A DNA stretch of 64,000 nt from Plazaster borealis. Its lineage: Eukaryota; Echinodermata; Asteroidea; Forcipulatida; Labidiasteridae. This document shows positions 1 through 64,000 of this stretch, piece by piece; the first letter of the stretch is position 1; every line of letters begins with the position of its first letter. The notes under the pieces were generated by a model. It was not told where the DNA came from. It worked only from the letters and a program-made list of their open reading frames with translations, and ran no database searches. The stretch is from contig CM037462.1 of the NCBI GenBank assembly GCA_021014325.1, positions 5,736,318 to 5,800,317 on the forward strand, given 5' to 3'. The translations under genes were made by a program, and so were the position numbers.

Positions 1-230
1 CAGGGGAGGCAACAATGGGGGGGGGGGGGGCAACAACTGAGAAGGTAACATCGGGGAGGCAACAACCGAGGAGGCAACATCGGGGAGGCAACAACAGATG
101 AGTCAGCATCGGGGAGGCAACAACGGGGGAGGCAACAACGGAGGAGGCAACATCGAGGAGGCAACATCGAGGAGGCAACAACGGAGGAGGCAACAACGGG
201 GAGGCAAAACTGGGGAGCCAACAACTGATC
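1..230. repeat. Short-period minisatellite, GGAGGCAACA type
   Basis: Imperfect tandem copies of a 12-15 base unit around gaggcaacaacggg / gaggcaacatcggg fill the first 230 bases. The array runs directly into decayed coding sequence that begins near position 225, so an open frame across it (98-349) is partly just translated repeat. Confidence 0.85.
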
Positions 231-566
231 TAATCATTGAGCAGGCTTTAATGGGGTCAGTCAAGAGCAAGGGTGGAATCCCACATGGACGGGGGATGGA
301 TGAAGCACAGCGGACAAGGTGGCTACTGACAATGCCTGATTATGCTTAGATAGAAACAGAGATGGAGAAGCTGAGTAGCTACAACAATGCAACAAGCCAA
401 ATCAGTGCCAGTACAGTGAAGCGAGATATGGCAGAGACAGCAATCATTCTTGAGTACCTAGAAAGCCATAATCAATTTGAAAAGAATGACTGTCTCTATG
501 ACATATCATCAGGCATCGCATCAAGTGTGTACAACGTCCACATGGCTGAAAATATAGACAAGTCTA

Positions 567-616
<50 letters not shown>

Positions 617-1241
617 TATTAACCAGCATGGAAGGCGAACAGATTACACAGAATCAAGTGAAAGTAACGGGAGCAAAGATGATTTCTGATGGAGAGGTAG
701 TAGCCGTCGATCCCCAGCTGCTTTTCCAGCGACTTCTTATAGTTGCCAACAACAGTGATATTGACCTGCATGAAGTTTTTTAAATATGAGCTGTCTTTAT
801 ATCCACAATAACTCTTCACAAAAGAAGGCCTGCTGAACTCTCCCAAACCAAAACTTGCAGACTTGTCAAACCCTGTGAAGGTACTCCACAGTTCCTGAAG
901 CAGAGTGCAGCGGTCTGGATGGTGGCTCCCTTCTACAATGTTTGCCATGGACACAGGGACAAATATACCGACGACAGATAATCAACACATACATCAGCAT
1001 GGTGAAACCATATGCCAATATCGTAGTTTTTGATGGGTAGGCCTACCTGCAAGAAACCACCAAGACATAACTCATCAACGGCGGCATGGTCAATCTTCAG
1101 CCAAAGTCAGAATGTACCTTGATCTGCCACCCAAAATGGTTGCAAAGAGTCTCAAGAGTGTCGTCATCAAACGACTACCCCAACAGATGATGCTGCAAAG
1201 TACCACTCATACAGGGTATACTTAAAGACCCAAGTGTGGAC
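225..1241 (+). pseudogene. Decayed transposon-associated orphan gene, 5' part
   Basis: Broken reading frames on the plus strand match my memory of a conserved, uncharacterised protein family of invertebrate genomes that is usually linked to mobile DNA. Segments in order: DLIIEQALMGSVKSKGGIPH with GRGMDEAQRTRWLL (about 225-345), LSSYNNATSQIS (about 370), an ATT microsatellite, then DPQLLFQRLLIVANNSDIDL (about 710-770), a KPYANIVVFDG stretch (about 1000) and AAKYHSYRVYLKTQVW (about 1195-1240). Stops and frame changes separate them. The copy stops at the left end of the Harbinger element at 1242 and seems to resume beyond its right end. The family assignment is from memory and no function is claimed. 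Confidence 0.5.
568..618. repeat. (ATT)n microsatellite
   Basis: About 16 uninterrupted ATT trinucleotides sit inside the decayed orphan gene. They produce the poly-isoleucine tail of the open frame 362-622. Confidence 0.97.
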
Positions 1242-1390
1242 CTGGGGCCGATTTCACTAACGTCTATGTTTGCGATCATCGCTAACACACTTGCGATGAG
1301 ATCGCAAACCTCAAATCCATCGCAATTGCGATGTCGCTAATTCTGCGTTTCACTAAAGTCATCGCTAGTCATCGGAATTGCGATGACTTA
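1242..1390 (+). repeat. Harbinger element 1, left inverted repeat and subterminal repeats
   Basis: It opens with CTGGGGCCGATTTCACTA and continues with repeated CATCGCAA / GCGATG words and a second internal TTTCACTAA. It mirrors the right end at about 11030-11210. Confidence 0.85.
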
Positions 1391-1488
1391 AACATGAAAA
1401 TAAATGTCTTGTACGAGGCTAAAACTTGTGGCCTTTGATGACATGACCTTTGACATGACCATGACTGAAAAAAGCGGCCCGGTTAAAA

Positions 1489-4400
1489 ATGGCTTCGTAT
1501 TCTGCTCCGTGTACTTCGGCCGACGTCGCTGGCAAGTCAACTGATTCCTGTAAGAAGCAAACGGTAGGTTAAAATGCAAAAAAAAAAAAAAATGAAACGC
1601 ATGTAGGATTATTGTTTATATTTTTGTTAACTTGTGTGTGAAAAGGCTGTTCAGAATGTTGTGAATTAAAAACACAGGCTAAGATTAAAATACTCGGTAC
1701 GTCCATTGATCATCATGGTTACGGTACTAGGTTACGGTACGACAACACGTACACAACAATGTTGTTTGTGGTGAACATGTACGTGTTTAGTGCATGCGAG
1801 CACAGTGTCACTGTTGTGCAGATAAATACTAGGCTACAGGACGTGTCAGTGTAGTCTAGCTAGAGTATACCGTTCGTTGACAACGTTGTAGAAATAGCAA
1901 ATTATTACTATTTTAATTTTTATGAAGCTTACTAAAGTATAGTATTACTGCTTACATACCTCCACCATGATTCTACGAACACGATCCAGATCCACTCGCT
2001 CGTGTTTTTTTTACTTGTCACTGTCAATACTTTACCTACCCTTGCCCAAAAGTTTCCCTCGCTCATCTCTTCTCAAAACTGAATGTGAATGTTCACTTAA
2101 CTTGCTAGGTCACATCACGTCAGTTGGTTATTGTTTGTAGGCAGTTTATTCAGGCCCGTAGTTGCACATTACGAATTAAAACTTTGCATTTTTTCCCCCT
2201 TAATCTTTTGTATATATTTTTAAAAATAAATGAAGAATCTCAGATCGCCAGAATCTCTGAGCAAACCTCTATTCAATCATCATTTATTGGCAGCCATAAC
2301 ATTAATAATCAAGCCAGAACAAAATCTTGTTTTTGATCAATGTACTCAACAATCAAGTATTAGTGACACACCAGGAATATAAACTTAGCCCCCCCCCCTT
2401 AAAAAAATAAATAACACAAAACAAAAAACGATGGTCCTCCTCATTCAGAAACCCATGTCACTCACTGATATTACAAATTGCAAGTGTGCAGAGGGCCAAC
2501 AAGCCAGGGAGGGGGAGGGGTGGGGGGAGCTTATCACAGTGTAGCACTAGATTGTTATGGAATATGGAGCAGCAGTATTTTGGACCCTTAATAACTTTTA
2601 TAAAAAAGGCCTACTTTAGTTGTAATAATTTATTACGTATTTATTATTAATTAGATATTAAGTTTATACCAAATATTATGTGTCTTATCACTATATGAAT
2701 ATGGTTATTTTCCGGATTGCAGAATTTTTACTGAGGTGAGATTTAGTAATATTGACAAAGTATCCAATGAATTGTAGGTTTCGTATGTTATTTTTTCTTT
2801 ATATGAAAATGCTACAGTCGTGAAGATTTTGATTATTTACACAATAAAACTGTTGCAAATTACTGTAACAGGATTGTTGATGCTTTGTTTTTTATTCCCT
2901 CATTAAATTAGAAATCAAGACAAAAGAGATGGGAGGAATGGGAAACCATTGCCTTGGCCAACTTCGTCAAGGACAATGCCAGGGAGCTGTTTGGCAGCAG
3001 TGGTGGTGCTGCTGTGAAAAGTGTGAAGCGCAAAGCCTGGCTCCAATGTGAGCAGAAGCTCAGGGCAGCTGGTGGCCCAGATCATGGTGGCTGGGAAATC
3101 ATCAGAAAAAAATGGACTGATGTTAGCTACAGAGCGAAAGTCTACAGTAGGAAAATTCAGGGGAGAAACGTGACAGGTACGGTTTTTAATAAATTTGTTT
3201 ATCTTCCAGTAGGCTTAAATCCTTGATTCTGATTGGTTTATCCATAGCAACAAGAGTGTGATATTATAAGTTATCACACAAGCACGAGTGGAATACGGAA
3301 AAATATAGTGCTTCTGCGTCCCATATCTAACAAGGTCGAAACGAGGCCGAAGGCCAATTTGGATATGGGACGCAGACGCGCTATATGTTTTTGTAGTCCA
3401 CGAGCGCCGTGTAATAACGTATTTATCTTCAAGCAAACTTGGTGCGCAGTTAGAACACACAAGACGCAGGTCGTGATATGGATGGAGGATTAGGATTATT
3501 GCAACTAGCCCTAATTTTCGAAAATGGCAAAATACAATATTCTGTTCATTAATCTAAACAAGTATGGTGAAAATGACATACACAATTTTTGATGAAAAAA
3601 TGTATATTTGTAAGATATTGACCAATCAGCATCAATGATTTCAGTTCACTGTTTAGGTGCTAATGAGAATGTTGTTTGAATATTTAGCAAACTTTAAATT
3701 TTCCTCTAACTTAGGAGGTGGAAAACAACCGGACAAGAATCCAGCAATGGAGGCTGTCCTCAACGCCTTGCCGGATGAGGTAGCCAAGGGCATTGTCCCC
3801 CTCGGCGCCTGTGAAACCAAACCAAAGGTAAAGAACAGCTTTGTGTGTCATGTTGGGTTTATAAGATATGCTGTGGGTTACGAGCTAAACACCAGTAAAA
3901 CCTGCTTTTCTTAATTCTGACATTTGTATCTGTTGTCAACCAATAGCTTATATAGATGGATTGCAATACGCGTCATCGACCGCCATCTTTGATGTATTTT
4001 ACACGTGAAAAGTGCACGCGTGTACGCGCTGCGCGTGACTCTCTTGCACTTTTCAAGTGTAAAATACATCAAAGCTGGCGGTCGATGACGCGTACTGCAA
4101 TCCATCTATTGTGATGAATCACTAACTACAAGTTCAATTATTGGTTTCAACTGTGTGATGCAAAGGCATTGTTAAGTGGGCGGGTCTAAAAACCTACTGG
4201 GATTTGATAGGTTAAAATATGGGCAATGCTTTAACACTGTCACATATACTTGTATTATGGATGTTGGCCTATAAAAGGGCAGAGCTGTGTGAATAAACCT
4301 CACTTCTCCATCAGGTGGGACCAAAGAAGTCAAGCTAATCTCCCGTGTCTTAATTAATTGTTGATTGTGTGATTATTGGTAGCCTAGTACAGGGGTGTGC

Positions 4401-6022
4401 CCCACAGTGATCCGCACCAAATCCCCAACTAATCAGCCCAATCCACCAGGGTCCATCCACCCAATCTGCCCCATCCACCCAATCCACTAGAGTTCATCCA
4501 CCCAATCCGCCCTATCCACCCAATCCACTTGGAGTCCACCAGGGCCCTCCACCACATCCTCCAAAAACATAGGATTGTCCACCCCCACCCCTTCCACTCT
4601 ACAAGGCCCCACAGCCCAGATCCACCCCTATTAGTCCACCCTATACTGGCAGTGTTGAGAAGGCCTAGCAACAACACAGTGTGGAAGCTGAGAATCTATC
4701 ACATCACCAGGCAGTGATATTCAACCGCAGGGGCTGACGTCATTGGACCTGGCCGGGCTGGGAAAGCTGATTGGCTACGCTTGTAACAATAATGATTGCA
4801 CCAAAACAAACAAGGTTAATTTTCCATTTAGTCAAATTCAATTGGTCATTTATTTCCAAAACGGTGACAAAAAAAACACAGTCCAATAAAACAAAAAAGC
4901 TTTTGATACATTTAATCAAAGAGGCAATCAAAATAAACCAATGTGGTATAGTGACGTTTTGAAAGCCATATGAGGTTTGCATGGCTTGTACCGATATGCC
5001 AAGTTTACATTAAAAAAAAAAGCAAATGGTCAGACCAATCAAACAACCGAGAAATACAAAATGATCTTGGAGGGAACAATACAAAAGACCAAATAAACAT
5101 TTTTAAATAGACAGTAATAATGATAACTGATGATACAGACAAAACATACACAATAGCTTTTCAATTGTTTTCATACATGGCTAGGTCAACACCACACCAG
5201 CCCCAGTCAACCCAGATGCCCAGGACAGTGCACCACCTCCACCCCCAGACACAACTGACACTGAATCTGAAGTAAGTATTATGCCTTCATAGAGAGAACA
5301 AGAAGTGGTATGCAGCAAAGGTTGTTATGTGTATAATAGTTTATCTTCAAGTAGGCTTGAACCCTCGATTCTGATTGGTCAGTCCATAGCAACAAGGAGT
5401 GTGATACGAAATGAACCTATATTGCACGGCCCATATCACACCCTAACTGCGTGTCAAGTTTGCCTAAAGATGAACACGTCACAAAAGTGCGAGTGGAAAA
5501 AAGAATAATTATAGCGCTTCTGCGTTGAATATTCAACGAGGCCGAAGGTCCAATATCCAATGATATGGGACGCAGAAAAAAAATGTGTAAATTGAATGCC
5601 ATTTCTTGTGGCTAATCGGAGTAGAATGGAACAGTCCGAATCCAAAGTCAGTAAATGTGTGTTGGAATTGTGGGATGCCCTATACAGATTAAAGATAGAG
5701 AATAAGTATAACTCACACTAACTTTTTCTTTATTTATTAACAGTCACAGAGTCAGGAGTCGCAAACATCGGTGCACCAGCCGAAAGGTAAACGAAAGCGG
5801 CAGGAAAAACAAACAAAACCAAATAAACACAAGCCAAGTAAAGAAGTTGAATTGCTTGAACTAAATCGTGAAATATTGTCCTTTGAAAAGGAGAAGATGC
5901 GATATAGAGCAGAGAAGATTAGTCTTCAAAGGGAGATGGTGAATGTTTTGCATGACATCAATGCTAACATTGCAAAGTTAATCCCATCACCCTTTCAAAT
6001 CCTCTTGGACCCGGAACAATAA
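1489..6022 (+). CDS. Harbinger-encoded Myb/trihelix-like DNA-binding protein (5 exons, 272 aa)
   Basis: Five exons join in frame: 1489-1563, 2912-3176, 3715-3827, 5185-5271 and 5744-6022 (phases 0, 1, 0, 0; donors GTAGGT, GTACGG, GTAAAG, GTAAGT). The ATG sits in AAAATGG. Residues about 26-113 form a Myb/SANT-trihelix-like module with spaced tryptophans (RWEEWETIAL, KRKAWLQCEQ, IIRKKWTD), as in NAIF1-type proteins. The middle is Pro/Asp rich (APPPPPDTTD), then comes a basic KGKRKR stretch and a charged helical C-terminus (about 205-250) likely to form a coiled coil. Partner proteins of this type in Harbinger elements bind element ends and help bring the transposase to the nucleus; this role is inferred from family knowledge. 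No stop or frameshift is present. The exon model is mine and unsupported by transcripts. Confidence 0.8.
3200..3480. repeat. Dispersed MITE-like repeat, copy 1
   Basis: The block starts near TTTATCTTCCAGTAGGCTT, includes CTTGATTCTGATTGG and CATAGCAACA, has a palindromic centre around GAGGCCGAAGGCC, and ends with a short inverted version of its start (ATTTATCTTCAAGC). It lies in intron 2 of the Myb-like gene. Related copies are at 5336-5585 and 7515-8290. Confidence 0.75.
3952..4109. repeat. Hairpin MITE with 65-base arms
   Basis: The left arm 3952-4016 (starts ATAGATGGATTGCA) is matched in reverse complement by 4045-4109 with only a few mismatches, leaving a 28-base CG-rich loop. No coding capacity. 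It lies in an intron of the Myb-like gene inside Harbinger element 1. Confidence 0.88.
4425..4640. repeat. Imperfect CCACCCAATC minisatellite
   Basis: Repeated words such as CCACCCAATCC and CCATCCACC give a C-rich strand bias for about 200 bases. The open frames on both strands here are repeat translations, not genes. Confidence 0.7.
5336..5585. repeat. Dispersed MITE-like repeat, copy 2
   Basis: Second copy of the family at 3200-3480: TTATCTTCAAGTAGGCTTGA start, CGATTCTGATTGG, CATAGCAACA, an internal GAGGCCGAAGG centre and a TATGGGACGCAG right part. Confidence 0.75.
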
Positions 6023-6494
6023 ACAACAAATTCATAATCTGCTCTTTTTTGATTGATACTCCCCTACACATAAACAATTAAAGGAACATTACAGAATTGG
6101 TAAGAAAAACACTCGTCTAAGATCACGGATTTACATAAAAGTTAGACTGTCTAATGATCGAGTATAAAACATCCCTTGAAATATTTCTGTCTGAAATTTC
6201 ATATTTTATGAGAAAAAAATAAAACTAGTTTCCCATTGGGAGTTTATTGCTCAGTGAGCGTTTTTATTCATTTTTTTAAAGCAATGTTACGCAAAATTTG
6301 GTTTTTCACTATTTTCTCGTGACCCAGATGGCCGATCGATCTCAAACTTCTACAGGTTTGTCAGTTTATGTTTATGGTGGATTACATAAAGTGCCTACAC
6401 CGCCAGCAACTGTTTTGTTAGCAAAAAACCATTTCTGTAATGTTCCTTTTAATTTAACAATATCATTATGTATTAAAGACACTGGACTAAACTA

Positions 6495-6810
6495 ATTGGC
6501 AATTACTCAAGATAGTTGTTAGCATTAAAACTTACTTGGTTACGATCAATGGAGAGCTGTTGATAGTATAAAACATTGTAAGAAACGGCTCCATCTGAAG
6601 TAAAGTAGTTTTTGAGAAAGAGGTAATTTATCACTCAAATATCAAAAGACTGATGCCTTGTTAGGCAACTAAAAACACACAAATTTGTGCAACAAGGGTG
6701 TTTTTACTTTAATTACTCTATTGCAACTTCGATGACCAATTCAGTCCAAATTTTCACAGGTTTGTTGAGATTGCCTTCGACAATTAATAAAGGTGTCCAG
6801 TGTCCTTAAA
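6495..6810 (-). repeat. Dispersed non-coding repeat, inverted copy
   Basis: Reverse-complement relative of 8725-9105. Shared words include the TTTTGAGAAAGAGGTAATTT region and CACACAAATTTGTGCAACAAGG. It lies just downstream of the Myb-like gene and has no coding potential. Confidence 0.7.
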
Positions 6811-6937
6811 ACTACTCACTTACTGTTTGGGCCATGACATGAATCTCTACTCACTGTAAAACTGCATTCTGTGTATTGATCTCTTTTGAGTGATAGTACA
6901 TGTACATGTATACACATTAACTGGCAATGAGGTAAAT

Positions 6938-7215
6938 AGTGTACGTCTATTCCCCTGAGGGACTTCGAGTGACCAGAAGAGGGACCTTTTTTTTTGGTCA
7001 CGCATTTAATTTCCCGGATTCAATTTTTTAGTTGCTGTTCACAGTTCACGGCAAGAGAAAAGACTAGTGCCCACTCGAGCACTAGTTCCCACGTCTAGTT
7101 CACGGTGGCGTAAATCTCATGCACTAGACTATATTACAACACACCTTCAGCCTTGAGAAATAGGTCCCTCTTCTGGTCACTCTAAAGTCCCTCGGGGGAT
7201 TAGACGTGCACTATT
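6938..7215. repeat. MITE with about 50-base inverted ends
   Basis: The left end (GTACGTCTATTCCCCTGAGG, then GTGACCAGAAGAGGGACC) is matched in inverted form at about 7160-7215 (AGGTCCCTCTTCTGGTCACT, then CCCTCGGGGGATTAGACG). The interior is non-coding. Confidence 0.82.
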
Positions 7216-7514
7216 TGACGAGTCAATATGTGTAAATTAGTCTATTTTGACACTGTGGAAAAAAATGAACCTTGAAATTCAGATTTCAGTAATTAAATTT
7301 GGTGGTTGAAATTTTCTCAAAAAGTAGGCTGTGTAAAGAAGGATTCCCTCCTTTTAAATCACCCTGTACAGAATAATAGTAATGATACTGTTAGCACCGA
7401 TGTTTAAAGGGTCTGTATACATTTGATAATTAATCTACCGCTCAAAAAATAGCTTTTAATAGCTCAAAACTGCTATTTAACACCTTTTGAAATCAATTTT
7501 TTCATAGGTTAGTT

Positions 7515-8290
7515 TTATGGTATTTTATCTTCAAGTTGGCTTGAATCCTTGATTCTGATTGGTCGATCCATAGCAACAACAGTGTGATATAAACCTTTTT
7601 ATATTCACCCAAGCAGATCCTTGCCATTTGATTGGAGGATTGTCCGTCTTGTGATAGCAAATAAAAGTACTATTGCTAATATTGCTAATATAATATTGCT
7701 AATATTGACTGCTTCGAGTGCTATGGTTAAAACTACGACTCCCGAGGTGATTCCCGGAGCGTTCTATTTTCCCGAGGCGCAGCCGAGGGAAAATGGAACG
7801 GTCCGGGACACCGAGGGAGTCGGAGTTTTAACCATAGCACGAGTAAAAGCAGTCAATATTTGTTTTATAACACCCCAACAGACTATTTATCATCCTCGTA
7901 CACGTAACGTTCGTACGCGCATTTCAGATACACAGATGCACAACTGATTGGGTTCGAGGTGGGTAAAAAAGACGTCTGGGTACCGCGCGCGCCATGTAAT
8001 AGTCTTTTGACTATTGCATGGCAAACGACTATCACACGACCACCGGGTTTCTAGTAAAACTAAGACATATCATGTGACGCGCTCTAAACCAATGAAAAGG
8101 CAGAATTATTGTAAGGGGTGTTATAATATAAGTTATCACACAAGCGCAAGTGGAATACGGAAAAATATAGCGCTTCTCATCCCATATCCACCGAGGCCGA
8201 AGGCCGACTCAGATATGGGGCGCAAACGCGCTTTATATTTTTCGTATTTTTCGAGCGCGTGTGTGATAGCGTATTTACAACTATGTTTGG
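7515..8290. repeat. Dispersed MITE-like repeat, copy 3, split by a nested insertion
   Basis: The left part of the family (7515-7590, TTATCTTCAAGTTGGCTTGA) and its right part (about 8115-8290, AAGTTATCACACAAGCGC through GAGGCCGAAGGCC) are separated by roughly 520 bases. The intervening 7590-8115 holds a further element with its own strong hairpin (7701-7860). Confidence 0.7.
7701..7860. repeat. Long imperfect hairpin (nested MITE core)
   Basis: Arms of about 50 bases: AATATTGACTGCTTCGAGTG at 7701 is inverted at the right end, closing with AAAGCAGTCAATATT near 7860. The centre contains TTCCCGAGGCGCAGCCGAGG. It overlaps the open frame 7621-7947, which I do not regard as a gene. Confidence 0.8.
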
Positions 8291-8331
8291 AACAAACAAT
8301 GGGTTCCGTTTACCAAATGTATACAATCCCT

Positions 8332-10906
8332 TTAAAATGCATTAGCTACCAGACGGTCTCTACCAATATTGCCTTGAATGTTTGCTGGTCCATCATAGTC
8401 GGGTACCTCTACGATTTCTAGTTGGTGCTGTCTTCCCAGATAGGGGTCGTTGATGTTCTTGGAGATGTTGTACAAAACAACACATGCCACTATAACTCTG
8501 CATGCACGATCTGGAGAGATTCGGAGCCCCTTCCTTAAGCATGGGAATTTCATTTTGAGCTGCCCATTAGTCTGCTCAATGATGACTCGGGTATGGCGAT
8601 GGGAGCTGTGGTACACATCAAATAAAAAAGAAAGAAATGCATTAAAGCCTAATATTAATTTAAATGTAAATCGATTTTAATGCTGGTGCATCCAAAATAA
8701 CAACCAACAGGACATTATATAAGATTGATTAAAGGCATCGTACACGTTTGGTAATTGTCAAACACCAGTGTTCTCATTTGGTGTATCCCAACATATGCAT
8801 AAAACAACAAGCCTGTGAAAATTTGGGCTCATTGGTCATCGAAGTTGCAAGAAAATGATGAAAGAAAAAACACCCTTGTTGTACAAATTTGTGTGCTTTC
8901 AGATAGGAATAAAAGGCTTCTAGCTAGAAGTCTTTTATTATTTTAGTGAAAAATTACCTCTTTCTCAAAAACTACGTTACTTCAGAGGAAGTCGTTTCTC
9001 ACAATGTTTTATACTATCAACAGCTCTGTTGCTCGTTACTAAGTCAGTTTTTATGCTAATATATATTTTGAGTAAATACCAAATGTGTACGATACCTTTA
9101 ATTGATGAAAATCTGACAAAACTTTGTTAAAACTTAAATTCTGGTTACTATGATGAGCATGAGTGACTGAATGAGAATGAAAGGTTTTCTTTGTAACAAT
9201 AAATTTGGAAATTTCTGACACTCAGGTATGTGACAAATCGTTTGTTGTTTGAATTAATGGTATTTAAACTCATCTATGAAATGGTACCACCACAATCCCC
9301 CATACAGGTTTGCTGCTGTGACCATGCATGTGCATGGCCGGAGCAGAGTCTGAGCATGGAGGTGGTCTGCTGACCATGGAGCTATGGATGTACCTCCATG
9401 GTCTGACTGAGTCTGAGTGCTGTGCCACTTTCACTATTCACGTAAAAATGCAACAAAAAGAAATAAGAACTGCAAATAACTTATCTGTTTGGAACGTAAA
9501 GAGTCAAGGTCAAAGGTCTTCTTAATGAATGGTAACGAGAGTGTGTTCATCCATTCAACTTTCAAGTTCAAGTCAATAAACATTAACAAGAAAATTTGGC
9601 CCTAAAAAGGCTTTAATATCAAACTTGAAGTCAAATGGTTAATTGTATAATATTTGCTAATAATCAAACTTGACTTTACCTCTGCTCTCGGGTCATGGGA
9701 TTGAGAGGATACCCATAAAACTGGCAAAGAACCCCTCTAATTTACGACGAGGACAACGGCAACGTGAGACCACCAAGAAATGCCTATCTAATGTAAAGAT
9801 GAAGAGCGCCACCAATTGCCCAAGCTTTGACGCATTCATCATCAACAATTATTATTTTTCTTCCGCTATTATTCTTTCCAAGGTCAAAAGGAAAAAGCTA
9901 CCTAAAAAAATACTTTTCCCAAATAGGCCTTTTATTAATTGGCAACAAGAAATCATTTCTAAATGCCCGAAATATTCGTCAAAACTAACGACGCGTCGCC
10001 GAAGTTTTGGACCCATGGAAGGCTTTCGCCAAACGGACAGGACGATTAATTAAATCTTGGATTATTATTTATAATAGGCCTACATTAATTTTAAGCCAAA
10101 TTAATGCTTGTTAAATTAATACTGAACCCATTGAAAAAAGGTCTCCTTTACCTATTGTATGCTCTCTCGACAGCAGTCGCTGGGTTGCTGAAAGGTGTCA
10201 TCAGCCAACTTCGTAGTGGGTATCCCGAGTCCCCCAGCAAAAGCCCGCGAAGCTGGCTCCTTTCAAACATTACACCGACATCACTCTCCTGAATGATCCT
10301 ACTGTCGTGAGTAGGACCCGGCCATCTGGCGACGACGTTCGTTATCTTGTAATCGGTGTCACAGACTAGCTGCACATTAATGCTATGCACACCTTTCCGA
10401 TTTACGTAGGCAAACTCGTTGGGACCATAAGGGCAGCAGTCAAGGGGAACATGGGTGCAGTCGACAGCCCCTACTGCTCCGGGGAAACCCGCCAAGGCGT
10501 AGAAGCCCATCTGCTTTGCTGCAACTTCCGCCGGTGTTGTAGGCCACTGCACATAGCGATCTTTCATGCCAACTAGTACGTTCGTGACTCTATGAACAAT
10601 TCTGCAGGTCCTTGCCTCAGAAATACGATGGTGTTCCGACGAAGTGGAGTAGAAACAGCCAGTGGCAAAGAATCTAAGAGCCACAAATACTTGCGTTCTT
10701 CCGTCGATAGCGTGACTTCTTAAAGTCTGTGGCCGAAGATGGGGTTCTAACAAGTCAATCACTCGCATGACTCCGTTCCGAGTAAATCGGTAATATTTGT
10801 GCATTTTCTTGTCACTATATGAATCTAGCGGGTTTGTTCTGTCTCTAAACACTCGTTCTCTCTGCAAAGCTCGTGCATTATTTACGTAGAGTAAGAGCAA
10901 CGCCAT
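8332..10906 (-). CDS. HARBI1-like DDE transposase (2 exons, 342 aa)
   Basis: Exon 1 is 10906-10152 and exon 2 is 8605-8332 on the minus strand. Donor GTAAAG (phase 2) and acceptor CACAG restore a continuous 342-residue frame. The ATG at 10906 has an AAAATGG context; a longer frame upstream lacks an ATG. The DDE nuclease triad is visible: D149 in GAVDCTHV, D201 in PGPTHDSRI and E262 in VIIEQTNG. Upstream, RFTRNGVMRVIDLLEPHLR is the helical N-terminal region of the family, and downstream VACVVLYNIS is the conserved C-terminal box. Length agrees with the roughly 350 aa usual for HARBI1-type proteins. Function: cuts and joins the element's ends in the nucleus. With the intact partner gene and inverted repeats this is a candidate recently active element. 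Confidence 0.93.
8725..9105 (+). repeat. Dispersed non-coding repeat
   Basis: Non-coding block with GGCATCGTACACGTTTGG at one end and TGTGTACGATACCTTTAA at the other, giving short inverted termini. An inverted relative is at 6495-6810. It lies in the transposase intron. Confidence 0.7.
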
Positions 10907-10974
10907 TTTACTCGAATTTAAGGACAAAATCTGCTAAAACTACGTCAAGACGTACACCGGTAATGAAAATAAAA

Positions 10975-11210
10975 AAAAAAAAAAATGGCGCAATTTGTCA
11001 TAAGTTTGCGATGAACTTTTACTTTGCGACCACTAACGAGTCATCACAAGATTGTCATCGCTAAATAAAACTTTGCGATGAGTATATTCATCGCAAAGTT
11101 TTAGTGAAATCGTTTTCCAAAATCCATCGCTAAGTTGCGATGGATTTTGGATTTAGCGATCGATTTCGGCGTTTGCGATGACCAAAACGCGTTAGTGAAA
11201 TCGGCCCCAG
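10975..11210 (-). repeat. Harbinger element 1, right inverted repeat and subterminal repeats
   Basis: Repeated TTGCGATGA / CATCGCAAAG words and a hairpin around AAAATCCATCGC / GCGATGGATTTT lie just upstream of the transposase start. The element ends in the mirror of the left terminus, TAGTGAAATCGGCCCCAG at 11193-11210. Confidence 0.85.
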
Positions 11211-11410
11211 CAATGTAGCACTGCAAAGTGATGATTTGGGGGTGGAAAGCCTAGTGTGGAAGTTTGCTACCCGAGAAAATGGACAACAATCCAGCCCGGA
11301 CTGGAGTATTGTGATACCATTATGTTCATGCAAAAAAATGGGTTGTTTTGCACCAAAAGTGTGGAAAATGTCAAGAAGGACTTTGCACTAATATTCCATT
11401 GGATGAATTT
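11211..11410 (+). pseudogene. Decayed orphan gene, probable 3' part beyond the Harbinger insertion
   Basis: Short stretches in shifting frames (IPLCSCKKMGC, KNGLFCT, CGKCQEGLCTN) resemble the cysteine-rich C-terminal end of the same orphan family whose 5' half stops at 1241. If right, the Harbinger element inserted inside that gene. Matches are short and rest on memory of the family pattern. Confidence 0.35.
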
Positions 11411-13200
11411 GATGATCACTTGATGATTAATGCACAATGTTTATCCAAAAGGGTAAAATTATGAAAGAATACGTTGTGTGTGTAGATGATGTGCAACTTT
11501 CTTTGATTTCATTGAATGCCATCGATAGAGGTCATTTGGGACAGGATGGAATCATTCAAACCGAAGAATACAATCATTATTAATTATACTATGATATGCG
11601 ATGTAATAATGCATTTGAGTGGAGAAAACGAACTTAAAGTATGTTTGACACCTTGACCTTTGACCTAGCTGTTTAGAGAGGTCATTCGAGTATATAAATA
11701 AGTTTTTTAGATTCACTAGGTCAGGTTTCTATTCACCTCTAATACACTTTTTGTCCTGAAAATGAATCGTTTTAGAGATAATTGACCTCAAAATTTGAAA
11801 ATTACCACCCAATTTAAATATGCAAATTATGTAACTTCTGGGTTAAAACTCTTTTCCCATTTGGCATTTGTCATCAATAACTACCCAATAAACCAGAATC
11901 AACAATAAAACAAACTTTTGCAGTCTGTGCGACTAATAAGTTTAAATGTGTTTCTATATACATAAACACAACTCTCTTACAACAGCAACCCCATTAAAAA
12001 CGCATTGAAATTATTCAAATTGTTTAAATATGCCATATTGCCATACAATATGGCCGCCATCTTTGATTTATGTATATGAAGGTTTATTATTAACTGCCTA
12101 TCTTGTGTATAGTTATCCTTGTTTGGAATTTTATTTAGATTGTTTTAAACTACCAAAACATGCAAATAGGTAGTATATATGGCAAAATAAATGCAATTAT
12201 TTAGGATAACGGGTGGCCATTTTGAAAATTGTCGGCCATCTTGACCTTGAGATGACAGGTCGGGCACCCCCCTCTAATAAGCTTCTCTGGGACCCTTAAA
12301 ACAAGTGTGCGAAGTTTGGTGCTTTAATCCGGCGTGTCACGATTTTTTCCTTAAGCCACCGGACTAAACGGTGTGTACAATATTCATTGACTACCTGATT
12401 TCTATTACATATTATTTCATATTTTGCGTTAGTTTATATTCTTTTTTGTGTGAATAACATCATACACGTAGTTCATCTGTGAATCTTCACATGATTCCTA
12501 TTGCAAATTGATTCTTTTCAAAGCCTGTTTCTTATCTTTTCACAAAAACAATTTAATAGCTTAACCCTTATGCACAGGTATACCTTCCAAAACCATGCTG
12601 AAAAAATATGGTTAGAACAAGCAGCCAAATGAAAAGTGTTAACAGCCTGGTTACCAGTTGTTAGTGGTAGATTAAATCAGTGTTGCACTGTATCAAATTG
12701 TTTTTAAAGGTGGAACTACATGTATCCCTCAGCAGCAACTTCTGAAATGTTTCACAACAGATAGGGCCTACACATTGTTGATAGTTTCACAAAAACAATG
12801 CTGATTTTGGAAGGTTTCCAAATAATAATAAGTTTATGTTTGACTTAATAGGACATGATTTTAAAAAGAAAAGGTACTTCTGTACAACTCTTAAGGGAAA
12901 ACAGTGTACAAATTATTTCAAATAGATTTGTTTGTTGTATATTGAGGCAAAATTGTTTTGAGAATTAATTTAACAAGCGTTGGTAGACCTACAATTGAGA
13001 GCGTCTGTGTCACATTTACATTTCTATTGAATAATTTTACTCGGTGTCATGATAGCATCCTCCAATTTGTGTATTATTGTCATTGAAAGTCTCTGGGGCA
13101 TGTACTTATAAAGAGTTTGTAGTTTTCCCAATAGATGCCTCCTGGGAATCAACCCTGAGAAAGGGACGAAAGCAAAGACAGAACCTGGAAGAAAAATACA
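11411..13200. other. Non-coding, AT-rich stretch
   Basis: I see no exon with conserved coding sequence here on either strand. It contains scattered TGACCTTTGACCT-like words near 11650 and a GGCCGCCATCTTTGA word near 12050, none supported as functional. Confidence 0.6.
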
Positions 13201-13214
13201 CTCTACGAATAGCA

Positions 13215-13275
13215 AAGTCCTGTCCCTTGTTAACGGGGTTAAGGACTTTGAGTCTGATTGGAGCTTCTGAGGGTA
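13215..13275. repeat. Flanking direct repeat of the poly-G array, left copy
   Basis: AGCAAAGTCCTGTC followed by a TTAACGGGGTTAA-type stretch recurs at about 14385-14445 with the same order of words, so the poly-G array lies between two copies of one about 60-base sequence. Confidence 0.8.
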
Positions 13276-13309
13276 GAGCCAAAGATGTCAGTACCAAGTT
13301 TCTTTACTC

Positions 13310-14380
13310 ATGTATTATGTGTTTCTGGATGAGGGGGGGGGGGGGGGGTCACAAACATTATCTATTTACTTTGAGGACGGAGTATGTGCAGTGAATATTT
13401 GCCGTATGTATTTTATGTATTTCTGGATGTCAGGATGGGGGGGGGGGGTGGTTCAAAAACATTATTTTTTTAGTTTGAGGACTGAGTATGTGCAGTGAAT
13501 ACTTGCCGTATTGTATTTTATGTATTTCTGGATGCCAGGATGGGGGGGGGGGGGGGGGGCACACAAACATTATTTAATTGGAGGACTGAGTATGTGCAGT
13601 GAAAACCGGCCGTATTATATTTTATGTATTTCTGGATGTCAGGATGGGGGGGGGGGCTCACAAACATTATTTGATTACTTTGAGCACCGAGTGTGTGCAC
13701 AAAATACTTGCCGTATTGTATTTTAGCTATTTATGTATTTCTGGATGTCAGGATGGGGGGGGGGGGGGGGAGTTCACCAATTTGATTTGTTTACTTTGAG
13801 CACCGAGTGTGTGCACTAAATACTTGCCAGATTGTATTTTATTTATTTATGTATTTCTGGATTGGGGGTGGGGGGGGGGGGTTCAAAAACATTATTTACT
13901 TTTAGCACCGAGTGTGTGCACTGAATACCTGCTGTATTGTATTTGATGTATTTCTGGATGTCAGGATGGGGGGGGGGGTTCGCACACATTAACTTTGAGC
14001 ACAGTGTGTGTGCACTGAATAGTTGCTGTATTGTATTTTATTTATTTATGTATTTCTGGATGACAGGGGGGGTCACCAATTTTATTTGTTTACTTTGAGC
14101 ACCGAGTGTGTGCACTGAATACTTGCCAGATTGTATTTTATTTATTTATGTATTTCTGGATGACAGGGGGGGGGGGGTCGCCAATTTTATTTACTTTGAG
14201 CACCGAGTGTGTGGACTGCATACATGCCGTATTGTATTTTATTTATTTATGTATTTCTGGATGACAGGGTGGGAGGGGGTGGGCTCACCAAATTTATTTG
14301 TTTACTTTGAGCACAAAGTGTGTGCACGAAATACTTTCCGTGTTGTATTTTATTTATTTGTGTATTTCTGGATACTCCAC
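13310..14380. repeat. Tandem array, about 105-base unit with a poly-G tract in each copy
   Basis: About 11 copies, each marked by GTATTTCTGGATGTCAGGAT followed by a run of up to about 18 G, then a TACTTTGAGCACCGAGTGTG region. Copies lie roughly 83-119 bases apart. Open frames on both strands here (13310-13800, 14108-14386) are translations of the repeat. The G runs could form quadruplexes. Confidence 0.93.
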
Positions 14381-14384
14381 AAAT

Positions 14385-14445
14385 AGCAAAGTCCTGTCAC
14401 TTGTAAACGGGGTTAAAGACTTTGAATCTCATTGGAACTTCTGAA
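14385..14445. repeat. Flanking direct repeat of the poly-G array, right copy
   Basis: AGCAAAGTCCTGTCACTTGT and the following GGGGTTAAAGACTTTGAAT match the left copy at 13215-13275 with a few differences. Confidence 0.8.
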
Positions 14446-15101
14446 ATTATTTGTTAACTTTGAGCACCGAGTTTGTGCACTGAGTACTTGCCGAAATTTA
14501 TGTTTGTATTTCTGATAGATGTACATTTATTTTACATCATTTTCTTTCAGTATTGCGGATGTTGGAATAAATGCATTACAATCATGAGTATCTCAAGTTG
14601 TGTTTTTACAATAAATTAATGTTATTTCACGGATTCTACTTATTTTAAATTAACTAAAATTGAATAAAACAAATTAACAAATTAAACGTTTAAAAACAAA
14701 GATGTGTAAAAATACACGAAAACAGTAGCTTTACAGATTTATTGTGTTTCAACCTCAGAGAAATTCAATAAAAACGAAAAAACAAATTAAATGTAAAAAC
14801 AGAAATATATGCAAATTTACCAACAAAAAGTTGTTTTAAAGACTTTGCTTTTTTTATGTTTACAGAAATCTGTAAAAGCCAAAAAAGAATAACAAATGAA
14901 ATAACAGTTCTGTAAATTTGAATAATTGAAGTAGATTGTAAACACAAAACATAGAACTTCAATTAGTTCCATTTGTAGGTTTGCCTGTATTTTTGCCAAA
15001 CCATGTGGTCTGTTAATAATAAATACATTTTTTTATTTTTTTATAATAACAGCAGGTTCGTGATTTTATTTTACAAAACGGAAGGTAAAATGAATTAACA
15101 G

Positions 15102-15132
15102 AAAGTGCTGGCAACTCTGTTGCCAGCACTTT
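15102..15132. repeat. Perfect short hairpin
   Basis: AAAGTGCTGGCAA and TTGCCAGCACTTT form a perfect 13-base-pair stem around a 5-base loop, followed by TTCTGG. It could be the centre of a MITE or a chance palindrome; no RNA gene is claimed. Confidence 0.75.
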
Positions 15133-15309
15133 TTCTGGAAATTTACAAAGAAATCTTTTACAGTCTATTCTACTGCCGTAAACTTCGGAATTTGAAAAAG
15201 GACTTAGTCTTGAAAAGAACTGGCCTGCTTATTAAGTGCTACCTGGGGAGGTAGGAAAATGGCCAGGACTACTACTTTCGCTCAGTGGATCGGAGGACTT
15301 CTCGTTTTT

Positions 15310-15400
15310 TATTTTGTGAGTTGTTTGGTCTCAACGTTTCGACTGGCTTGCTCTATTTATCGTCAGAGGAGACGGAAGAACGTTTGAGATGCTGGTCTCT
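15310..15400 (-). repeat. Penelope-like terminal motif with a hammerhead-like core
   Basis: On the minus strand the sequence contains CTCTGACGATAAATAGAG, then AGCAAGCCAGTCGAAACG and TTGAGACC. CTGACGA and GAAAC fit the two conserved boxes of a hammerhead ribozyme (CUGANGA and GAAA), and the flanking AACGTT words can pair. Penelope-like elements are known to carry such motifs in their terminal repeats. The middle stem is poorly paired here, so the copy is probably dead. Confidence 0.4.
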
Positions 15401-16803
15401 TTGTAGGATTCACTAATTCACTCCTCTACTATACCCACAGTCCACTGATACGCTCTAGAACACAGGGCACTTGACACACAATGGGCAGTCCACTCAGGGT
15501 GCACCCCACTAAATAGGGAGAAAACAGAGTGTCGGCCTCATTAATATTTTGAAGGCCCTCAAAATATTCTGTATTTGACAGATTTGAGAGCCAAATAACA
15601 ATCGTACAGTGTAACAATTTTTCCCAATTGTGACCTGGGGGTTGTTGACTTCCAATTTGAAGTATTTCGCATGACATAGGCCCTGAAAAAATGGTCCTAT
15701 TTGCCGAGAGGTGTTTAGGAACATTTTTCAAGATTGATGCTCTAGAAGTTTGGAAAATAACATTGGTGTAGGGGTGTTTTTATTTAAATGGAGAATAACT
15801 CGCCGGGCCATTGGCACTCTCCATATCAAATTGAGCAGAGGATAAAGGTTCAAGAGTCAAACAATGGATAATTTTACATTTACTGTAAAAAGCTGTGAGA
15901 CTATATTTGTTTAAGTATTTTTGAATATTTATCATTTTGCACTGATTGGAGTTATTTAGTGGGATGCACCCCTCAATGCCTATGAGCTCACCAATCATCC
16001 CAGTTCTCCTTTCATAAGAACCAATTAAAGCAGTGCTGACTCTTCACCGAACCTCTGAATCCTTATAAAAAGTATCATTCAATTTGAGGCAATGTACACA
16101 TCTCTAACAGATATATATAAAAAAAAGGTTGTTTACTTTAAAGGTATGTTGTTTATTAAATTATTAATTTACTGAATCAGTTAACAACGCACACAAAATC
16201 ATTTACGAATGTTTTCAACGTCCACCAGCATGCAGCGATGAGCTAGCTATCAACAACCGTTTAATTCAAATATTGTACATACATGTATCTATACGTAGAG
16301 AACGTATGTGTACTTCGTGGTTTGCAAAATGATTTGCAGAAAGCTTCGAGTCTAATGAGATTATTCTGAACGTAGGTGGCGCGTTGGTGGCGTTACCCTT
16401 GCGCCCCTACTGACCGATAGGTGACCACTGGCTGAATTATGTGCACACCCCAAGTGTAGCTCGAGCTAATATGGCATTTGTCCAGGTTAGGCTGCAATCG
16501 GCGAAAGAATGTGGGAGAAGACGCATTTTGTAAATATTCATAACATGACCACCATTGACCACCAGTTGACCATTGGCCACAATTTATGACAATTTTAGAT
16601 AGGGCAAGTGTCAAGGTTTTATTTGACAAAGTTTTGTAAAAATTGGCAGAACAGTTTTGGAGTTATATCCTTTTGCATTTTGATCACGTGGCCATTTGAC
16701 CAAAGAAATAAAGAATTAAAGAAAGAACAAGAGCTAAAGTGCTCCACAAACCACAAATATCAGACCTTATTTTTCCATAATATGACCACTGCTGACCGAT
16801 TTT

Positions 16804-17100
16804 TAGGTGTTCGGCCAACAGCCGAAAACATATTGTTGTTGTACTTTGTAGGTGTTTGTGCAGTATGTGCACGAACACCTCTTGTTTTTGTTGTTTTTTG
16901 TTCTTCTTCAGAATCTTCTTTTTCCACGGAACTCTTCCCTGCAGCAGAGGCCAATATTAAAGTCACCTGGGAATTATATATATATATATATATATACATT
17001 TTTTTCTTCAGAAGAGTATTTGTATATTAACAATAAAACAATTTTTTGAGTAATTGTTTGTCACGATTTATATGTTTAAAAAATAGATGAAGTTGTTTTT
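16804..17100. repeat. Fragment of the 1.7 kb repeat family (left end)
   Basis: AGGTGTTTGTGCAGTATGTG and GCACGAACACCTCTTGTTTT match the hairpin module repeated three times at 25942-26095, the left edge of the large array. A (TA)n tract lies at about 16975-16996. Confidence 0.7.
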
Positions 17101-17115
17101 TTGTGACTCCGCCCA

Positions 17116-17780
17116 TCCCTTTTTGTGACGTCAATCGAGGCAGACTTCGCCGCGATCGAACATCGACCCCCTCGAACTTGCCTGCATTTACGTGCAAGTA
17201 GTGAGCTTGTACGTTTCGTTTGGTTATCCCCAACAAAGGATTTTTCGTGCATTTTTCCGGCAATGCCGACCAGGTGTATTGCTGCTGGATGCAGCAAAAC
17301 GACTAAAGATGGGGTCAGCTAGCATTTGTTTCCTGCAGATCCCAAAATAGAGGCAGTTACGGGCATCGAAAGTCGGGCTAACGAGGGTAAAAGTGGTCCG
17401 GTCTGACGTCGTTTTCAGCGCTGCAGCGAACATGTTTCTGGTGTTCGGATCGACTTGAGCTGTATGCCGCGCCGCGGCACGCCGATCCGATTCGTCATCA
17501 CGGGGCCGCTAAAATATCTCGTATTTTCCGTGTTCTCGTTATGACCGTGCTCGTATCTCCCGTTTTTTTAAGACATAGAAACGCGCATGAGACAGTTCGG
17601 GACCGGTGAAAAACCTCGTATAAACTTTGACTGTACACTGTCCTAGGATTGCAGTGGGTGACGTCTGAATCCGAAAACGCATCATACTGATCAGGTACCC
17701 AGACGTAATGTTCAGGGCCAGACTACACTTTTTCTCTTCAAATATCCCGCGCCTCGATTGACGTCACGAAAAGGGGGCCT
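17116..17780. mobile_element. Short inverted-repeat element carrying a THAP-domain remnant
   Basis: CTTTTTGTGACGTCAATCG at about 17118 is inverted at about 17751-17776 (GCCTCGATTGACGTCACG, then AAAAGGGGG), giving ends of about 25 bases around a 660-base body with a THAP fragment. This suggests a P-element-like or other THAP-bearing transposon relic. The rest of the body has no frame. Confidence 0.55.
17263..17440 (+). pseudogene. THAP zinc-finger domain remnant
   Basis: The plus-strand frame reads MPTRCIAAGCSKTTKDGVS, a stop (TAG), then HLFPADPK, and later CSEHV. That order fits the THAP pattern: an N-terminal C-x4-C within the first residues, an FP motif, and a distal C-x2-H box. At least one stop and probably one frameshift separate the pieces, so it is not a functional gene. 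THAP domains are DNA-binding modules of P-element transposases and host regulators. Confidence 0.7.
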
Positions 17781-18308
17781 ATTTTTAAACTTGTAAACAA
17801 AATAAAAACACAATTTGTTAACCTTGGTTAATTCTTTATTCACATTCCACTCATAAAAATGTATGTATTAATAAAAAAAAGCTTTATTTCGACAAAATAC
17901 CACTGCCAGGTGCCTTTAAGGAGTTCCTGAACTGTCCGATGTTATATCCTTGGCATTGCTTTCAGACAGCTTGTTCTGAAAGTAAGTCGCCTTGGCAGAT
18001 GACATGAGGTCAGAGAGGACTGATAGATGGGCTTGATATACATGGCAATTAACGAGACTTTTGGACTTCCGCCATCTGCGTTCAAGCCGGTGTCAAATGC
18101 AATTGTGTCCGCCATGCAATACTGTCCGCTCCGGACACTTTTGCATGTGCAATCGTGTCCGGGGCAATGCAAAATCGCATGTATGTATGTGCGTAAGCGA
18201 GCGTGCATGCACTGAACGTGCGTATGCACAGGTGCAGCATGAATATTCACGTATTTTATGATTGCAGCGATTACCCAACGGCCGAATATTTCCCCACAGG
18301 CTACGACG

Positions 18309-18322
18309 GGGGGGGGGGGGGT
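18309..18322. repeat. Poly-G run
   Basis: A run of about 14 G in otherwise mixed sequence. The surrounding 17785-18540 stretch holds GC-rich alternating TGCGTATGC-type words and no gene. Confidence 0.85.
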
Positions 18323-18539
18323 TACCTCTAGTGAGGGCGGTTTTTTGGCGGTCTGGCTGACACGTTCACGAGTTGTTTTTCCATGTAAGTTTTACGTCAA
18401 AGATCTCTTTTTCTAAGGGCTAAGCTTCTATATAGCCATGGAATAGAGGACATAATTGCATAATTGCATGCGACACACGTCTTGCTTCGTGGATGCTGCT
18501 GTTGTACCAGGGCGTCACAACGTTAAATCAACATTAAAT

Positions 18540-20216
18540 ATAAACAAAAACATATCTGGAGAACCATATGAAAACCATGACGTATTGTACGAACCTCACA
18601 CAAAGTCTAACTCCATATGACATTTACTTCTGGTTGAAACCGGAAGTTGAAGCTAGTTAAAATGAACATTTCTGGGCCTTGTTTTGAGGTCTTCAAACAA
18701 TATGATGTGGAATTTGGACATGGTCTCTGTAAATTAAATAAAGTTTGAACCTGGGTCTTCCAAATAAAGTAGTTATTATTTTAACAGTGCCCTCTCGTGA
18801 CAAGGTATTAAAAAGGAATAATTTTCTTGCTGAGAAGCTGTTGCAAGTTCAACAAAGTTTTAAACTGAGCACAAACTTATAAATTTCAATGTCTGGATAA
18901 GAAATGAGCTATTTGACCTTGACTTCCGGTGCAATCCGGAAGTTGAAGTTTAATATTTGAAACAATCATAACTCCTGAACCAAGCGTTGAATTTTTACAA
19001 TCCATACACCATCTGAAAGGTCTTTACAAAGCAAACAAACGCTACACAAAATGTGAACCCGTTTCACCTTGACTTCCAAATTCACCTGGAGTTTTACCGT
19101 TGAAAAAGTTAGTAACAACTTAACAAACGCTATACAGAGTGTTACTTCAGTTTACCTTGAAGTCCGGTTCAAAACGGAAGTTGATGTTTAAAATTTGAAA
19201 AAGATCATAACTCCTGAACCAAACATTGGATGTTTACAATCTGTACATTATTGGTAAGGTCCTTGACAACTTAACGAACCCTTCACAAAAAGTTAATTTC
19301 AAATACTCTTCTTCATAATTTTTTTTTTTTTTTTTTTTTACCACGGAACTTGTCTTTACAGCATAACTCAAGATTGAAACTGAATTGAACCTTGAAACTC
19401 ATCAGACAATTGAACCTCATTATGAAGACGGCACAGTTTTCATGACGTCATCAGTAGTTGATTTCAAAGGTGTTTAAAGTCGAAAAAATACCAATTGCTA
19501 TTCGCTGTAGTTCATTGAATTTGAAAGCTATGATGTTCATACTTTGACTTCGGATAGATGTGAAACATTTGAAAAGTTGACGCCAAAATCGTCCGACCTT
19601 TACTTAGGATTGTACAGGAAGGTCAACGTTTGCCCTTTTCCCCCTTGAACATCATTTTCGGGGCATAGCTCAAGATTGAAATTTGAACATTGAAACTGGA
19701 AGGTCAAAGTTTCTTAAACAATAATTTTCCGGGCATAATTTAAGATTGAAATTGAATTGAACATTGAAACTCATCAGACAATTGAACCTCAATATCAAGA
19801 CGACACAAACTTGATGATGTCATAGTGATGTCATAAGGTAGGCCTATATATTTACATTAAACCAAAGTTTAATGTTTGAAAAATATCAAAACTCATGAAC
19901 CACATGTTGGATTTTTAACCCATACATCATCGGAAAGGTCGTTTAAAGTTCAAGAAACGCTACACGGAACGTGACTCCATTTGACCTTCCGGTTAAAATC
20001 AAAAGTTGAACATTTCATATTCATTTCTCAAGAACCACTGATCATTTCAGCATAATGTTTGCATCAGGTTTTACACCTTTTTAGCCTGCTCCAACTTTTT
20101 CACAGAGATGACAACATTTCGATCTTTACACCTGGTCAAAACCGGACGTTGTACACACATACACTGTACTGTGTACGTGTACATTTGCATTGTACGTGTA
20201 GTTTAGTTTACATGTA
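18540..20216. repeat. Dispersed copy of the 1.7 kb repeat family, diverged
   Basis: Several diverged monomers of the family are visible: CATAACTCCTGAACCAA, TTTACAATC and CATACACCATCTGAAAGG, TTGACCTTGACTTCCGG, plus the CATAACTCAAGATTGAAA leader near 19360 and again near 19670, and TGATGTCATAGTGATGTC near 19813. It ends at the foldback element at 20217 and resumes at 35635. Confidence 0.8.
20163..20216. repeat. 54-base exact direct repeat, left copy
   Basis: The sequence from ACTGTACTGTGTACGTGT to GTTTAGTTTACATGTA is identical to 35635-35688. The two copies bracket the foldback element plus the second Harbinger element. Confidence 0.92.
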
Positions 20217-21496
20217 CACTGTTAAAAATGTCCGTAAATTTACGGACTCCGTAAAGTGAAATACTCCGTATTTTCGCCGTAATTTTACGGACTTTCCGTA
20301 AATGTAAATATTAATTATGCTAATAAGCGTAATTACAATCAACCACATTTTCCCAAACACCTATATACACATAATATAGTACATGTAAGTACATACTGTT
20401 ATTTCACCCACAACCGTGTACACATGTACAAACTCATGTTAAGGGTTTTTTATTTTACGGAATTAAAAAACTTTTCCGGTAATAGACTGTGCAAGTCTCG
20501 TGCGTATTGGAACGAGAAAACACGTCAAACGAAGAACTTTCTTTTCCTAAAAATCAATTCTTTGTTTTAAATTATATATAATGACAAATTCTGAACAACA
20601 AAAATACTCATTACATTTTTATACAATCAGTTTTAGTTTTTGTAATAAATACACCAACAATGTGTTAATTATTATTGAAACAAAATTCAAACTCTGGGAC
20701 AAGGATGCTTATTTGATCTTAACTCTTCAGAAACCCCTTACGAGGATTCGCGAAGGTCACAAAGGCGTAAAATTAACGCTAGACGCAGTTTATAGAGGAC
20801 GCTGACGCCTCAACAACCACATACTGCAAAGAAAAGGTTTCCCGCTGCAATTACAGCATCTGGCGATTATCATCGCGCATCCAAAACAAGCGTTTACATA
20901 AGTTTTGTGATCGGAGGTGAGCACAAAATTCTTTGTTTTTGGCAGTAACCGGAAGCTGAGGTCAAGTTTAACTCTCGGGTTTTCTTTGTTTTATTGTTGA
21001 ATTGATTTTACTTTCATATTTTTTATAACTAAGTATTACATTCCCAACAACATATACATTATTCATGGTCATAAACCACGTTAAACTAAAATAATTGACA
21101 AAACAAAATCTTGCCCACGTAAATCTCCATATGGTTGGCCCCACAATGGTCCCGGAAGTTCAATATGCGCGAGACTTGCACAGTCTATAGAGCTGCAGGA
21201 ATACGGAACCATATTTTTGTTCTGGCAGCTCTATTACCGGAAAAGTTTTTTAGTTCCGTAAAATAAAAAAACCCTTAACATGAGTTTGTACATGTGCACA
21301 CGGTTGTGGGTGAAATAACAATATGTACTTACATGTACTATATTATGTGTAGGTGTTTGGGCAAATGTGGTTGATTGTAATTACGCTTATTAGCATAATT
21401 AACATTTACACTTACGGAAAGTCCGTAAAATTACGGCGAAAATACGGAATATTTCACTTTACGGAGTCCGTAAATTTACGGACATTTTTAACAGTG
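20217..21496. mobile_element. Foldback/MITE element, about 1.28 kb with about 280-base arms
   Basis: The ends are CACTGTTAAAAATGTCC and its inverse GGACATTTTTAACAGTG, with TA on both sides (20215-20216, 21497-21498). The arms run to about 20500 and from about 21215, rich in TCCGTAAATTTACGGA-type palindromes. The centre (about 20500-21210) has no convincing gene; the open frame 20581-20805 has no family features. A TA duplication is compatible with several cut-and-paste superfamilies, so I do not assign one. Confidence 0.85.
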
Positions 21497-22975
21497 TAGG
21501 GACCATTAGAAATGGTGCAGATACGCGATGCGTATGCGGATCTGAAAAAGTTGTGGATGACGTCACCATTCTGTGCGGTAAATTTTAACCAATTTTAACG
21601 CACTCGCACGGCGTTTCTGCATCGCACGTCAAAATGGTAAGTTCACGTATGAATTTTTCTCTATAAATTACGGCAAAAATAGTTATCTTATAAACTCCCA
21701 AGTTGCATAGATTTCAGGTATAGTGTGGAGACAATGCTAATGATGTCACAAAACAAAATAACAAGGATATGATGGATATTTTATTACATTATTGAACATA
21801 CACTGAAACTGTTTTCACAGGCTAAAAATCAGCGAAAGTTAGTGTTGTTTCAAGTTGCATCCTTATCGTGAAAAAAAATATTTGTATAGGCGGCCCCCTT
21901 TAACTGCTTCGCCGTGAACAATGACCAACTGGTTTACTGAGCAAAAAAACATATTTGAAGTAACTTTGTGTACTCATGGGATAAATTTCTTTTGTCAAAC
22001 AATGAGGGACTAAGCCAAATTAACTAGGCCTGGCCTCAGATTCATGCAGCTGTGGGCCAAGTCATGGTCAACGATTTTAAATGGAGACGGTAGGCCTAGA
22101 GTATGACGACTATGTATGTGTGTGTCGGTACATGATTCAGGATATAAAGTGCTGATAGGCCTACAGCTCGACTGTGAAGACAAGTCGACCTTTGGGACAG
22201 CCGGCCTCAAGACTTCTGGGAAAACAAAAAAACATGGTGGCCCCTATTTGTTACCCAAGATCGTCATGATGGTTGGTTGGGCATCGCCTGAATGCATTGG
22301 AGATGAGCAACATTTGGAAAGTCCACATTTCAACTTATTTCAGTGCACCCTTCAACATGTTTATAATTATGTTAATATGTTTCTTTGCAGGCTGATCTGA
22401 TGGGGTTAGGTAGAACCGTTTTCAGATTTAAAAAAATGAATGAAAACACAACTACTTAACCAAGTCGCCACCGACAACCCTGAGGGGATGGGATTTTCAG
22501 GCTAAGGATGGGATGGTCTTGTAGATAAAGGCTAAAGGCTAGTGGTTCAGAATGGCGATTGCTAACAACAAAATGTGCGAGGGAAAACGTTCGAGAGATG
22601 GTGCGGGAGTGGCACAAAAACCGAGCTAAAGTGGATAAAACGTATGTGTTTTCAAAGGTTTTGGCAGTGTTTGTCAATGTCTGAAAGTGGTTTTAAACCA
22701 ATAACCCTGTTTGCCTCAAAATGCTATGATTAGTTGACATTTTATTAACATTTAATTGACGTTTTCTTTTGTAATTTTGTTATGTTAATTTCCTTTTTTT
22801 AATTATTTGTTTGTATTTTCAAGTTTTGTTGGGAGAGTGACGGAATGTTTTACAAAAAAGAGAGTACAAGGAAGTATACAAGTCCAGTGCTGAATTTCCC
22901 ATCACTTTTTATATAAATGTTTATTTAAGAAGTACTAAAAGTACATTTCGAATCAACATTGATGTTCTAGTACAG

Positions 22976-24217
22976 GAACTGGTGCTAATGAGACAGAGGA
23001 TGATGCCTATCTACAGGAGATCTATGATCTGTGGAACACTCGCAAAGAACAGATACAGAAACAAAAAGATGACTCAAATCAAATGAAGGAGAAGAAGTCA
23101 AGGGAGTGCGGCCTTCAAGTGCGCCAAGCAGCCATGCAGGGCTTGAAAAGGGCTAAAGGTATATATTATAAAAACAAAAAAAAAAAAAGCTTTGGTTTAT
23201 CAACATTTGGAGGGGAGTGGGTATTGCTATGTTGTAGAAAAGACAACATTTACCCTTTATTGAGTAAAATAGGATTTTAATTTAGTTTATCATATTCTCA
23301 TTCAACTTGTGTCGAACAGAGTTGTGTGTATGAGGCCTTGCATCTGTTGATAAAGGAACAATGCTGATTGGAGATGTCTGTGTATTGGTAATTGTAGTAC
23401 ATTGTAAATCATTCACATCAACTCAAAAACCTTTTGAATTGAAAATGTTTTCCTACTTTATTTTCCAGCATGCGAAGTTGATCTATCGGATGAGGAAAGC
23501 CAAGAAAATCCTGAATTGTCTGTTCCTGGTAGGTTCTCCTTTAACAGTTTAGTAATGTTATTCTCCTACCATATTGAGCCAAATCTAATTTCTCCTGAAA
23601 GAGAAGCTGTGCACACAAAAACACAAAATTGACAAATTGCCTGGATTATATAATATGTGCCTTCAGAGCTTCGTTAAATTTCAGAGCACTTATTCATTCT
23701 TCATGCAGATGCTTTGAAGCCATCCTAACAGCGGACAGTAAAAGTGGAGTGTGCATTTTGTGTCTTTGAAGTAATAATGTTGATAATTTCTCATAATATA
23801 AACACCCAGAACATTCACTAGAAGCAGTGTTGCCTAAATTACTGATTTATGAACATGTTTCAAGCTTGATCGGTTAATTATCTTGCTCATCCTGACCAAT
23901 GTTGAGATCAGCAGTGTTTATGCATTATTTTATTGTATGAACATTAGTAGTTATGTCTCTAAAATTTTCGATTTACTTTAAACTTCTTTGTTTTTGTTTT
24001 CTCTTGTCTTTCTACAGTTAAGCGTCACCGCAAGCAGGTCGCAGTCTGGAGTTATTTGAAAGAAGTCAAGCAGTCAGAAAACAGCCTTAAAGAAAAAGAA
24101 TTTGAACTGCGTACTAAACAAATAGCAGTCGATGAAGAAAAGGTAAACATTGAGAAAGAGAGGCTAAGGCTACAGAGTGTGCAACAAGAGCAGCAAATGC
24201 ATGTGTTGAGGGATTAA
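22976..24217 (+). CDS. Harbinger-encoded Myb-like partner protein, C-terminal exons
   Basis: Three exons join in phase 1: 22976-23158, 23469-23528 and 24018-24217. Acceptors are TACAG, TCCAG and TACAG; donors are GTATAT and GTAGGT. The protein reads TGANETEDDAYLQEIYDL, then a Lys/Glu-rich helix ending GLKRAKACEVDLSDEE, then KRHRKQVAVWSYLKEVK and a long charged coiled coil ending MHVLRD and stop. This order (acidic patch, basic patch, coiled coil) is that of the C-terminal half of Myb/SANT-type partner proteins of Harbinger elements. The N-terminal DNA-binding exon should lie at 21640-22900; I could not define it. An exon-like segment at about 22548-22641 ends in GTATGT but its phase does not fit. 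Confidence 0.65.
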
Positions 24218-24665
24218 CAAAACGTATAATTTCCGTCCGTTGGATTCTTCATATCTCATATTCAGTGGCTGCTTGATATTATTGGCTTCAGTTCAGCAGG
24301 GCTTTGGCTAAAATTCAGCAGCAAGTATTGGGTAATGCTGTACACAAACAAAGAGGGTACATTATATGCAACTGAAAAAGCATCTATGCAGTCAATTTTG
24401 AACTTGGTGGACATTACACCTTATCCATTGCAGCTATATCAGATGAGCTTCTTAATTTAAATTCAGTAAAAACATTTTAAGAAAAAGCTCTACTCTATCT
24501 ATTGAAGCAGAGCAAAAGCACTGGCAGTGTCCTCTTAATAATTTGAAAGAACTGTTTTGTTATTGTCGGCTTTCAGAAATCAATTTCATTGACCACTCAC
24601 ACAAAACACCTTTGAGAATTGTTAAACCAGATTGTCAAATTGTATCTAGTTGATTTGTTTCTGTT

Positions 24666-25569
24666 TCATTCCTCATTCTGGACACATAGGTATTCCTCTA
24701 ACTGGGGAGGGTTTACGTTAAAATACTTGGAAACTTGGTTTTCATACAAACAAGTATTGCAGTTGGACATCAATGTTGCTACTTTATAATAAAGTGCAAT
24801 TGGTTGAAGATAGACCTTCATGTTTGGGGCATAGTTGACAAAGGCAAAATTTGATGAAACTTTGCCAAAGTTCCATTCTACAGAAATTCGGTGAGAGCTC
24901 ATGAGTGCATTAAAATACTTTTGGAAATCTGTCAGTCCAACACCTCTGAATGGAGTGATTAGATTTTTCTGTAAAGGGTATGCTTTGTCAGCATACAAAA
25001 CCAACGGTCTACCATCAGCACTGGTAAAATCTTCGATTTTCTGGAGTATGTTTGATTCCCTCAGTAATGTTCAGTCATGCCTACGCCCCTCCACAGGCCC
25101 ATACAAATTTCCTATCATGCCATTGGCAAATGTGAATGATTGGTACTTTAGGCCATGCACTTTATCCTTGCCATTATACAATTTTCGTTGATTATAGATG
25201 GGCCTAGCATTCGGGATAAGTGTTCCGTCCAGGAAACCATAGCAGTTATCAAGAGGGCATCATTTTGCATGCACTGCCTCGGCAAATATACGCAACTGAT
25301 CTTCCTGCAACCACGTTTGATCAAAAGTATCTAACAAATGACACCAATTACTGTTTACATTATAGATGTTTTCATTAAAAATGATGCCGATGTCTGTTGG
25401 ATGTCTTCCAAACTCGCGTACCATGTCTTGATACCTCTTGGGATAGTTGAGTCTACTTAACATAATGCAGAGTCCTTCCAGTCCACTCCATGTGGTGCCA
25501 TTACTTGCCTTCATTTTTTCAGGGAGCTTGAGACATCTTGCAAGTCTTGAAATATCACATTTTTGAAAT
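24666..25569 (-). pseudogene. Exon 2 of the second HARBI1-like transposase
   Basis: 904 bases carrying the whole nuclease domain. It ends PPQLEEYLCVQNEE and stop. TGA codons at 25260-25262 and 25071-25073 are the only interruptions. Confidence 0.88.
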
Positions 25570-25941
25570 CTAAAAGTGGAGCATCAAAACACAAAAATGA
25601 AAAAGCTCTTTATTCATGTATACAGTTGCATGCAAAATAATGTTCACTTTCCTACGATTGGCTTCTTACATCATAAACCTTTTTTATCTCCGCAGGTGAC
25701 CATTTGCTTGATGTTTTGTACCAAAAAACAAATATTTGTTGCATAAAAGTTGTTTATTGAAATAGATATTTATCAAAACTGAATTTAAAAGTACCCAGTC
25801 AGTTTCCCTTGTGGTTTATTGCTTAATATTAAGTTATTTATTAAAATTCCAAGTATATTGGACTTGATGTTTGGCTCGGTTTAGTAGGCCCAAAACCGTA
25901 GTAGCGGCTAACAAAGAGTTCACCAAATTAAATTACACATG

Positions 25942-26095
25942 TTTAGGTGTTCGTGCAATATGAGCACGAACACCTCTTGTTATTTTTCCGTTTTTAGGTG
26001 TTCGTGCAATATGAGCACGAACACCTCTTGTTATTGTTCCGTTTTTAGGTGTTCGTGCAATATGAGCACGAACACCTCTTGTTATTGTTCCGTTT
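25942..26095. repeat. Triple 51-base hairpin repeat at the array edge
   Basis: Three near-identical copies of TTTAGGTGTTCGTGCAATAT then GAGCACGAACACCTCTTG. Each copy is an inverted repeat of about 12 base pairs around a 5-7 base loop. The minus-strand open frame 25933-26151 is only its translation (RGVRAHIARTPKNG three times). Confidence 0.92.
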
Positions 26096-26096
26096 T

Positions 26097-29000
26097 TTTG
26101 TTTTTTTTTCTTCTCCATCTTCTTCTTCCCTAGAACTCTTCTCGACAGCATAACTCAACATTGAAACTGAATTGAACCTTGAAACTCATCAGACAATTGA
26201 ACCTCAATATGAGGACGGCACAATTGTCATGACGTCATAATGACGTCATCAGGTGTCGAATTACAACGTTTTTAAAGTTGAAAAATGACCATTTGGTATT
26301 TGCTGTATCTCATTGAATATGAAAGCTATGATGTTCATAATTGGGCATGTGATAGATCAAGACTGGGGCTACATTTCAAAAGTTAACGTCAAAATCGTAT
26401 GACCTTTTCTTCAAGGTCATGCCCTAGGTCAAAGTTTGCCTTTGGTTTTTTTCTTGAAAAACATCATTTTCGGGTTTATCTACGGCATAAATCAAGATTG
26501 AAATTGACTTTTACATTGAAACTCATCAGACATTTGAACCTAAATATCAAGACGACACAAACTTGATGATGTCATGATGACGTCATCAGGTATTGAATTA
26601 CATTAAATCAAAGTTTAATATTTGAAAAAAAATCATAACTCATGAACGACATGTTGGATTTTTACAATCTTTACATCATCGGAAAGTTCGTTAAAGGTCC
26701 AACAAACGCTACACAGAAAGTGACCCCATTTGACCTTGACTTCCGGTTCAACCTGGAAATTTAAAATTATATAAATTTCGTATCTCAAAAACTACTTATC
26801 ATTTCACTATAATTTCTGCATCAGGTTGTAGAACGTTGAGCCAGCTCAAACTTTTGCACAGAAATAACAACATTTTGATATTTACATCTTGTCTTATGAC
26901 CACCGGCATTAAAGCGCACGTTTGTGTTGACCCACTTTGATAACGCAAGATGGTGTAATAACACGTGTACAGATACACGTACATTGTGCGTGTAGTTCAG
27001 TTTACACCAACTACATGTAGGAATACATTAATTTAGCATCGCTGTTACCTTGTATATTGCGCACCCCGGCATGAAGATAATCCATGTAATACTTGAAAAA
27101 TTCGTAACTCCTGAACCACACATTGGATTTTTACAATCTATACATCATCTGAAAGGTCTTTGTAAAACCTAACGTACGCTACACTTATTGTGACCCCGTT
27201 TGACCCTGACTTCCGGTTCAAAGCGGAAGTTGAAATTTAATGTTTCAAAATTCATAATTCCTGAACCACAGGATGGATTTTTACAATCTATACACCATTG
27301 GACAAGTATGTAACAACTTAACAAACGATATACAGAATGTGACCCCAAGTGACCTTTACTTCCTGTTCAAACCGGAAGATGAAATTTAATATTTGAAAAA
27401 TCAGAACTCCTGAACCACACATTGGATTTTTATCATTTATACATCAGCAGAAAGGGCTCCAAAGATTTAAGAAACGCTACACACTGTGACCTCATTTGAC
27501 CTTGACTTCCGGTTCGAACCGGAAAGTAAAAGTTAATGTTTCAACAAATCGTTTGAGGTTTACAATCCATACATCATCTAAAACGTCTTCATAAACTAAA
27601 TGCGCTACACATAATGTGACCCCTATTTGACCTTGACTTCCGGTCCAAACCGGAAGTTGATGTTAATTTTTTAGAAAATTCATAACTCCTGGACCAGGCA
27701 TTGGATTGATAAGGTAGAATGTTTATTCATTCAATCACTCCCCACGAACACCTTGTTTTTGTCACATGACAAAAACTGAAAGTCTAGTTTTTTCTTCTCC
27801 ATCTTCTTCTTCTTCTTCTTCTTCTTCTTCCCTGGAACTCTTCTCTAGAACATAACTCAAGATTGAAACTGAATTGAACCTTGAAACTCATTAGACAATT
27901 GAACCTCAATATGAAGACGGCACCAACCTACTGACGTCATGATGACGTCATCAAGTGTCGAATTACAAGGGTTTTAAAGTTGAAAAATGACCATTTGTTA
28001 TTGGCTGTATCTCCTTGAATTTGAAAGCTGTGATGTTCATAATTGAGCATCGGACAGATCAAGGCTTGGGCAACATTTCAAAAGTTAACGCAAAATCGTA
28101 TGACCTTTGCTTCCGGTCGTACCGGAAGGTCAAAGTTTGCCTTTGTTTGTTTTTCTTTAAAAAATGAATTTCTGGGCATATCTCAAGATTAAAATTGAAT
28201 TGAACATTGAAACTCACCAGATAATTGGACCTCAATATCAAGACGACACAAACTTGATGATGTCATGATGACGTCATCAGGTATTGAATAACAATGAGTC
28301 AAAGTTTAATATTTGTAAACAAATCATAACTCTTGAACCACATATTGGATTTTTACAATCTATACATCATCGGATAGGTCGTTAAACGTTCAACAAACGC
28401 TACACAAAGTATGACCCCATTTGACCTTGACCTCCGGTTCAAACCGGAATTTGAAAAATTCACAAAATTCGTATCTCAAAATCTACTTATCACTTCAGCA
28501 TATTTTTTGCATCAGGTTGTAGAACGTTGAGCCTGCTCAAACTTTTGCACAGAAATAACAACATTTTGACATTTACATCTTGTCTTATAGCCACGGGCAT
28601 TAAAGCGCACGTTTGTGTTGACCCACTTAGATAGCGCGAGTTAGTGTAACACGTGTACAGATACATGTATATTTTACGTGTAGTTCAGTTTACATCAACT
28701 ACATGTAGGAATACATTTAGCATCGCTGCATGTTACATTGTATATTGCGCACCCCGGCATAAAGATAATCCATGTAATACTTGAAAAATTCGTAACTCCT
28801 GAGCCACACATTGGATTTTTACAATCTATACATCATCTGAAAGGTCTTTATAAAACCTATAATACGATACACTTATTGTGACCCCGTTTGACCCTGACTT
28901 CCGGTTCAAAGCGGAAGTTGAAATTTAATGTTTCAAAATTCATAATTCCTGAACCACGCAATGGATTTTTACAATCTATACATCATTGGACAACTTAACA

Positions 29001-32000
29001 AACGATATACAGAATGTGACCCCAATTGACCTTTACTTCCTGTTCAAACCGGAAGATGAAATTTAATATTTGAAAAAATCAGAACTCCTGAACCACACAT
29101 TGGATTTGTATCATCTATACATCATCAGAAAGGGCTCCAAAGATTTAAGAAAAGCTACACACTGTGACCTCATTTGACCTTGACTTCCGGTTCAAACCGG
29201 AAAGTGAAAGTTAATGTTTCAACAAATTGTTGGAGGTTTACAATCCATACACCATCTAAAACGTCTTCATAAACTAAACGCGCTACACAAAATGTGTCCC
29301 CTATTTGACCTTGACTTCCGGTCAAAACCGGAAGTTGATGTTAATTTTTTTTTGAAAAATTCATAACTCCTGAACCAGGAATTGGATTGATAAGGTATAA
29401 TGACCTATTCATTCAATCACTCACCACGAACACCGTGTTTTTGTAGTAAACAAAAATTCAATGACTAGTTTTTTTTTCTTCTCCATCTTCTTCTTCCCTG
29501 GAACTCTTCTCTAGAAGATAACTCAAGATTGAAATTGAATTGAACAATGAAACTCATCAGACAATTGAACCTCGATATGAAGACGGCACAAAGTTAATAA
29601 CGTCATGATGACGTCATCAGGTGTCGAATTACAAGGGTTTTAACTTGAAAAATGACCATATGGTATTTGCTGTATCTCATTGAATATGAAAGCTATGATG
29701 TTCATAATTCGGCATGTGATAGATCAAGACTAGGGCTACATTTCAAAAGTTAACGTCAAAATCGTATGACCTTTTCTTCGAGGTCATGCCCCCAGGTCGA
29801 AGTTTGCCTTTGGTTTTTTTCTTGAAAAACATCATTTTCGGGCTTATTTACGGCATAACTCAAGATTGAAATTGAATTTTACATTGAAACTCATAAGACA
29901 TTTGAACCTTAATATCAAGACGACACAAACTGGATGATGTCATGATGACGTCATCAGGTATTAAATTACAATGAATCAAAGTTTAATATTTGTAAACAAA
30001 TCATAACTCTTGAACCACATATTGGATTTTTACAATCTATACATCATCGGATAGGTCGTTAAACGATCAACAGAAGGTACACAAAGTATGACCCTGTTTG
30101 ACCTTGACTTCTGGTTCAAACCGGAAGTTGAAAATTTCACAAAATTCTTATCTCAAAAACCACGTATTTTTTTATCAAAGTTTTTGCATCAGGTGATAGA
30201 TGATTGAGCCTGCTCAAACTTTTGCACAGACATGACAACATTTTGACTTTTACATCTGGTCAAAACCGGACGTTAAAGCCAACGTTGGTTAAAGCGCACG
30301 TGTCTCTTGACGTGACTACGTTGACAACGCACGACGGCACAACAGTGTATTAACACATGTAGGCACTACGCACACACTGAACATGCACGTAGCACGTGAG
30401 CACGTGTAGTTAGTTTACATTGTGTATAGTCTTGGTTCCAAGACGCTCTGGTTGAAGACTAATGTATGTACTGTACAGCTACGTGTATGGATACATTTGG
30501 CGTGACTGTGCATATACAAAGAAACAACGAGCGAAAAATGCAATATTTGAAAATGTTGTAACTCTTGAACCACACATTGGATATTAACAATCCATACATC
30601 ATCTGAAAGGTCTTAATAAACCTAACACGCGCTACACAAAGTGTGACCCTGTTTGACCTTGAATTCCGGTTAAAACCGGAAGTTGAAATTTAATATTTAA
30701 AAATATCTTAACTTCTGAACAACTCATTCGATTTTTACAATCTATTCATCATTGGGAAAGTATGTAACAACTTTAGAAACGATATACAGAATGTAACCCC
30801 AATTGACCTTTACTTCCTGTTCAAACCGGAAGATAAAATTTAAAATTTGAAAAAATCAGAACTCCTGAACCACACATTGGATTTTTATTATCTATACATC
30901 ATCGGAAAGGGCTCCAAAGATTTAAGAAACGCTACACACTGTGACCTTATTTGATCTTGACTTCCGGTTCAAACCGGAATGTGAAAGTTAATGTTTCAAC
31001 AAATCGTAACTTCTAAACAACACATTGGATTTTTACAATCTATACATTATTGGTAAAGTATGTATCAATTTAAGAAAAAATACAAAATGTGACCTCATTT
31101 GACCTTGACTTCCTGTTCAAACCGGAAGATGAAATTTAATACTTGAAAAAATCATAACTTGTCGACACCAAATCATTCACTCATAATTTGATGACATTAC
31201 TCTCGAACACCTTGTTTTTGTAACCAACAAAAACTGAATCTCTAGTGTTCTGTTTTTTTTCGTCTCCATCTTCTTCTTCTTCTTCTTCCCTAGAGCTCTT
31301 CTCTAGAGCATAACTCAAGATTGAAATTGAATTGAACATTGAAACTCATCAGACAATTGAACCTCAATATGAAGACGGCACAGTTTTCATGACGTCATGA
31401 TGACGTCATCAGGTGTCGAATTACAACGTTTTTAAAGTTGAAAAATGACCATTTGGTATTTGCTGTATCTCATTGAATATGAAAGCTATGATGTTCATAA
31501 TTGGGCATGTGATAGATCAAGACTGGGGCTATATTTCAAAAGTTAACGTCAAAATCGTATGACTTTTTCTTCGAGGTCATGCCCCCAGGTCGAAGTTTGC
31601 CTTTGTTTTTTTTTCTTGAAAAACATCATTTTCGGGCTTATTTACGGCATAACTCAAGATTGAAATTGAATTTTACATTGAAACTCATAAGACAATTGAA
31701 CCTAAATATCAAGACGACACAAACTTGCTGATGTCATGATGACGTCATCAGATATTGAATTACATCAAATCAAAGTTTAATATTTGAAATAAAATCATAA
31801 CCCATGAACGACATGTTGGATTTTTACAATCTATACATCATCGGAAAGTTCGTTTTAACAGTTCAACAAACGCTACACAGAAAGTGACCCCATTTGACCT
31901 TGACTTCCGGTTCAACCCGGAAATTTAAAATTTCACAAAAGTCGTATCTCAAAAACTACTTGTCATTTCAGCATAAATTTTGCATCAGGTTGTAGAACAT

Positions 32001-34640
32001 TGAGCCTGCTCAAACTTTTGCACAGAAATAACAACATTTTGACATTCACATCTTGTCTTATAACCACCGGCATTAAAGCGCACGTTTGTGTTGACCCACT
32101 TTGATAACGCGGGATAGTGTACTAGAACGTGTACAGACACATGTATATTGAACGTGTAGTTCAGATAACATCAACTACATGTAGGAATACATTTAGCATC
32201 GCTGCATGTTACCTTGTTTATTGCGCACCACGGCATAAAGATAATCCGTCTAATACTTGAAAAATTCGTAACTCCTGAACCACATATTGGATTTTTACAA
32301 TCTGTACATCATCTGAAAGGTCTTTATAAAACCTAACATACGCTACACTAATTGTGACCCCGTTTGACCTTGACTTCCGGTTCAAAGCGAAAGTTTAAAT
32401 TTAATGTTTCAAAATTCATAATTCCTGAACCACACATTGGATTTTTACAATCTATACGTCATTGGAAAGTTCGCTAAAAGTTCAACAAACGCTACACAAA
32501 AAGTGACGTCATTTGACCTTGACTTCCGGTTCAAACCGGAAGATAAAATTGTATATTTGAAAAATACAGAACTCCTGAACCACACATTGGATTTTTATCA
32601 TCTATACATCATCAGAAAGGGCTCCAAAGATTTAAGAAACGCTACACACTGTGACCTCATTTGACCTTGACTTCTGGTTCAAACCAGAAATTGAAAGTTA
32701 ATGTTTCAACAAATCGTTGGAGGTTTACAATCCATACAATCATCTAAATCATCTTCATAAACTAAACGCGCTACACAAAATGTGACCCCTATTTGACCTT
32801 GACTTCCGGTCCAAACCGGAAGTTGATGTCAATTTTTTTGAAAAATTCATAACTCCTGGACCAAGCATTGGATTGATAAGGTAGAATGTTTATTCATTCA
32901 ATCACTCCCCACGAACACCTTGTTTTTGTCACATGACAAAAACTCAATGACTAGTTTTTTTTTCTTCTCCATCTTCTTCTTCCCTAGAACTCTTCTCTAC
33001 AGCATAACTCAACATTGAAACTGAATTGAACCTTGAAACTCATCAGACAATTGAACCTCAATATGAGGACGGCACAATTGTCATGACGTCATGATGACGT
33101 AATCAGGTGTCGAATTACAACGTTTTTAAAGTTGAAAAATGACCATTTGGTATTTGCTGTATCTCATTGAATATGAAAGCTATGATGTTCATAATTGGGC
33201 ATGTGATAGATCAAGACTGGGGCTACATTTCAAAAGTTAACGTCAAAATCGTATGACCTTTTCTTCAAGGTCATGCCCTAGGTCAAAGTTTGCCTTTGTT
33301 TTTTTTCTTGAAAAACATCATTTTCGGGCTTATCTACGACATAACTCAAGATTGAAATTGAATTTTACATTGAAACTCATCAGACATTTGAACCTAAATA
33401 TCAAGACGACACAAACTTGATGATGTCATGATGACGTCATCAGGTATTGAATTACATTAAATCAAAGTTTAATATTTGAAAAAAAATCATAACTCATGAA
33501 CGACGTGTTGGATTTTTACAATCTATACATCATCGGAAAGTTCGTTAAAGGTCCAACAAACGCTACACAAAAAGTGCCCCATTTGACCTTGACTTCCGGT
33601 TCAACCCGGAAATTTAAAATTATATAAATTTCGTATCTCAAAAACTACTTATCATTTCAGCATAATTTCTGCATCAGGTTGTAGAATGTTGAGCCAGCTC
33701 AAACTTTTGCACAGAAATAACAACATTTTGACATTTACATCTTGTCTTATGACCACCGGCATTAAAACGCACGTTTGTGTTGACCCAATTTGATAACGCA
33801 AGATGGTGTAATAACACGTGTACAGATACACGTACATTGTGCGTGTAGTTCAGTTTACATCAACTACATGTAGGAATACATTAAATAGCATCGCTGTTAC
33901 CTTGTATATTGCGCACCCCGGCATGAAGATAATCCATGTAATACTTGAAAAATTCGTAACTCCTGAACCACACATTGGATTTTTACAATCTATACATCAT
34001 CTGAAAGGTCTTTGTAAAACCTAACATACGCTGTACTCTGTGACCCCGTTTGACCCTGACTTCCGGTTCAAAGCGGAAGTTGAAATTTAATGTTTCAAAA
34101 TTCATAATTCCTGAACCACACGATGGATTTTTACAATCTATACACCATCGGACAAGTATGTAACAACTTAACAAACGATATACAGAATGTGACCCCAAGT
34201 GACCTTTACTTTCTGTTCAAACCGGAAGATGAAATTTAATATTTGAAAAAATCAGAACTCCTGAACCACACATTGGATTTTTATCATCTATACATCATCA
34301 GAAAGGGCTCCAAAGATTTAAGAAACGCTACACACTGTGACCTCATTTGACCTTGACTTCCGGTTCGAACCGGAAAGTAAAAGTTAATGTTTCAACAAAT
34401 CGTTTGAGGTTTACAATCCATACATCATCTAAAACGTCTTCATAAACTAAATGCGCTACACATAATGTGACCCCTATTTGACCTTGACTTCCGGTCCAAA
34501 CCGGAAGTTGATGTTAAATTTTTAGAAAAATTCATAACTCCTGGACCAGGCATTGGATTGATAAGGTAGAATGTTTATTCATTCAATCACTCCCCACGAA
34601 CACCTTGTTTTTGTCACATGACAAAAACTGAAAGTCTAGT
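26097..34640. repeat. Five tandem copies of a 1.7 kb repeat unit
   Basis: Unit starts lie near 26100, 27790, 29470, 31255 and 32955, each at CTTCTCCATCTTCTTCTTC followed by CATAACTCAA(G/C)ATTGAAA. Spacing is about 1680-1785 bases. Each unit has the same internal order: leader, two segments with GATGACGTCATCAGG, then six or so monomers of about 150-175 bases containing CCTGAACCACACATTGGAT, ACATCATC, ACGCTACACA and TTGACCTTGACTTCCGG, and a tail with CCCACGAACACCTTGTTTTT. No coding frame is conserved between units; minus-strand frames at 26799 and 33652 are translations of the repeat. Confidence 0.93.
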
Positions 34641-35024
34641 TTTCTTTTCTTTTAGGATTGAAGCTTTTTTTTACTGCATCATTACCAATTATGTTAAATG
34701 ATGTTGCAGGATTGAGGGGAACACCTAGATTCGGAGCAAGAATTTGGAGGATTGAAGTAACATCCTAAATGTCTTATCTAGGAGAATTGAGGTCAACCCT
34801 AAATCCTTGACGACTTACGAATACAACACCTGGCTTTTGAAAATTGAAGGGGCATTCTATGATCCATAAAGCCAACTAGGCGGTCTTGTTGGCTACTCGG
34901 TCTCAAAAAATCTAGTAAGAGGATGCACACAAGAGGAATGAGAATGCTGTTGGATGATTCTGAAGAAATGAGGAGGCATCCTAAGGGCTTGGGCTTGCAC
35001 TTTCAATTTGTCTAATGAAATTAC
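34640..35024. other. Transposase intron sequence outside the array
   Basis: After the array's last CTGAAAGTCTAG the sequence changes to non-repetitive AT-rich DNA up to the exon 1 donor at 35024. I see no exon in it. Confidence 0.6.
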
Positions 35025-35212
35025 CTGAAGCGACTTCTGCATTCTTGCTCAGAGAGTCTCTCAATGTCAATTCTGGTATACTTCAGATGTTCCCCATTGT
35101 TGAAGGTTGGAAACCTCTCTTTTTGTTGATCCTCAAGCAGGAGTAAGGCTGCCTCGACTTCAGAAGAGTCCAGAAACAACAATGCCAATGGATCGATAGT
35201 ATTATAAGCCAT
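35025..35212 (-). CDS. Exon 1 of the second HARBI1-like transposase
   Basis: 188 bases, ATG at 35212. It encodes MAYNTIDPLALLFLDSS through EQECRSRF and ends in phase 2 at CAG|GTAATT. Its last codon is completed by the first base of the exon at 25569. Confidence 0.85.
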
Positions 35213-35634
35213 ATCTATGAATGAGACACAAAAATGTATGTCACTGGGTTCTGTTTGGAACAAAACATTTATTGTAAAAGTATCTTTGCATAAAGAACAC
35301 ATAATAGGAACTGGTTAACTTTTCCCACAACCCCTGAACTATTATAAAAGCATCATGTCAGTAAATGTTTGGTCAGAGCAGTAGCCTAAAAAACACCACA
35401 ATCTGTTCTATCCTTACCTGTGATCTTCACAAACAGTCGTTTGTTTTACTGATAGCAACCGCCATACAAAGTGTGCATCATCAGCATGAGGAAAATCAGA
35501 AGACCATCGTCTCAGTACGTTCGTCACAAAATCTAATCCTCTCAGCAACGTACGCACGTACGCGATACGCAAACGCCGCGTGCGTCACGTACGCGCACGC
35601 GCATCCCGCACCTGCACCATTTCTAATGGTCCCT

Positions 35635-35688
35635 ACTGTACTGTGTACGTGTACATTTGCATTGTACGTGTAGTTTAGTTTACATGTA
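35635..35688. repeat. 54-base exact direct repeat, right copy
   Basis: Identical to 20163-20216. It starts next to the right end of the second Harbinger element. Confidence 0.92.
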
Positions 35689-36000
35689 AATTTACTGTAC
35701 ATCTACATGTACAAATACAGCATCGCTGTTACATTAAATCTTGCCGACCAAAAGATAATCCATCTCAAATTTGAAAAATTCATAAATCGTGAAACACACA
35801 TTGGATTTTTACAATCATTACGTAATCTGAAAGGTACAAACGCTACTCAAAATGTGATCCCGTTTGACCTTGACTTACGGTTAAAACTTGAACCACAATT
35901 TTTTTTTTTTACAATATACATCATTGGGTAAGTATCTTAAAAAAAGCTACACAACATTTGACGCCCATTTGACCTCGGCTTTCGATTGAAGTTGAAGTTC
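35689..36000. repeat. Continuation of the 1.7 kb repeat family up to the assembly gap
   Basis: GCATCGCTGTTAC, CACACATTGGATTTTTACAA and GTTTGACCTTGACTTACGG are diverged words of the same family, which continues what was interrupted at 20216. Confidence 0.75.
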
Positions 36001-36500
36001 NNNNNNNNNNNNNNNNNNNNNNNNNNNNNNNNNNNNNNNNNNNNNNNNNNNNNNNNNNNNNNNNNNNNNNNNNNNNNNNNNNNNNNNNNNNNNNNNNNNN
36101 NNNNNNNNNNNNNNNNNNNNNNNNNNNNNNNNNNNNNNNNNNNNNNNNNNNNNNNNNNNNNNNNNNNNNNNNNNNNNNNNNNNNNNNNNNNNNNNNNNNN
36201 NNNNNNNNNNNNNNNNNNNNNNNNNNNNNNNNNNNNNNNNNNNNNNNNNNNNNNNNNNNNNNNNNNNNNNNNNNNNNNNNNNNNNNNNNNNNNNNNNNNN
36301 NNNNNNNNNNNNNNNNNNNNNNNNNNNNNNNNNNNNNNNNNNNNNNNNNNNNNNNNNNNNNNNNNNNNNNNNNNNNNNNNNNNNNNNNNNNNNNNNNNNN
36401 NNNNNNNNNNNNNNNNNNNNNNNNNNNNNNNNNNNNNNNNNNNNNNNNNNNNNNNNNNNNNNNNNNNNNNNNNNNNNNNNNNNNNNNNNNNNNNNNNNNN
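36001..36500. other. Assembly gap of exactly 500 N
   Basis: A run of 500 N, a round number that suggests a scaffold gap of unknown true size. It directly borders the repeat family, a likely cause of assembly failure. Open frames drawn across it are meaningless. Confidence 1.
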
Positions 36501-36958
36501 TAACTTCCAAAGATCAAGAAAGATTTGACTGAGAATTTTGTAACAATCCATGAGAAAAGTTTTACCCCAAACTTCAAACAGCTGCACAAGAATGGAACAG
36601 AAGGTTAAAATTGTCCCCTACTAGAAATAATGATTAATACCGTTTTGTTGATATTAACACCGGAAGAAAACGGGGCAATAATAATATATAGAAGATGACT
36701 GTTAATTTTCGAAATATTAGCATTGCTTTTATCCCTTTTCACATTATGGGAATAATGACGTTACTTATAGTGTATTGCACAGCTACTCAAACTTGCCTCT
36801 AAAGAAGAGCTCGCACATTATATACTAGAACTACTCGGAATATGATATAGTAGGTTGTTTACAATATGATAGCATTTTGGTAATAACGTTAATAATGTGC
36901 ACTGCATGAATGCTTAAAAGTTATAATTCTGCTACCATGACGTTTTATTATGTATTAC

Positions 36959-37243
36959 CTTGTTTTGTTGTTTGTTGCTTAGTCTTATTGGACCACGGTC
37001 CTTCTCCAATGCTGTTCAAAGCGGTTACTTGAAATACATATAACGTGCATGGTGTCAGGGAAGTAATCCTTATAAGTTTATCCGTTGTTGTGTTAGGATC
37101 GATGAAGCTGGTATAAGCAGGTTTTCGATACCTATATTGGTACTCCGTTATACTGCCACCTCTTTTTCCACAGGGAAGGTCCCAGGCGAACTCGATGTGA
37201 TCTGTAGATACTGAGTTGACAATAACAGTTGGTGCTTCTGGTT
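36959..37243 (-). CDS. Tie-like exon 12: fibronectin III domain 3
   Basis: 285 bases, phase 1 to 1, no stop. It reads [20 protein letters not shown], then an EYQYRYR strand and [20 protein letters not shown], the FN3 pattern with W, Y-x-Y and a late L..Y...V.A.N..G. If the donor (CAA G|GTAATA) is not used, the frame ends four residues later at TAA, with AATAAA close behind. Confidence 0.85.
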
Positions 37244-40200
37244 CTGTTATAAAAACCACAGTAAATAATTAATATAATATAATTGAATAGAGTTGTATAC
37301 AAATCTGTACAGGCCTTAGGGCTACTAAAGTCAGCAAAATGGAAGAAAGAAAAAGAAGAAAAAAAACCCACACCTTTCTATTTACCCCATAAACTATGAC
37401 TTACTTGATTGTTTTGTTGTCATGTTTCTGGTGGATGGGGTACTCCTTCCAACGTGATTTCTCGATGTAATATTCACCCTGTATGTTGAGTACGCCTCCA
37501 GTCTGTCAATGGTGATTGTAGTGGCGGTTGTATTCAATGTGTCGATACTTGTATTGACCCTCCGACACTGCTCAAGGTATATAAGGTCATAGGTCACCAA
37601 GTAGTCAGTGGCGGGACGATGACTTTGGGTGTCGGTAACAGGAGCATCCAACGATAGCGTCATTTGAGTATCATTGATGTATGAGACTGTTACGTTGGTA
37701 ACAGGATTGGGAACTTCAAGAAGAAACGGATAAAAGAATGGGGGAAGCTTTTAAAGCCAACATAAGTAAATTACTGCGTGCGAATGGGATTGAAACATTC
37801 ACATGTCACCTCCCACGGTCTTAGTTCTTTTTAGAACTATTATAATGTATGTAATTATTGTCGTAAAAAACCTACAATAGTAGGCAAGTTTTATGCCACG
37901 TTAATCTGTTTAGTTTACCCTTGGCTGAAATAATGTTGGTAGCAGACTTGAGTGACTGACTATGACAATAGCCCCGTTGTGCTCATCATTGCAAGTTGCA
38001 AATTATAGGTTTTCTGCTGAACACTTTCATTGTATTTAAGTTCGTGCTGGAATAATAAATGCCATGTCACACCCCGTCTTTTTGTAGATTCGCAAAACAC
38101 AAGGTGGCCTAAACACCAATATCACCTTTTGATGAGTATTGATATGACTTTCAGCGCTTTAGATAAGATGACAATGCAAGCTAAGGTATCAGTGAGGATC
38201 AAACTGAAACTATATGGTGTCCAAATTTGCTTGATCTTAATTACCAACTTAAACACACAAAACACACAATATATTTAAAATCTAATGTATAATTAATTTT
38301 TTCAGCATTTTATTTACCCTTTGATTTGGTTGTGTATGGTTCCATACTGTAATTTCCGATGCCTTTACTCGTTTGTGCAGCAACTTTTAGTTGATAACTC
38401 GTGCAATTAGACAAGTTAAGGTTGACAGATGTACCCTCGACTGCAACTGATTGTACATCACTCCCATGACCATCAAGTAACTTATAGACGTAGTTCACAA
38501 TGTTGACTTTGTTTGCTGGGCAAAATACCGGATCCCATGATAATGTGTGAGTGGGTAAACCAGGACCAGAATAAGAAGACACGATGAGACTTTGCGGTTT
38601 CATATTGGGAGCTGAAATCAATCGGAACAGTATTTCGTTATGTGTAACATGATGAAAAGATCAGAGAGCGTATTGTATTCGCTTTGTTATGTCACTGCCC
38701 AAGAAGTGAAACATGAGCAAGTATAAGTTTATCCACTGAACACCAAAGCATGGATACATCAGGTCCGGAAGACCACAGCTCACATACATCAGTAGAGTGA
38801 CACTGGACTGCATGAAGAAGGCACGCAAAAGGCACTGCAGGATAGAGACAGTGGCGGGCCATCATGATTCAGGAACAACCCTTAAGCAAGTACGCGAGCA
38901 AATTGTTTAAATTTTGAGAAAAACAAATATTAGGCCTATACCACTTTCGATTAGATGAGTAATAATTGAATATCTATTTTTTGAGATAAATTCGAGCACA
39001 AGCCGATGGTCATAAGTGGATCACAGAGAGGAAGGGTGAATTAGGGAGAAGCCTGTTTTTAAAGGCACATTATAGATGAATGCAACGTACCTAACATTGT
39101 GCAAGTCGTATTGCACGATGGTCTATTGCCAATGCGAAGACATTGCTCTGTTGAAGAAAAACACGGATGTAGAACAACTTAACTTCGAAATGGAAAAGAC
39201 AACACATTCCTTTCAGCTGATTTATATTAAGTCGTAAATGTAAAAAGTGAACATTTTTTATTTAATTGCCACTTAATTATTATATTATTTAATTATTACG
39301 TTTATACCTATAGTGATTTCAGTAAACCACATCAGGTACTTTAAGTTCAAATAATGTCAGACACTTTGAAGACAATGTTCAACTCAACGTAAATAATTAG
39401 TGGAGATCAAACTTCTGGTTATAAATTATTGCAACTTTGTATCATACCTTGACAGCTATCCCCAGTATATCCTTGCGCACATTGGCCGGTATCGCATTGA
39501 CCTGTAGATCTATCACACAACGACTCGGTAGCGCAGTGACAAGTATGTGCGCAGTTCATGCCGAACGTTCCAGCTACACATGGTTCTGAAACATAGTTGC
39601 AGAGTAAACTCATAATAGATGTTTTGATGTTTATTCTGCCGTCAAGGTCAGCAGTTTGCATCTGTTGCACCTATTGACATGTTAATCAAAAGCGTTTCCG
39701 GGTAGTTTATTCCCAAATATTTTTAGTTTTAATGTTCCAGTTAAAAATGTACATGAATTCTTTTGTGAAAATATAAACAACACATCATGTTGTACTCTCT
39801 GATATGACATTGAGGGCGCTGTTTTTCACCCAACTTCACGGTCAAAACCATATTCAATGGGCCACAAGCCATTATTTTTGAATTGCAAACAGGCATTTTT
39901 ATATCAATACTTGACCTAAAGACAAAGAATCTTTTACGTTCAAATTGATGTACTTGGTTGAAGTGCACACATGCACTTAAAGCTTTTGGTAGACGTTTTG
40001 AATAGAGTATTTTGGTTTGCACCATGCTTTAGGCTCAATTTTAATGAAACGTGAATCAAAAATCAATATTATTATGATCAGAAGTGTTAAATATATACAA
40101 TTTACACACACAGTAAATTGATTATTTACAACCATAGGTAATGAGGTAACAAACGGTTGCCATGGTAACAGTAGAAGTTAATATTTATTGGGACCCTATA

Positions 40201-43200
40201 TAATGTTTACAAAAAGGCAAACAATTTGGTGTGGATCGACCTCTCCGTTAATACAGAGTTAAATTACCAAAAGTGTCTGGGGATCGGGCAATGCAAACGA
40301 TAGTTTAATTGAAGCACATCTTCACTTCTAAGTATCCATTGATATTCTATACTTAGATTTGCCTACCTTGACAATTTTTCCCAGTGTATCCTGCTGCACA
40401 GCTTCCATTACATCGACCTGCTGTTCCATTACATGACGGCCCGTCAGCACAGTGACAAGTCTGGGCACAGTTGGCACCAAATGTTCCAGCGGTACATTGT
40501 ACTAACAAGTTGGAAAGAGAGCGTTATATCAAAGGTTGTGTTTCTTAACATATTAATTTTCAGCTGTGTTCCTTACCTTGACAGTTATTTCCTGTGTATC
40601 CTGCTGCACAGTCTCCATTACATCGACCTGTTGCTCCATCGCATGACACCCCGTCGGCACAGTGACAAGTCTGGGCACAGTTGGCACCGTATGTCCCATC
40701 ATTACAATCTGAAACAGTGAAATTAAGAAAGAACCAGAAGCAAAGCACTAAACATGTCCGCGCATCAATTGATGGGTGGGTGTTTTGATTGTGGTTTTTT
40801 GTGTGTTTTGTTTCTATTTTTTAAAGGCTTCGAAAAGTATGTGACACTTGTGTCACAATGGGCTCCTCGGGGTTTTAAGCGTTTGACCATGACTTGTGTA
40901 TTAACTGTCATATGAAACCATTTGAGCTTTGAGCAAGGCAGTTGATTATTGACTATTTTACAAGTAATAACGTCTTGCGCATCTTTCCACTTCCAAAACG
41001 TATTCTACAGATCTGACAAAATACTTAAACTTCAGCAGATCCAAGTGTTAAGATCCACAACTTTTCCACCTGTACACAGTATTCCGACTGGTTCTTGAGA
41101 CACTCCACCAAAACATAAATATTAATAAAAACAGGGAATACCGGCAGTTGAGCTACGATTTGTTTGGAGCAGAAACAGCGCAAAAAATTATTGCGGACTT
41201 CAAAATACTGGTCTCAGTCCAAAGAAAACAGAAGAGTAAGATGGCTTTCTAAATAAGACACATAATCCAGTCTACAAGACAATCGCCGCTGCGGCGTGTC
41301 GTGTAGTGGCAGCAGAATGCGCCGCAGCACGTTGTGTACCCTTACAATTGTTATTGTTACATACATTGGTTTCTCAATTCAAAAACTTCAAAAACCTGTC
41401 TGGGAATAGATAAGGAAAAGCGCTTTGAGACGCACGTATATAGAGCTAAATAAAAAGTAGTTAATATCATTATACAACAAACAGCTGTACTGCTAACCTT
41501 GTGTGGTAGGCCTACATCAAAGCTTTTAGCACACAAATAAGTTATCTTGGGGGTTGCAAAAACCTTTAGTCCGAAATAAAATCCCCCAACAAATTCCCTT
41601 TGTTATCATCTTATGTTAAATAAGTTGCCATTTTTTGTTTTCACCAGAAACATTAAACCATGTCACTGGATTATATCACTATGAAAAAAAACGTACTGTA
41701 TCTGACACATAATAAACATTGAATAATTATGTACACAGAAAAAATATTAGGGATTCTCAAAAAAAGGTATCAAGCCCGTCTAGTTGTATATTCGCTAAGT
41801 CTAAAATTGCACATCGTTTTCCTACAGTGCCAACCCATTATAGAGATGACTTCCTTAGCCGACCTAACAGACAAAGACACACAACCACCTTGATCTGAAC
41901 ACGGGTATTGCACACACAGCGTGATGTCCCACGTATGTAGTTAAATAATGTACTTTGTTCATGGAAAGCTCTATTTTAATTGTAGCATTTTAAACCAATA
42001 GCGTGTTTAGCTTATGTTTAAGTGTTTGAATATTATAGCTTATGACTTACGACACATTCCTTGAAGATTATTACTGATTGTTTTAGTAAAACAATGTACC
42101 TTTCTTGCAATTAAGTCCCTGGTACCCAGCGGCACAGCTGCAGCCGTATGGATCTGGTAAACAGAACAGCATCCCTTTGCAAGTAGAACCAAGTGATGGC
42201 AACCCAACAGAATCACAGTAAAGGTTCCCTTCTTGGCCAAAGCGGTTTGGTCCTCGTAACATCCTCACATGACATCAACAACATTAATTAGACTAGTTGT
42301 GTATTTAATACGCATGGATGATACTTATTTAGAACAGTGTGACCACACGGTCTTTTTTTGTGTGTGACAATGACCATGTTGGTAGCTGGCCGCCACCAAG
42401 ATCATTGCAAAGCAGTGAAGACTGGGCCCTCGCTCCGTCATCCCCATTTACAAGTAACCATAACATAATTAGGTTGTGTGTTTTTTTTCTTTCGCCAATC
42501 TATTTTTTAAACAATGTTCTGATCATTCCGACCATTCTTTAGGCTGTTCGTTTTTTGCGCGGCGCCTAATTAATTTTTACACATTGGACCAAGACTAAAA
42601 TGTACATTTGCAGAACCAAACTTTGCGTTTTGAAAACGTTTAATTACTTTTATTTTGTTGTTGTTCGGCTTTATGTATCGCATTTTGTTGGTTTATTGAA
42701 AGTATAAGCTACTTTAGATTGATGCTTTTTCTGTGCGTTCAGGCATACACGCGACACGCGCTTGCACGCGGCACCAACATCTCTACCAAGAAAATAAAAG
42801 GAACAAAATAATACTAAACAAGAAAGTTGATTAGCACACAATAGTCTGCTGTTATTTTTAAGCAAATTCACGGAGTCTGTCTTTGTATCACAGTTAAAAT
42901 ATACACCACGTGACAAGTTTCCGACCAATCAGGATGCATAAACTCTCCAATGTGTGTATTAATATAATTTTCTTAATACCCAGTTTTCTAAAAAGGTAAA
43001 AACAAATTCAATTCATATTTGTATTCAAACAAGTTTGGTTTTGTTATAATTATCACTTAGCAGGCAGTTAGCTTTTTTCCAACTAAGTTGATTTGCTTTA
43101 CCAAATAAATGTGTTAGTCTAACATAATATTAAAGTTAGGTGCCCTACTGCCACTTAAAGAGCTATGGCTTATGCTATCAATGTAGGAATGTGATGTAAC

Positions 43201-46200
43201 TTTCAATTGATTTTGAAATGCAAGTTGACATTTCTTTGAAGATGTTAGTTCAAATGTTTTGGTTTTGTTTTTAACAAGTCAACTTCTTTAAAATGTTCGT
43301 CTCTTCTGAATACTTACTTTGTTGACAGAATTTACCACTAAACCCAGGTGGGCAGATGCAGCCACCATCAACCTGATCACAAACGCCACCATTACGACAT
43401 CTCAGACAATTTTTCGTTACAGTCCGGTTGGCCATATTTATTTTTTGGGCATCCTGTTACAGAAGAAAATCAGTGTCAAAAACGCTTTTACAGCAGCTTT
43501 CACATTAGCATGCTAGCTAGCATACCAAGAAAGCCAAATCGTTCCACTGAAGTTTATATTATCAGTATACTTGTTGTTACAAATTAATAATTTGTTATAT
43601 CGAATGTATTAACGTCTGCCATCCCCACGTCTAGTCTGGCAGGTTGACCCGAGGCTGGGCTGCTGCTGGTCACAGTACAGGCTATGGATGCAGTTAGGTG
43701 GAGCTGGGCCTATTCCTTTGTGTATCATTAAATGTTCTCTGTGTGTGAAATAGTTGCCAACATCTTTGTTTGGAAGTGAAGCAATGTTATCGGGATGGTC
43801 TGGTTCAAAGTAAATGATAGCAGTCCGTGATATGTAGACAATAACAGTGAACTCACATATGTTTATCTTTTAAATAAATAAATAAACAAAGAAATCATTT
43901 AGCTCACCTCTAACAATTAATCTTAGTAGAGCTTGATTTCCTCTGGCACGTTCATGTTTATAATGACACTCATAAATACCACTGTTGCTTATGTTAAATT
44001 CCAGGGTGTTTGGTTTCATCGGAGTACCGCCATTTTTTCTCCATTTGCTGACTGGAATAGTGTCACCTTTGTGTTTCTTGTAACGGTAAGACTAACAACA
44101 TCCCCACGGTTCACAGTACGGCTTACGAAGGTTGGTAGAAGAGATGCTGTGAATGTCAACAATTAATGACAAAATATAATACAACATCACTTGCAATAAT
44201 TTCCCTTTGGTTTGTTTATGGCATAATAAACATAATGTTGTTTTAGAATAATACCCAGTTATTATATCACCAATGAAAACAAACCGGTTGCCTTCGATAG
44301 AAATGAATGGAAATAATCAACTGTTTGGTATAATGGAAACATGGGCATTCTTCAAAGCCTTACTATTTGGTTAACATTTTATGTAGTAACCTTTGTAGTG
44401 TTTTAGTTAATCAATTTCATGGCGGTGAGTCATAGTTATCTGGTTTTCGGACCGTAACTTGAGTTAGAAGTGACATTTGGACTTGTAACTTGGGTGGGGG
44501 TTGGGTTGCCAGTGGTTTTTCGCAACGACGGTCGGGAGGATGGAGGGTGTACTGTCGCATTCCAACTACTTTTTGGCTTTGCTAGTGTACTACTAGCAGT
44601 ACTACATGTACATAATATGTACTTGTAGTACGTTTGTCACTTTTGGATTTATCAAGCTTTCATTAACGTTTTACCATATTCTGGGTTTGTTTCTTTCATG
44701 ACTTTTGGGACGATCTTTGGATGAAGAAGGAACGTAGATTGGACCGATGCCGTGTGTCTTGTGTGCTGGTTGTTTATGAGCCAGGGGCTGAAATTTCACA
44801 CATTGGTACCAACTCGAGGGACCAATTCTAATATTACTTTTCTTGTTGCAAATAATCCATAACTTACCATAAACTATGATAGCCTTTCCAACAAAATTAG
44901 ATTTCTACCAGTTTTCGAAAGATTTTCACCGTAAAATCTCAAACCTCTCAGCCTCTTCCGTTATTGATAAGTCAACGACCGTTTACATATTAACACAAAC
45001 TAAGCCATTTGTTTGAATGGAGATATAATAATTTGAGTGTTCATACTCAAACAGCCGCTGTTTTTTTTTCACTTTGCTGCCTCTCAATAAAAACAGACCG
45101 TCGGCCATTTTGTTTTCGCTTTGGCAACAAAGTTAAACGTTTACTGTTGATTTTAGACCTTTATGAGTAAACAAACAATGTGTGTTTTTATGAAGAGTAG
45201 AGGTAAACTATTTTTTATAGCGCTGTTGTTAAATGAGAGGGAAAAGTGTACATTCAGAAAAAAAACAGTAAGAACGTGCCGTAAATGCGATGCTCCGCCG
45301 TCTGCTCATTATGCTGACCGAAGACAATCGGTGACGATCCAGATCAATGCTGTTTACATTTTAAAGTATAATTGTGAATACTGAAATACCTGGATTTCAG
45401 AGATGTAATACACAGAAAATTTGTAAATTTTATTAACTATTATGAAAGACAGAAAAAGGCCGACCCAAGAGTTTAGCATGCAGTTTTGGTCGGTCAACGC
45501 ATGCAGTTTTGGTGGAGGGCAACGCATTTGACCTCATATATTTTATCTCATATATTTTATTTTATTTTACTATTTTCGGGGGGCCTATCTCTTTATATTA
45601 AATTTACGATGTTGTTTTATTTTTAAAACTATAAAACATGTTTTTTTAATTGTTGCATAACCCTTGACACTGCTGGTGAAACTTTAAAAGGGAAAGCAAA
45701 ATTTGCTACCGTGTTTAACTGCTCTTCGCTTTCTTTTTATCGTTTCCCAGGCTTTAGAGTTCGATTCCCTCTGAAATGAAATAATATATTGGTGTTTTCA
45801 GCCTACATTATTTTCCTAAATTATTTAGAAATCATCTACCGGCACCGGGCAGTGGCTCCCCTGACAAGAAATTAGTGTGGGATTGCATGCGGCGAACTTG
45901 TTTTTCTGTTCCTTTTCTCTTTAAATACTAGGAGTCTTCCACTCTACTTGATTTCTTTTGATTTTTAGTGGTAAAAGAAAAAAGTTCTAGAGCAATTGTT
46001 CTTTTCTATTTAGGTTGAGCTACAACGTTAAAATGCCACAGGCAGTAACCAATAGAAAGGGACACCCTCTGTCATGGTCATCCCCACCCCACCCCTAACC
46101 CCGATACGGTTAAGTAGGCCTGCACAAATTTGGTGGACATTTTTCTCCCTTAATCCACTTTTCTTTGTCAGAAGTATTTAAAGCACGTCTAGGGAGACAT

Positions 46201-49200
46201 AACATCTGAGCTATTTGCATCGCTGCCAGCGTAGAGGGCGACTGATGAAATATCAGTCGCGATTCTGGCATGACCGCAGCTGGACGTCCTGTAGATCCGT
46301 CGCAGTGTGAAACAATTCAGAACCGCGGGAATTTAGTATTGTTGTGCGGTTAGCCTGACTCAACAGTTGGTAAGAGTATCGTTTGGTATTTTGAGCTCAC
46401 AACCTATGAACTGAGAGGTGTATTTGTATACTTTTATTTTACTGTACCCTAAGTTGTGAGAAAGTGTCGCACACGGAATACATAGTTGTAGGCTATTATT
46501 ATTGCTCACGGCGGCAGGGTGGACCGCAGAGAAATTTCAAGTGCGTGCCAAGTATTACCAACTCCTGTTTTGTTGTCTAGATTTTGGGTTTAAGGTTCGA
46601 TATTCTACTGCATGTATTTTGTCAGTATAAATGTTGCAGTGGCAACCCCAGGGTGCAGGTTGCGGGAGCCATACTCGTCATACCCGAGTGATCGCGGTTA
46701 AAAGGCCTAAAAGCCCGGCTTTCAATTATTCTAAAGGACTTTCGGCCTCTAGCTTTCTTAAAGAATGTAGAGGCCTACTCGCAGTTGTGCAACCCCGTTA
46801 TGAAACCGTATAGGCCTTGCATTTTGTCCTTGGTACAATTCTCGTGTCGACTTGGGCATTTTTAAACCTAGGCTAGCTCAAAACGCAAATTTCATCCATG
46901 ATGAGGGACCAAAATGCAATCATAGAAGGGCATGAACGGGTTTACGGCGCCGTTGGAAATCGTCCTCAAAGATTTTCCGGGGCCTCTGCACTACATACAA
47001 TATTTCCAAAACAGCAGATGCTTTGAAAGCTTAATAGAAGATGGATGGGATGATCCAACACAGTTTAAAGACATGCATGCGGAGTGGGGAAACCACGTGT
47101 TGCCCTCAGCTCCGAACGGGGGTCAAAAAAGAAATCTGGAGGTGATACTGCTAAGAGTTGATGCTGGCCCCCTAGATAATATAAAATTACCCGTTTAATG
47201 TTGTACCTGATGAGCGGATAGCCGTAGGTTGCTCAAATGGAAGAATTGTTAAATATTTTGCAAAGGTCATAAAACATATGCCAAGGTTTAATGTTGTACC
47301 TGCCGAGCGGATGGCTCAAGGTTGCAAAAATGAAAGAATGTTGGAATAATTTGCAAAGGTCATACAAATGACAATGTTTAATTTTGTACTTGCCGAGCGA
47401 ATGGCTCAAGGTTGCTGAAATGTAAGAAGTTTTGAATAATTTGCAAAGGTCCAAAGAAATTACAATGTTCAATGTTGTACCTGCCGAGCGAATGGCTCAA
47501 GGTTGATTAAATGTAAGAATGTTTGAATAATTTGCAAAGGTCAAAAACAAAAACTAAAAGACAATGTTCAATGCTGTGCCTGCTGAGCGTTTGGCTCAAG
47601 GTTGCTCAAATGTAAGAAGTTTTGAATAATTTGCAAAGCTCAAAAGAAATGACAATGTTCAATGTTGTACCTGCCGAGCGAATGGCTCAAGGTTGATTAA
47701 ATGTAAGAATGTTTGAATAATTTGCAAAGGTCAAAAAAAAAAAAAAAAAAAAGACAATGTTCAATGCTGTGCCCGCTGAGCGTTTGGCTCAAGGTTGCTC
47801 AAATGTAAGAAGTTTTGAATAATTTGCAAAGCTCAAAAGAAATGACAATGTTCAATGCTGTACCCGCCGAGCGGATGGCTCAAGGTCGCAAAGATGAAAG
47901 AATGTTTGAATAATTTGCAAAGGTCATAAAAATGGCAATGTTAAATGTTGTACCTGCCGAGCGAATGGCTCAAGGTTGCTCAAATGTAAGAAGTTTTGAA
48001 TAATTAGCAAAGGTCATAAGAAATGACAATGTTCAATGGTGTACCTGTCGAGCGGATGGCTCAAGGTAGCAAATATGCAAGAATGTTTGAATAATTTGAA
48101 AAAGTCATACAAATAGACAATGTTTAATGGCTCAAGGCTGCTCAAATGCAAGATTGTTCGAATAGTTTGCAACGGTCATACAAAATGACAATTTTAAAAG
48201 TTGTACCTGACGAGCGGATGGCTCAAGGTTGCCGGGGCTATAGATCCCCGAGATCGTGAGATGATTTGGCCTCACGCAGAAAGTGAGATGTTATGCCTCA
48301 CATACAGAGTATTTTAACCTGGGTGCGGCCCCGAGATCGTGAGATGATTTGGCCTCATGCAGAAAGTGAGATGTTTTGGCCTCACATACAGAGAGTTTTA
48401 ACCAAATTGGGGCTATAGATCCCCGAGATCGTGAGATGATTTGGCCTCACGCAGAAAGTCAGATATCTGGCCTCACATACAGAGTATATTACCCGGGGTG
48501 CGGCCCTGAGATCGTGAGATGATTTGGCCTCACGCAGAAAGTGAGATGTTTGGTCTCACATACAGAGAGTTTTAACCAAATGGGGGCTATAGATCCCCGA
48601 GATCGTGAGATGATTTGGCCTCACGCAGAAAGTCAGATGTTTGGTCTCATATACAGAGTATATTAACCGGGGTGCGGCCCCGAGATCGTGAGATGATTTG
48701 GCCTCACGCAGAAAGTGAGATGTTTGGTCTCATATACAGAGTATTATTAACCGGGGTGAGGCCCTGAGGTTGTGAGAAGATTTGGCCTCACGAAGGGACA
48801 AGGACATTGTTTTATAAACCGGGGATAGGTCCAGAGAGTGTAAGAGTGCTCAAGTGCAAGATTGTTTGAATAGTTTGCAAAGGTCATAAACAATGACAAT
48901 GTTTAAAGTTGTACCCGATGAGCAGCGTTTGGCTCAAGGATGCTCAAAGGCAAGAATGTTTGAAAAGTTTGCAAAGGTCATAAGAAATGACAGTGTCAAT
49001 GTTGCACCTGCCGAGCGGATGGCCCAAGGTTGCTCAATGTAAGAAGTTTGAATAATTTGCAAAGGTCATAAGAAATGACAATGTTCAATGCTGTACCTGC
49101 CGAGCGGATGGCTCAAGGTAGCAAAAGTGAAAGAATGTTTGAATAATTTGCAAAGGTCATACAAAATGACAATGTTTAATGTTGTATCTGCCGAGCGAAT

Positions 49201-52200
49201 GGCTCCAGGTTGCTCAAATGCAAGATTGTTTGAATAATTTGCAAAGGTCATAAACAATGACAATGTTTAAAATTGTACCTGATGAGCGGATGGCTCAAGG
49301 TTGCTCAAATGGAAAAAGTTTTGATTAGTTTACAAAGGTCATGAAATGTTGATTTTCAATGTTGTACCTGCTGAGCGGATGGCTCAGGGTGGCTCAAATG
49401 CAAGATTGTTTGAATAGTTTGCAAAGGTCATAAAAAATGACAATGTTTAAAGTCGTACTCGATGAGCGGATGGCTCATGGTGGCTCGAATGCAAGAATGT
49501 TTGAATAATTTGCAAAGGTCATAAAAAATGACAATGTTTAAAGTTGTGCCTGATGAGCAGCGTTTGGCTCAAGGATGTTCAAAGGCAAGAATGTTGGATT
49601 AATTTGCAAAGATAATTAAAATGACAATGTTTAAAGTTGTACCTGCCGAGCGTTTGGCTCAAGGTTGCTCAAATGAAAGAAGTTTTGAATAATTTGCAAA
49701 GGTCATAAAAGTACGACGTTTAATGTTGTACCTGCTGAGCGGATGGCTCAAGGTTGCTGAAAAAAAGAATGGTTGAATAATTTGCAAAGGTCACAAAAAT
49801 GACAAGGTTTAGTGTTGTACCTGCCGAGCGACTGGCTCTGGGTTGCTCAATTGAAAGAATGTTTGTTTGAATAATTTGCACAGGTCATAAATGATTTTTA
49901 ATGTTGTATCTGCTGAGCGGATGTCTCAAGGTTGCTGAAATGTAAGAATGTTGAATAATTTGCCAAAGTCTTTAAAATGACAATGTTTAATGTGGTACCT
50001 GCTGAGCGTAGGGAAGGCTCAAGGTTGTCGTACTGAAAATGTTTTAAATCAAACCTGCCGAGGAAAGGGCTCAAGGCATTTAAAAATGTAAGAGTGTTTG
50101 AGTATTTTGCAAGGGACATTGAAAGGAACTGTTCAGTGCTATCCACTGAGCGTTGTAAAGGCTCAAGGTTACCCCATATTGAAATGTACATTTATAAATC
50201 GATAAAATGGGAAGATTCAGACAAGCGCCTTAGATTCGCACGTAAGCATCTGGGTTTAGGTTCGCCACCTACTGAGGTAAACATTAATAGAGCGAAAGTA
50301 CCGGCAGTCCCACAGGGGACGTTCCGTCAGCAGGGTTTTCGCCCAGGCGTGGGGTATGGTGGTCAGCGGTTTCGTCAACCCTTTCCCATGGGTTCACGGG
50401 GTGCCAGATCCCGCGGGCCGGGCTACAGATGTGAAAAGAGGGCCATCTTGCTAGAGAATGCAAAGAAGTAATGTATGCATGAGTCCTACTTTTCGTTAGA
50501 TCCTACAATATATAAAGTTTACCGCCATTTTACGTATTAAGATCAGTCATCAAAACTGTTGCAGCTAGTACAGGGTTAACCTCGAGATATAAAACGATCG
50601 CATATCAGCAAAAACAAATAATAATAATAATAATACGTTAAAATCCAGGGGAAATGCATTGTTTTATAGCAATAGTCCAGTGTTATGTTTGACATAAATA
50701 TTTAAAGAGGTCATGGTAATAATGACGCCCAATGATATTTTAGCAGTGGTGATCTATTCATGTTAACAATAATGAATTATTGCTGTCAAGTACAAAAGTA
50801 ATAAAATAAGGGTAAGATTGCAATCGGATTTAGTTTTTGTTTAGATATTTGTCTAAGGGTTTGATTAAATTCACTGGCAGCACATTTGTATATCCGTCTT
50901 TGCAGGCATTATAACATACTTGTGTATTTTAAGCACACACGCCTGAGTGCGTTCATCGCAAGATTTTGACCCCGTGAAAGCACATGCTATGAAGGGGAGT
51001 AATGAGGTTCACACTTGGGTTGATATATCGGGCACACCGGCCAGTCCCTTTGTTTGAAAATGTTGTGCCTGTTTTCAAAGCCCTTCGTTCAGAGACCCCG
51101 GTCCTTTCTAGTAGCAGGGGGACTTACAGATAGCGCTAGGGCTTGGGAAGGGGTTTTGGCAGAAAGTCACGAAGCAGTTGGTAACTAAGGGAAGGGGTTG
51201 TTTTGTTAAAAGATATCCGGCCAATTCGAGGCAAAAATAATAATAAAAACAATGAAGATATTTTTAAGGCGCTTAATGCAAAAAGCCCCGGGCGCTTAAA
51301 GAGAGCAATATGAGAGAAAGATATAAATTACAAAGTAGGCGGATCGCATGAGCAGCTTCGAACAGATGAGTTTTTAACGGAGACTAAAAGTTAACAAGGA
51401 GATTGGTAGGTTGAGCGAAGCCTAGCTGGCAGCCAATGTAATTGCATCAGTATTATTATGGTGAGAGCGAGGCAGGTAAGAAACGAGGCGAGCAGCAGTG
51501 TTTTGTATACGTTGAATCTGAGCGAGATCTTTATCAGGGAGTCCATACAGTGAATGGCCGGAATCAAGTCTAGTTGTGGCAAAGCCGTGAACAAGACGAA
51601 GATTAGTTGCTTCATCCAGGTAGCGGCGAATTTGTGATATTTTTCTGATAGCCTCAGCAACGCCAAATGATGTGGTGGCGTTCTTAATCGATAGAGAAGC
51701 TACGAGGCAAAACCCAGGTTCATATCATCGGTTGCTCAAGTTTGGGGAAGCACGGAGTGTTCGATTGTAAATGCCAAAGGCGTCTAGCTGCCGGAAAAGT
51801 TTACTCCTACGTAGGGCATGCAGCTAAGAGCCCACCTCATAACACTGGGCCGGACACAGCCGTGGCGAGACGGAGGACCCCGGGGGAACCCTTGCCTTTC
51901 TTTCCGAGTTCAAAGAATCAAGGCTGTCCGTTTAGAACAGGCTGGGGCGCACGTGACACCACATCAAGCTGTCCCTATATTTTCCGACAATATTAGATGG
52001 TTGGCTTTTGAATTCAGAAGGCGTCTTGAAGCTTCTGAGTGCCCTGCTTCTCTTATATCGCTTTATATTTTCTGCAGGAGTTTGGCCCTTTTTTCTGTGC
52101 CCATGATGGGCAGGTGACCGAGCTGCCGATTTAGGACGGTGCAAGACCTGCGAAGTGTCGAGAATGGATCGGGGGTTTTGTTATTCAACCACACGATCGG

Positions 52201-55200
52201 GAAAACCATCCGTGAGAACGGTTCGGCACCTGTCGTCATACCAAAGTTAGATGAGGGGGAAATGGATCCCACCAAGGCAGTTCAGGAAATGGTTGACTTC
52301 GCAGCTCAGTTCGGGTGGTTCTGATGGATGGATATCCTTTTTGGCCCACCTCTGCAAATCGGTAGTTACTGGTCAACAAGCCTTTTGCCGGCAACAACCC
52401 GGCCGAATAACCGTCAGAAAGTTTATTTTGCGGGCTCGGAGGACGCAGCCGTTCGCCATCTTCGGCCACATGAGAACAGGGCGGGTGTGGCAGCCACCTT
52501 GAGGATTCTGGGAGCTACTGAACCGCAGGTCACGGCCCACAGCGGCTGATCTGGCGGGGGCCTTCTACCGTGTTTTGAGCACAAATTTAAGAGCTGAGAG
52601 GGCTTTCCCATCGCAGCTGGACCCAGTGTTGGAGTAGCGAGAGGGCGTAACTGGGTGAGGGATGGGTGAGATATGGGTTGGGGTGATGGTAGCCGTATCA
52701 TGTGGCAGGTGTCGGGGTTTGGAGGCAAATCGCTTACACCCATACCTAAAACCTATGTGGAATCTAGAGCACTGTGCGATGGCGGCGATGCAAATAGTTT
52801 ACTATTTGCATCGCTGCCAGCGTAGAGGGCGACTGATGAAATATCAGTCGCGATTCTGGCTGGTCCGGGGATGCGTAAGTTAGGTAGTAGCCATGCTAGT
52901 AAGGCTTATGAGTAGTTTAACGGATAATAAATAAATAACTTAATAAATGGAGGCGAGAGAAAAATTAAGTTTCGTTCCTCCCTCCCGCCCTTGCTTTCCC
53001 GTTGCTACAGTGCTCGGGATTCTACACCAAATCGCTTACACCATACCTTAAACCTATGTGGAATCTAGAGCACTGTGCGATGGCGGCGATGCAAATAGTT
53101 TACTCTCTCCAGAGTGTATTGTTGATTCAGTAGACCGGCACCATACAGGTGCTGCACACTTCAGAAATAACTACTAATTTAATAGAATAAAACCTGCACC
53201 ACAACCTTCTCTTAACTATATTATATAACGTATAACAAAGGCATTTTTCAACAGAATGACACAAAATCCAATCAATTCCTCTTGATGACTGTTGATGAAA
53301 AATACATCAGCAATTATTGCCAAAGAGAAACATTGTTGACATGCAGCATGCTTGCCATGTGACAAATACAGCGGCTGTTTGAGTATGCACAGCCAAATAT
53401 TCACTCTCCGTGCAAATACATGGGCTTAAAAAATTGTTACTATCTAAACGGCCGTTGACTTATTAATAACGGAAGTTTGAGATTTTACGATGAAAATCTT
53501 TCGAAAACTGGTAGAATGTTTATTTTTTGGAATGGCTATCATAGTTTATGGTAAGTTATGGATTATTTGCAACAAGAAAAGTGATATTAGAATTAGTCCC
53601 TTGAGTTGGGACCGGCATGGGGCTGGCTCATAGACTATTATGTGTTGAGTGGATATGCAGACTCCATCCTCATGCCTCGCCATAGTTCGAACATTAACAC
53701 ATAAACCAGTCTATTTGCAGCATTGTGCATCAATATCCCGTAAATTTGACACCTGCAGCGGCTTGTAAAGCGTTTTACCGCTCCCCCGATCATTTCTCGT
53801 TATTCACGTGACCTTTTGAGGATTTGAAGGAAAAAAAACCACATCTACATTTTGTTTTATTTATAATTCTACATCAATAAAGACTATATGTAAACGGTAA
53901 ACCGGTGTCTCCTTTAACAACTTCCGTCAAACAAAAATGTGACTGCCATCTCAATTTCATTTGTATTAATGAAACTTGTAATTTGCCATCATAAAACAAC
54001 ACCATCATCACTAAAAACCAAGAAAATACTGTAAATAGTTATATCCTTAGACCAAGGGCATCCTCCGTCTCAAACAGATTATTGGAGACAGTCAGATTTG
54101 TCCTTCGATAAATTAGCAACACGTGTAATATGTTGCTCTATGACACTAGGCGCAGATTTGAAGAGAAACATTAAAGGGCAAAAGTATTGACGTCACTATC
54201 AATTTAGCTCAAATCAAAGTCACAAAACATTTTAGAAGAATTCATCGAACACAATTTCAATCCAGCTGGTGGCGAGAAAATTGGAACAATATTCGGAAAA
54301 AAGGGGATGTGAAATTCTAAAATCTGAGGACAGAGATTGATGGTTCAAACTGAAACACAAATTTATTCCCACTAAAATCAAACTCAAGAATTGCGGTATT
54401 ACCCAATATGACAATGTTGTCCTGTGTGTGAAGCTACCTTCGAAACTATTGAACACGTGTTATTAATTGTAACAAAGACACAGATGCTGTGTAAACTGTT
54501 GAAAATCTTATACGTAAATATACTTACATTTGTATCAACTTGTCTGGTACCAATATAATGTTGGGAGTGGTATTTAAGATCAATTTGTGTCTCTTTTGAT
54601 GGCACATTTACACCGATCTATATGGAAGGTTCAGAGCAGCGTACGAAGGAAACAAAAGCTGTAGCATTTTGCTCTTATATAACGCTAGCCTTCGTATTTA
54701 TTTTTTATTTTTTAAGATAGCAGACTTTTTGACAATGCCTTTAACATTTTGTTTTGTTGCAATAGTGATCACTAAAAATTGTGTTTCTAATAATGTAGAA
54801 CTTTGTTAGTTATTTGTTTCTGTCGCTGTGTTCATTTAAAATTTGCTGAAACTATTAACCACCAACTTGTGAATAATGCTAATTATACTCAGATTCGAAT
54901 GAAACAAAGGAACATGTTATTCTTTGATTGAATGTCACAGCCTTGAAAACTGTTTTTTATTTTCCGTAAATATAATTGTGCTGGATGCCGAAAACTGTTT
55001 GGCTATCCTGCCGCTCATAAAACCTTATTCGGGGTACACCTCTCCCCAACCTTTTAAGGGCATACACTGCGCCTAAAACAATAAAATGCACACAATAAAA
55101 TAAAGGGGGTACACCAGACCCAAACCATGTCAGCATTAAAACTGACTAAATTGTTTGCACACGGGGGCAAAACATATGGGTACACCTGACCCTAACCATG

Positions 55201-58200
55201 TCAGTATTAAAACTGACTAAATGATTTGCACACGGGGGCAAAATATTATGGGTACACCAGACCCGAACCATGTCAGCATTAAAACTGACTAAATTGTTTG
55301 CACACGGGGGCAAAACATATGGGTACACCCGACCCTAACCATGTCAGTATTAAAACTGACTAAATGATTTGCACACGGGGGCAAAACATTATGGGTACAC
55401 CAGACCCGAACCATGTCAGCATTAAGTCTGATTAAATTGTTTGCACACGGGGGCAAAACATATGGGTACACCTGACCCTAACCATGTCAGTATTAAAACT
55501 GACTAAATGATTTGCACACGGGGGCAAAACATTGGGTACACCTGACCCGAACCATGTCAGTATACTGACGCACACGGGGGCAACAAATATGGGCACACGT
55601 GACCCGAACCTGCGGTCACGGCCCAATTAAATTTAAGAACAATATAGTAATCACACATGTAAATTATACAATGATTTTAACCAATCAAGTAAGCTGTGAG
55701 TTTCCACCTTGGCACATACGGTCGGAAATAGCCCCTGTGGTACATCAGAGCGCTATCACAACTTCTTGTAACAATGCATGTAACTAATTTAGAAGTTTAC
55801 TGATAACTTGATTAAGCAAAAGTTTTGCTGAAAAGTAAAACATTGAATTTAATTTTAACCAGACTCTGTATTTTCGGTGTCAATCCCGTGAAAAAACCAA
55901 GCAAGTCATTGCAAGAAGCCACACAAGCAATTTGTATAACGGGTGGGCAGTGGTGGGATTTGAAAAAAAAAAACTTTATAATCCCCGCAAATTATTCCCA
56001 TGCATTCAATGGCAAGACTATGACGAAAGTGATTTATCCCCCAACTTTCCCGCTTGCTCAAGCGTCCCCAGCAACGCAAGAATTGAAGCCATTGGTTGCT
56101 TTTCCTGTACCGCGTCAAAACTGCTTATATGACATAATTTGTAACACATTTATAATTATATTTTTTCCAATACATTATACAGCAATATGTTTTCTGCCCG
56201 CGAATTTGTTGTGACCTAGATTTGTAAGAATTTACACAGTGCGCCCGCACGCACGTGAACCTAAGTTGGTTCACCTAAGTTGTCAATGTTTTGTCAATAA
56301 TAAAACAATACATGCATGCGTACCGCCGTGACATGAGAAACTGTCTTCCCTGCGTATAAAGCATTTGATCGTTTAGGCGATAAAATGAATTATTTTAAAT
56401 TTATGATAGAACTGTATTTTGTTAATTGTGCAAGCAATGTAATAAATATAACTGTATATCACTTATCAGAAAAAAAAACAAACAAAATAAAAACGAAGTT
56501 ACACTTAAAGATCAACTTGAACTAAATAACTCAAACTGATTTGACCATTTATTTATTGACCTTTTTTGTTTGTGTGTTTAGATTAATTGGTCACAAGTCC
56601 GAAGTTTTCCTCCATGTAATATTGTTGACATTTGATCGGAAAAAAGGTTTCTTTGATTGTTGAACTAGTGCCTTTCCAGCCGTTGCCGGTGTCCTGCATG
56701 GTTCCCAAACAAAGAACCCTCAATATGAAAATACTGAAATACCAGTCCTCCAGAAAACAATTGTAAAACTAGTCTGCATTTTCTACCACAATGCTGTTGT
56801 GATTCCTATAGGCGCTTAGATGCTTTTCCTGTAACTCGGCATTTTTGCCCAGCGTGACACTGATACAAATGTTTACATGATAAAATCATTTTTATTGTGT
56901 TTTACATTATATGAAATCGTTAAAACACTCGTTTACCTTTCTATAAGAAAATAAGAATGATGCTAATTTCGTTCAAGTTGATCTTAAATCAATATCAGTG
57001 GGTTTTTTCTAAGTTATTATATAATATTCTAAGGCAAAGTCTTGCTGGCAAATGCAAAACTTCGTCACGTGCTTGATTCATTTGGATCACTCACCTGTGG
57101 GTCTCATCCGTATCGTTGTCACCGTTTTGCTGCCGTACGTCCACTGGAAAACACCAACGCTTTCTTTACTAATACTGGGAACTGCGAACATCGCCCTCTT
57201 GATATTGTTTGGCGAATCTGTTCGTAATTGATTAGAAACATTCATCCACCCCTTGATGCCGCTAACTTCACCCGTCTGTATGGACCGAGAAAAAAACAAG
57301 CTCTTCATTGTTGTCTGCTGTGGTCTCATCAACAGTCACCAAATAACTTGCGATGAATACGCGTCGATTGTTTTGCACGGAGCCATTAACTGTCACGCTG
57401 GTGAAGTCTACAATTGCTAACACGCCTGAATAAATATTAAAATGAGTGATATTTTCGATAGAAAAAAGGAGAAAAAACCCCGAAACAAACACAAACAAAC
57501 AGACAAACACCCCAGCACAGAAAATGCAAGGTAAAACAGATAAGGAACACAAGTGTCACTTAATGATCAGAGATGTACTTAAACTCAGTCGTATACCATT
57601 GCTGACAACTTCTTAATGAACTTTTAAGATTTGCTTTTCCAGTGACCTTCCAGTTTGAACAATTACAAATGATCAAAGCGGTAACCAAAAAGACGGAACA
57701 AAACAAACCAAGTTTACAAATATTGTTCAGTTTAAATTTAAATTTATTATACTGTTTATAAGTGTAGTCTGAGCATTTTATGGAAAACGATGTTTCACTG
57801 TTTGCACATTTAACCAAATATTGAAATCAGCTGATGAGGTGAGGTTAATGAAAAATGTTTTGTTAATGATATTCAAGGACTGAAGAAGTTTTGTGACATT
57901 TATTTGTATTTTTAAAACAAAGAGTACAAGTCTTCATGAGAGGCTTTAGTATATACTAATTATGCCAACTCGATTGTGATTAAATATAGCGGATGCACGT
58001 GAAGACGGATCAAACGTAATACACTATACGACAATCCAAATGTGTCCTGCCGCCCTGATTACCGTTTTGAGTCAGCTAACAAAAGGTACAAGAGTGGCAG
58101 CGGTGTCACAACACTTAAGTATACTTTAGGCCTATCAGAGGACACAAATGTGCAAGTACTCGCCTGTACCATTTAGGTCCAATGTTAGGGCTACATTTAG

Positions 58201-61200
58201 GTCCGGCTACATTTAAGAAGTATGTAATACCGTTGTAAAAAGATTTGAGACAACCCCTATTTCTCAGATTAGAGAGAAAAGAGTGAGGGGAAGGCCAATA
58301 CTAGAATACTAGCACTGCGGGAATTCACATAATGGTACATGCAACCGGAGCATTTGCTTATGATTGAACCCTCAACAGGCTTGGACAATCTCAAATGACC
58401 AAGTCACTGTTTCTGAGTACTCACACGTCGAAACCGACGGGAGACTCATTATAGAAAAGAGCATAAGCAGCAAAGACTGATCAGCCCAAGGCTAAGGGGG
58501 AAAGCTGCCCAGACAGTGAAGTGCCCGGAAGACTCCACTAGCAACTGTATTAACCGCAGTAGTTGCAGGGTACGTGGTATCAATCGGATCCAGCGTTTTC
58601 TAAAAACGAAGGGCAAGAAAGAGCCACGGACAACTAGCCGCTCTCCAGCACTCAGCACTCTGCACTAGCAATATGTAATATAAATTGAAGTTTTTATGTT
58701 TTCTTCCATTGAGCTGTGTACAAATCGTGCCTGCAGGAAGTCCTGGCTTGGTGACTCTTTTGTAAACATGTGATGTCACAGGTCACATCGTCTATAGAGC
58801 AGCTGTTCACAGGGGGTTTCAAGGATGGTTCACATATCTCGAACAACATGGCACTGATCTGCCATCTTCACCGAGGAATGTTCATTGAGCGTCCCCTTCC
58901 CCGGGAACCTCGACCAAGTATTGAAGTCATTATTGAAGCCACGTTTGTATCATTGGGCCAGCTTTTTGTAGTAATTATATGAAACTCAAATTAGCAATTC
59001 TCTCAGCAGTGGAAACTTTCCGCGAAAGATGTGAGCTACGCTTCTTCTCAGTCGAGACGGGACACATACGGTGTGAGCTGTAAGGGGCCCCGTATCATTC
59101 GAGCCATAGGTTTCCTCACCAAAAACTAGTCCGCCACGTTTACTCCGCCATACATTTTTGTATTACAGATACAATCTCTACAATCTTATCCGACAAACCC
59201 TTGTACCCGATGCGGGCCCTTTTAAACGATACGTCGATTGGACAAAGACACTACCTGGGGATAGTTCAAGACTGTTTCTGTTCGCATCGTGCTATCTTTG
59301 GGACATGCTTACACTTTGCAGCTGAGGGCGTATCTGCACAGACAGTTCTTTTAGGACCCGTGCGTGATAAAGAGCCGGATAGGAGATGACTTCTCCTCAA
59401 GCATCAAGGAATCTTTTTTGTGAGTTTATACTCTCCTCGACTTGAGGTATGTTCAAGAGTCTAAGAGGAAATACAACTCACCTTCGCGCCTCGTGCATCA
59501 ACCGTTACCCCCGTTCCAACTCCAAAGGTGTTGGTGCTATTCGTATGCTTGTGTAGTGCTATTTTGGGGTCACATGAATGAAGCACACGCCACACAAATA
59601 TAGTTTGGTGGAGATTATTGATGACATTTTCTCCATCTGGTGGTCAAGACAGCTTCGGATGAGTTTGTCGAACATAAACTCATTCCACCCCACCATAAAG
59701 TTTACTACTGAATACTCTCTCACAAGTGTGACCTTTCTAGATGTAACCATAACTAAATCCCATAACGGCATTGTTACGGATGTATACAGAAACCTACTGA
59801 CACCCACCAGTATTTTCTCTTCAGTTGCCACCCAAGTCACTGTATAAGGAGGCAATTACTAACCGTCAGGCCTTACGTATAAAGCGTATCTGCTCCACAG
59901 ATAACTTTTACAAAAAACGCTCATCAGACCTAAGGAAAAACCTTGTTTCTAGGGGCCACAGCGAACGAGGGTCCAACTTGCCATCAACAAAGCCCTCAGC
60001 ATACCTCGCCATACTCTGTTGACCAACACGAGAAAAAAAAAGTCCCGACCAAGAGAGTTGCCCTGGTCACAACCTTCCACCCTAAACTACCTAAACCTTC
60101 CCCAATCCTCAAAATATTCTCAAACAGGTTATGCTCAGTAATCCCTGAGCTCCCCATGGTTGCATTCCGCCTCCCTAAAAACGTGGGTGACATCCTAGTC
60201 AGGGCCAAACTCCACCAGGAACAGTCCAAACAACACCCTCAACAAAAAACAGGGTTGTCACAAATGTCCGCTCTAAATGTAAAACGTGTCTCAACATCAA
60301 ACTCGCACTTAAAGTGAAGAGTCGTGGCACTGGATCTTCTTACGGTTTCAAGACCGACTCCCAATCTAACACACCCAATGTAGTCAATGTTATATCTTTT
60401 AAGAGATGTGGACTACACCATGTGGGAGAGACTAAGACCAAACTCAGTCTTCGCTTTGCGAACCATGTCTCTTCCATAAAGACCAAAAAAAAAACGTTCC
60501 CCGTATCCGTACACTTCAACAGCCCTAATCACAGCCTCAAAGATGTTCAACTTATTGTGATTGAGGCTTGCAATGGTGATGCCACACACCGCGTGCTTAG
60601 AGAATCAAACTGGGTTCACCAACTCAAGACAGTCCAACCCTTTGGACTAAACATAAACACTGGTGTTAAATAACTTCCCATCACGCCCCTTTCACTTCTG
60701 CCTGCTTATTTCTTTGATGTTATATAAATACAGTTATGTTAATAACTTGTTCTTTCCACTGGTTTATTTGTAGTACCCTTCTGTCTCTCAATAACTTGTT
60801 TAAAAATCAACGCACTAACAACATATTCCTTTTGCAGACGATTTATTAACCCGCTCTCTCCGCAGGTTCCTCTTGCCTGTTTTAATTTCTTACATATCAC
60901 ATACATTGATTCTGCTCTTCTATAAGAATTTCTCTTATAATTACCTTCCTTTTCACAGAATCAACTTGTTGTTTACTAAACTCTCTTCGCTAGATATTTT
61001 ATCCTGCCCCCATAGTGGAGGACAACCAGTGTCTGTACATCAAGACCTAACCCAAAGGAGATCCCTATTTAAATATAATTTGCAGTTGTTGCAAATCAAT
61101 TGTTAGTAGTGTATTTGTAGTTTTCCCAAGTGATAATTTTACTCTATGTTCCCATTTGACAAGGATAATAACGATAATAATGACACTAGACGTCTTTATA

Positions 61201-61774
61201 CAGTCTAGGGTTAATGACTGGTCCACAGGGTTCAGATCTGAGCTGCTTCAACAACTGAAAAGGAATCCTATAGCATGTACTATCACTCTTGAAAGTTTCT
61301 TGCTTTAGCCATAAAATGCACAATTCAATATTGGGATTACTTCAGGTCTAGGAGAACATAAAGTAACCCGAAAGAACCCCTAAATTGCGCTATTATAACA
61401 GGGACAATCACGGCAATAATGGTTACGCTAGACGTTAGACTGGTCCCCTGGGGTCAGATATGAGTGCCTCCACATCTGAAAAGGAACCTTATGGCATGCA
61501 CTACACTCTTACATGTTTCTTGCTTTAGTCATTAAATGCACAATTACCTCCAATATCCACTGCACTAATGTGGTTGATCTCGGCTACCAGTTATTAAAAA
61601 CCCATCAGTGCATCAGTTACTGTCGACATCATGACATGAACCTGTCATGACCGTCAAAATTGTACAAAGAAAGATGGCACAGTCAACACAAAATAAATAA
61701 ATGCATTACATACCTTCAACAAATCCAAATAATATGATAAGCAGCTTGAGGTTGACACGAAGCTGTCCTGCCAT
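36959..61774 (-). CDS. Tie-like (angiopoietin receptor-type) receptor, extracellular exons
   Basis: Twelve minus-strand exons give, in order: signal peptide, Ig-like, Ig-like, EGF modules, a short cysteine exon and three fibronectin III domains, the ectodomain order of Tie1/Tie2 receptors. The best evidence is LIVRG joined to CPKNKYG and [19 protein letters not shown], and [20 protein letters not shown], which closely follow the corresponding Tie segments. All internal junctions are phase 1. Tie receptors are tyrosine kinases in the cell membrane that bind angiopoietins in vertebrates; an invertebrate ligand cannot be read here. Exons 2-5 each contain one single-base frameshift, so this copy may be a pseudogene or may carry assembly errors. 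Transmembrane and kinase exons are not visible to the left of 36959. Introns are rich in transposons. Confidence 0.82.
37405..37713 (-). CDS. Tie-like exon 11: fibronectin III domain 2
   Basis: 309 bases, phase 1 to 1, intact. It starts [20 protein letters not shown], contains [16 protein letters not shown] and ends [18 protein letters not shown] followed by a Thr-rich linker. Several N-x-S/T sites suggest an extracellular, glycosylated domain. Confidence 0.82.
38318..38611 (-). CDS. Tie-like exon 10: fibronectin III domain 1
   Basis: 294 bases, phase 1 to 1, intact. It contains [24 protein letters not shown] and [18 protein letters not shown], the usual FN3 strand landmarks. Confidence 0.82.
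39091..39147 (-). CDS. Tie-like exon 9: short cysteine-containing exon
   Basis: 57 bases between TTCAACAG and GTACGT, phase 1 to 1. It encodes [19 protein letters not shown], a 19-codon module with three cysteines. It could link the EGF and FN3 blocks. It is small enough that a false exon is possible. Confidence 0.55.
   Translation of the reverse strand, partial: SNVFALAIDHRAIRLAQC
39448..39585 (-). CDS. Tie-like exon 8: EGF-like module
   Basis: 138 bases, phase 1 to 1, intact. It reads [20 protein letters not shown] and ends [11 protein letters not shown], the laminin-type EGF spacing typical of Tie and multiple-EGF proteins. Confidence 0.88.
40367..40501 (-). CDS. Tie-like exon 7: EGF-like module
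   Basis: 135 bases, phase 1 to 1, intact. It reads [20 protein letters not shown] and ends [11 protein letters not shown]. It is highly similar to exon 6, an obvious recent exon duplication. Confidence 0.9.
40577..40708 (-). CDS. Tie-like exon 6: EGF-like module
   Basis: 132 bases, phase 1 to 1, intact. It reads [20 protein letters not shown] and ends [11 protein letters not shown]. The plus-strand open frame 40433-40720 is its shadow. Confidence 0.9.
42100..42263 (-). CDS. Tie-like exon 5: Tie-signature EGF-like module, frameshifted near its start
   Basis: 164 bases, one short of a phase 1 to 1 exon. The last three-quarters reads [13 protein letters not shown] and later [20 protein letters not shown] with GLNCKK, very close to the matching Tie2 EGF module. 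In the phase set by exon 4 the exon starts RCYE and the frame is lost within about ten bases, so one base appears to be missing near 42250. The acceptor (TGTGAG) lacks a pyrimidine tract, so the left edge is uncertain. Confidence 0.72.
43318..43453 (-). CDS. Tie-like exon 4: EGF-like module, one extra base
   Basis: 136 bases, one more than a phase 1 to 1 exon. It reads [15 protein letters not shown] in the incoming frame, then [20 protein letters not shown] with [10 protein letters not shown] in the next. The change falls at AAAAATTG near 43402. The order [22 protein letters not shown] matches the junction of the second Ig domain and first EGF of Tie receptors. Confidence 0.78.
43612..43860 (-). 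other. Open segment in intron 3 resembling part of the exon 5 module
   Basis: The minus-strand frame reads [20 protein letters not shown] and later [19 protein letters not shown], then stops. LYCD plus PSLGSTC recur in exon 5 ([15 protein letters not shown]). No good splice sites flank it, and exon 3 joins exon 4 well without it. It may be a relic of a duplicated exon or an alternative exon. Confidence 0.35.
43908..44146 (-). CDS. Tie-like exon 3: second Ig-like domain, one base missing
   Basis: 239 bases, one short of phase 1 to 1. It starts [19 protein letters not shown] and, after a frame change at about 44070 (AAAGGTGAC), continues VSKWRKNGG and [18 protein letters not shown], ending LLRLIVRG. 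The tryptophan and Y-x-C of an Ig fold are present. The ending LIVRG directly precedes the EGF block, as in Tie proteins. Confidence 0.75.
46203..46262. repeat. Internal direct repeat of the DIRS-like element, copy 1
   Basis: ATTTGCATCGCTGCCAGCG through CGACTGATGAAATATCAGTC recurs at about 52805-52860. It contains a hairpin GCGACTGAT / ATCAGTCGC. Confidence 0.85.
46932..47198 (+). CDS. Unassigned open frame inside the DIRS-like element
   Basis: An 88-codon frame with an ATG and a readable, non-repetitive protein ([33 protein letters not shown]). By position it could be the start of the element's gag, cut by the satellite array that begins at about 47195. I do not recognise it. Confidence 0.3.
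   Translation: MNGFTAPLEIVLKDFPGPLHYIQYFQNSRCFESLIEDGWDDPTQFKDMHAEWGNHVLPSAPNGGQKRNLEVILLRVDAGPLDNIKLPV
47195..48230. repeat. Tandem array A, about 90-base unit, first block
   Basis: About 11 copies of a unit with TTGTACCTGCCGAGCG, ATGGCTCAAGGTTGC, AATGTAAGAATGTTTGAATA and TTGCAAAGGTCATA. Minus-strand open frames here are repeat translations. Confidence 0.93.
48235..48835. repeat. Tandem array B, about 86-base unit
   Basis: About 7 copies of a unit with CCGAGATCGTGAGATGATTT, GGCCTCACGCAGAAAGTGAG and CACATACAGAG. Two variants alternate: one opens GGGGCTATAGATCCCC, the other GGTGCGGCCC. It is inserted between two blocks of array A. Confidence 0.92.
48840..50170. repeat. Tandem array A, second block
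   Basis: About 14 further copies of the array A unit, more diverged towards the right end, where the last copies shorten (about 50000-50170) and run into the gag-like frame. Confidence 0.92.
50190..50480 (+). pseudogene. Gag-like remnant with a zinc-knuckle box
   Basis: The frame reads [14 protein letters not shown], then a Gly/Arg/Phe-rich run ([30 protein letters not shown]). After a frameshift it continues [12 protein letters not shown], the GH..C half of a CCHC zinc knuckle. This is the usual C-terminal end of a retroelement gag. No start can be set, since the frame emerges from array A. Confidence 0.6.
51397..51710 (-). pseudogene. LINE (CR1/L2-like) reverse transcriptase C-terminal fragment
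   Basis: One minus-strand frame reads [19 protein letters not shown], then [40 protein letters not shown] and a stop, and a neighbouring frame carries LHWLPARLR. These are the thumb-region motifs ([32 protein letters not shown]) of CR1/L2-type non-LTR retrotransposons. It is a truncated fragment with no upstream RT motifs. Confidence 0.8.
51818..52610 (+). pseudogene. Tyrosine recombinase remnant (DIRS-type)
   Basis: Readable pieces in order: [34 protein letters not shown] (first catalytic Arg region) in one frame; [18 protein letters not shown] and [18 protein letters not shown] in another; [20 protein letters not shown] with VTAHSG (the H-x-x-R and second His boxes); and AFYRVL, a candidate Tyr nucleophile. 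In-frame stops at 52115-52117 and 52322-52324 plus frame changes make it non-functional. Confidence 0.72.
52728..52805. repeat. Internal direct repeat, copy 1
   Basis: AAATCGCTTACACC through CTATGTGGAATCTAGAGCAC and GCGGCGATGCAAATAGTTTA recurs at about 53029-53106. Confidence 0.88.
52805..52860. repeat. Internal direct repeat of the DIRS-like element, copy 2 (of 46203-46262)
   Basis: Same CATCGCTGCCAGCGTAGAGG and ATATCAGTCGCGATTCTGGC words as the left copy. Such subterminal direct repeats are expected to take part in circular replication of DIRS elements. Confidence 0.85.
53029..53106. repeat. Internal direct repeat, copy 2
   Basis: Near-exact repeat of 52728-52805. Confidence 0.88.
53640..55090. 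other. Non-coding intron stretch
   Basis: No recognisable exon or element in this AT-rich part of the Tie-like intron 2; minus-strand open frames near 54232-54605 show no family features. Confidence 0.55.
55105..55600. repeat. Tandem array, 72-base unit arranged as 143-base dimers
   Basis: Seven copies of GGGTACACC(A/T)GACCC, ACCATGTCAG(C/T)ATTAAAACTG and TTGCACACGGGGGCAAAACAT. Copies alternate between AAATTGTTTG and AAATGATTTG forms, giving a 143-base higher-order period. The three spaced minus-strand open frames are repeat translations. Confidence 0.93.
55630..57090. other. Non-coding intron stretch
   Basis: No exon or repeat recognised. Open frames at 55825-56214 on both strands lack family features. 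Confidence 0.5.
57095..57425 (-). CDS. Tie-like exon 2: first Ig-like domain, one extra base
   Basis: 331 bases, one too many for phase 1 to 1. It begins [20 protein letters not shown] and ends [20 protein letters not shown] then TIRMRPTG, matching the pattern of the Tie N-terminal Ig domain (GAYFCEG...IRIRTMKMR type ending). The frame changes at a run of seven T (about 57294-57300), where one T fewer keeps the frame open. A homopolymer length error in the assembly is therefore as likely as a real mutation. Confidence 0.75.
57430..59570. other. Non-coding intron stretch
   Basis: Part of the Tie-like intron 1. I see no exon. Open frames at 58449-58658, 58770-58982 and 59201-59389 have no recognised family. 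Confidence 0.5.
59578..60673 (+). pseudogene. Penelope-like element fragment: RT end plus GIY-YIG-type endonuclease
   Basis: Plus-strand pieces in changing frames: IDDIFSIW (RT catalytic box region), [14 protein letters not shown] with VTFLDVTI and TDVYRN (RT thumb), [17 protein letters not shown], then 60314-60673 with [49 protein letters not shown] and [20 protein letters not shown]. This is the RT-to-GIY-YIG order of Penelope-like elements, where the endonuclease nicks the target for priming. At least two frame changes and stops (for example near 60020) make it dead. It lies antisense in intron 1 of the Tie-like gene. The 3' end after 60673 is not marked by a clear terminal repeat. Confidence 0.85.
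61165..61560. repeat. Diverged tandem duplication, about 230-base unit, two copies
   Basis: Words CTAGACGT, GACTGGTCC, CTGAAAAGGAA, TTTCTTGCTTTAG and AAATGCACAATT recur in the same order at about 61188-61328 and 61427-61545. Confidence 0.75.
61714..61774 (-). CDS. Tie-like exon 1: start codon and signal peptide
   Basis: 61 bases: ATG at 61774 in CAGCCATGG context, [20 protein letters not shown], donor GTATGT, phase 1. A basic n-region followed by LLIILFGF is a plausible signal peptide. It splices in frame to exon 2 (GVLAIVDF). Confidence 0.75.
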
Positions 61775-61779
61775 GGCTG

Positions 61780-64000
61780 TCTGGCCGCAGACAATTGTCA
61801 TGTCTCTTGATCAGTGTTTTTTTTTTCCAATATAAAGCTCAACAAGAGAAAATAAGGAACTTGGGAGTGATTTAATGACCAACGATTGATGATTTCTTTC
61901 GCACAGTATTTACTTTCCAAATATGGAAATAGGCTTCGAAGCTTAATTATTTACGTATTAATTTGTCATTAAATACATTTAAAACTTCCTCCTTGCACAA
62001 CAGGGAAATCCGGGTGTATATTTGTATTATTAATTACACGTGATTGGCAAAATCTATCATATGTGTATCTTAACATGTATTGTTTTTTCGTAGTTCCTTA
62101 ATTGAGATTTGAGTTACACCAATAACGAGCATCATGTTTTGCAAAGGGTTCTTGTAAATGTATGCCAATATTGCTGGATTAGGCAAAAAACGAGTTTGGA
62201 CTCCGTCCATAACACCTGAAACAGTTACTTCCCGTCTTTACAATATGAGGTTATACCAACACAAACTTGGATAACTTCACACATCAGACTTTGGAAACAT
62301 AATAGCCTAATGGACCCCTTGCACCAAGGTCACACGCGGCTATACTGTCTGCCAAGCTCTCGCCATTTTGGGAGTCACATGGTAAGAGTGTAAATCGCCG
62401 TGTCGCTATAATGGGCACACACTGTATAACACATACTGAGATTAACTCGCAAAATGGTGCAACCAAGATTATTGTGATGATGACGTCAGGTGAATTGGAT
62501 CAATAGCCAAGCTTCATCCGGTAAACACGGTGAATTATCAAAGATCGTACAACAATGATACAGATTAGGATAGAGTACCCCGTCTCGACCCTATCCTGGG
62601 GCAAGAGTATTAAACAAGTTGAATGATTAGGTGTATACAATATTGCCTTTGTGATGGAAATTTCTCCTAAAAATGCTCCCATATGGCCACTTAGTATAAA
62701 CCTATGAAATCCAATGTTTTAGACCAGATTTGAAAACAATAAATACAAATCATGTTGCGATCCAAGAGTGCTCAATGGTCAACGGTTAGGCCAATTGCTG
62801 CACTATGTTGTACTGAACTTTCAAATGTTTCAATGTTAAATGCTACATAGATATTTACTTACTTCAAATCATCTTCTTCCGACATTCCAAACTGAAGTTA
62901 CAGAAGTTCAAAGTTGTATGTAGTGAATAATAATAATAAGAAAAACACTTAACATTTTGTAGATTTTCCCATGACCAACAAGTATACAAAATTTAAAGAC
63001 AATCAGTGAGATTTACCCCCAGGGGCGTGTTGATTTGACACAACTTTATTTTAGTTCACAGTTCCTTGTTTAATTTTGCAGGAGACCAAAACACTCTTTT
63101 ACCATAAACTAAAACAAAATAACATCAAACAGATTCTCCTTACATCCTCAGTGTTGGTGTATATCATTAAATTGCAATTCGGCGCGTAATATTTTTCCCG
63201 ATGACTGTTTTATTCCAAGTTATTGACATTAGTCGTGGTCTAAGCCGTTTGTTGCTTGAAAACACATCTTCTAAAACATGTCTGTGGGTCTCGGATAGTA
63301 CTAAAGCAAACTTAAATTTGCTAAAAGAAAATGCAATCTTGAATAATTTTTTATTGAAATCAATCTTTCATTTTCCTACTTTTTCGGGTTTTTGTTGAAT
63401 TGTTTTTATGTTTTAGATATGTAATTAATATGGCATGTAATATAGTTAAAACGAGTTTCAACACATATTACGTAATGTAAACTCTGCATAGTAGTACAAT
63501 TCCATGCGCAAGCTTTTACATCATTTACTATATATTTGCAAAACTAAGTTTTAGCAATAATGAAATGTAACCAATTATATATAATAGTAATAACATAATA
63601 TAGAGTAGGCCTAATCTTTATAATTTAAAAGACCTACTGAATAATATAGCGTGATTCACTTCGAAGGGTTAGTACTTTTTAAATGATGCAAATACTGTTC
63701 ACAAAACTGGTTATTTGTAATGTAAATTCAATTCTGCGTAAACCTTTGCTCTGTACAAGAACAATATATATATATATTTTAACAATGAATCAGGAAATGT
63801 ATCAACGGTTCAACGTGGCAACTAGAGTCATATCGATGACATACAAACCAGCATACCAATCTAAGTACCAGATGTCTAATTTTAACCAAACAGTTTTAGT
63901 TTGGCATTTAGCCTGAACCAATTAAAACTATAATTTGTTTTTGATAAAAAGTTAATGCACTTTTTGTTATATTATTTTTGGATGAAAAATCATCAGATAT
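61780..64000. other. Upstream region of the Tie-like gene
   Basis: The 2.2 kb upstream of the start codon would hold promoter and any 5' untranslated exon. I see no convincing TATA box in the right orientation and no coding exon. The open frames in 62284-63916 have no family features. Confidence 0.45.

Follow-up and report, generated by a model that had tools for sequence, protein, structure and literature searches.

The window, a 64,000-nucleotide stretch of Plazaster borealis DNA, contains a Harbinger-type element bounded by a perfect 22-bp terminal inverted repeat (positions 21499–21520 on the plus strand, matched by its reverse complement at 35612–35633 on the minus strand). An earlier note on this DNA, made from the sequence alone, had correctly placed these perfect ends around the transposase exons and the array in their intron, counting 21 bases for each; with the flanking GTA and TAC included, the repeat extends to 43 bp at 88% identity. 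These immediate flanks have only TA in common, and a 3-bp target duplication is not visible here. The transposase gene is encoded on the minus strand. Exon 1 (35027–35212) starts at an ATG and lies in a stretch that is 98.9% identical in the second copy of the element, and exon 2 (24663–25569) carries the DDE domain, with two in-frame stops and no frameshifts. The intervening intron (25570–35026) spans 9,457 bp, 2 bp more than the 9,455 first given, and is delimited by GT/AG sites, with the donor AG/GTAATT at 35026 and the acceptor TTTTAG/ATTTC at 25570. Joining the exons restores the frame at RSRFRF/QKCDI, as had been proposed, and related proteins align across the joint. In a profile search, the read-through transposase matches DDE_Tnp_4 above cutoff (E = 2.8e-19), which bears out the original assignment, and its named relatives include proteins from Lytechinus (45%), Antedon (42%), and Actinostola (45%). 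Asp177, Asp257, and Glu294, presumably the DDE residues, do not vary when 13 of the 21 detected relatives are aligned with the transposase. Remnant exons of a second open reading frame, taken from the list of reading frames, lie at 22963–24217 on the plus strand, in a region 755 bp shorter than its counterpart in the second copy. These exons matched no Pfam family above its cut-off. A DDE transposase, terminal inverted repeats, and a second reading frame are likewise given for PIF/Harbinger elements in the available text of a published account, where the ends are usually 25–50 bp (PMC9179366); relative to that description, the window copy has shorter ends, no clear 3-bp target duplication, and no recognised Myb domain in the second reading frame. 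The window copy is probably inactive.

A search of the genome with the exact end sequence found a single further copy, at C10:8139075-8145611, and the 23-mer formed by the end and its flanking A occurs at four genomic sites, equivalent to two element copies. The C10 and window copies differ at 116 of 5,392 aligned bases (2.15%). The C10 copy has the same exons, only 764 bp apart, and its exon 2 is open to the terminal stop. A literal search of this copy for the window splice-site strings returned no match; by direct reading, the intron has a GT donor and an AT where the window has the acceptor AG, making it doubtful that this copy is spliced, even with an open frame. This copy is flanked by a short tandem repeat in which, by our reading, a target duplication of either 3 or 5 bp would fit. 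The site of the array in the window intron is empty in the C10 copy (locus L005), where the sequence reads AAATTACACA-TTTTTTT-CTTTTCTTTTAGG, with an uninterrupted run of seven T's; at the filled site, the array is preceded by ACACATGTTT and followed by TTTTCTTTTCTTTTAGG. The array is thus not an inherent component of this Harbinger family. The earlier note had seen it as a satellite that either expanded after landing in the intron or travels with the element, and had looked to other copies of the ends for the same array; the only other exact-end copy found lacks it, a result near the one that the note itself had named as contrary to its reading.

The inserted array occupies 25942–34639 on the plus strand, with its limits set by the empty site and by the ends of many other copies of the family. 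It opens after TT with three stacked 51-bp modules (25942–26097), each with a subterminal repeat, AGGTGTTCGTG, in a hairpin with a 12-bp stem followed by a T-rich leader. Five bodies follow head to tail: unit 1 (26098–27787), unit 2 (27788–29468), unit 3 (29469–31245), unit 4 (31246–32954), and unit 5 (32955–34639), all on the plus strand and each closing with its own subterminal repeat, hairpin, and CTAG. The last of these 3′ ends (34595–34639, plus strand) carries the subterminal repeat CACGAACACCT and is followed by TTTT. This arrangement agrees with the five-copy, non-coding 1.7 kb repeat first described, the copy number being that of the assembly; the longest stop-to-stop reading frame within the array is 80 amino acids. 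The three hairpin modules, absent from the earlier description, are the 5′ end of a transposon distinct from the Harbinger. We also considered an independent minisatellite at 25.94–26.10 kb, which is ruled out by the presence of the same 5′ end, with a body behind it, at many places. The 5′ hairpin folds with z = −7.4. A 3′ stem of 7–9 bp is found in all five units, with three loop types; the z values (−1.9 to −2.4) are each modest, and 3 to 13 of 200 shuffles fold equally well. The array ends share an 11-bp exact inverted match between AGGTGTTCGTG and CACGAACACCT, a length that 3 of 5,000 dinucleotide shuffles attained, as did 17 of 20,000 randomly paired window stretches (pairs within repeats counted); the deciding evidence for an insertion is the unoccupied site in the C10 copy. 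The units contain internal monomers of ∼150 bp, most of which group with those from the same place in other units, indicating that the composite unit is older than the array. Pattern scans of IMG/VR, a collection expected to contain little eukaryotic DNA, returned zero matches in each of three cases: the repeat, the hairpin, and the Harbinger ends.

The same family lies beyond both ends of the Harbinger, as had been recognised, and the Harbinger is inserted into it. The outer stretches at 18563–20216 and 35635–36000 (both plus strand) constitute the left and right parts of one older, interrupted family stretch that is 73–78% identical to the units; the right part runs into a 500-N gap (36001–36500), beyond which its far end is unreadable. 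This older stretch hosts both the Harbinger and a palindromic MITE-like element with TA flanks (20217–21496) that abuts the left end of the Harbinger, and a 54-bp direct repeat flanks the pair. In alignments that allow for one or two copies of the 54-bp sequence, the scores are about equal for units 1, 2, 4, and 5 (147/142, 148/149, 147/144.5, and 148/146.5, respectively) and favour two copies for unit 3 (82.5/107.5). A separate copy of the 5′ module resides outside the Harbinger at 16800–16961 on the plus strand (74.9% over 175 columns, E = 1.5e-26).

Elsewhere in the genome, a mobile element of ∼1.74 kb occurs whose body and 3′ end make up the '1.7 kb satellite unit'. Single copies of this length occur in unrelated DNA; those at L008, L009, L012, and L015 are complete elements with one hairpin and one body, and no similarity to the family was found in the ∼1.5 kb on either side of them. 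Unit 5 has at least 32 full-length matches of 98–99% outside the window, several of them within the same arrays, a count that rests on 26 scored of 3,330 candidates. Among the fetched loci, TT precedes all 42 distinct leftmost recognised 5′ ends and follows 38 of 42 distinct 3′ ends, the remaining four being without it. Where hairpins are stacked, TT precedes the next 5′ end at 103 of 106 junctions. Family DNA is present in the flanks of 6 of the 12 loci checked.

These features point to a non-autonomous Helentron. HINE, or DINE-1, elements are described in the accessible portion of Thomas et al., 2014 (PMC4067079) as non-autonomous Helentrons that lack coding capacity, contain central repeats, and insert between T's in T-rich targets with no target duplication; sea urchin and mollusc members are mentioned. 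Their subterminal inverted repeats (12–15 bp in the mite, whose families have them palindromic, with 11 bp as the family criterion) lie a few nucleotides from the 5′ end and ∼38–60 bp from the 3′ end, with a palindrome near the 3′ terminus. The window array likewise combines subterminal inverted repeats of at least 11 bp, a palindromic 5′ repeat, a 3′ stem-loop, T-rich insertion without target duplication, central tandem repeats, and an absence of coding capacity. It differs from the elements of that account in its stacked 5′ hairpins and in a body and 3′ end repeated up to five times, and its CTAG terminus corresponds to the 3′-CTRR form given for Helitron1 in the consulted part of another study (PMC5148889). 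Cg_HINE of the Pacific oyster, as far as the available description goes (PMC7492417), is similar in having satellite-like repeats between conserved end modules and a dispersed distribution over T-rich TT sites; its arrays are formed of short monomers, whereas here the unit of repetition is an entire element of 1.7 kb. Movement of the P. borealis family by rolling-circle transposition, driven by a Helentron enzyme, would be in keeping with these end structures.

In order to account for the array itself, the locus is best regarded as a stack of nested transposons, in which the array is a HINE-like element and such arrays arise mainly by self-nesting, an explanation that we consider very probable. 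A Harbinger-type element, with the MITE adjoining, sits in an old copy of the abundant HINE-like family, and a younger array of the same family landed later in the T-run of the transposase intron. The earlier description of a Harbinger with a large intronic array, set within a repeat of the same family, stands; what it had overlooked is that a separate transposon makes up the array. We infer the growth of the window array to have proceeded as follows. Insertion of the HINE-like element takes place between T's, and directly behind its 5′ hairpin the element has a long T-run as a leader; new copies would consequently enter the leader of a resident copy, and each self-insertion would leave a 5′ hairpin on one side, at the left, and on the other a body complete with its 3′ end. 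The numbers of hairpins and units could then be altered by unequal exchange, or by transposition that starts at the leftmost 5′ end and stops at the first 3′ end.

A self-nested anatomy is observed at three other loci. In C14, CTTGTT marks the point where the leftmost module breaks off, and its complementary half is taken up again at the last young unit, at CTAG/TTATTGTTCCG, TT being common to both. In C302, a complete young element is located inside the start of a unit (CATCTT/T-AGGTG...CTAG/TCTTCTTC). In C18, two hairpins of different leader type are followed by a young body, a body of the unit 3 type, and then 373 bp without similarity to the family. The C14 array does not give way to clean host DNA, as older relatives (about 70–83%) appear 109 bp past its last young unit. 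Two or more hairpin or leader types are present in 35 of the 41 fetched loci that have at least two hairpins (some of these loci overlap), and 71 distinct tails were counted among 102 hairpin junctions. One module tail recurs at 12 loci, and stacked hairpins may therefore also travel together. A rule by which hairpins equal units, with units counted from strong 3′-end hits only, fits C18 (2/2) and the single copies and fails at others: the hairpin/unit numbers are 3/5 in the window, 6/4 in C3, 4/5 in C14, 3/4 in C389, and 25/3 in C20, with 3/2 in C5 and 4/2 in C6 in possibly incomplete pieces. A truncated hairpin predicted from the remnant at the unit 4 junction (TGTTCTG...) is missing in the window, and the near-identity of the three window hairpins (99% matches) is more suggestive of duplication than of three separate arrivals.

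A similar origin has been proposed for FoHeli of Fusarium oxysporum, for which the accessible text describes multiple 5′ termini ascribed to nested self-insertion, and renewed movement of chimeras that extend between the leftmost 5′ end and the first 3′ end (PMC5148889). In that account FoHeli has only one 3′ end and nesting is exemplified once, whereas the family described here is from an animal and also has multiple 3′ ends, with left and right halves that match each other. In plant centromeres, tandem arrays of partial rolling-circle elements have been reported (Xiong et al., via PMC12628747, in the part available), in many of which the 5′ end is multiple and the 3′ end single, in contrast to the repeated body and 3′ end seen here. 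The plant arrays are ascribed to replication past the 3′ end, and a corresponding multimer, in which replication of a circle began in an internal T-run instead of at the 5′ end and the product was inserted as a concatemer in one event, would explain the head-to-tail units, the 5′ end carried in the window by the first unit only, and the C3 array at 6.04 Mb, whose four units are all 98–99% identical to unit 5. For the window we judge such an event unlikely: units from one circle should be near-identical, those in the window diverge by up to 18% and are more unlike one another than unlike copies at other loci, the plant arrays have the mirror-image structure, and the complementary halves at C14 and C302 require insertion.

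Somewhat less likely still is local expansion, in which a single unit would have inserted into the intron and multiplied there, like any ordinary satellite, through unequal crossing-over or slippage. The tandem, head-to-tail order, the near-identity of the 51-bp modules, and the 98.2% identity of units 1 and 5 are consistent with it. The units differ by 2–18%, and by about 8–18% for all pairs except 1 and 5, against the ∼2% that separates the two Harbinger copies. Units 1 and 5 have matches on other contigs of 98.5% and 99.0%, respectively, equal to or above their identity to each other, and unit 3, which belongs to a distinct subfamily, is 95.7% identical to the C18 copy and about 82% to its neighbours, whereas units of an ordinary satellite are more alike within an array. 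A classical satellite is thereby ruled out, and simple expansion after landing, one of the origins first suggested, is contradicted as the sole source of the array, though it may have modified the copy number. That the Harbinger carries and spreads the array as cargo is very improbable, even with the array within perfect terminal repeats, the splice sites intact on paper, and satellite arrays reported inside a CACTA element (PMC8978399, in the portion consulted), given the empty site in the only other exact-end copy found, the dispersal of the array family over many places in the genome, and the two stops in the window transposase.

As a Harbinger finding, the locus is ordinary nesting, and among the matches listed in open-licence full texts we found no Harbinger intron with a HINE array of the satellite-like kind. 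Self-insertion by Helitrons has already been proposed in Fusarium, to which the family in the window adds cases, in an animal. Self-targeting by one Helentron family could be the general engine of dispersed satellites in this genome, with the T-run making a better target at each insertion and the order of hairpins at the left mirroring that of bodies at the right, a proposal that may as readily prove wrong as right. If it is true, the order of insertions in an array would be readable from its sequence. The seeming oddity of a satellite in a transposase intron becomes a testable model for the conversion of rolling-circle elements into tandem arrays. The points at which left-hand modules are cut can be matched to remnants at the right, making array histories checkable by computation across the genome, and such matching could separate self-insertion, rolling-circle multimers, and unequal exchange.

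The Harbinger-type transposon at 21499–35633 is enclosed, as the earlier note described, by inverted ends, identical over 22 bases (21499–21520 versus 35612–35633), and its transposase intron holds an array (25942–34639) of five units of ~1.7 kb each. The proposed in-frame joint of the two minus-strand exons (exon 1, 35027–35212; exon 2, 24663–25569) is likewise borne out, with GT...AG at 35026 and 25570. The protein matches DDE_Tnp_4 (E = 2.8e-19), and exon 2 carries two in-frame stops. Thirteen of the 21 transposase relatives found were taken into the alignment; among them the presumed D/D/E positions are invariant, and the alignment continues through the exon joint in those that reach exon 1, with the exception of P0001. 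In that relative the residues preceding RFRK differ from exon 1, as would be expected if intron sequence at the equivalent position had been translated in gene calling; if so, the intron would be common to a relative.

In the 560.6 Mb assembly, where the window is C8:5736318–5800317, the 23 bases formed by a Harbinger end and its flanking A have exact matches at four sites, corresponding to two elements, the window copy and one at C10:8139075–8145611. The earlier note had asked whether other copies of the 21-base ends also enclose the array; the C10 copy does not, and has a T7 run in its place. The two copies align in four main segments with 116 substitutions in 5,392 aligned bases (summed), and segments that lie on opposite sides of the window's array are neighbours in C10, where the T7 run marks an empty site. 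The array length is 8,695–8,698 bp. In the C10 copy the exons are 764 bp apart, exon 2 has the final stop only, and the acceptor reads AT where the window has AG. It also has two stretches absent from the window copy, one of ~373 bp that terminates in a putative tRNA-like sequence (judged by eye) and one of ~755 bp situated in the second-ORF region.

The left edge of the array comprises three 51-bp modules, in each of which a T-rich leader comes after a hairpin with a perfect 12-bp stem (AGGTGTTCGTGC-aatatga-GCACGAACACCT). The 3' end of all five units is composed of CGAACACC, a TTTTTGT/ACAAAAA hairpin and CTAG; the hairpin stem is conserved in all five, with loops of three types (ACAT, AGTAA and AACCA), and these hairpins are modest when taken singly (z −1.9 to −2.4). 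TT directly follows CTAG in four of the five units, and TGTTCTG and a T-run follow it in the third. Together with ~150-bp repeats within the units, these are the features by which HINEs, non-autonomous Helentrons, are defined in the account of PMC4067079: subterminal repeats that are palindromic, located a few nucleotides in from the 5' end and ~38–60 bp in from the 3' end, another palindrome close to the 3' terminus, a T-rich target flanked by TT, central repeats and no protein. At all four inner junctions of the window, CTAG leads into a T-rich leader remnant and then the next body, no hairpin standing between them.

One suggestion of the earlier note, that the array expanded after landing in the intron, is not supported as its sole origin. 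Unit pairs other than 1–5 differ by about 8–18%, with 8–20 gap events, a divergence well above the ~2% that separates the two Harbinger copies, and unit 3 is nearer to a body on C18 (95.7%) than to its neighbours (about 82%). Copies elsewhere match unit 1 at 98.5% and unit 5 at 99.0%; for units 2 and 4 the identities reached elsewhere (89.8% and 92.6%) are about equal to within-array identity, in a comparison set fetched mostly by unit 5 and the 5' module that may miss closer relatives. Between-unit values exclude gaps and values against copies elsewhere include them, a bias against a mixed origin. The divergent units and closer matches elsewhere argue strongly for an array put together from different family members, not amplified out of one.

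The layout of the window array, with hairpins on the left and bodies and 3' ends on the right, is found again at other loci, three of which appear from their sequence to reveal the cause of tandem copies. On C14, an interruption follows CTTGTT in the leftmost 5' module, whose missing half, TTATTGTTCCG, is where the last young body restarts; 109 bp past this body there are older relatives. On C302, a complete element sits within the first bases of another unit, flanked by both halves of the split start. On C18, two hairpins with differing leader types are followed first by a young body and next by one of unit-3 type; the 373 bp after that show no similarity to the family. At least two hairpin/leader types occur at 35 of the 41 loci with at least two hairpins (some loci overlap), and 102 junctions have 71 distinct tails. 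From this anatomy, the mixed types and the varied tails, we infer that new copies go into TT within the leader of resident copies. At another locus, L054, two whole elements seem to stand head to tail: only TT separates the CTAG of one HINE 3' end from the 5' hairpin of the next element.

Hairpins and units do not follow a one-to-one rule (3/5 in the window, 6/4 on C3, 4/5 on C14, 3/4 on C389 and 25/3 on C20; 3/2 on C5 and 4/2 on C6, where pieces are possibly incomplete), in counts that leave out weak 3'-end matches falling on hairpins. The C20 stack (L065/L066, C20:8000843–8013700) has 25 5' hairpins of several types, 23 of them closely spaced, but within the 12.9 kb covered only three 3' ends are recognised. 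A single tail is common to 12 loci, which suggests that stacked hairpins can travel as a group, in agreement with the excision from leftmost 5' end to first 3' end proposed for Fusarium Helitrons in PMC5148889. The surplus units in the window would require a further step, such as hairpin loss or unequal exchange.

The family is widely dispersed. Unit 5 yielded at least 104 matches, at least 32 of them full-length outside the window at 98–99% identity (several share arrays), with 26 of 3,330 candidates scored, and the 5' module at least 112, with 40 of 1,273 scored. TT precedes the leftmost recognised 5' end at all 42 distinct ends and follows 38 of the 42 distinct 3' ends, a set that includes those of the window. 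Six of 12 loci checked have no flanking family DNA: L008, L009, L012 and L015, with one hairpin and one body each, L010, with two hairpins, and L013, with three. Family DNA lies on one side or both at L014, L016, L017, L018, L028 and L033.

The same family also lies beyond both Harbinger ends, as the earlier note had it, as one older, interrupted stretch; the Harbinger, with an adjoining MITE-like palindrome, is indeed inserted in an older copy of its array's own family. Because that family is abundant, nesting both ways requires no special link. The palindrome (20217–21496; CACTGTTAAAA...TTTTAACAGTG) has TA flanks, and each arm is about 270 bp long. The pair is flanked by a direct repeat of 54 bp without mismatch (20163–20216 and 35635–35688), reaching within a base or so of its outer ends; the original site may have had either one copy or two. 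Inside the outer repeat, a run of exactly 500 N (36001–36500) is probably a scaffold gap. Elsewhere in the window are a different, second DDE_Tnp_4 transposase (8332–10933, minus), its domain split between 10148–10933 (profile 1–111) and 8332–8676 (profile 111–158), about 1.5 kb apart, and tandem arrays at 13315–14373 (period about 104 bp), 47193–50008 (about 91/181 bp, with an 83/174 stretch) and 55107–55560 (about 71/143 bp).

Earlier accounts already describe self-insertion by Helitrons, satellites borne by HINEs and satellite arrays within DNA transposons (PMC5148889, PMC7492417, PMC12628747, PMC8978399). Added here is an animal family with visible matching halves and a clean empty site.
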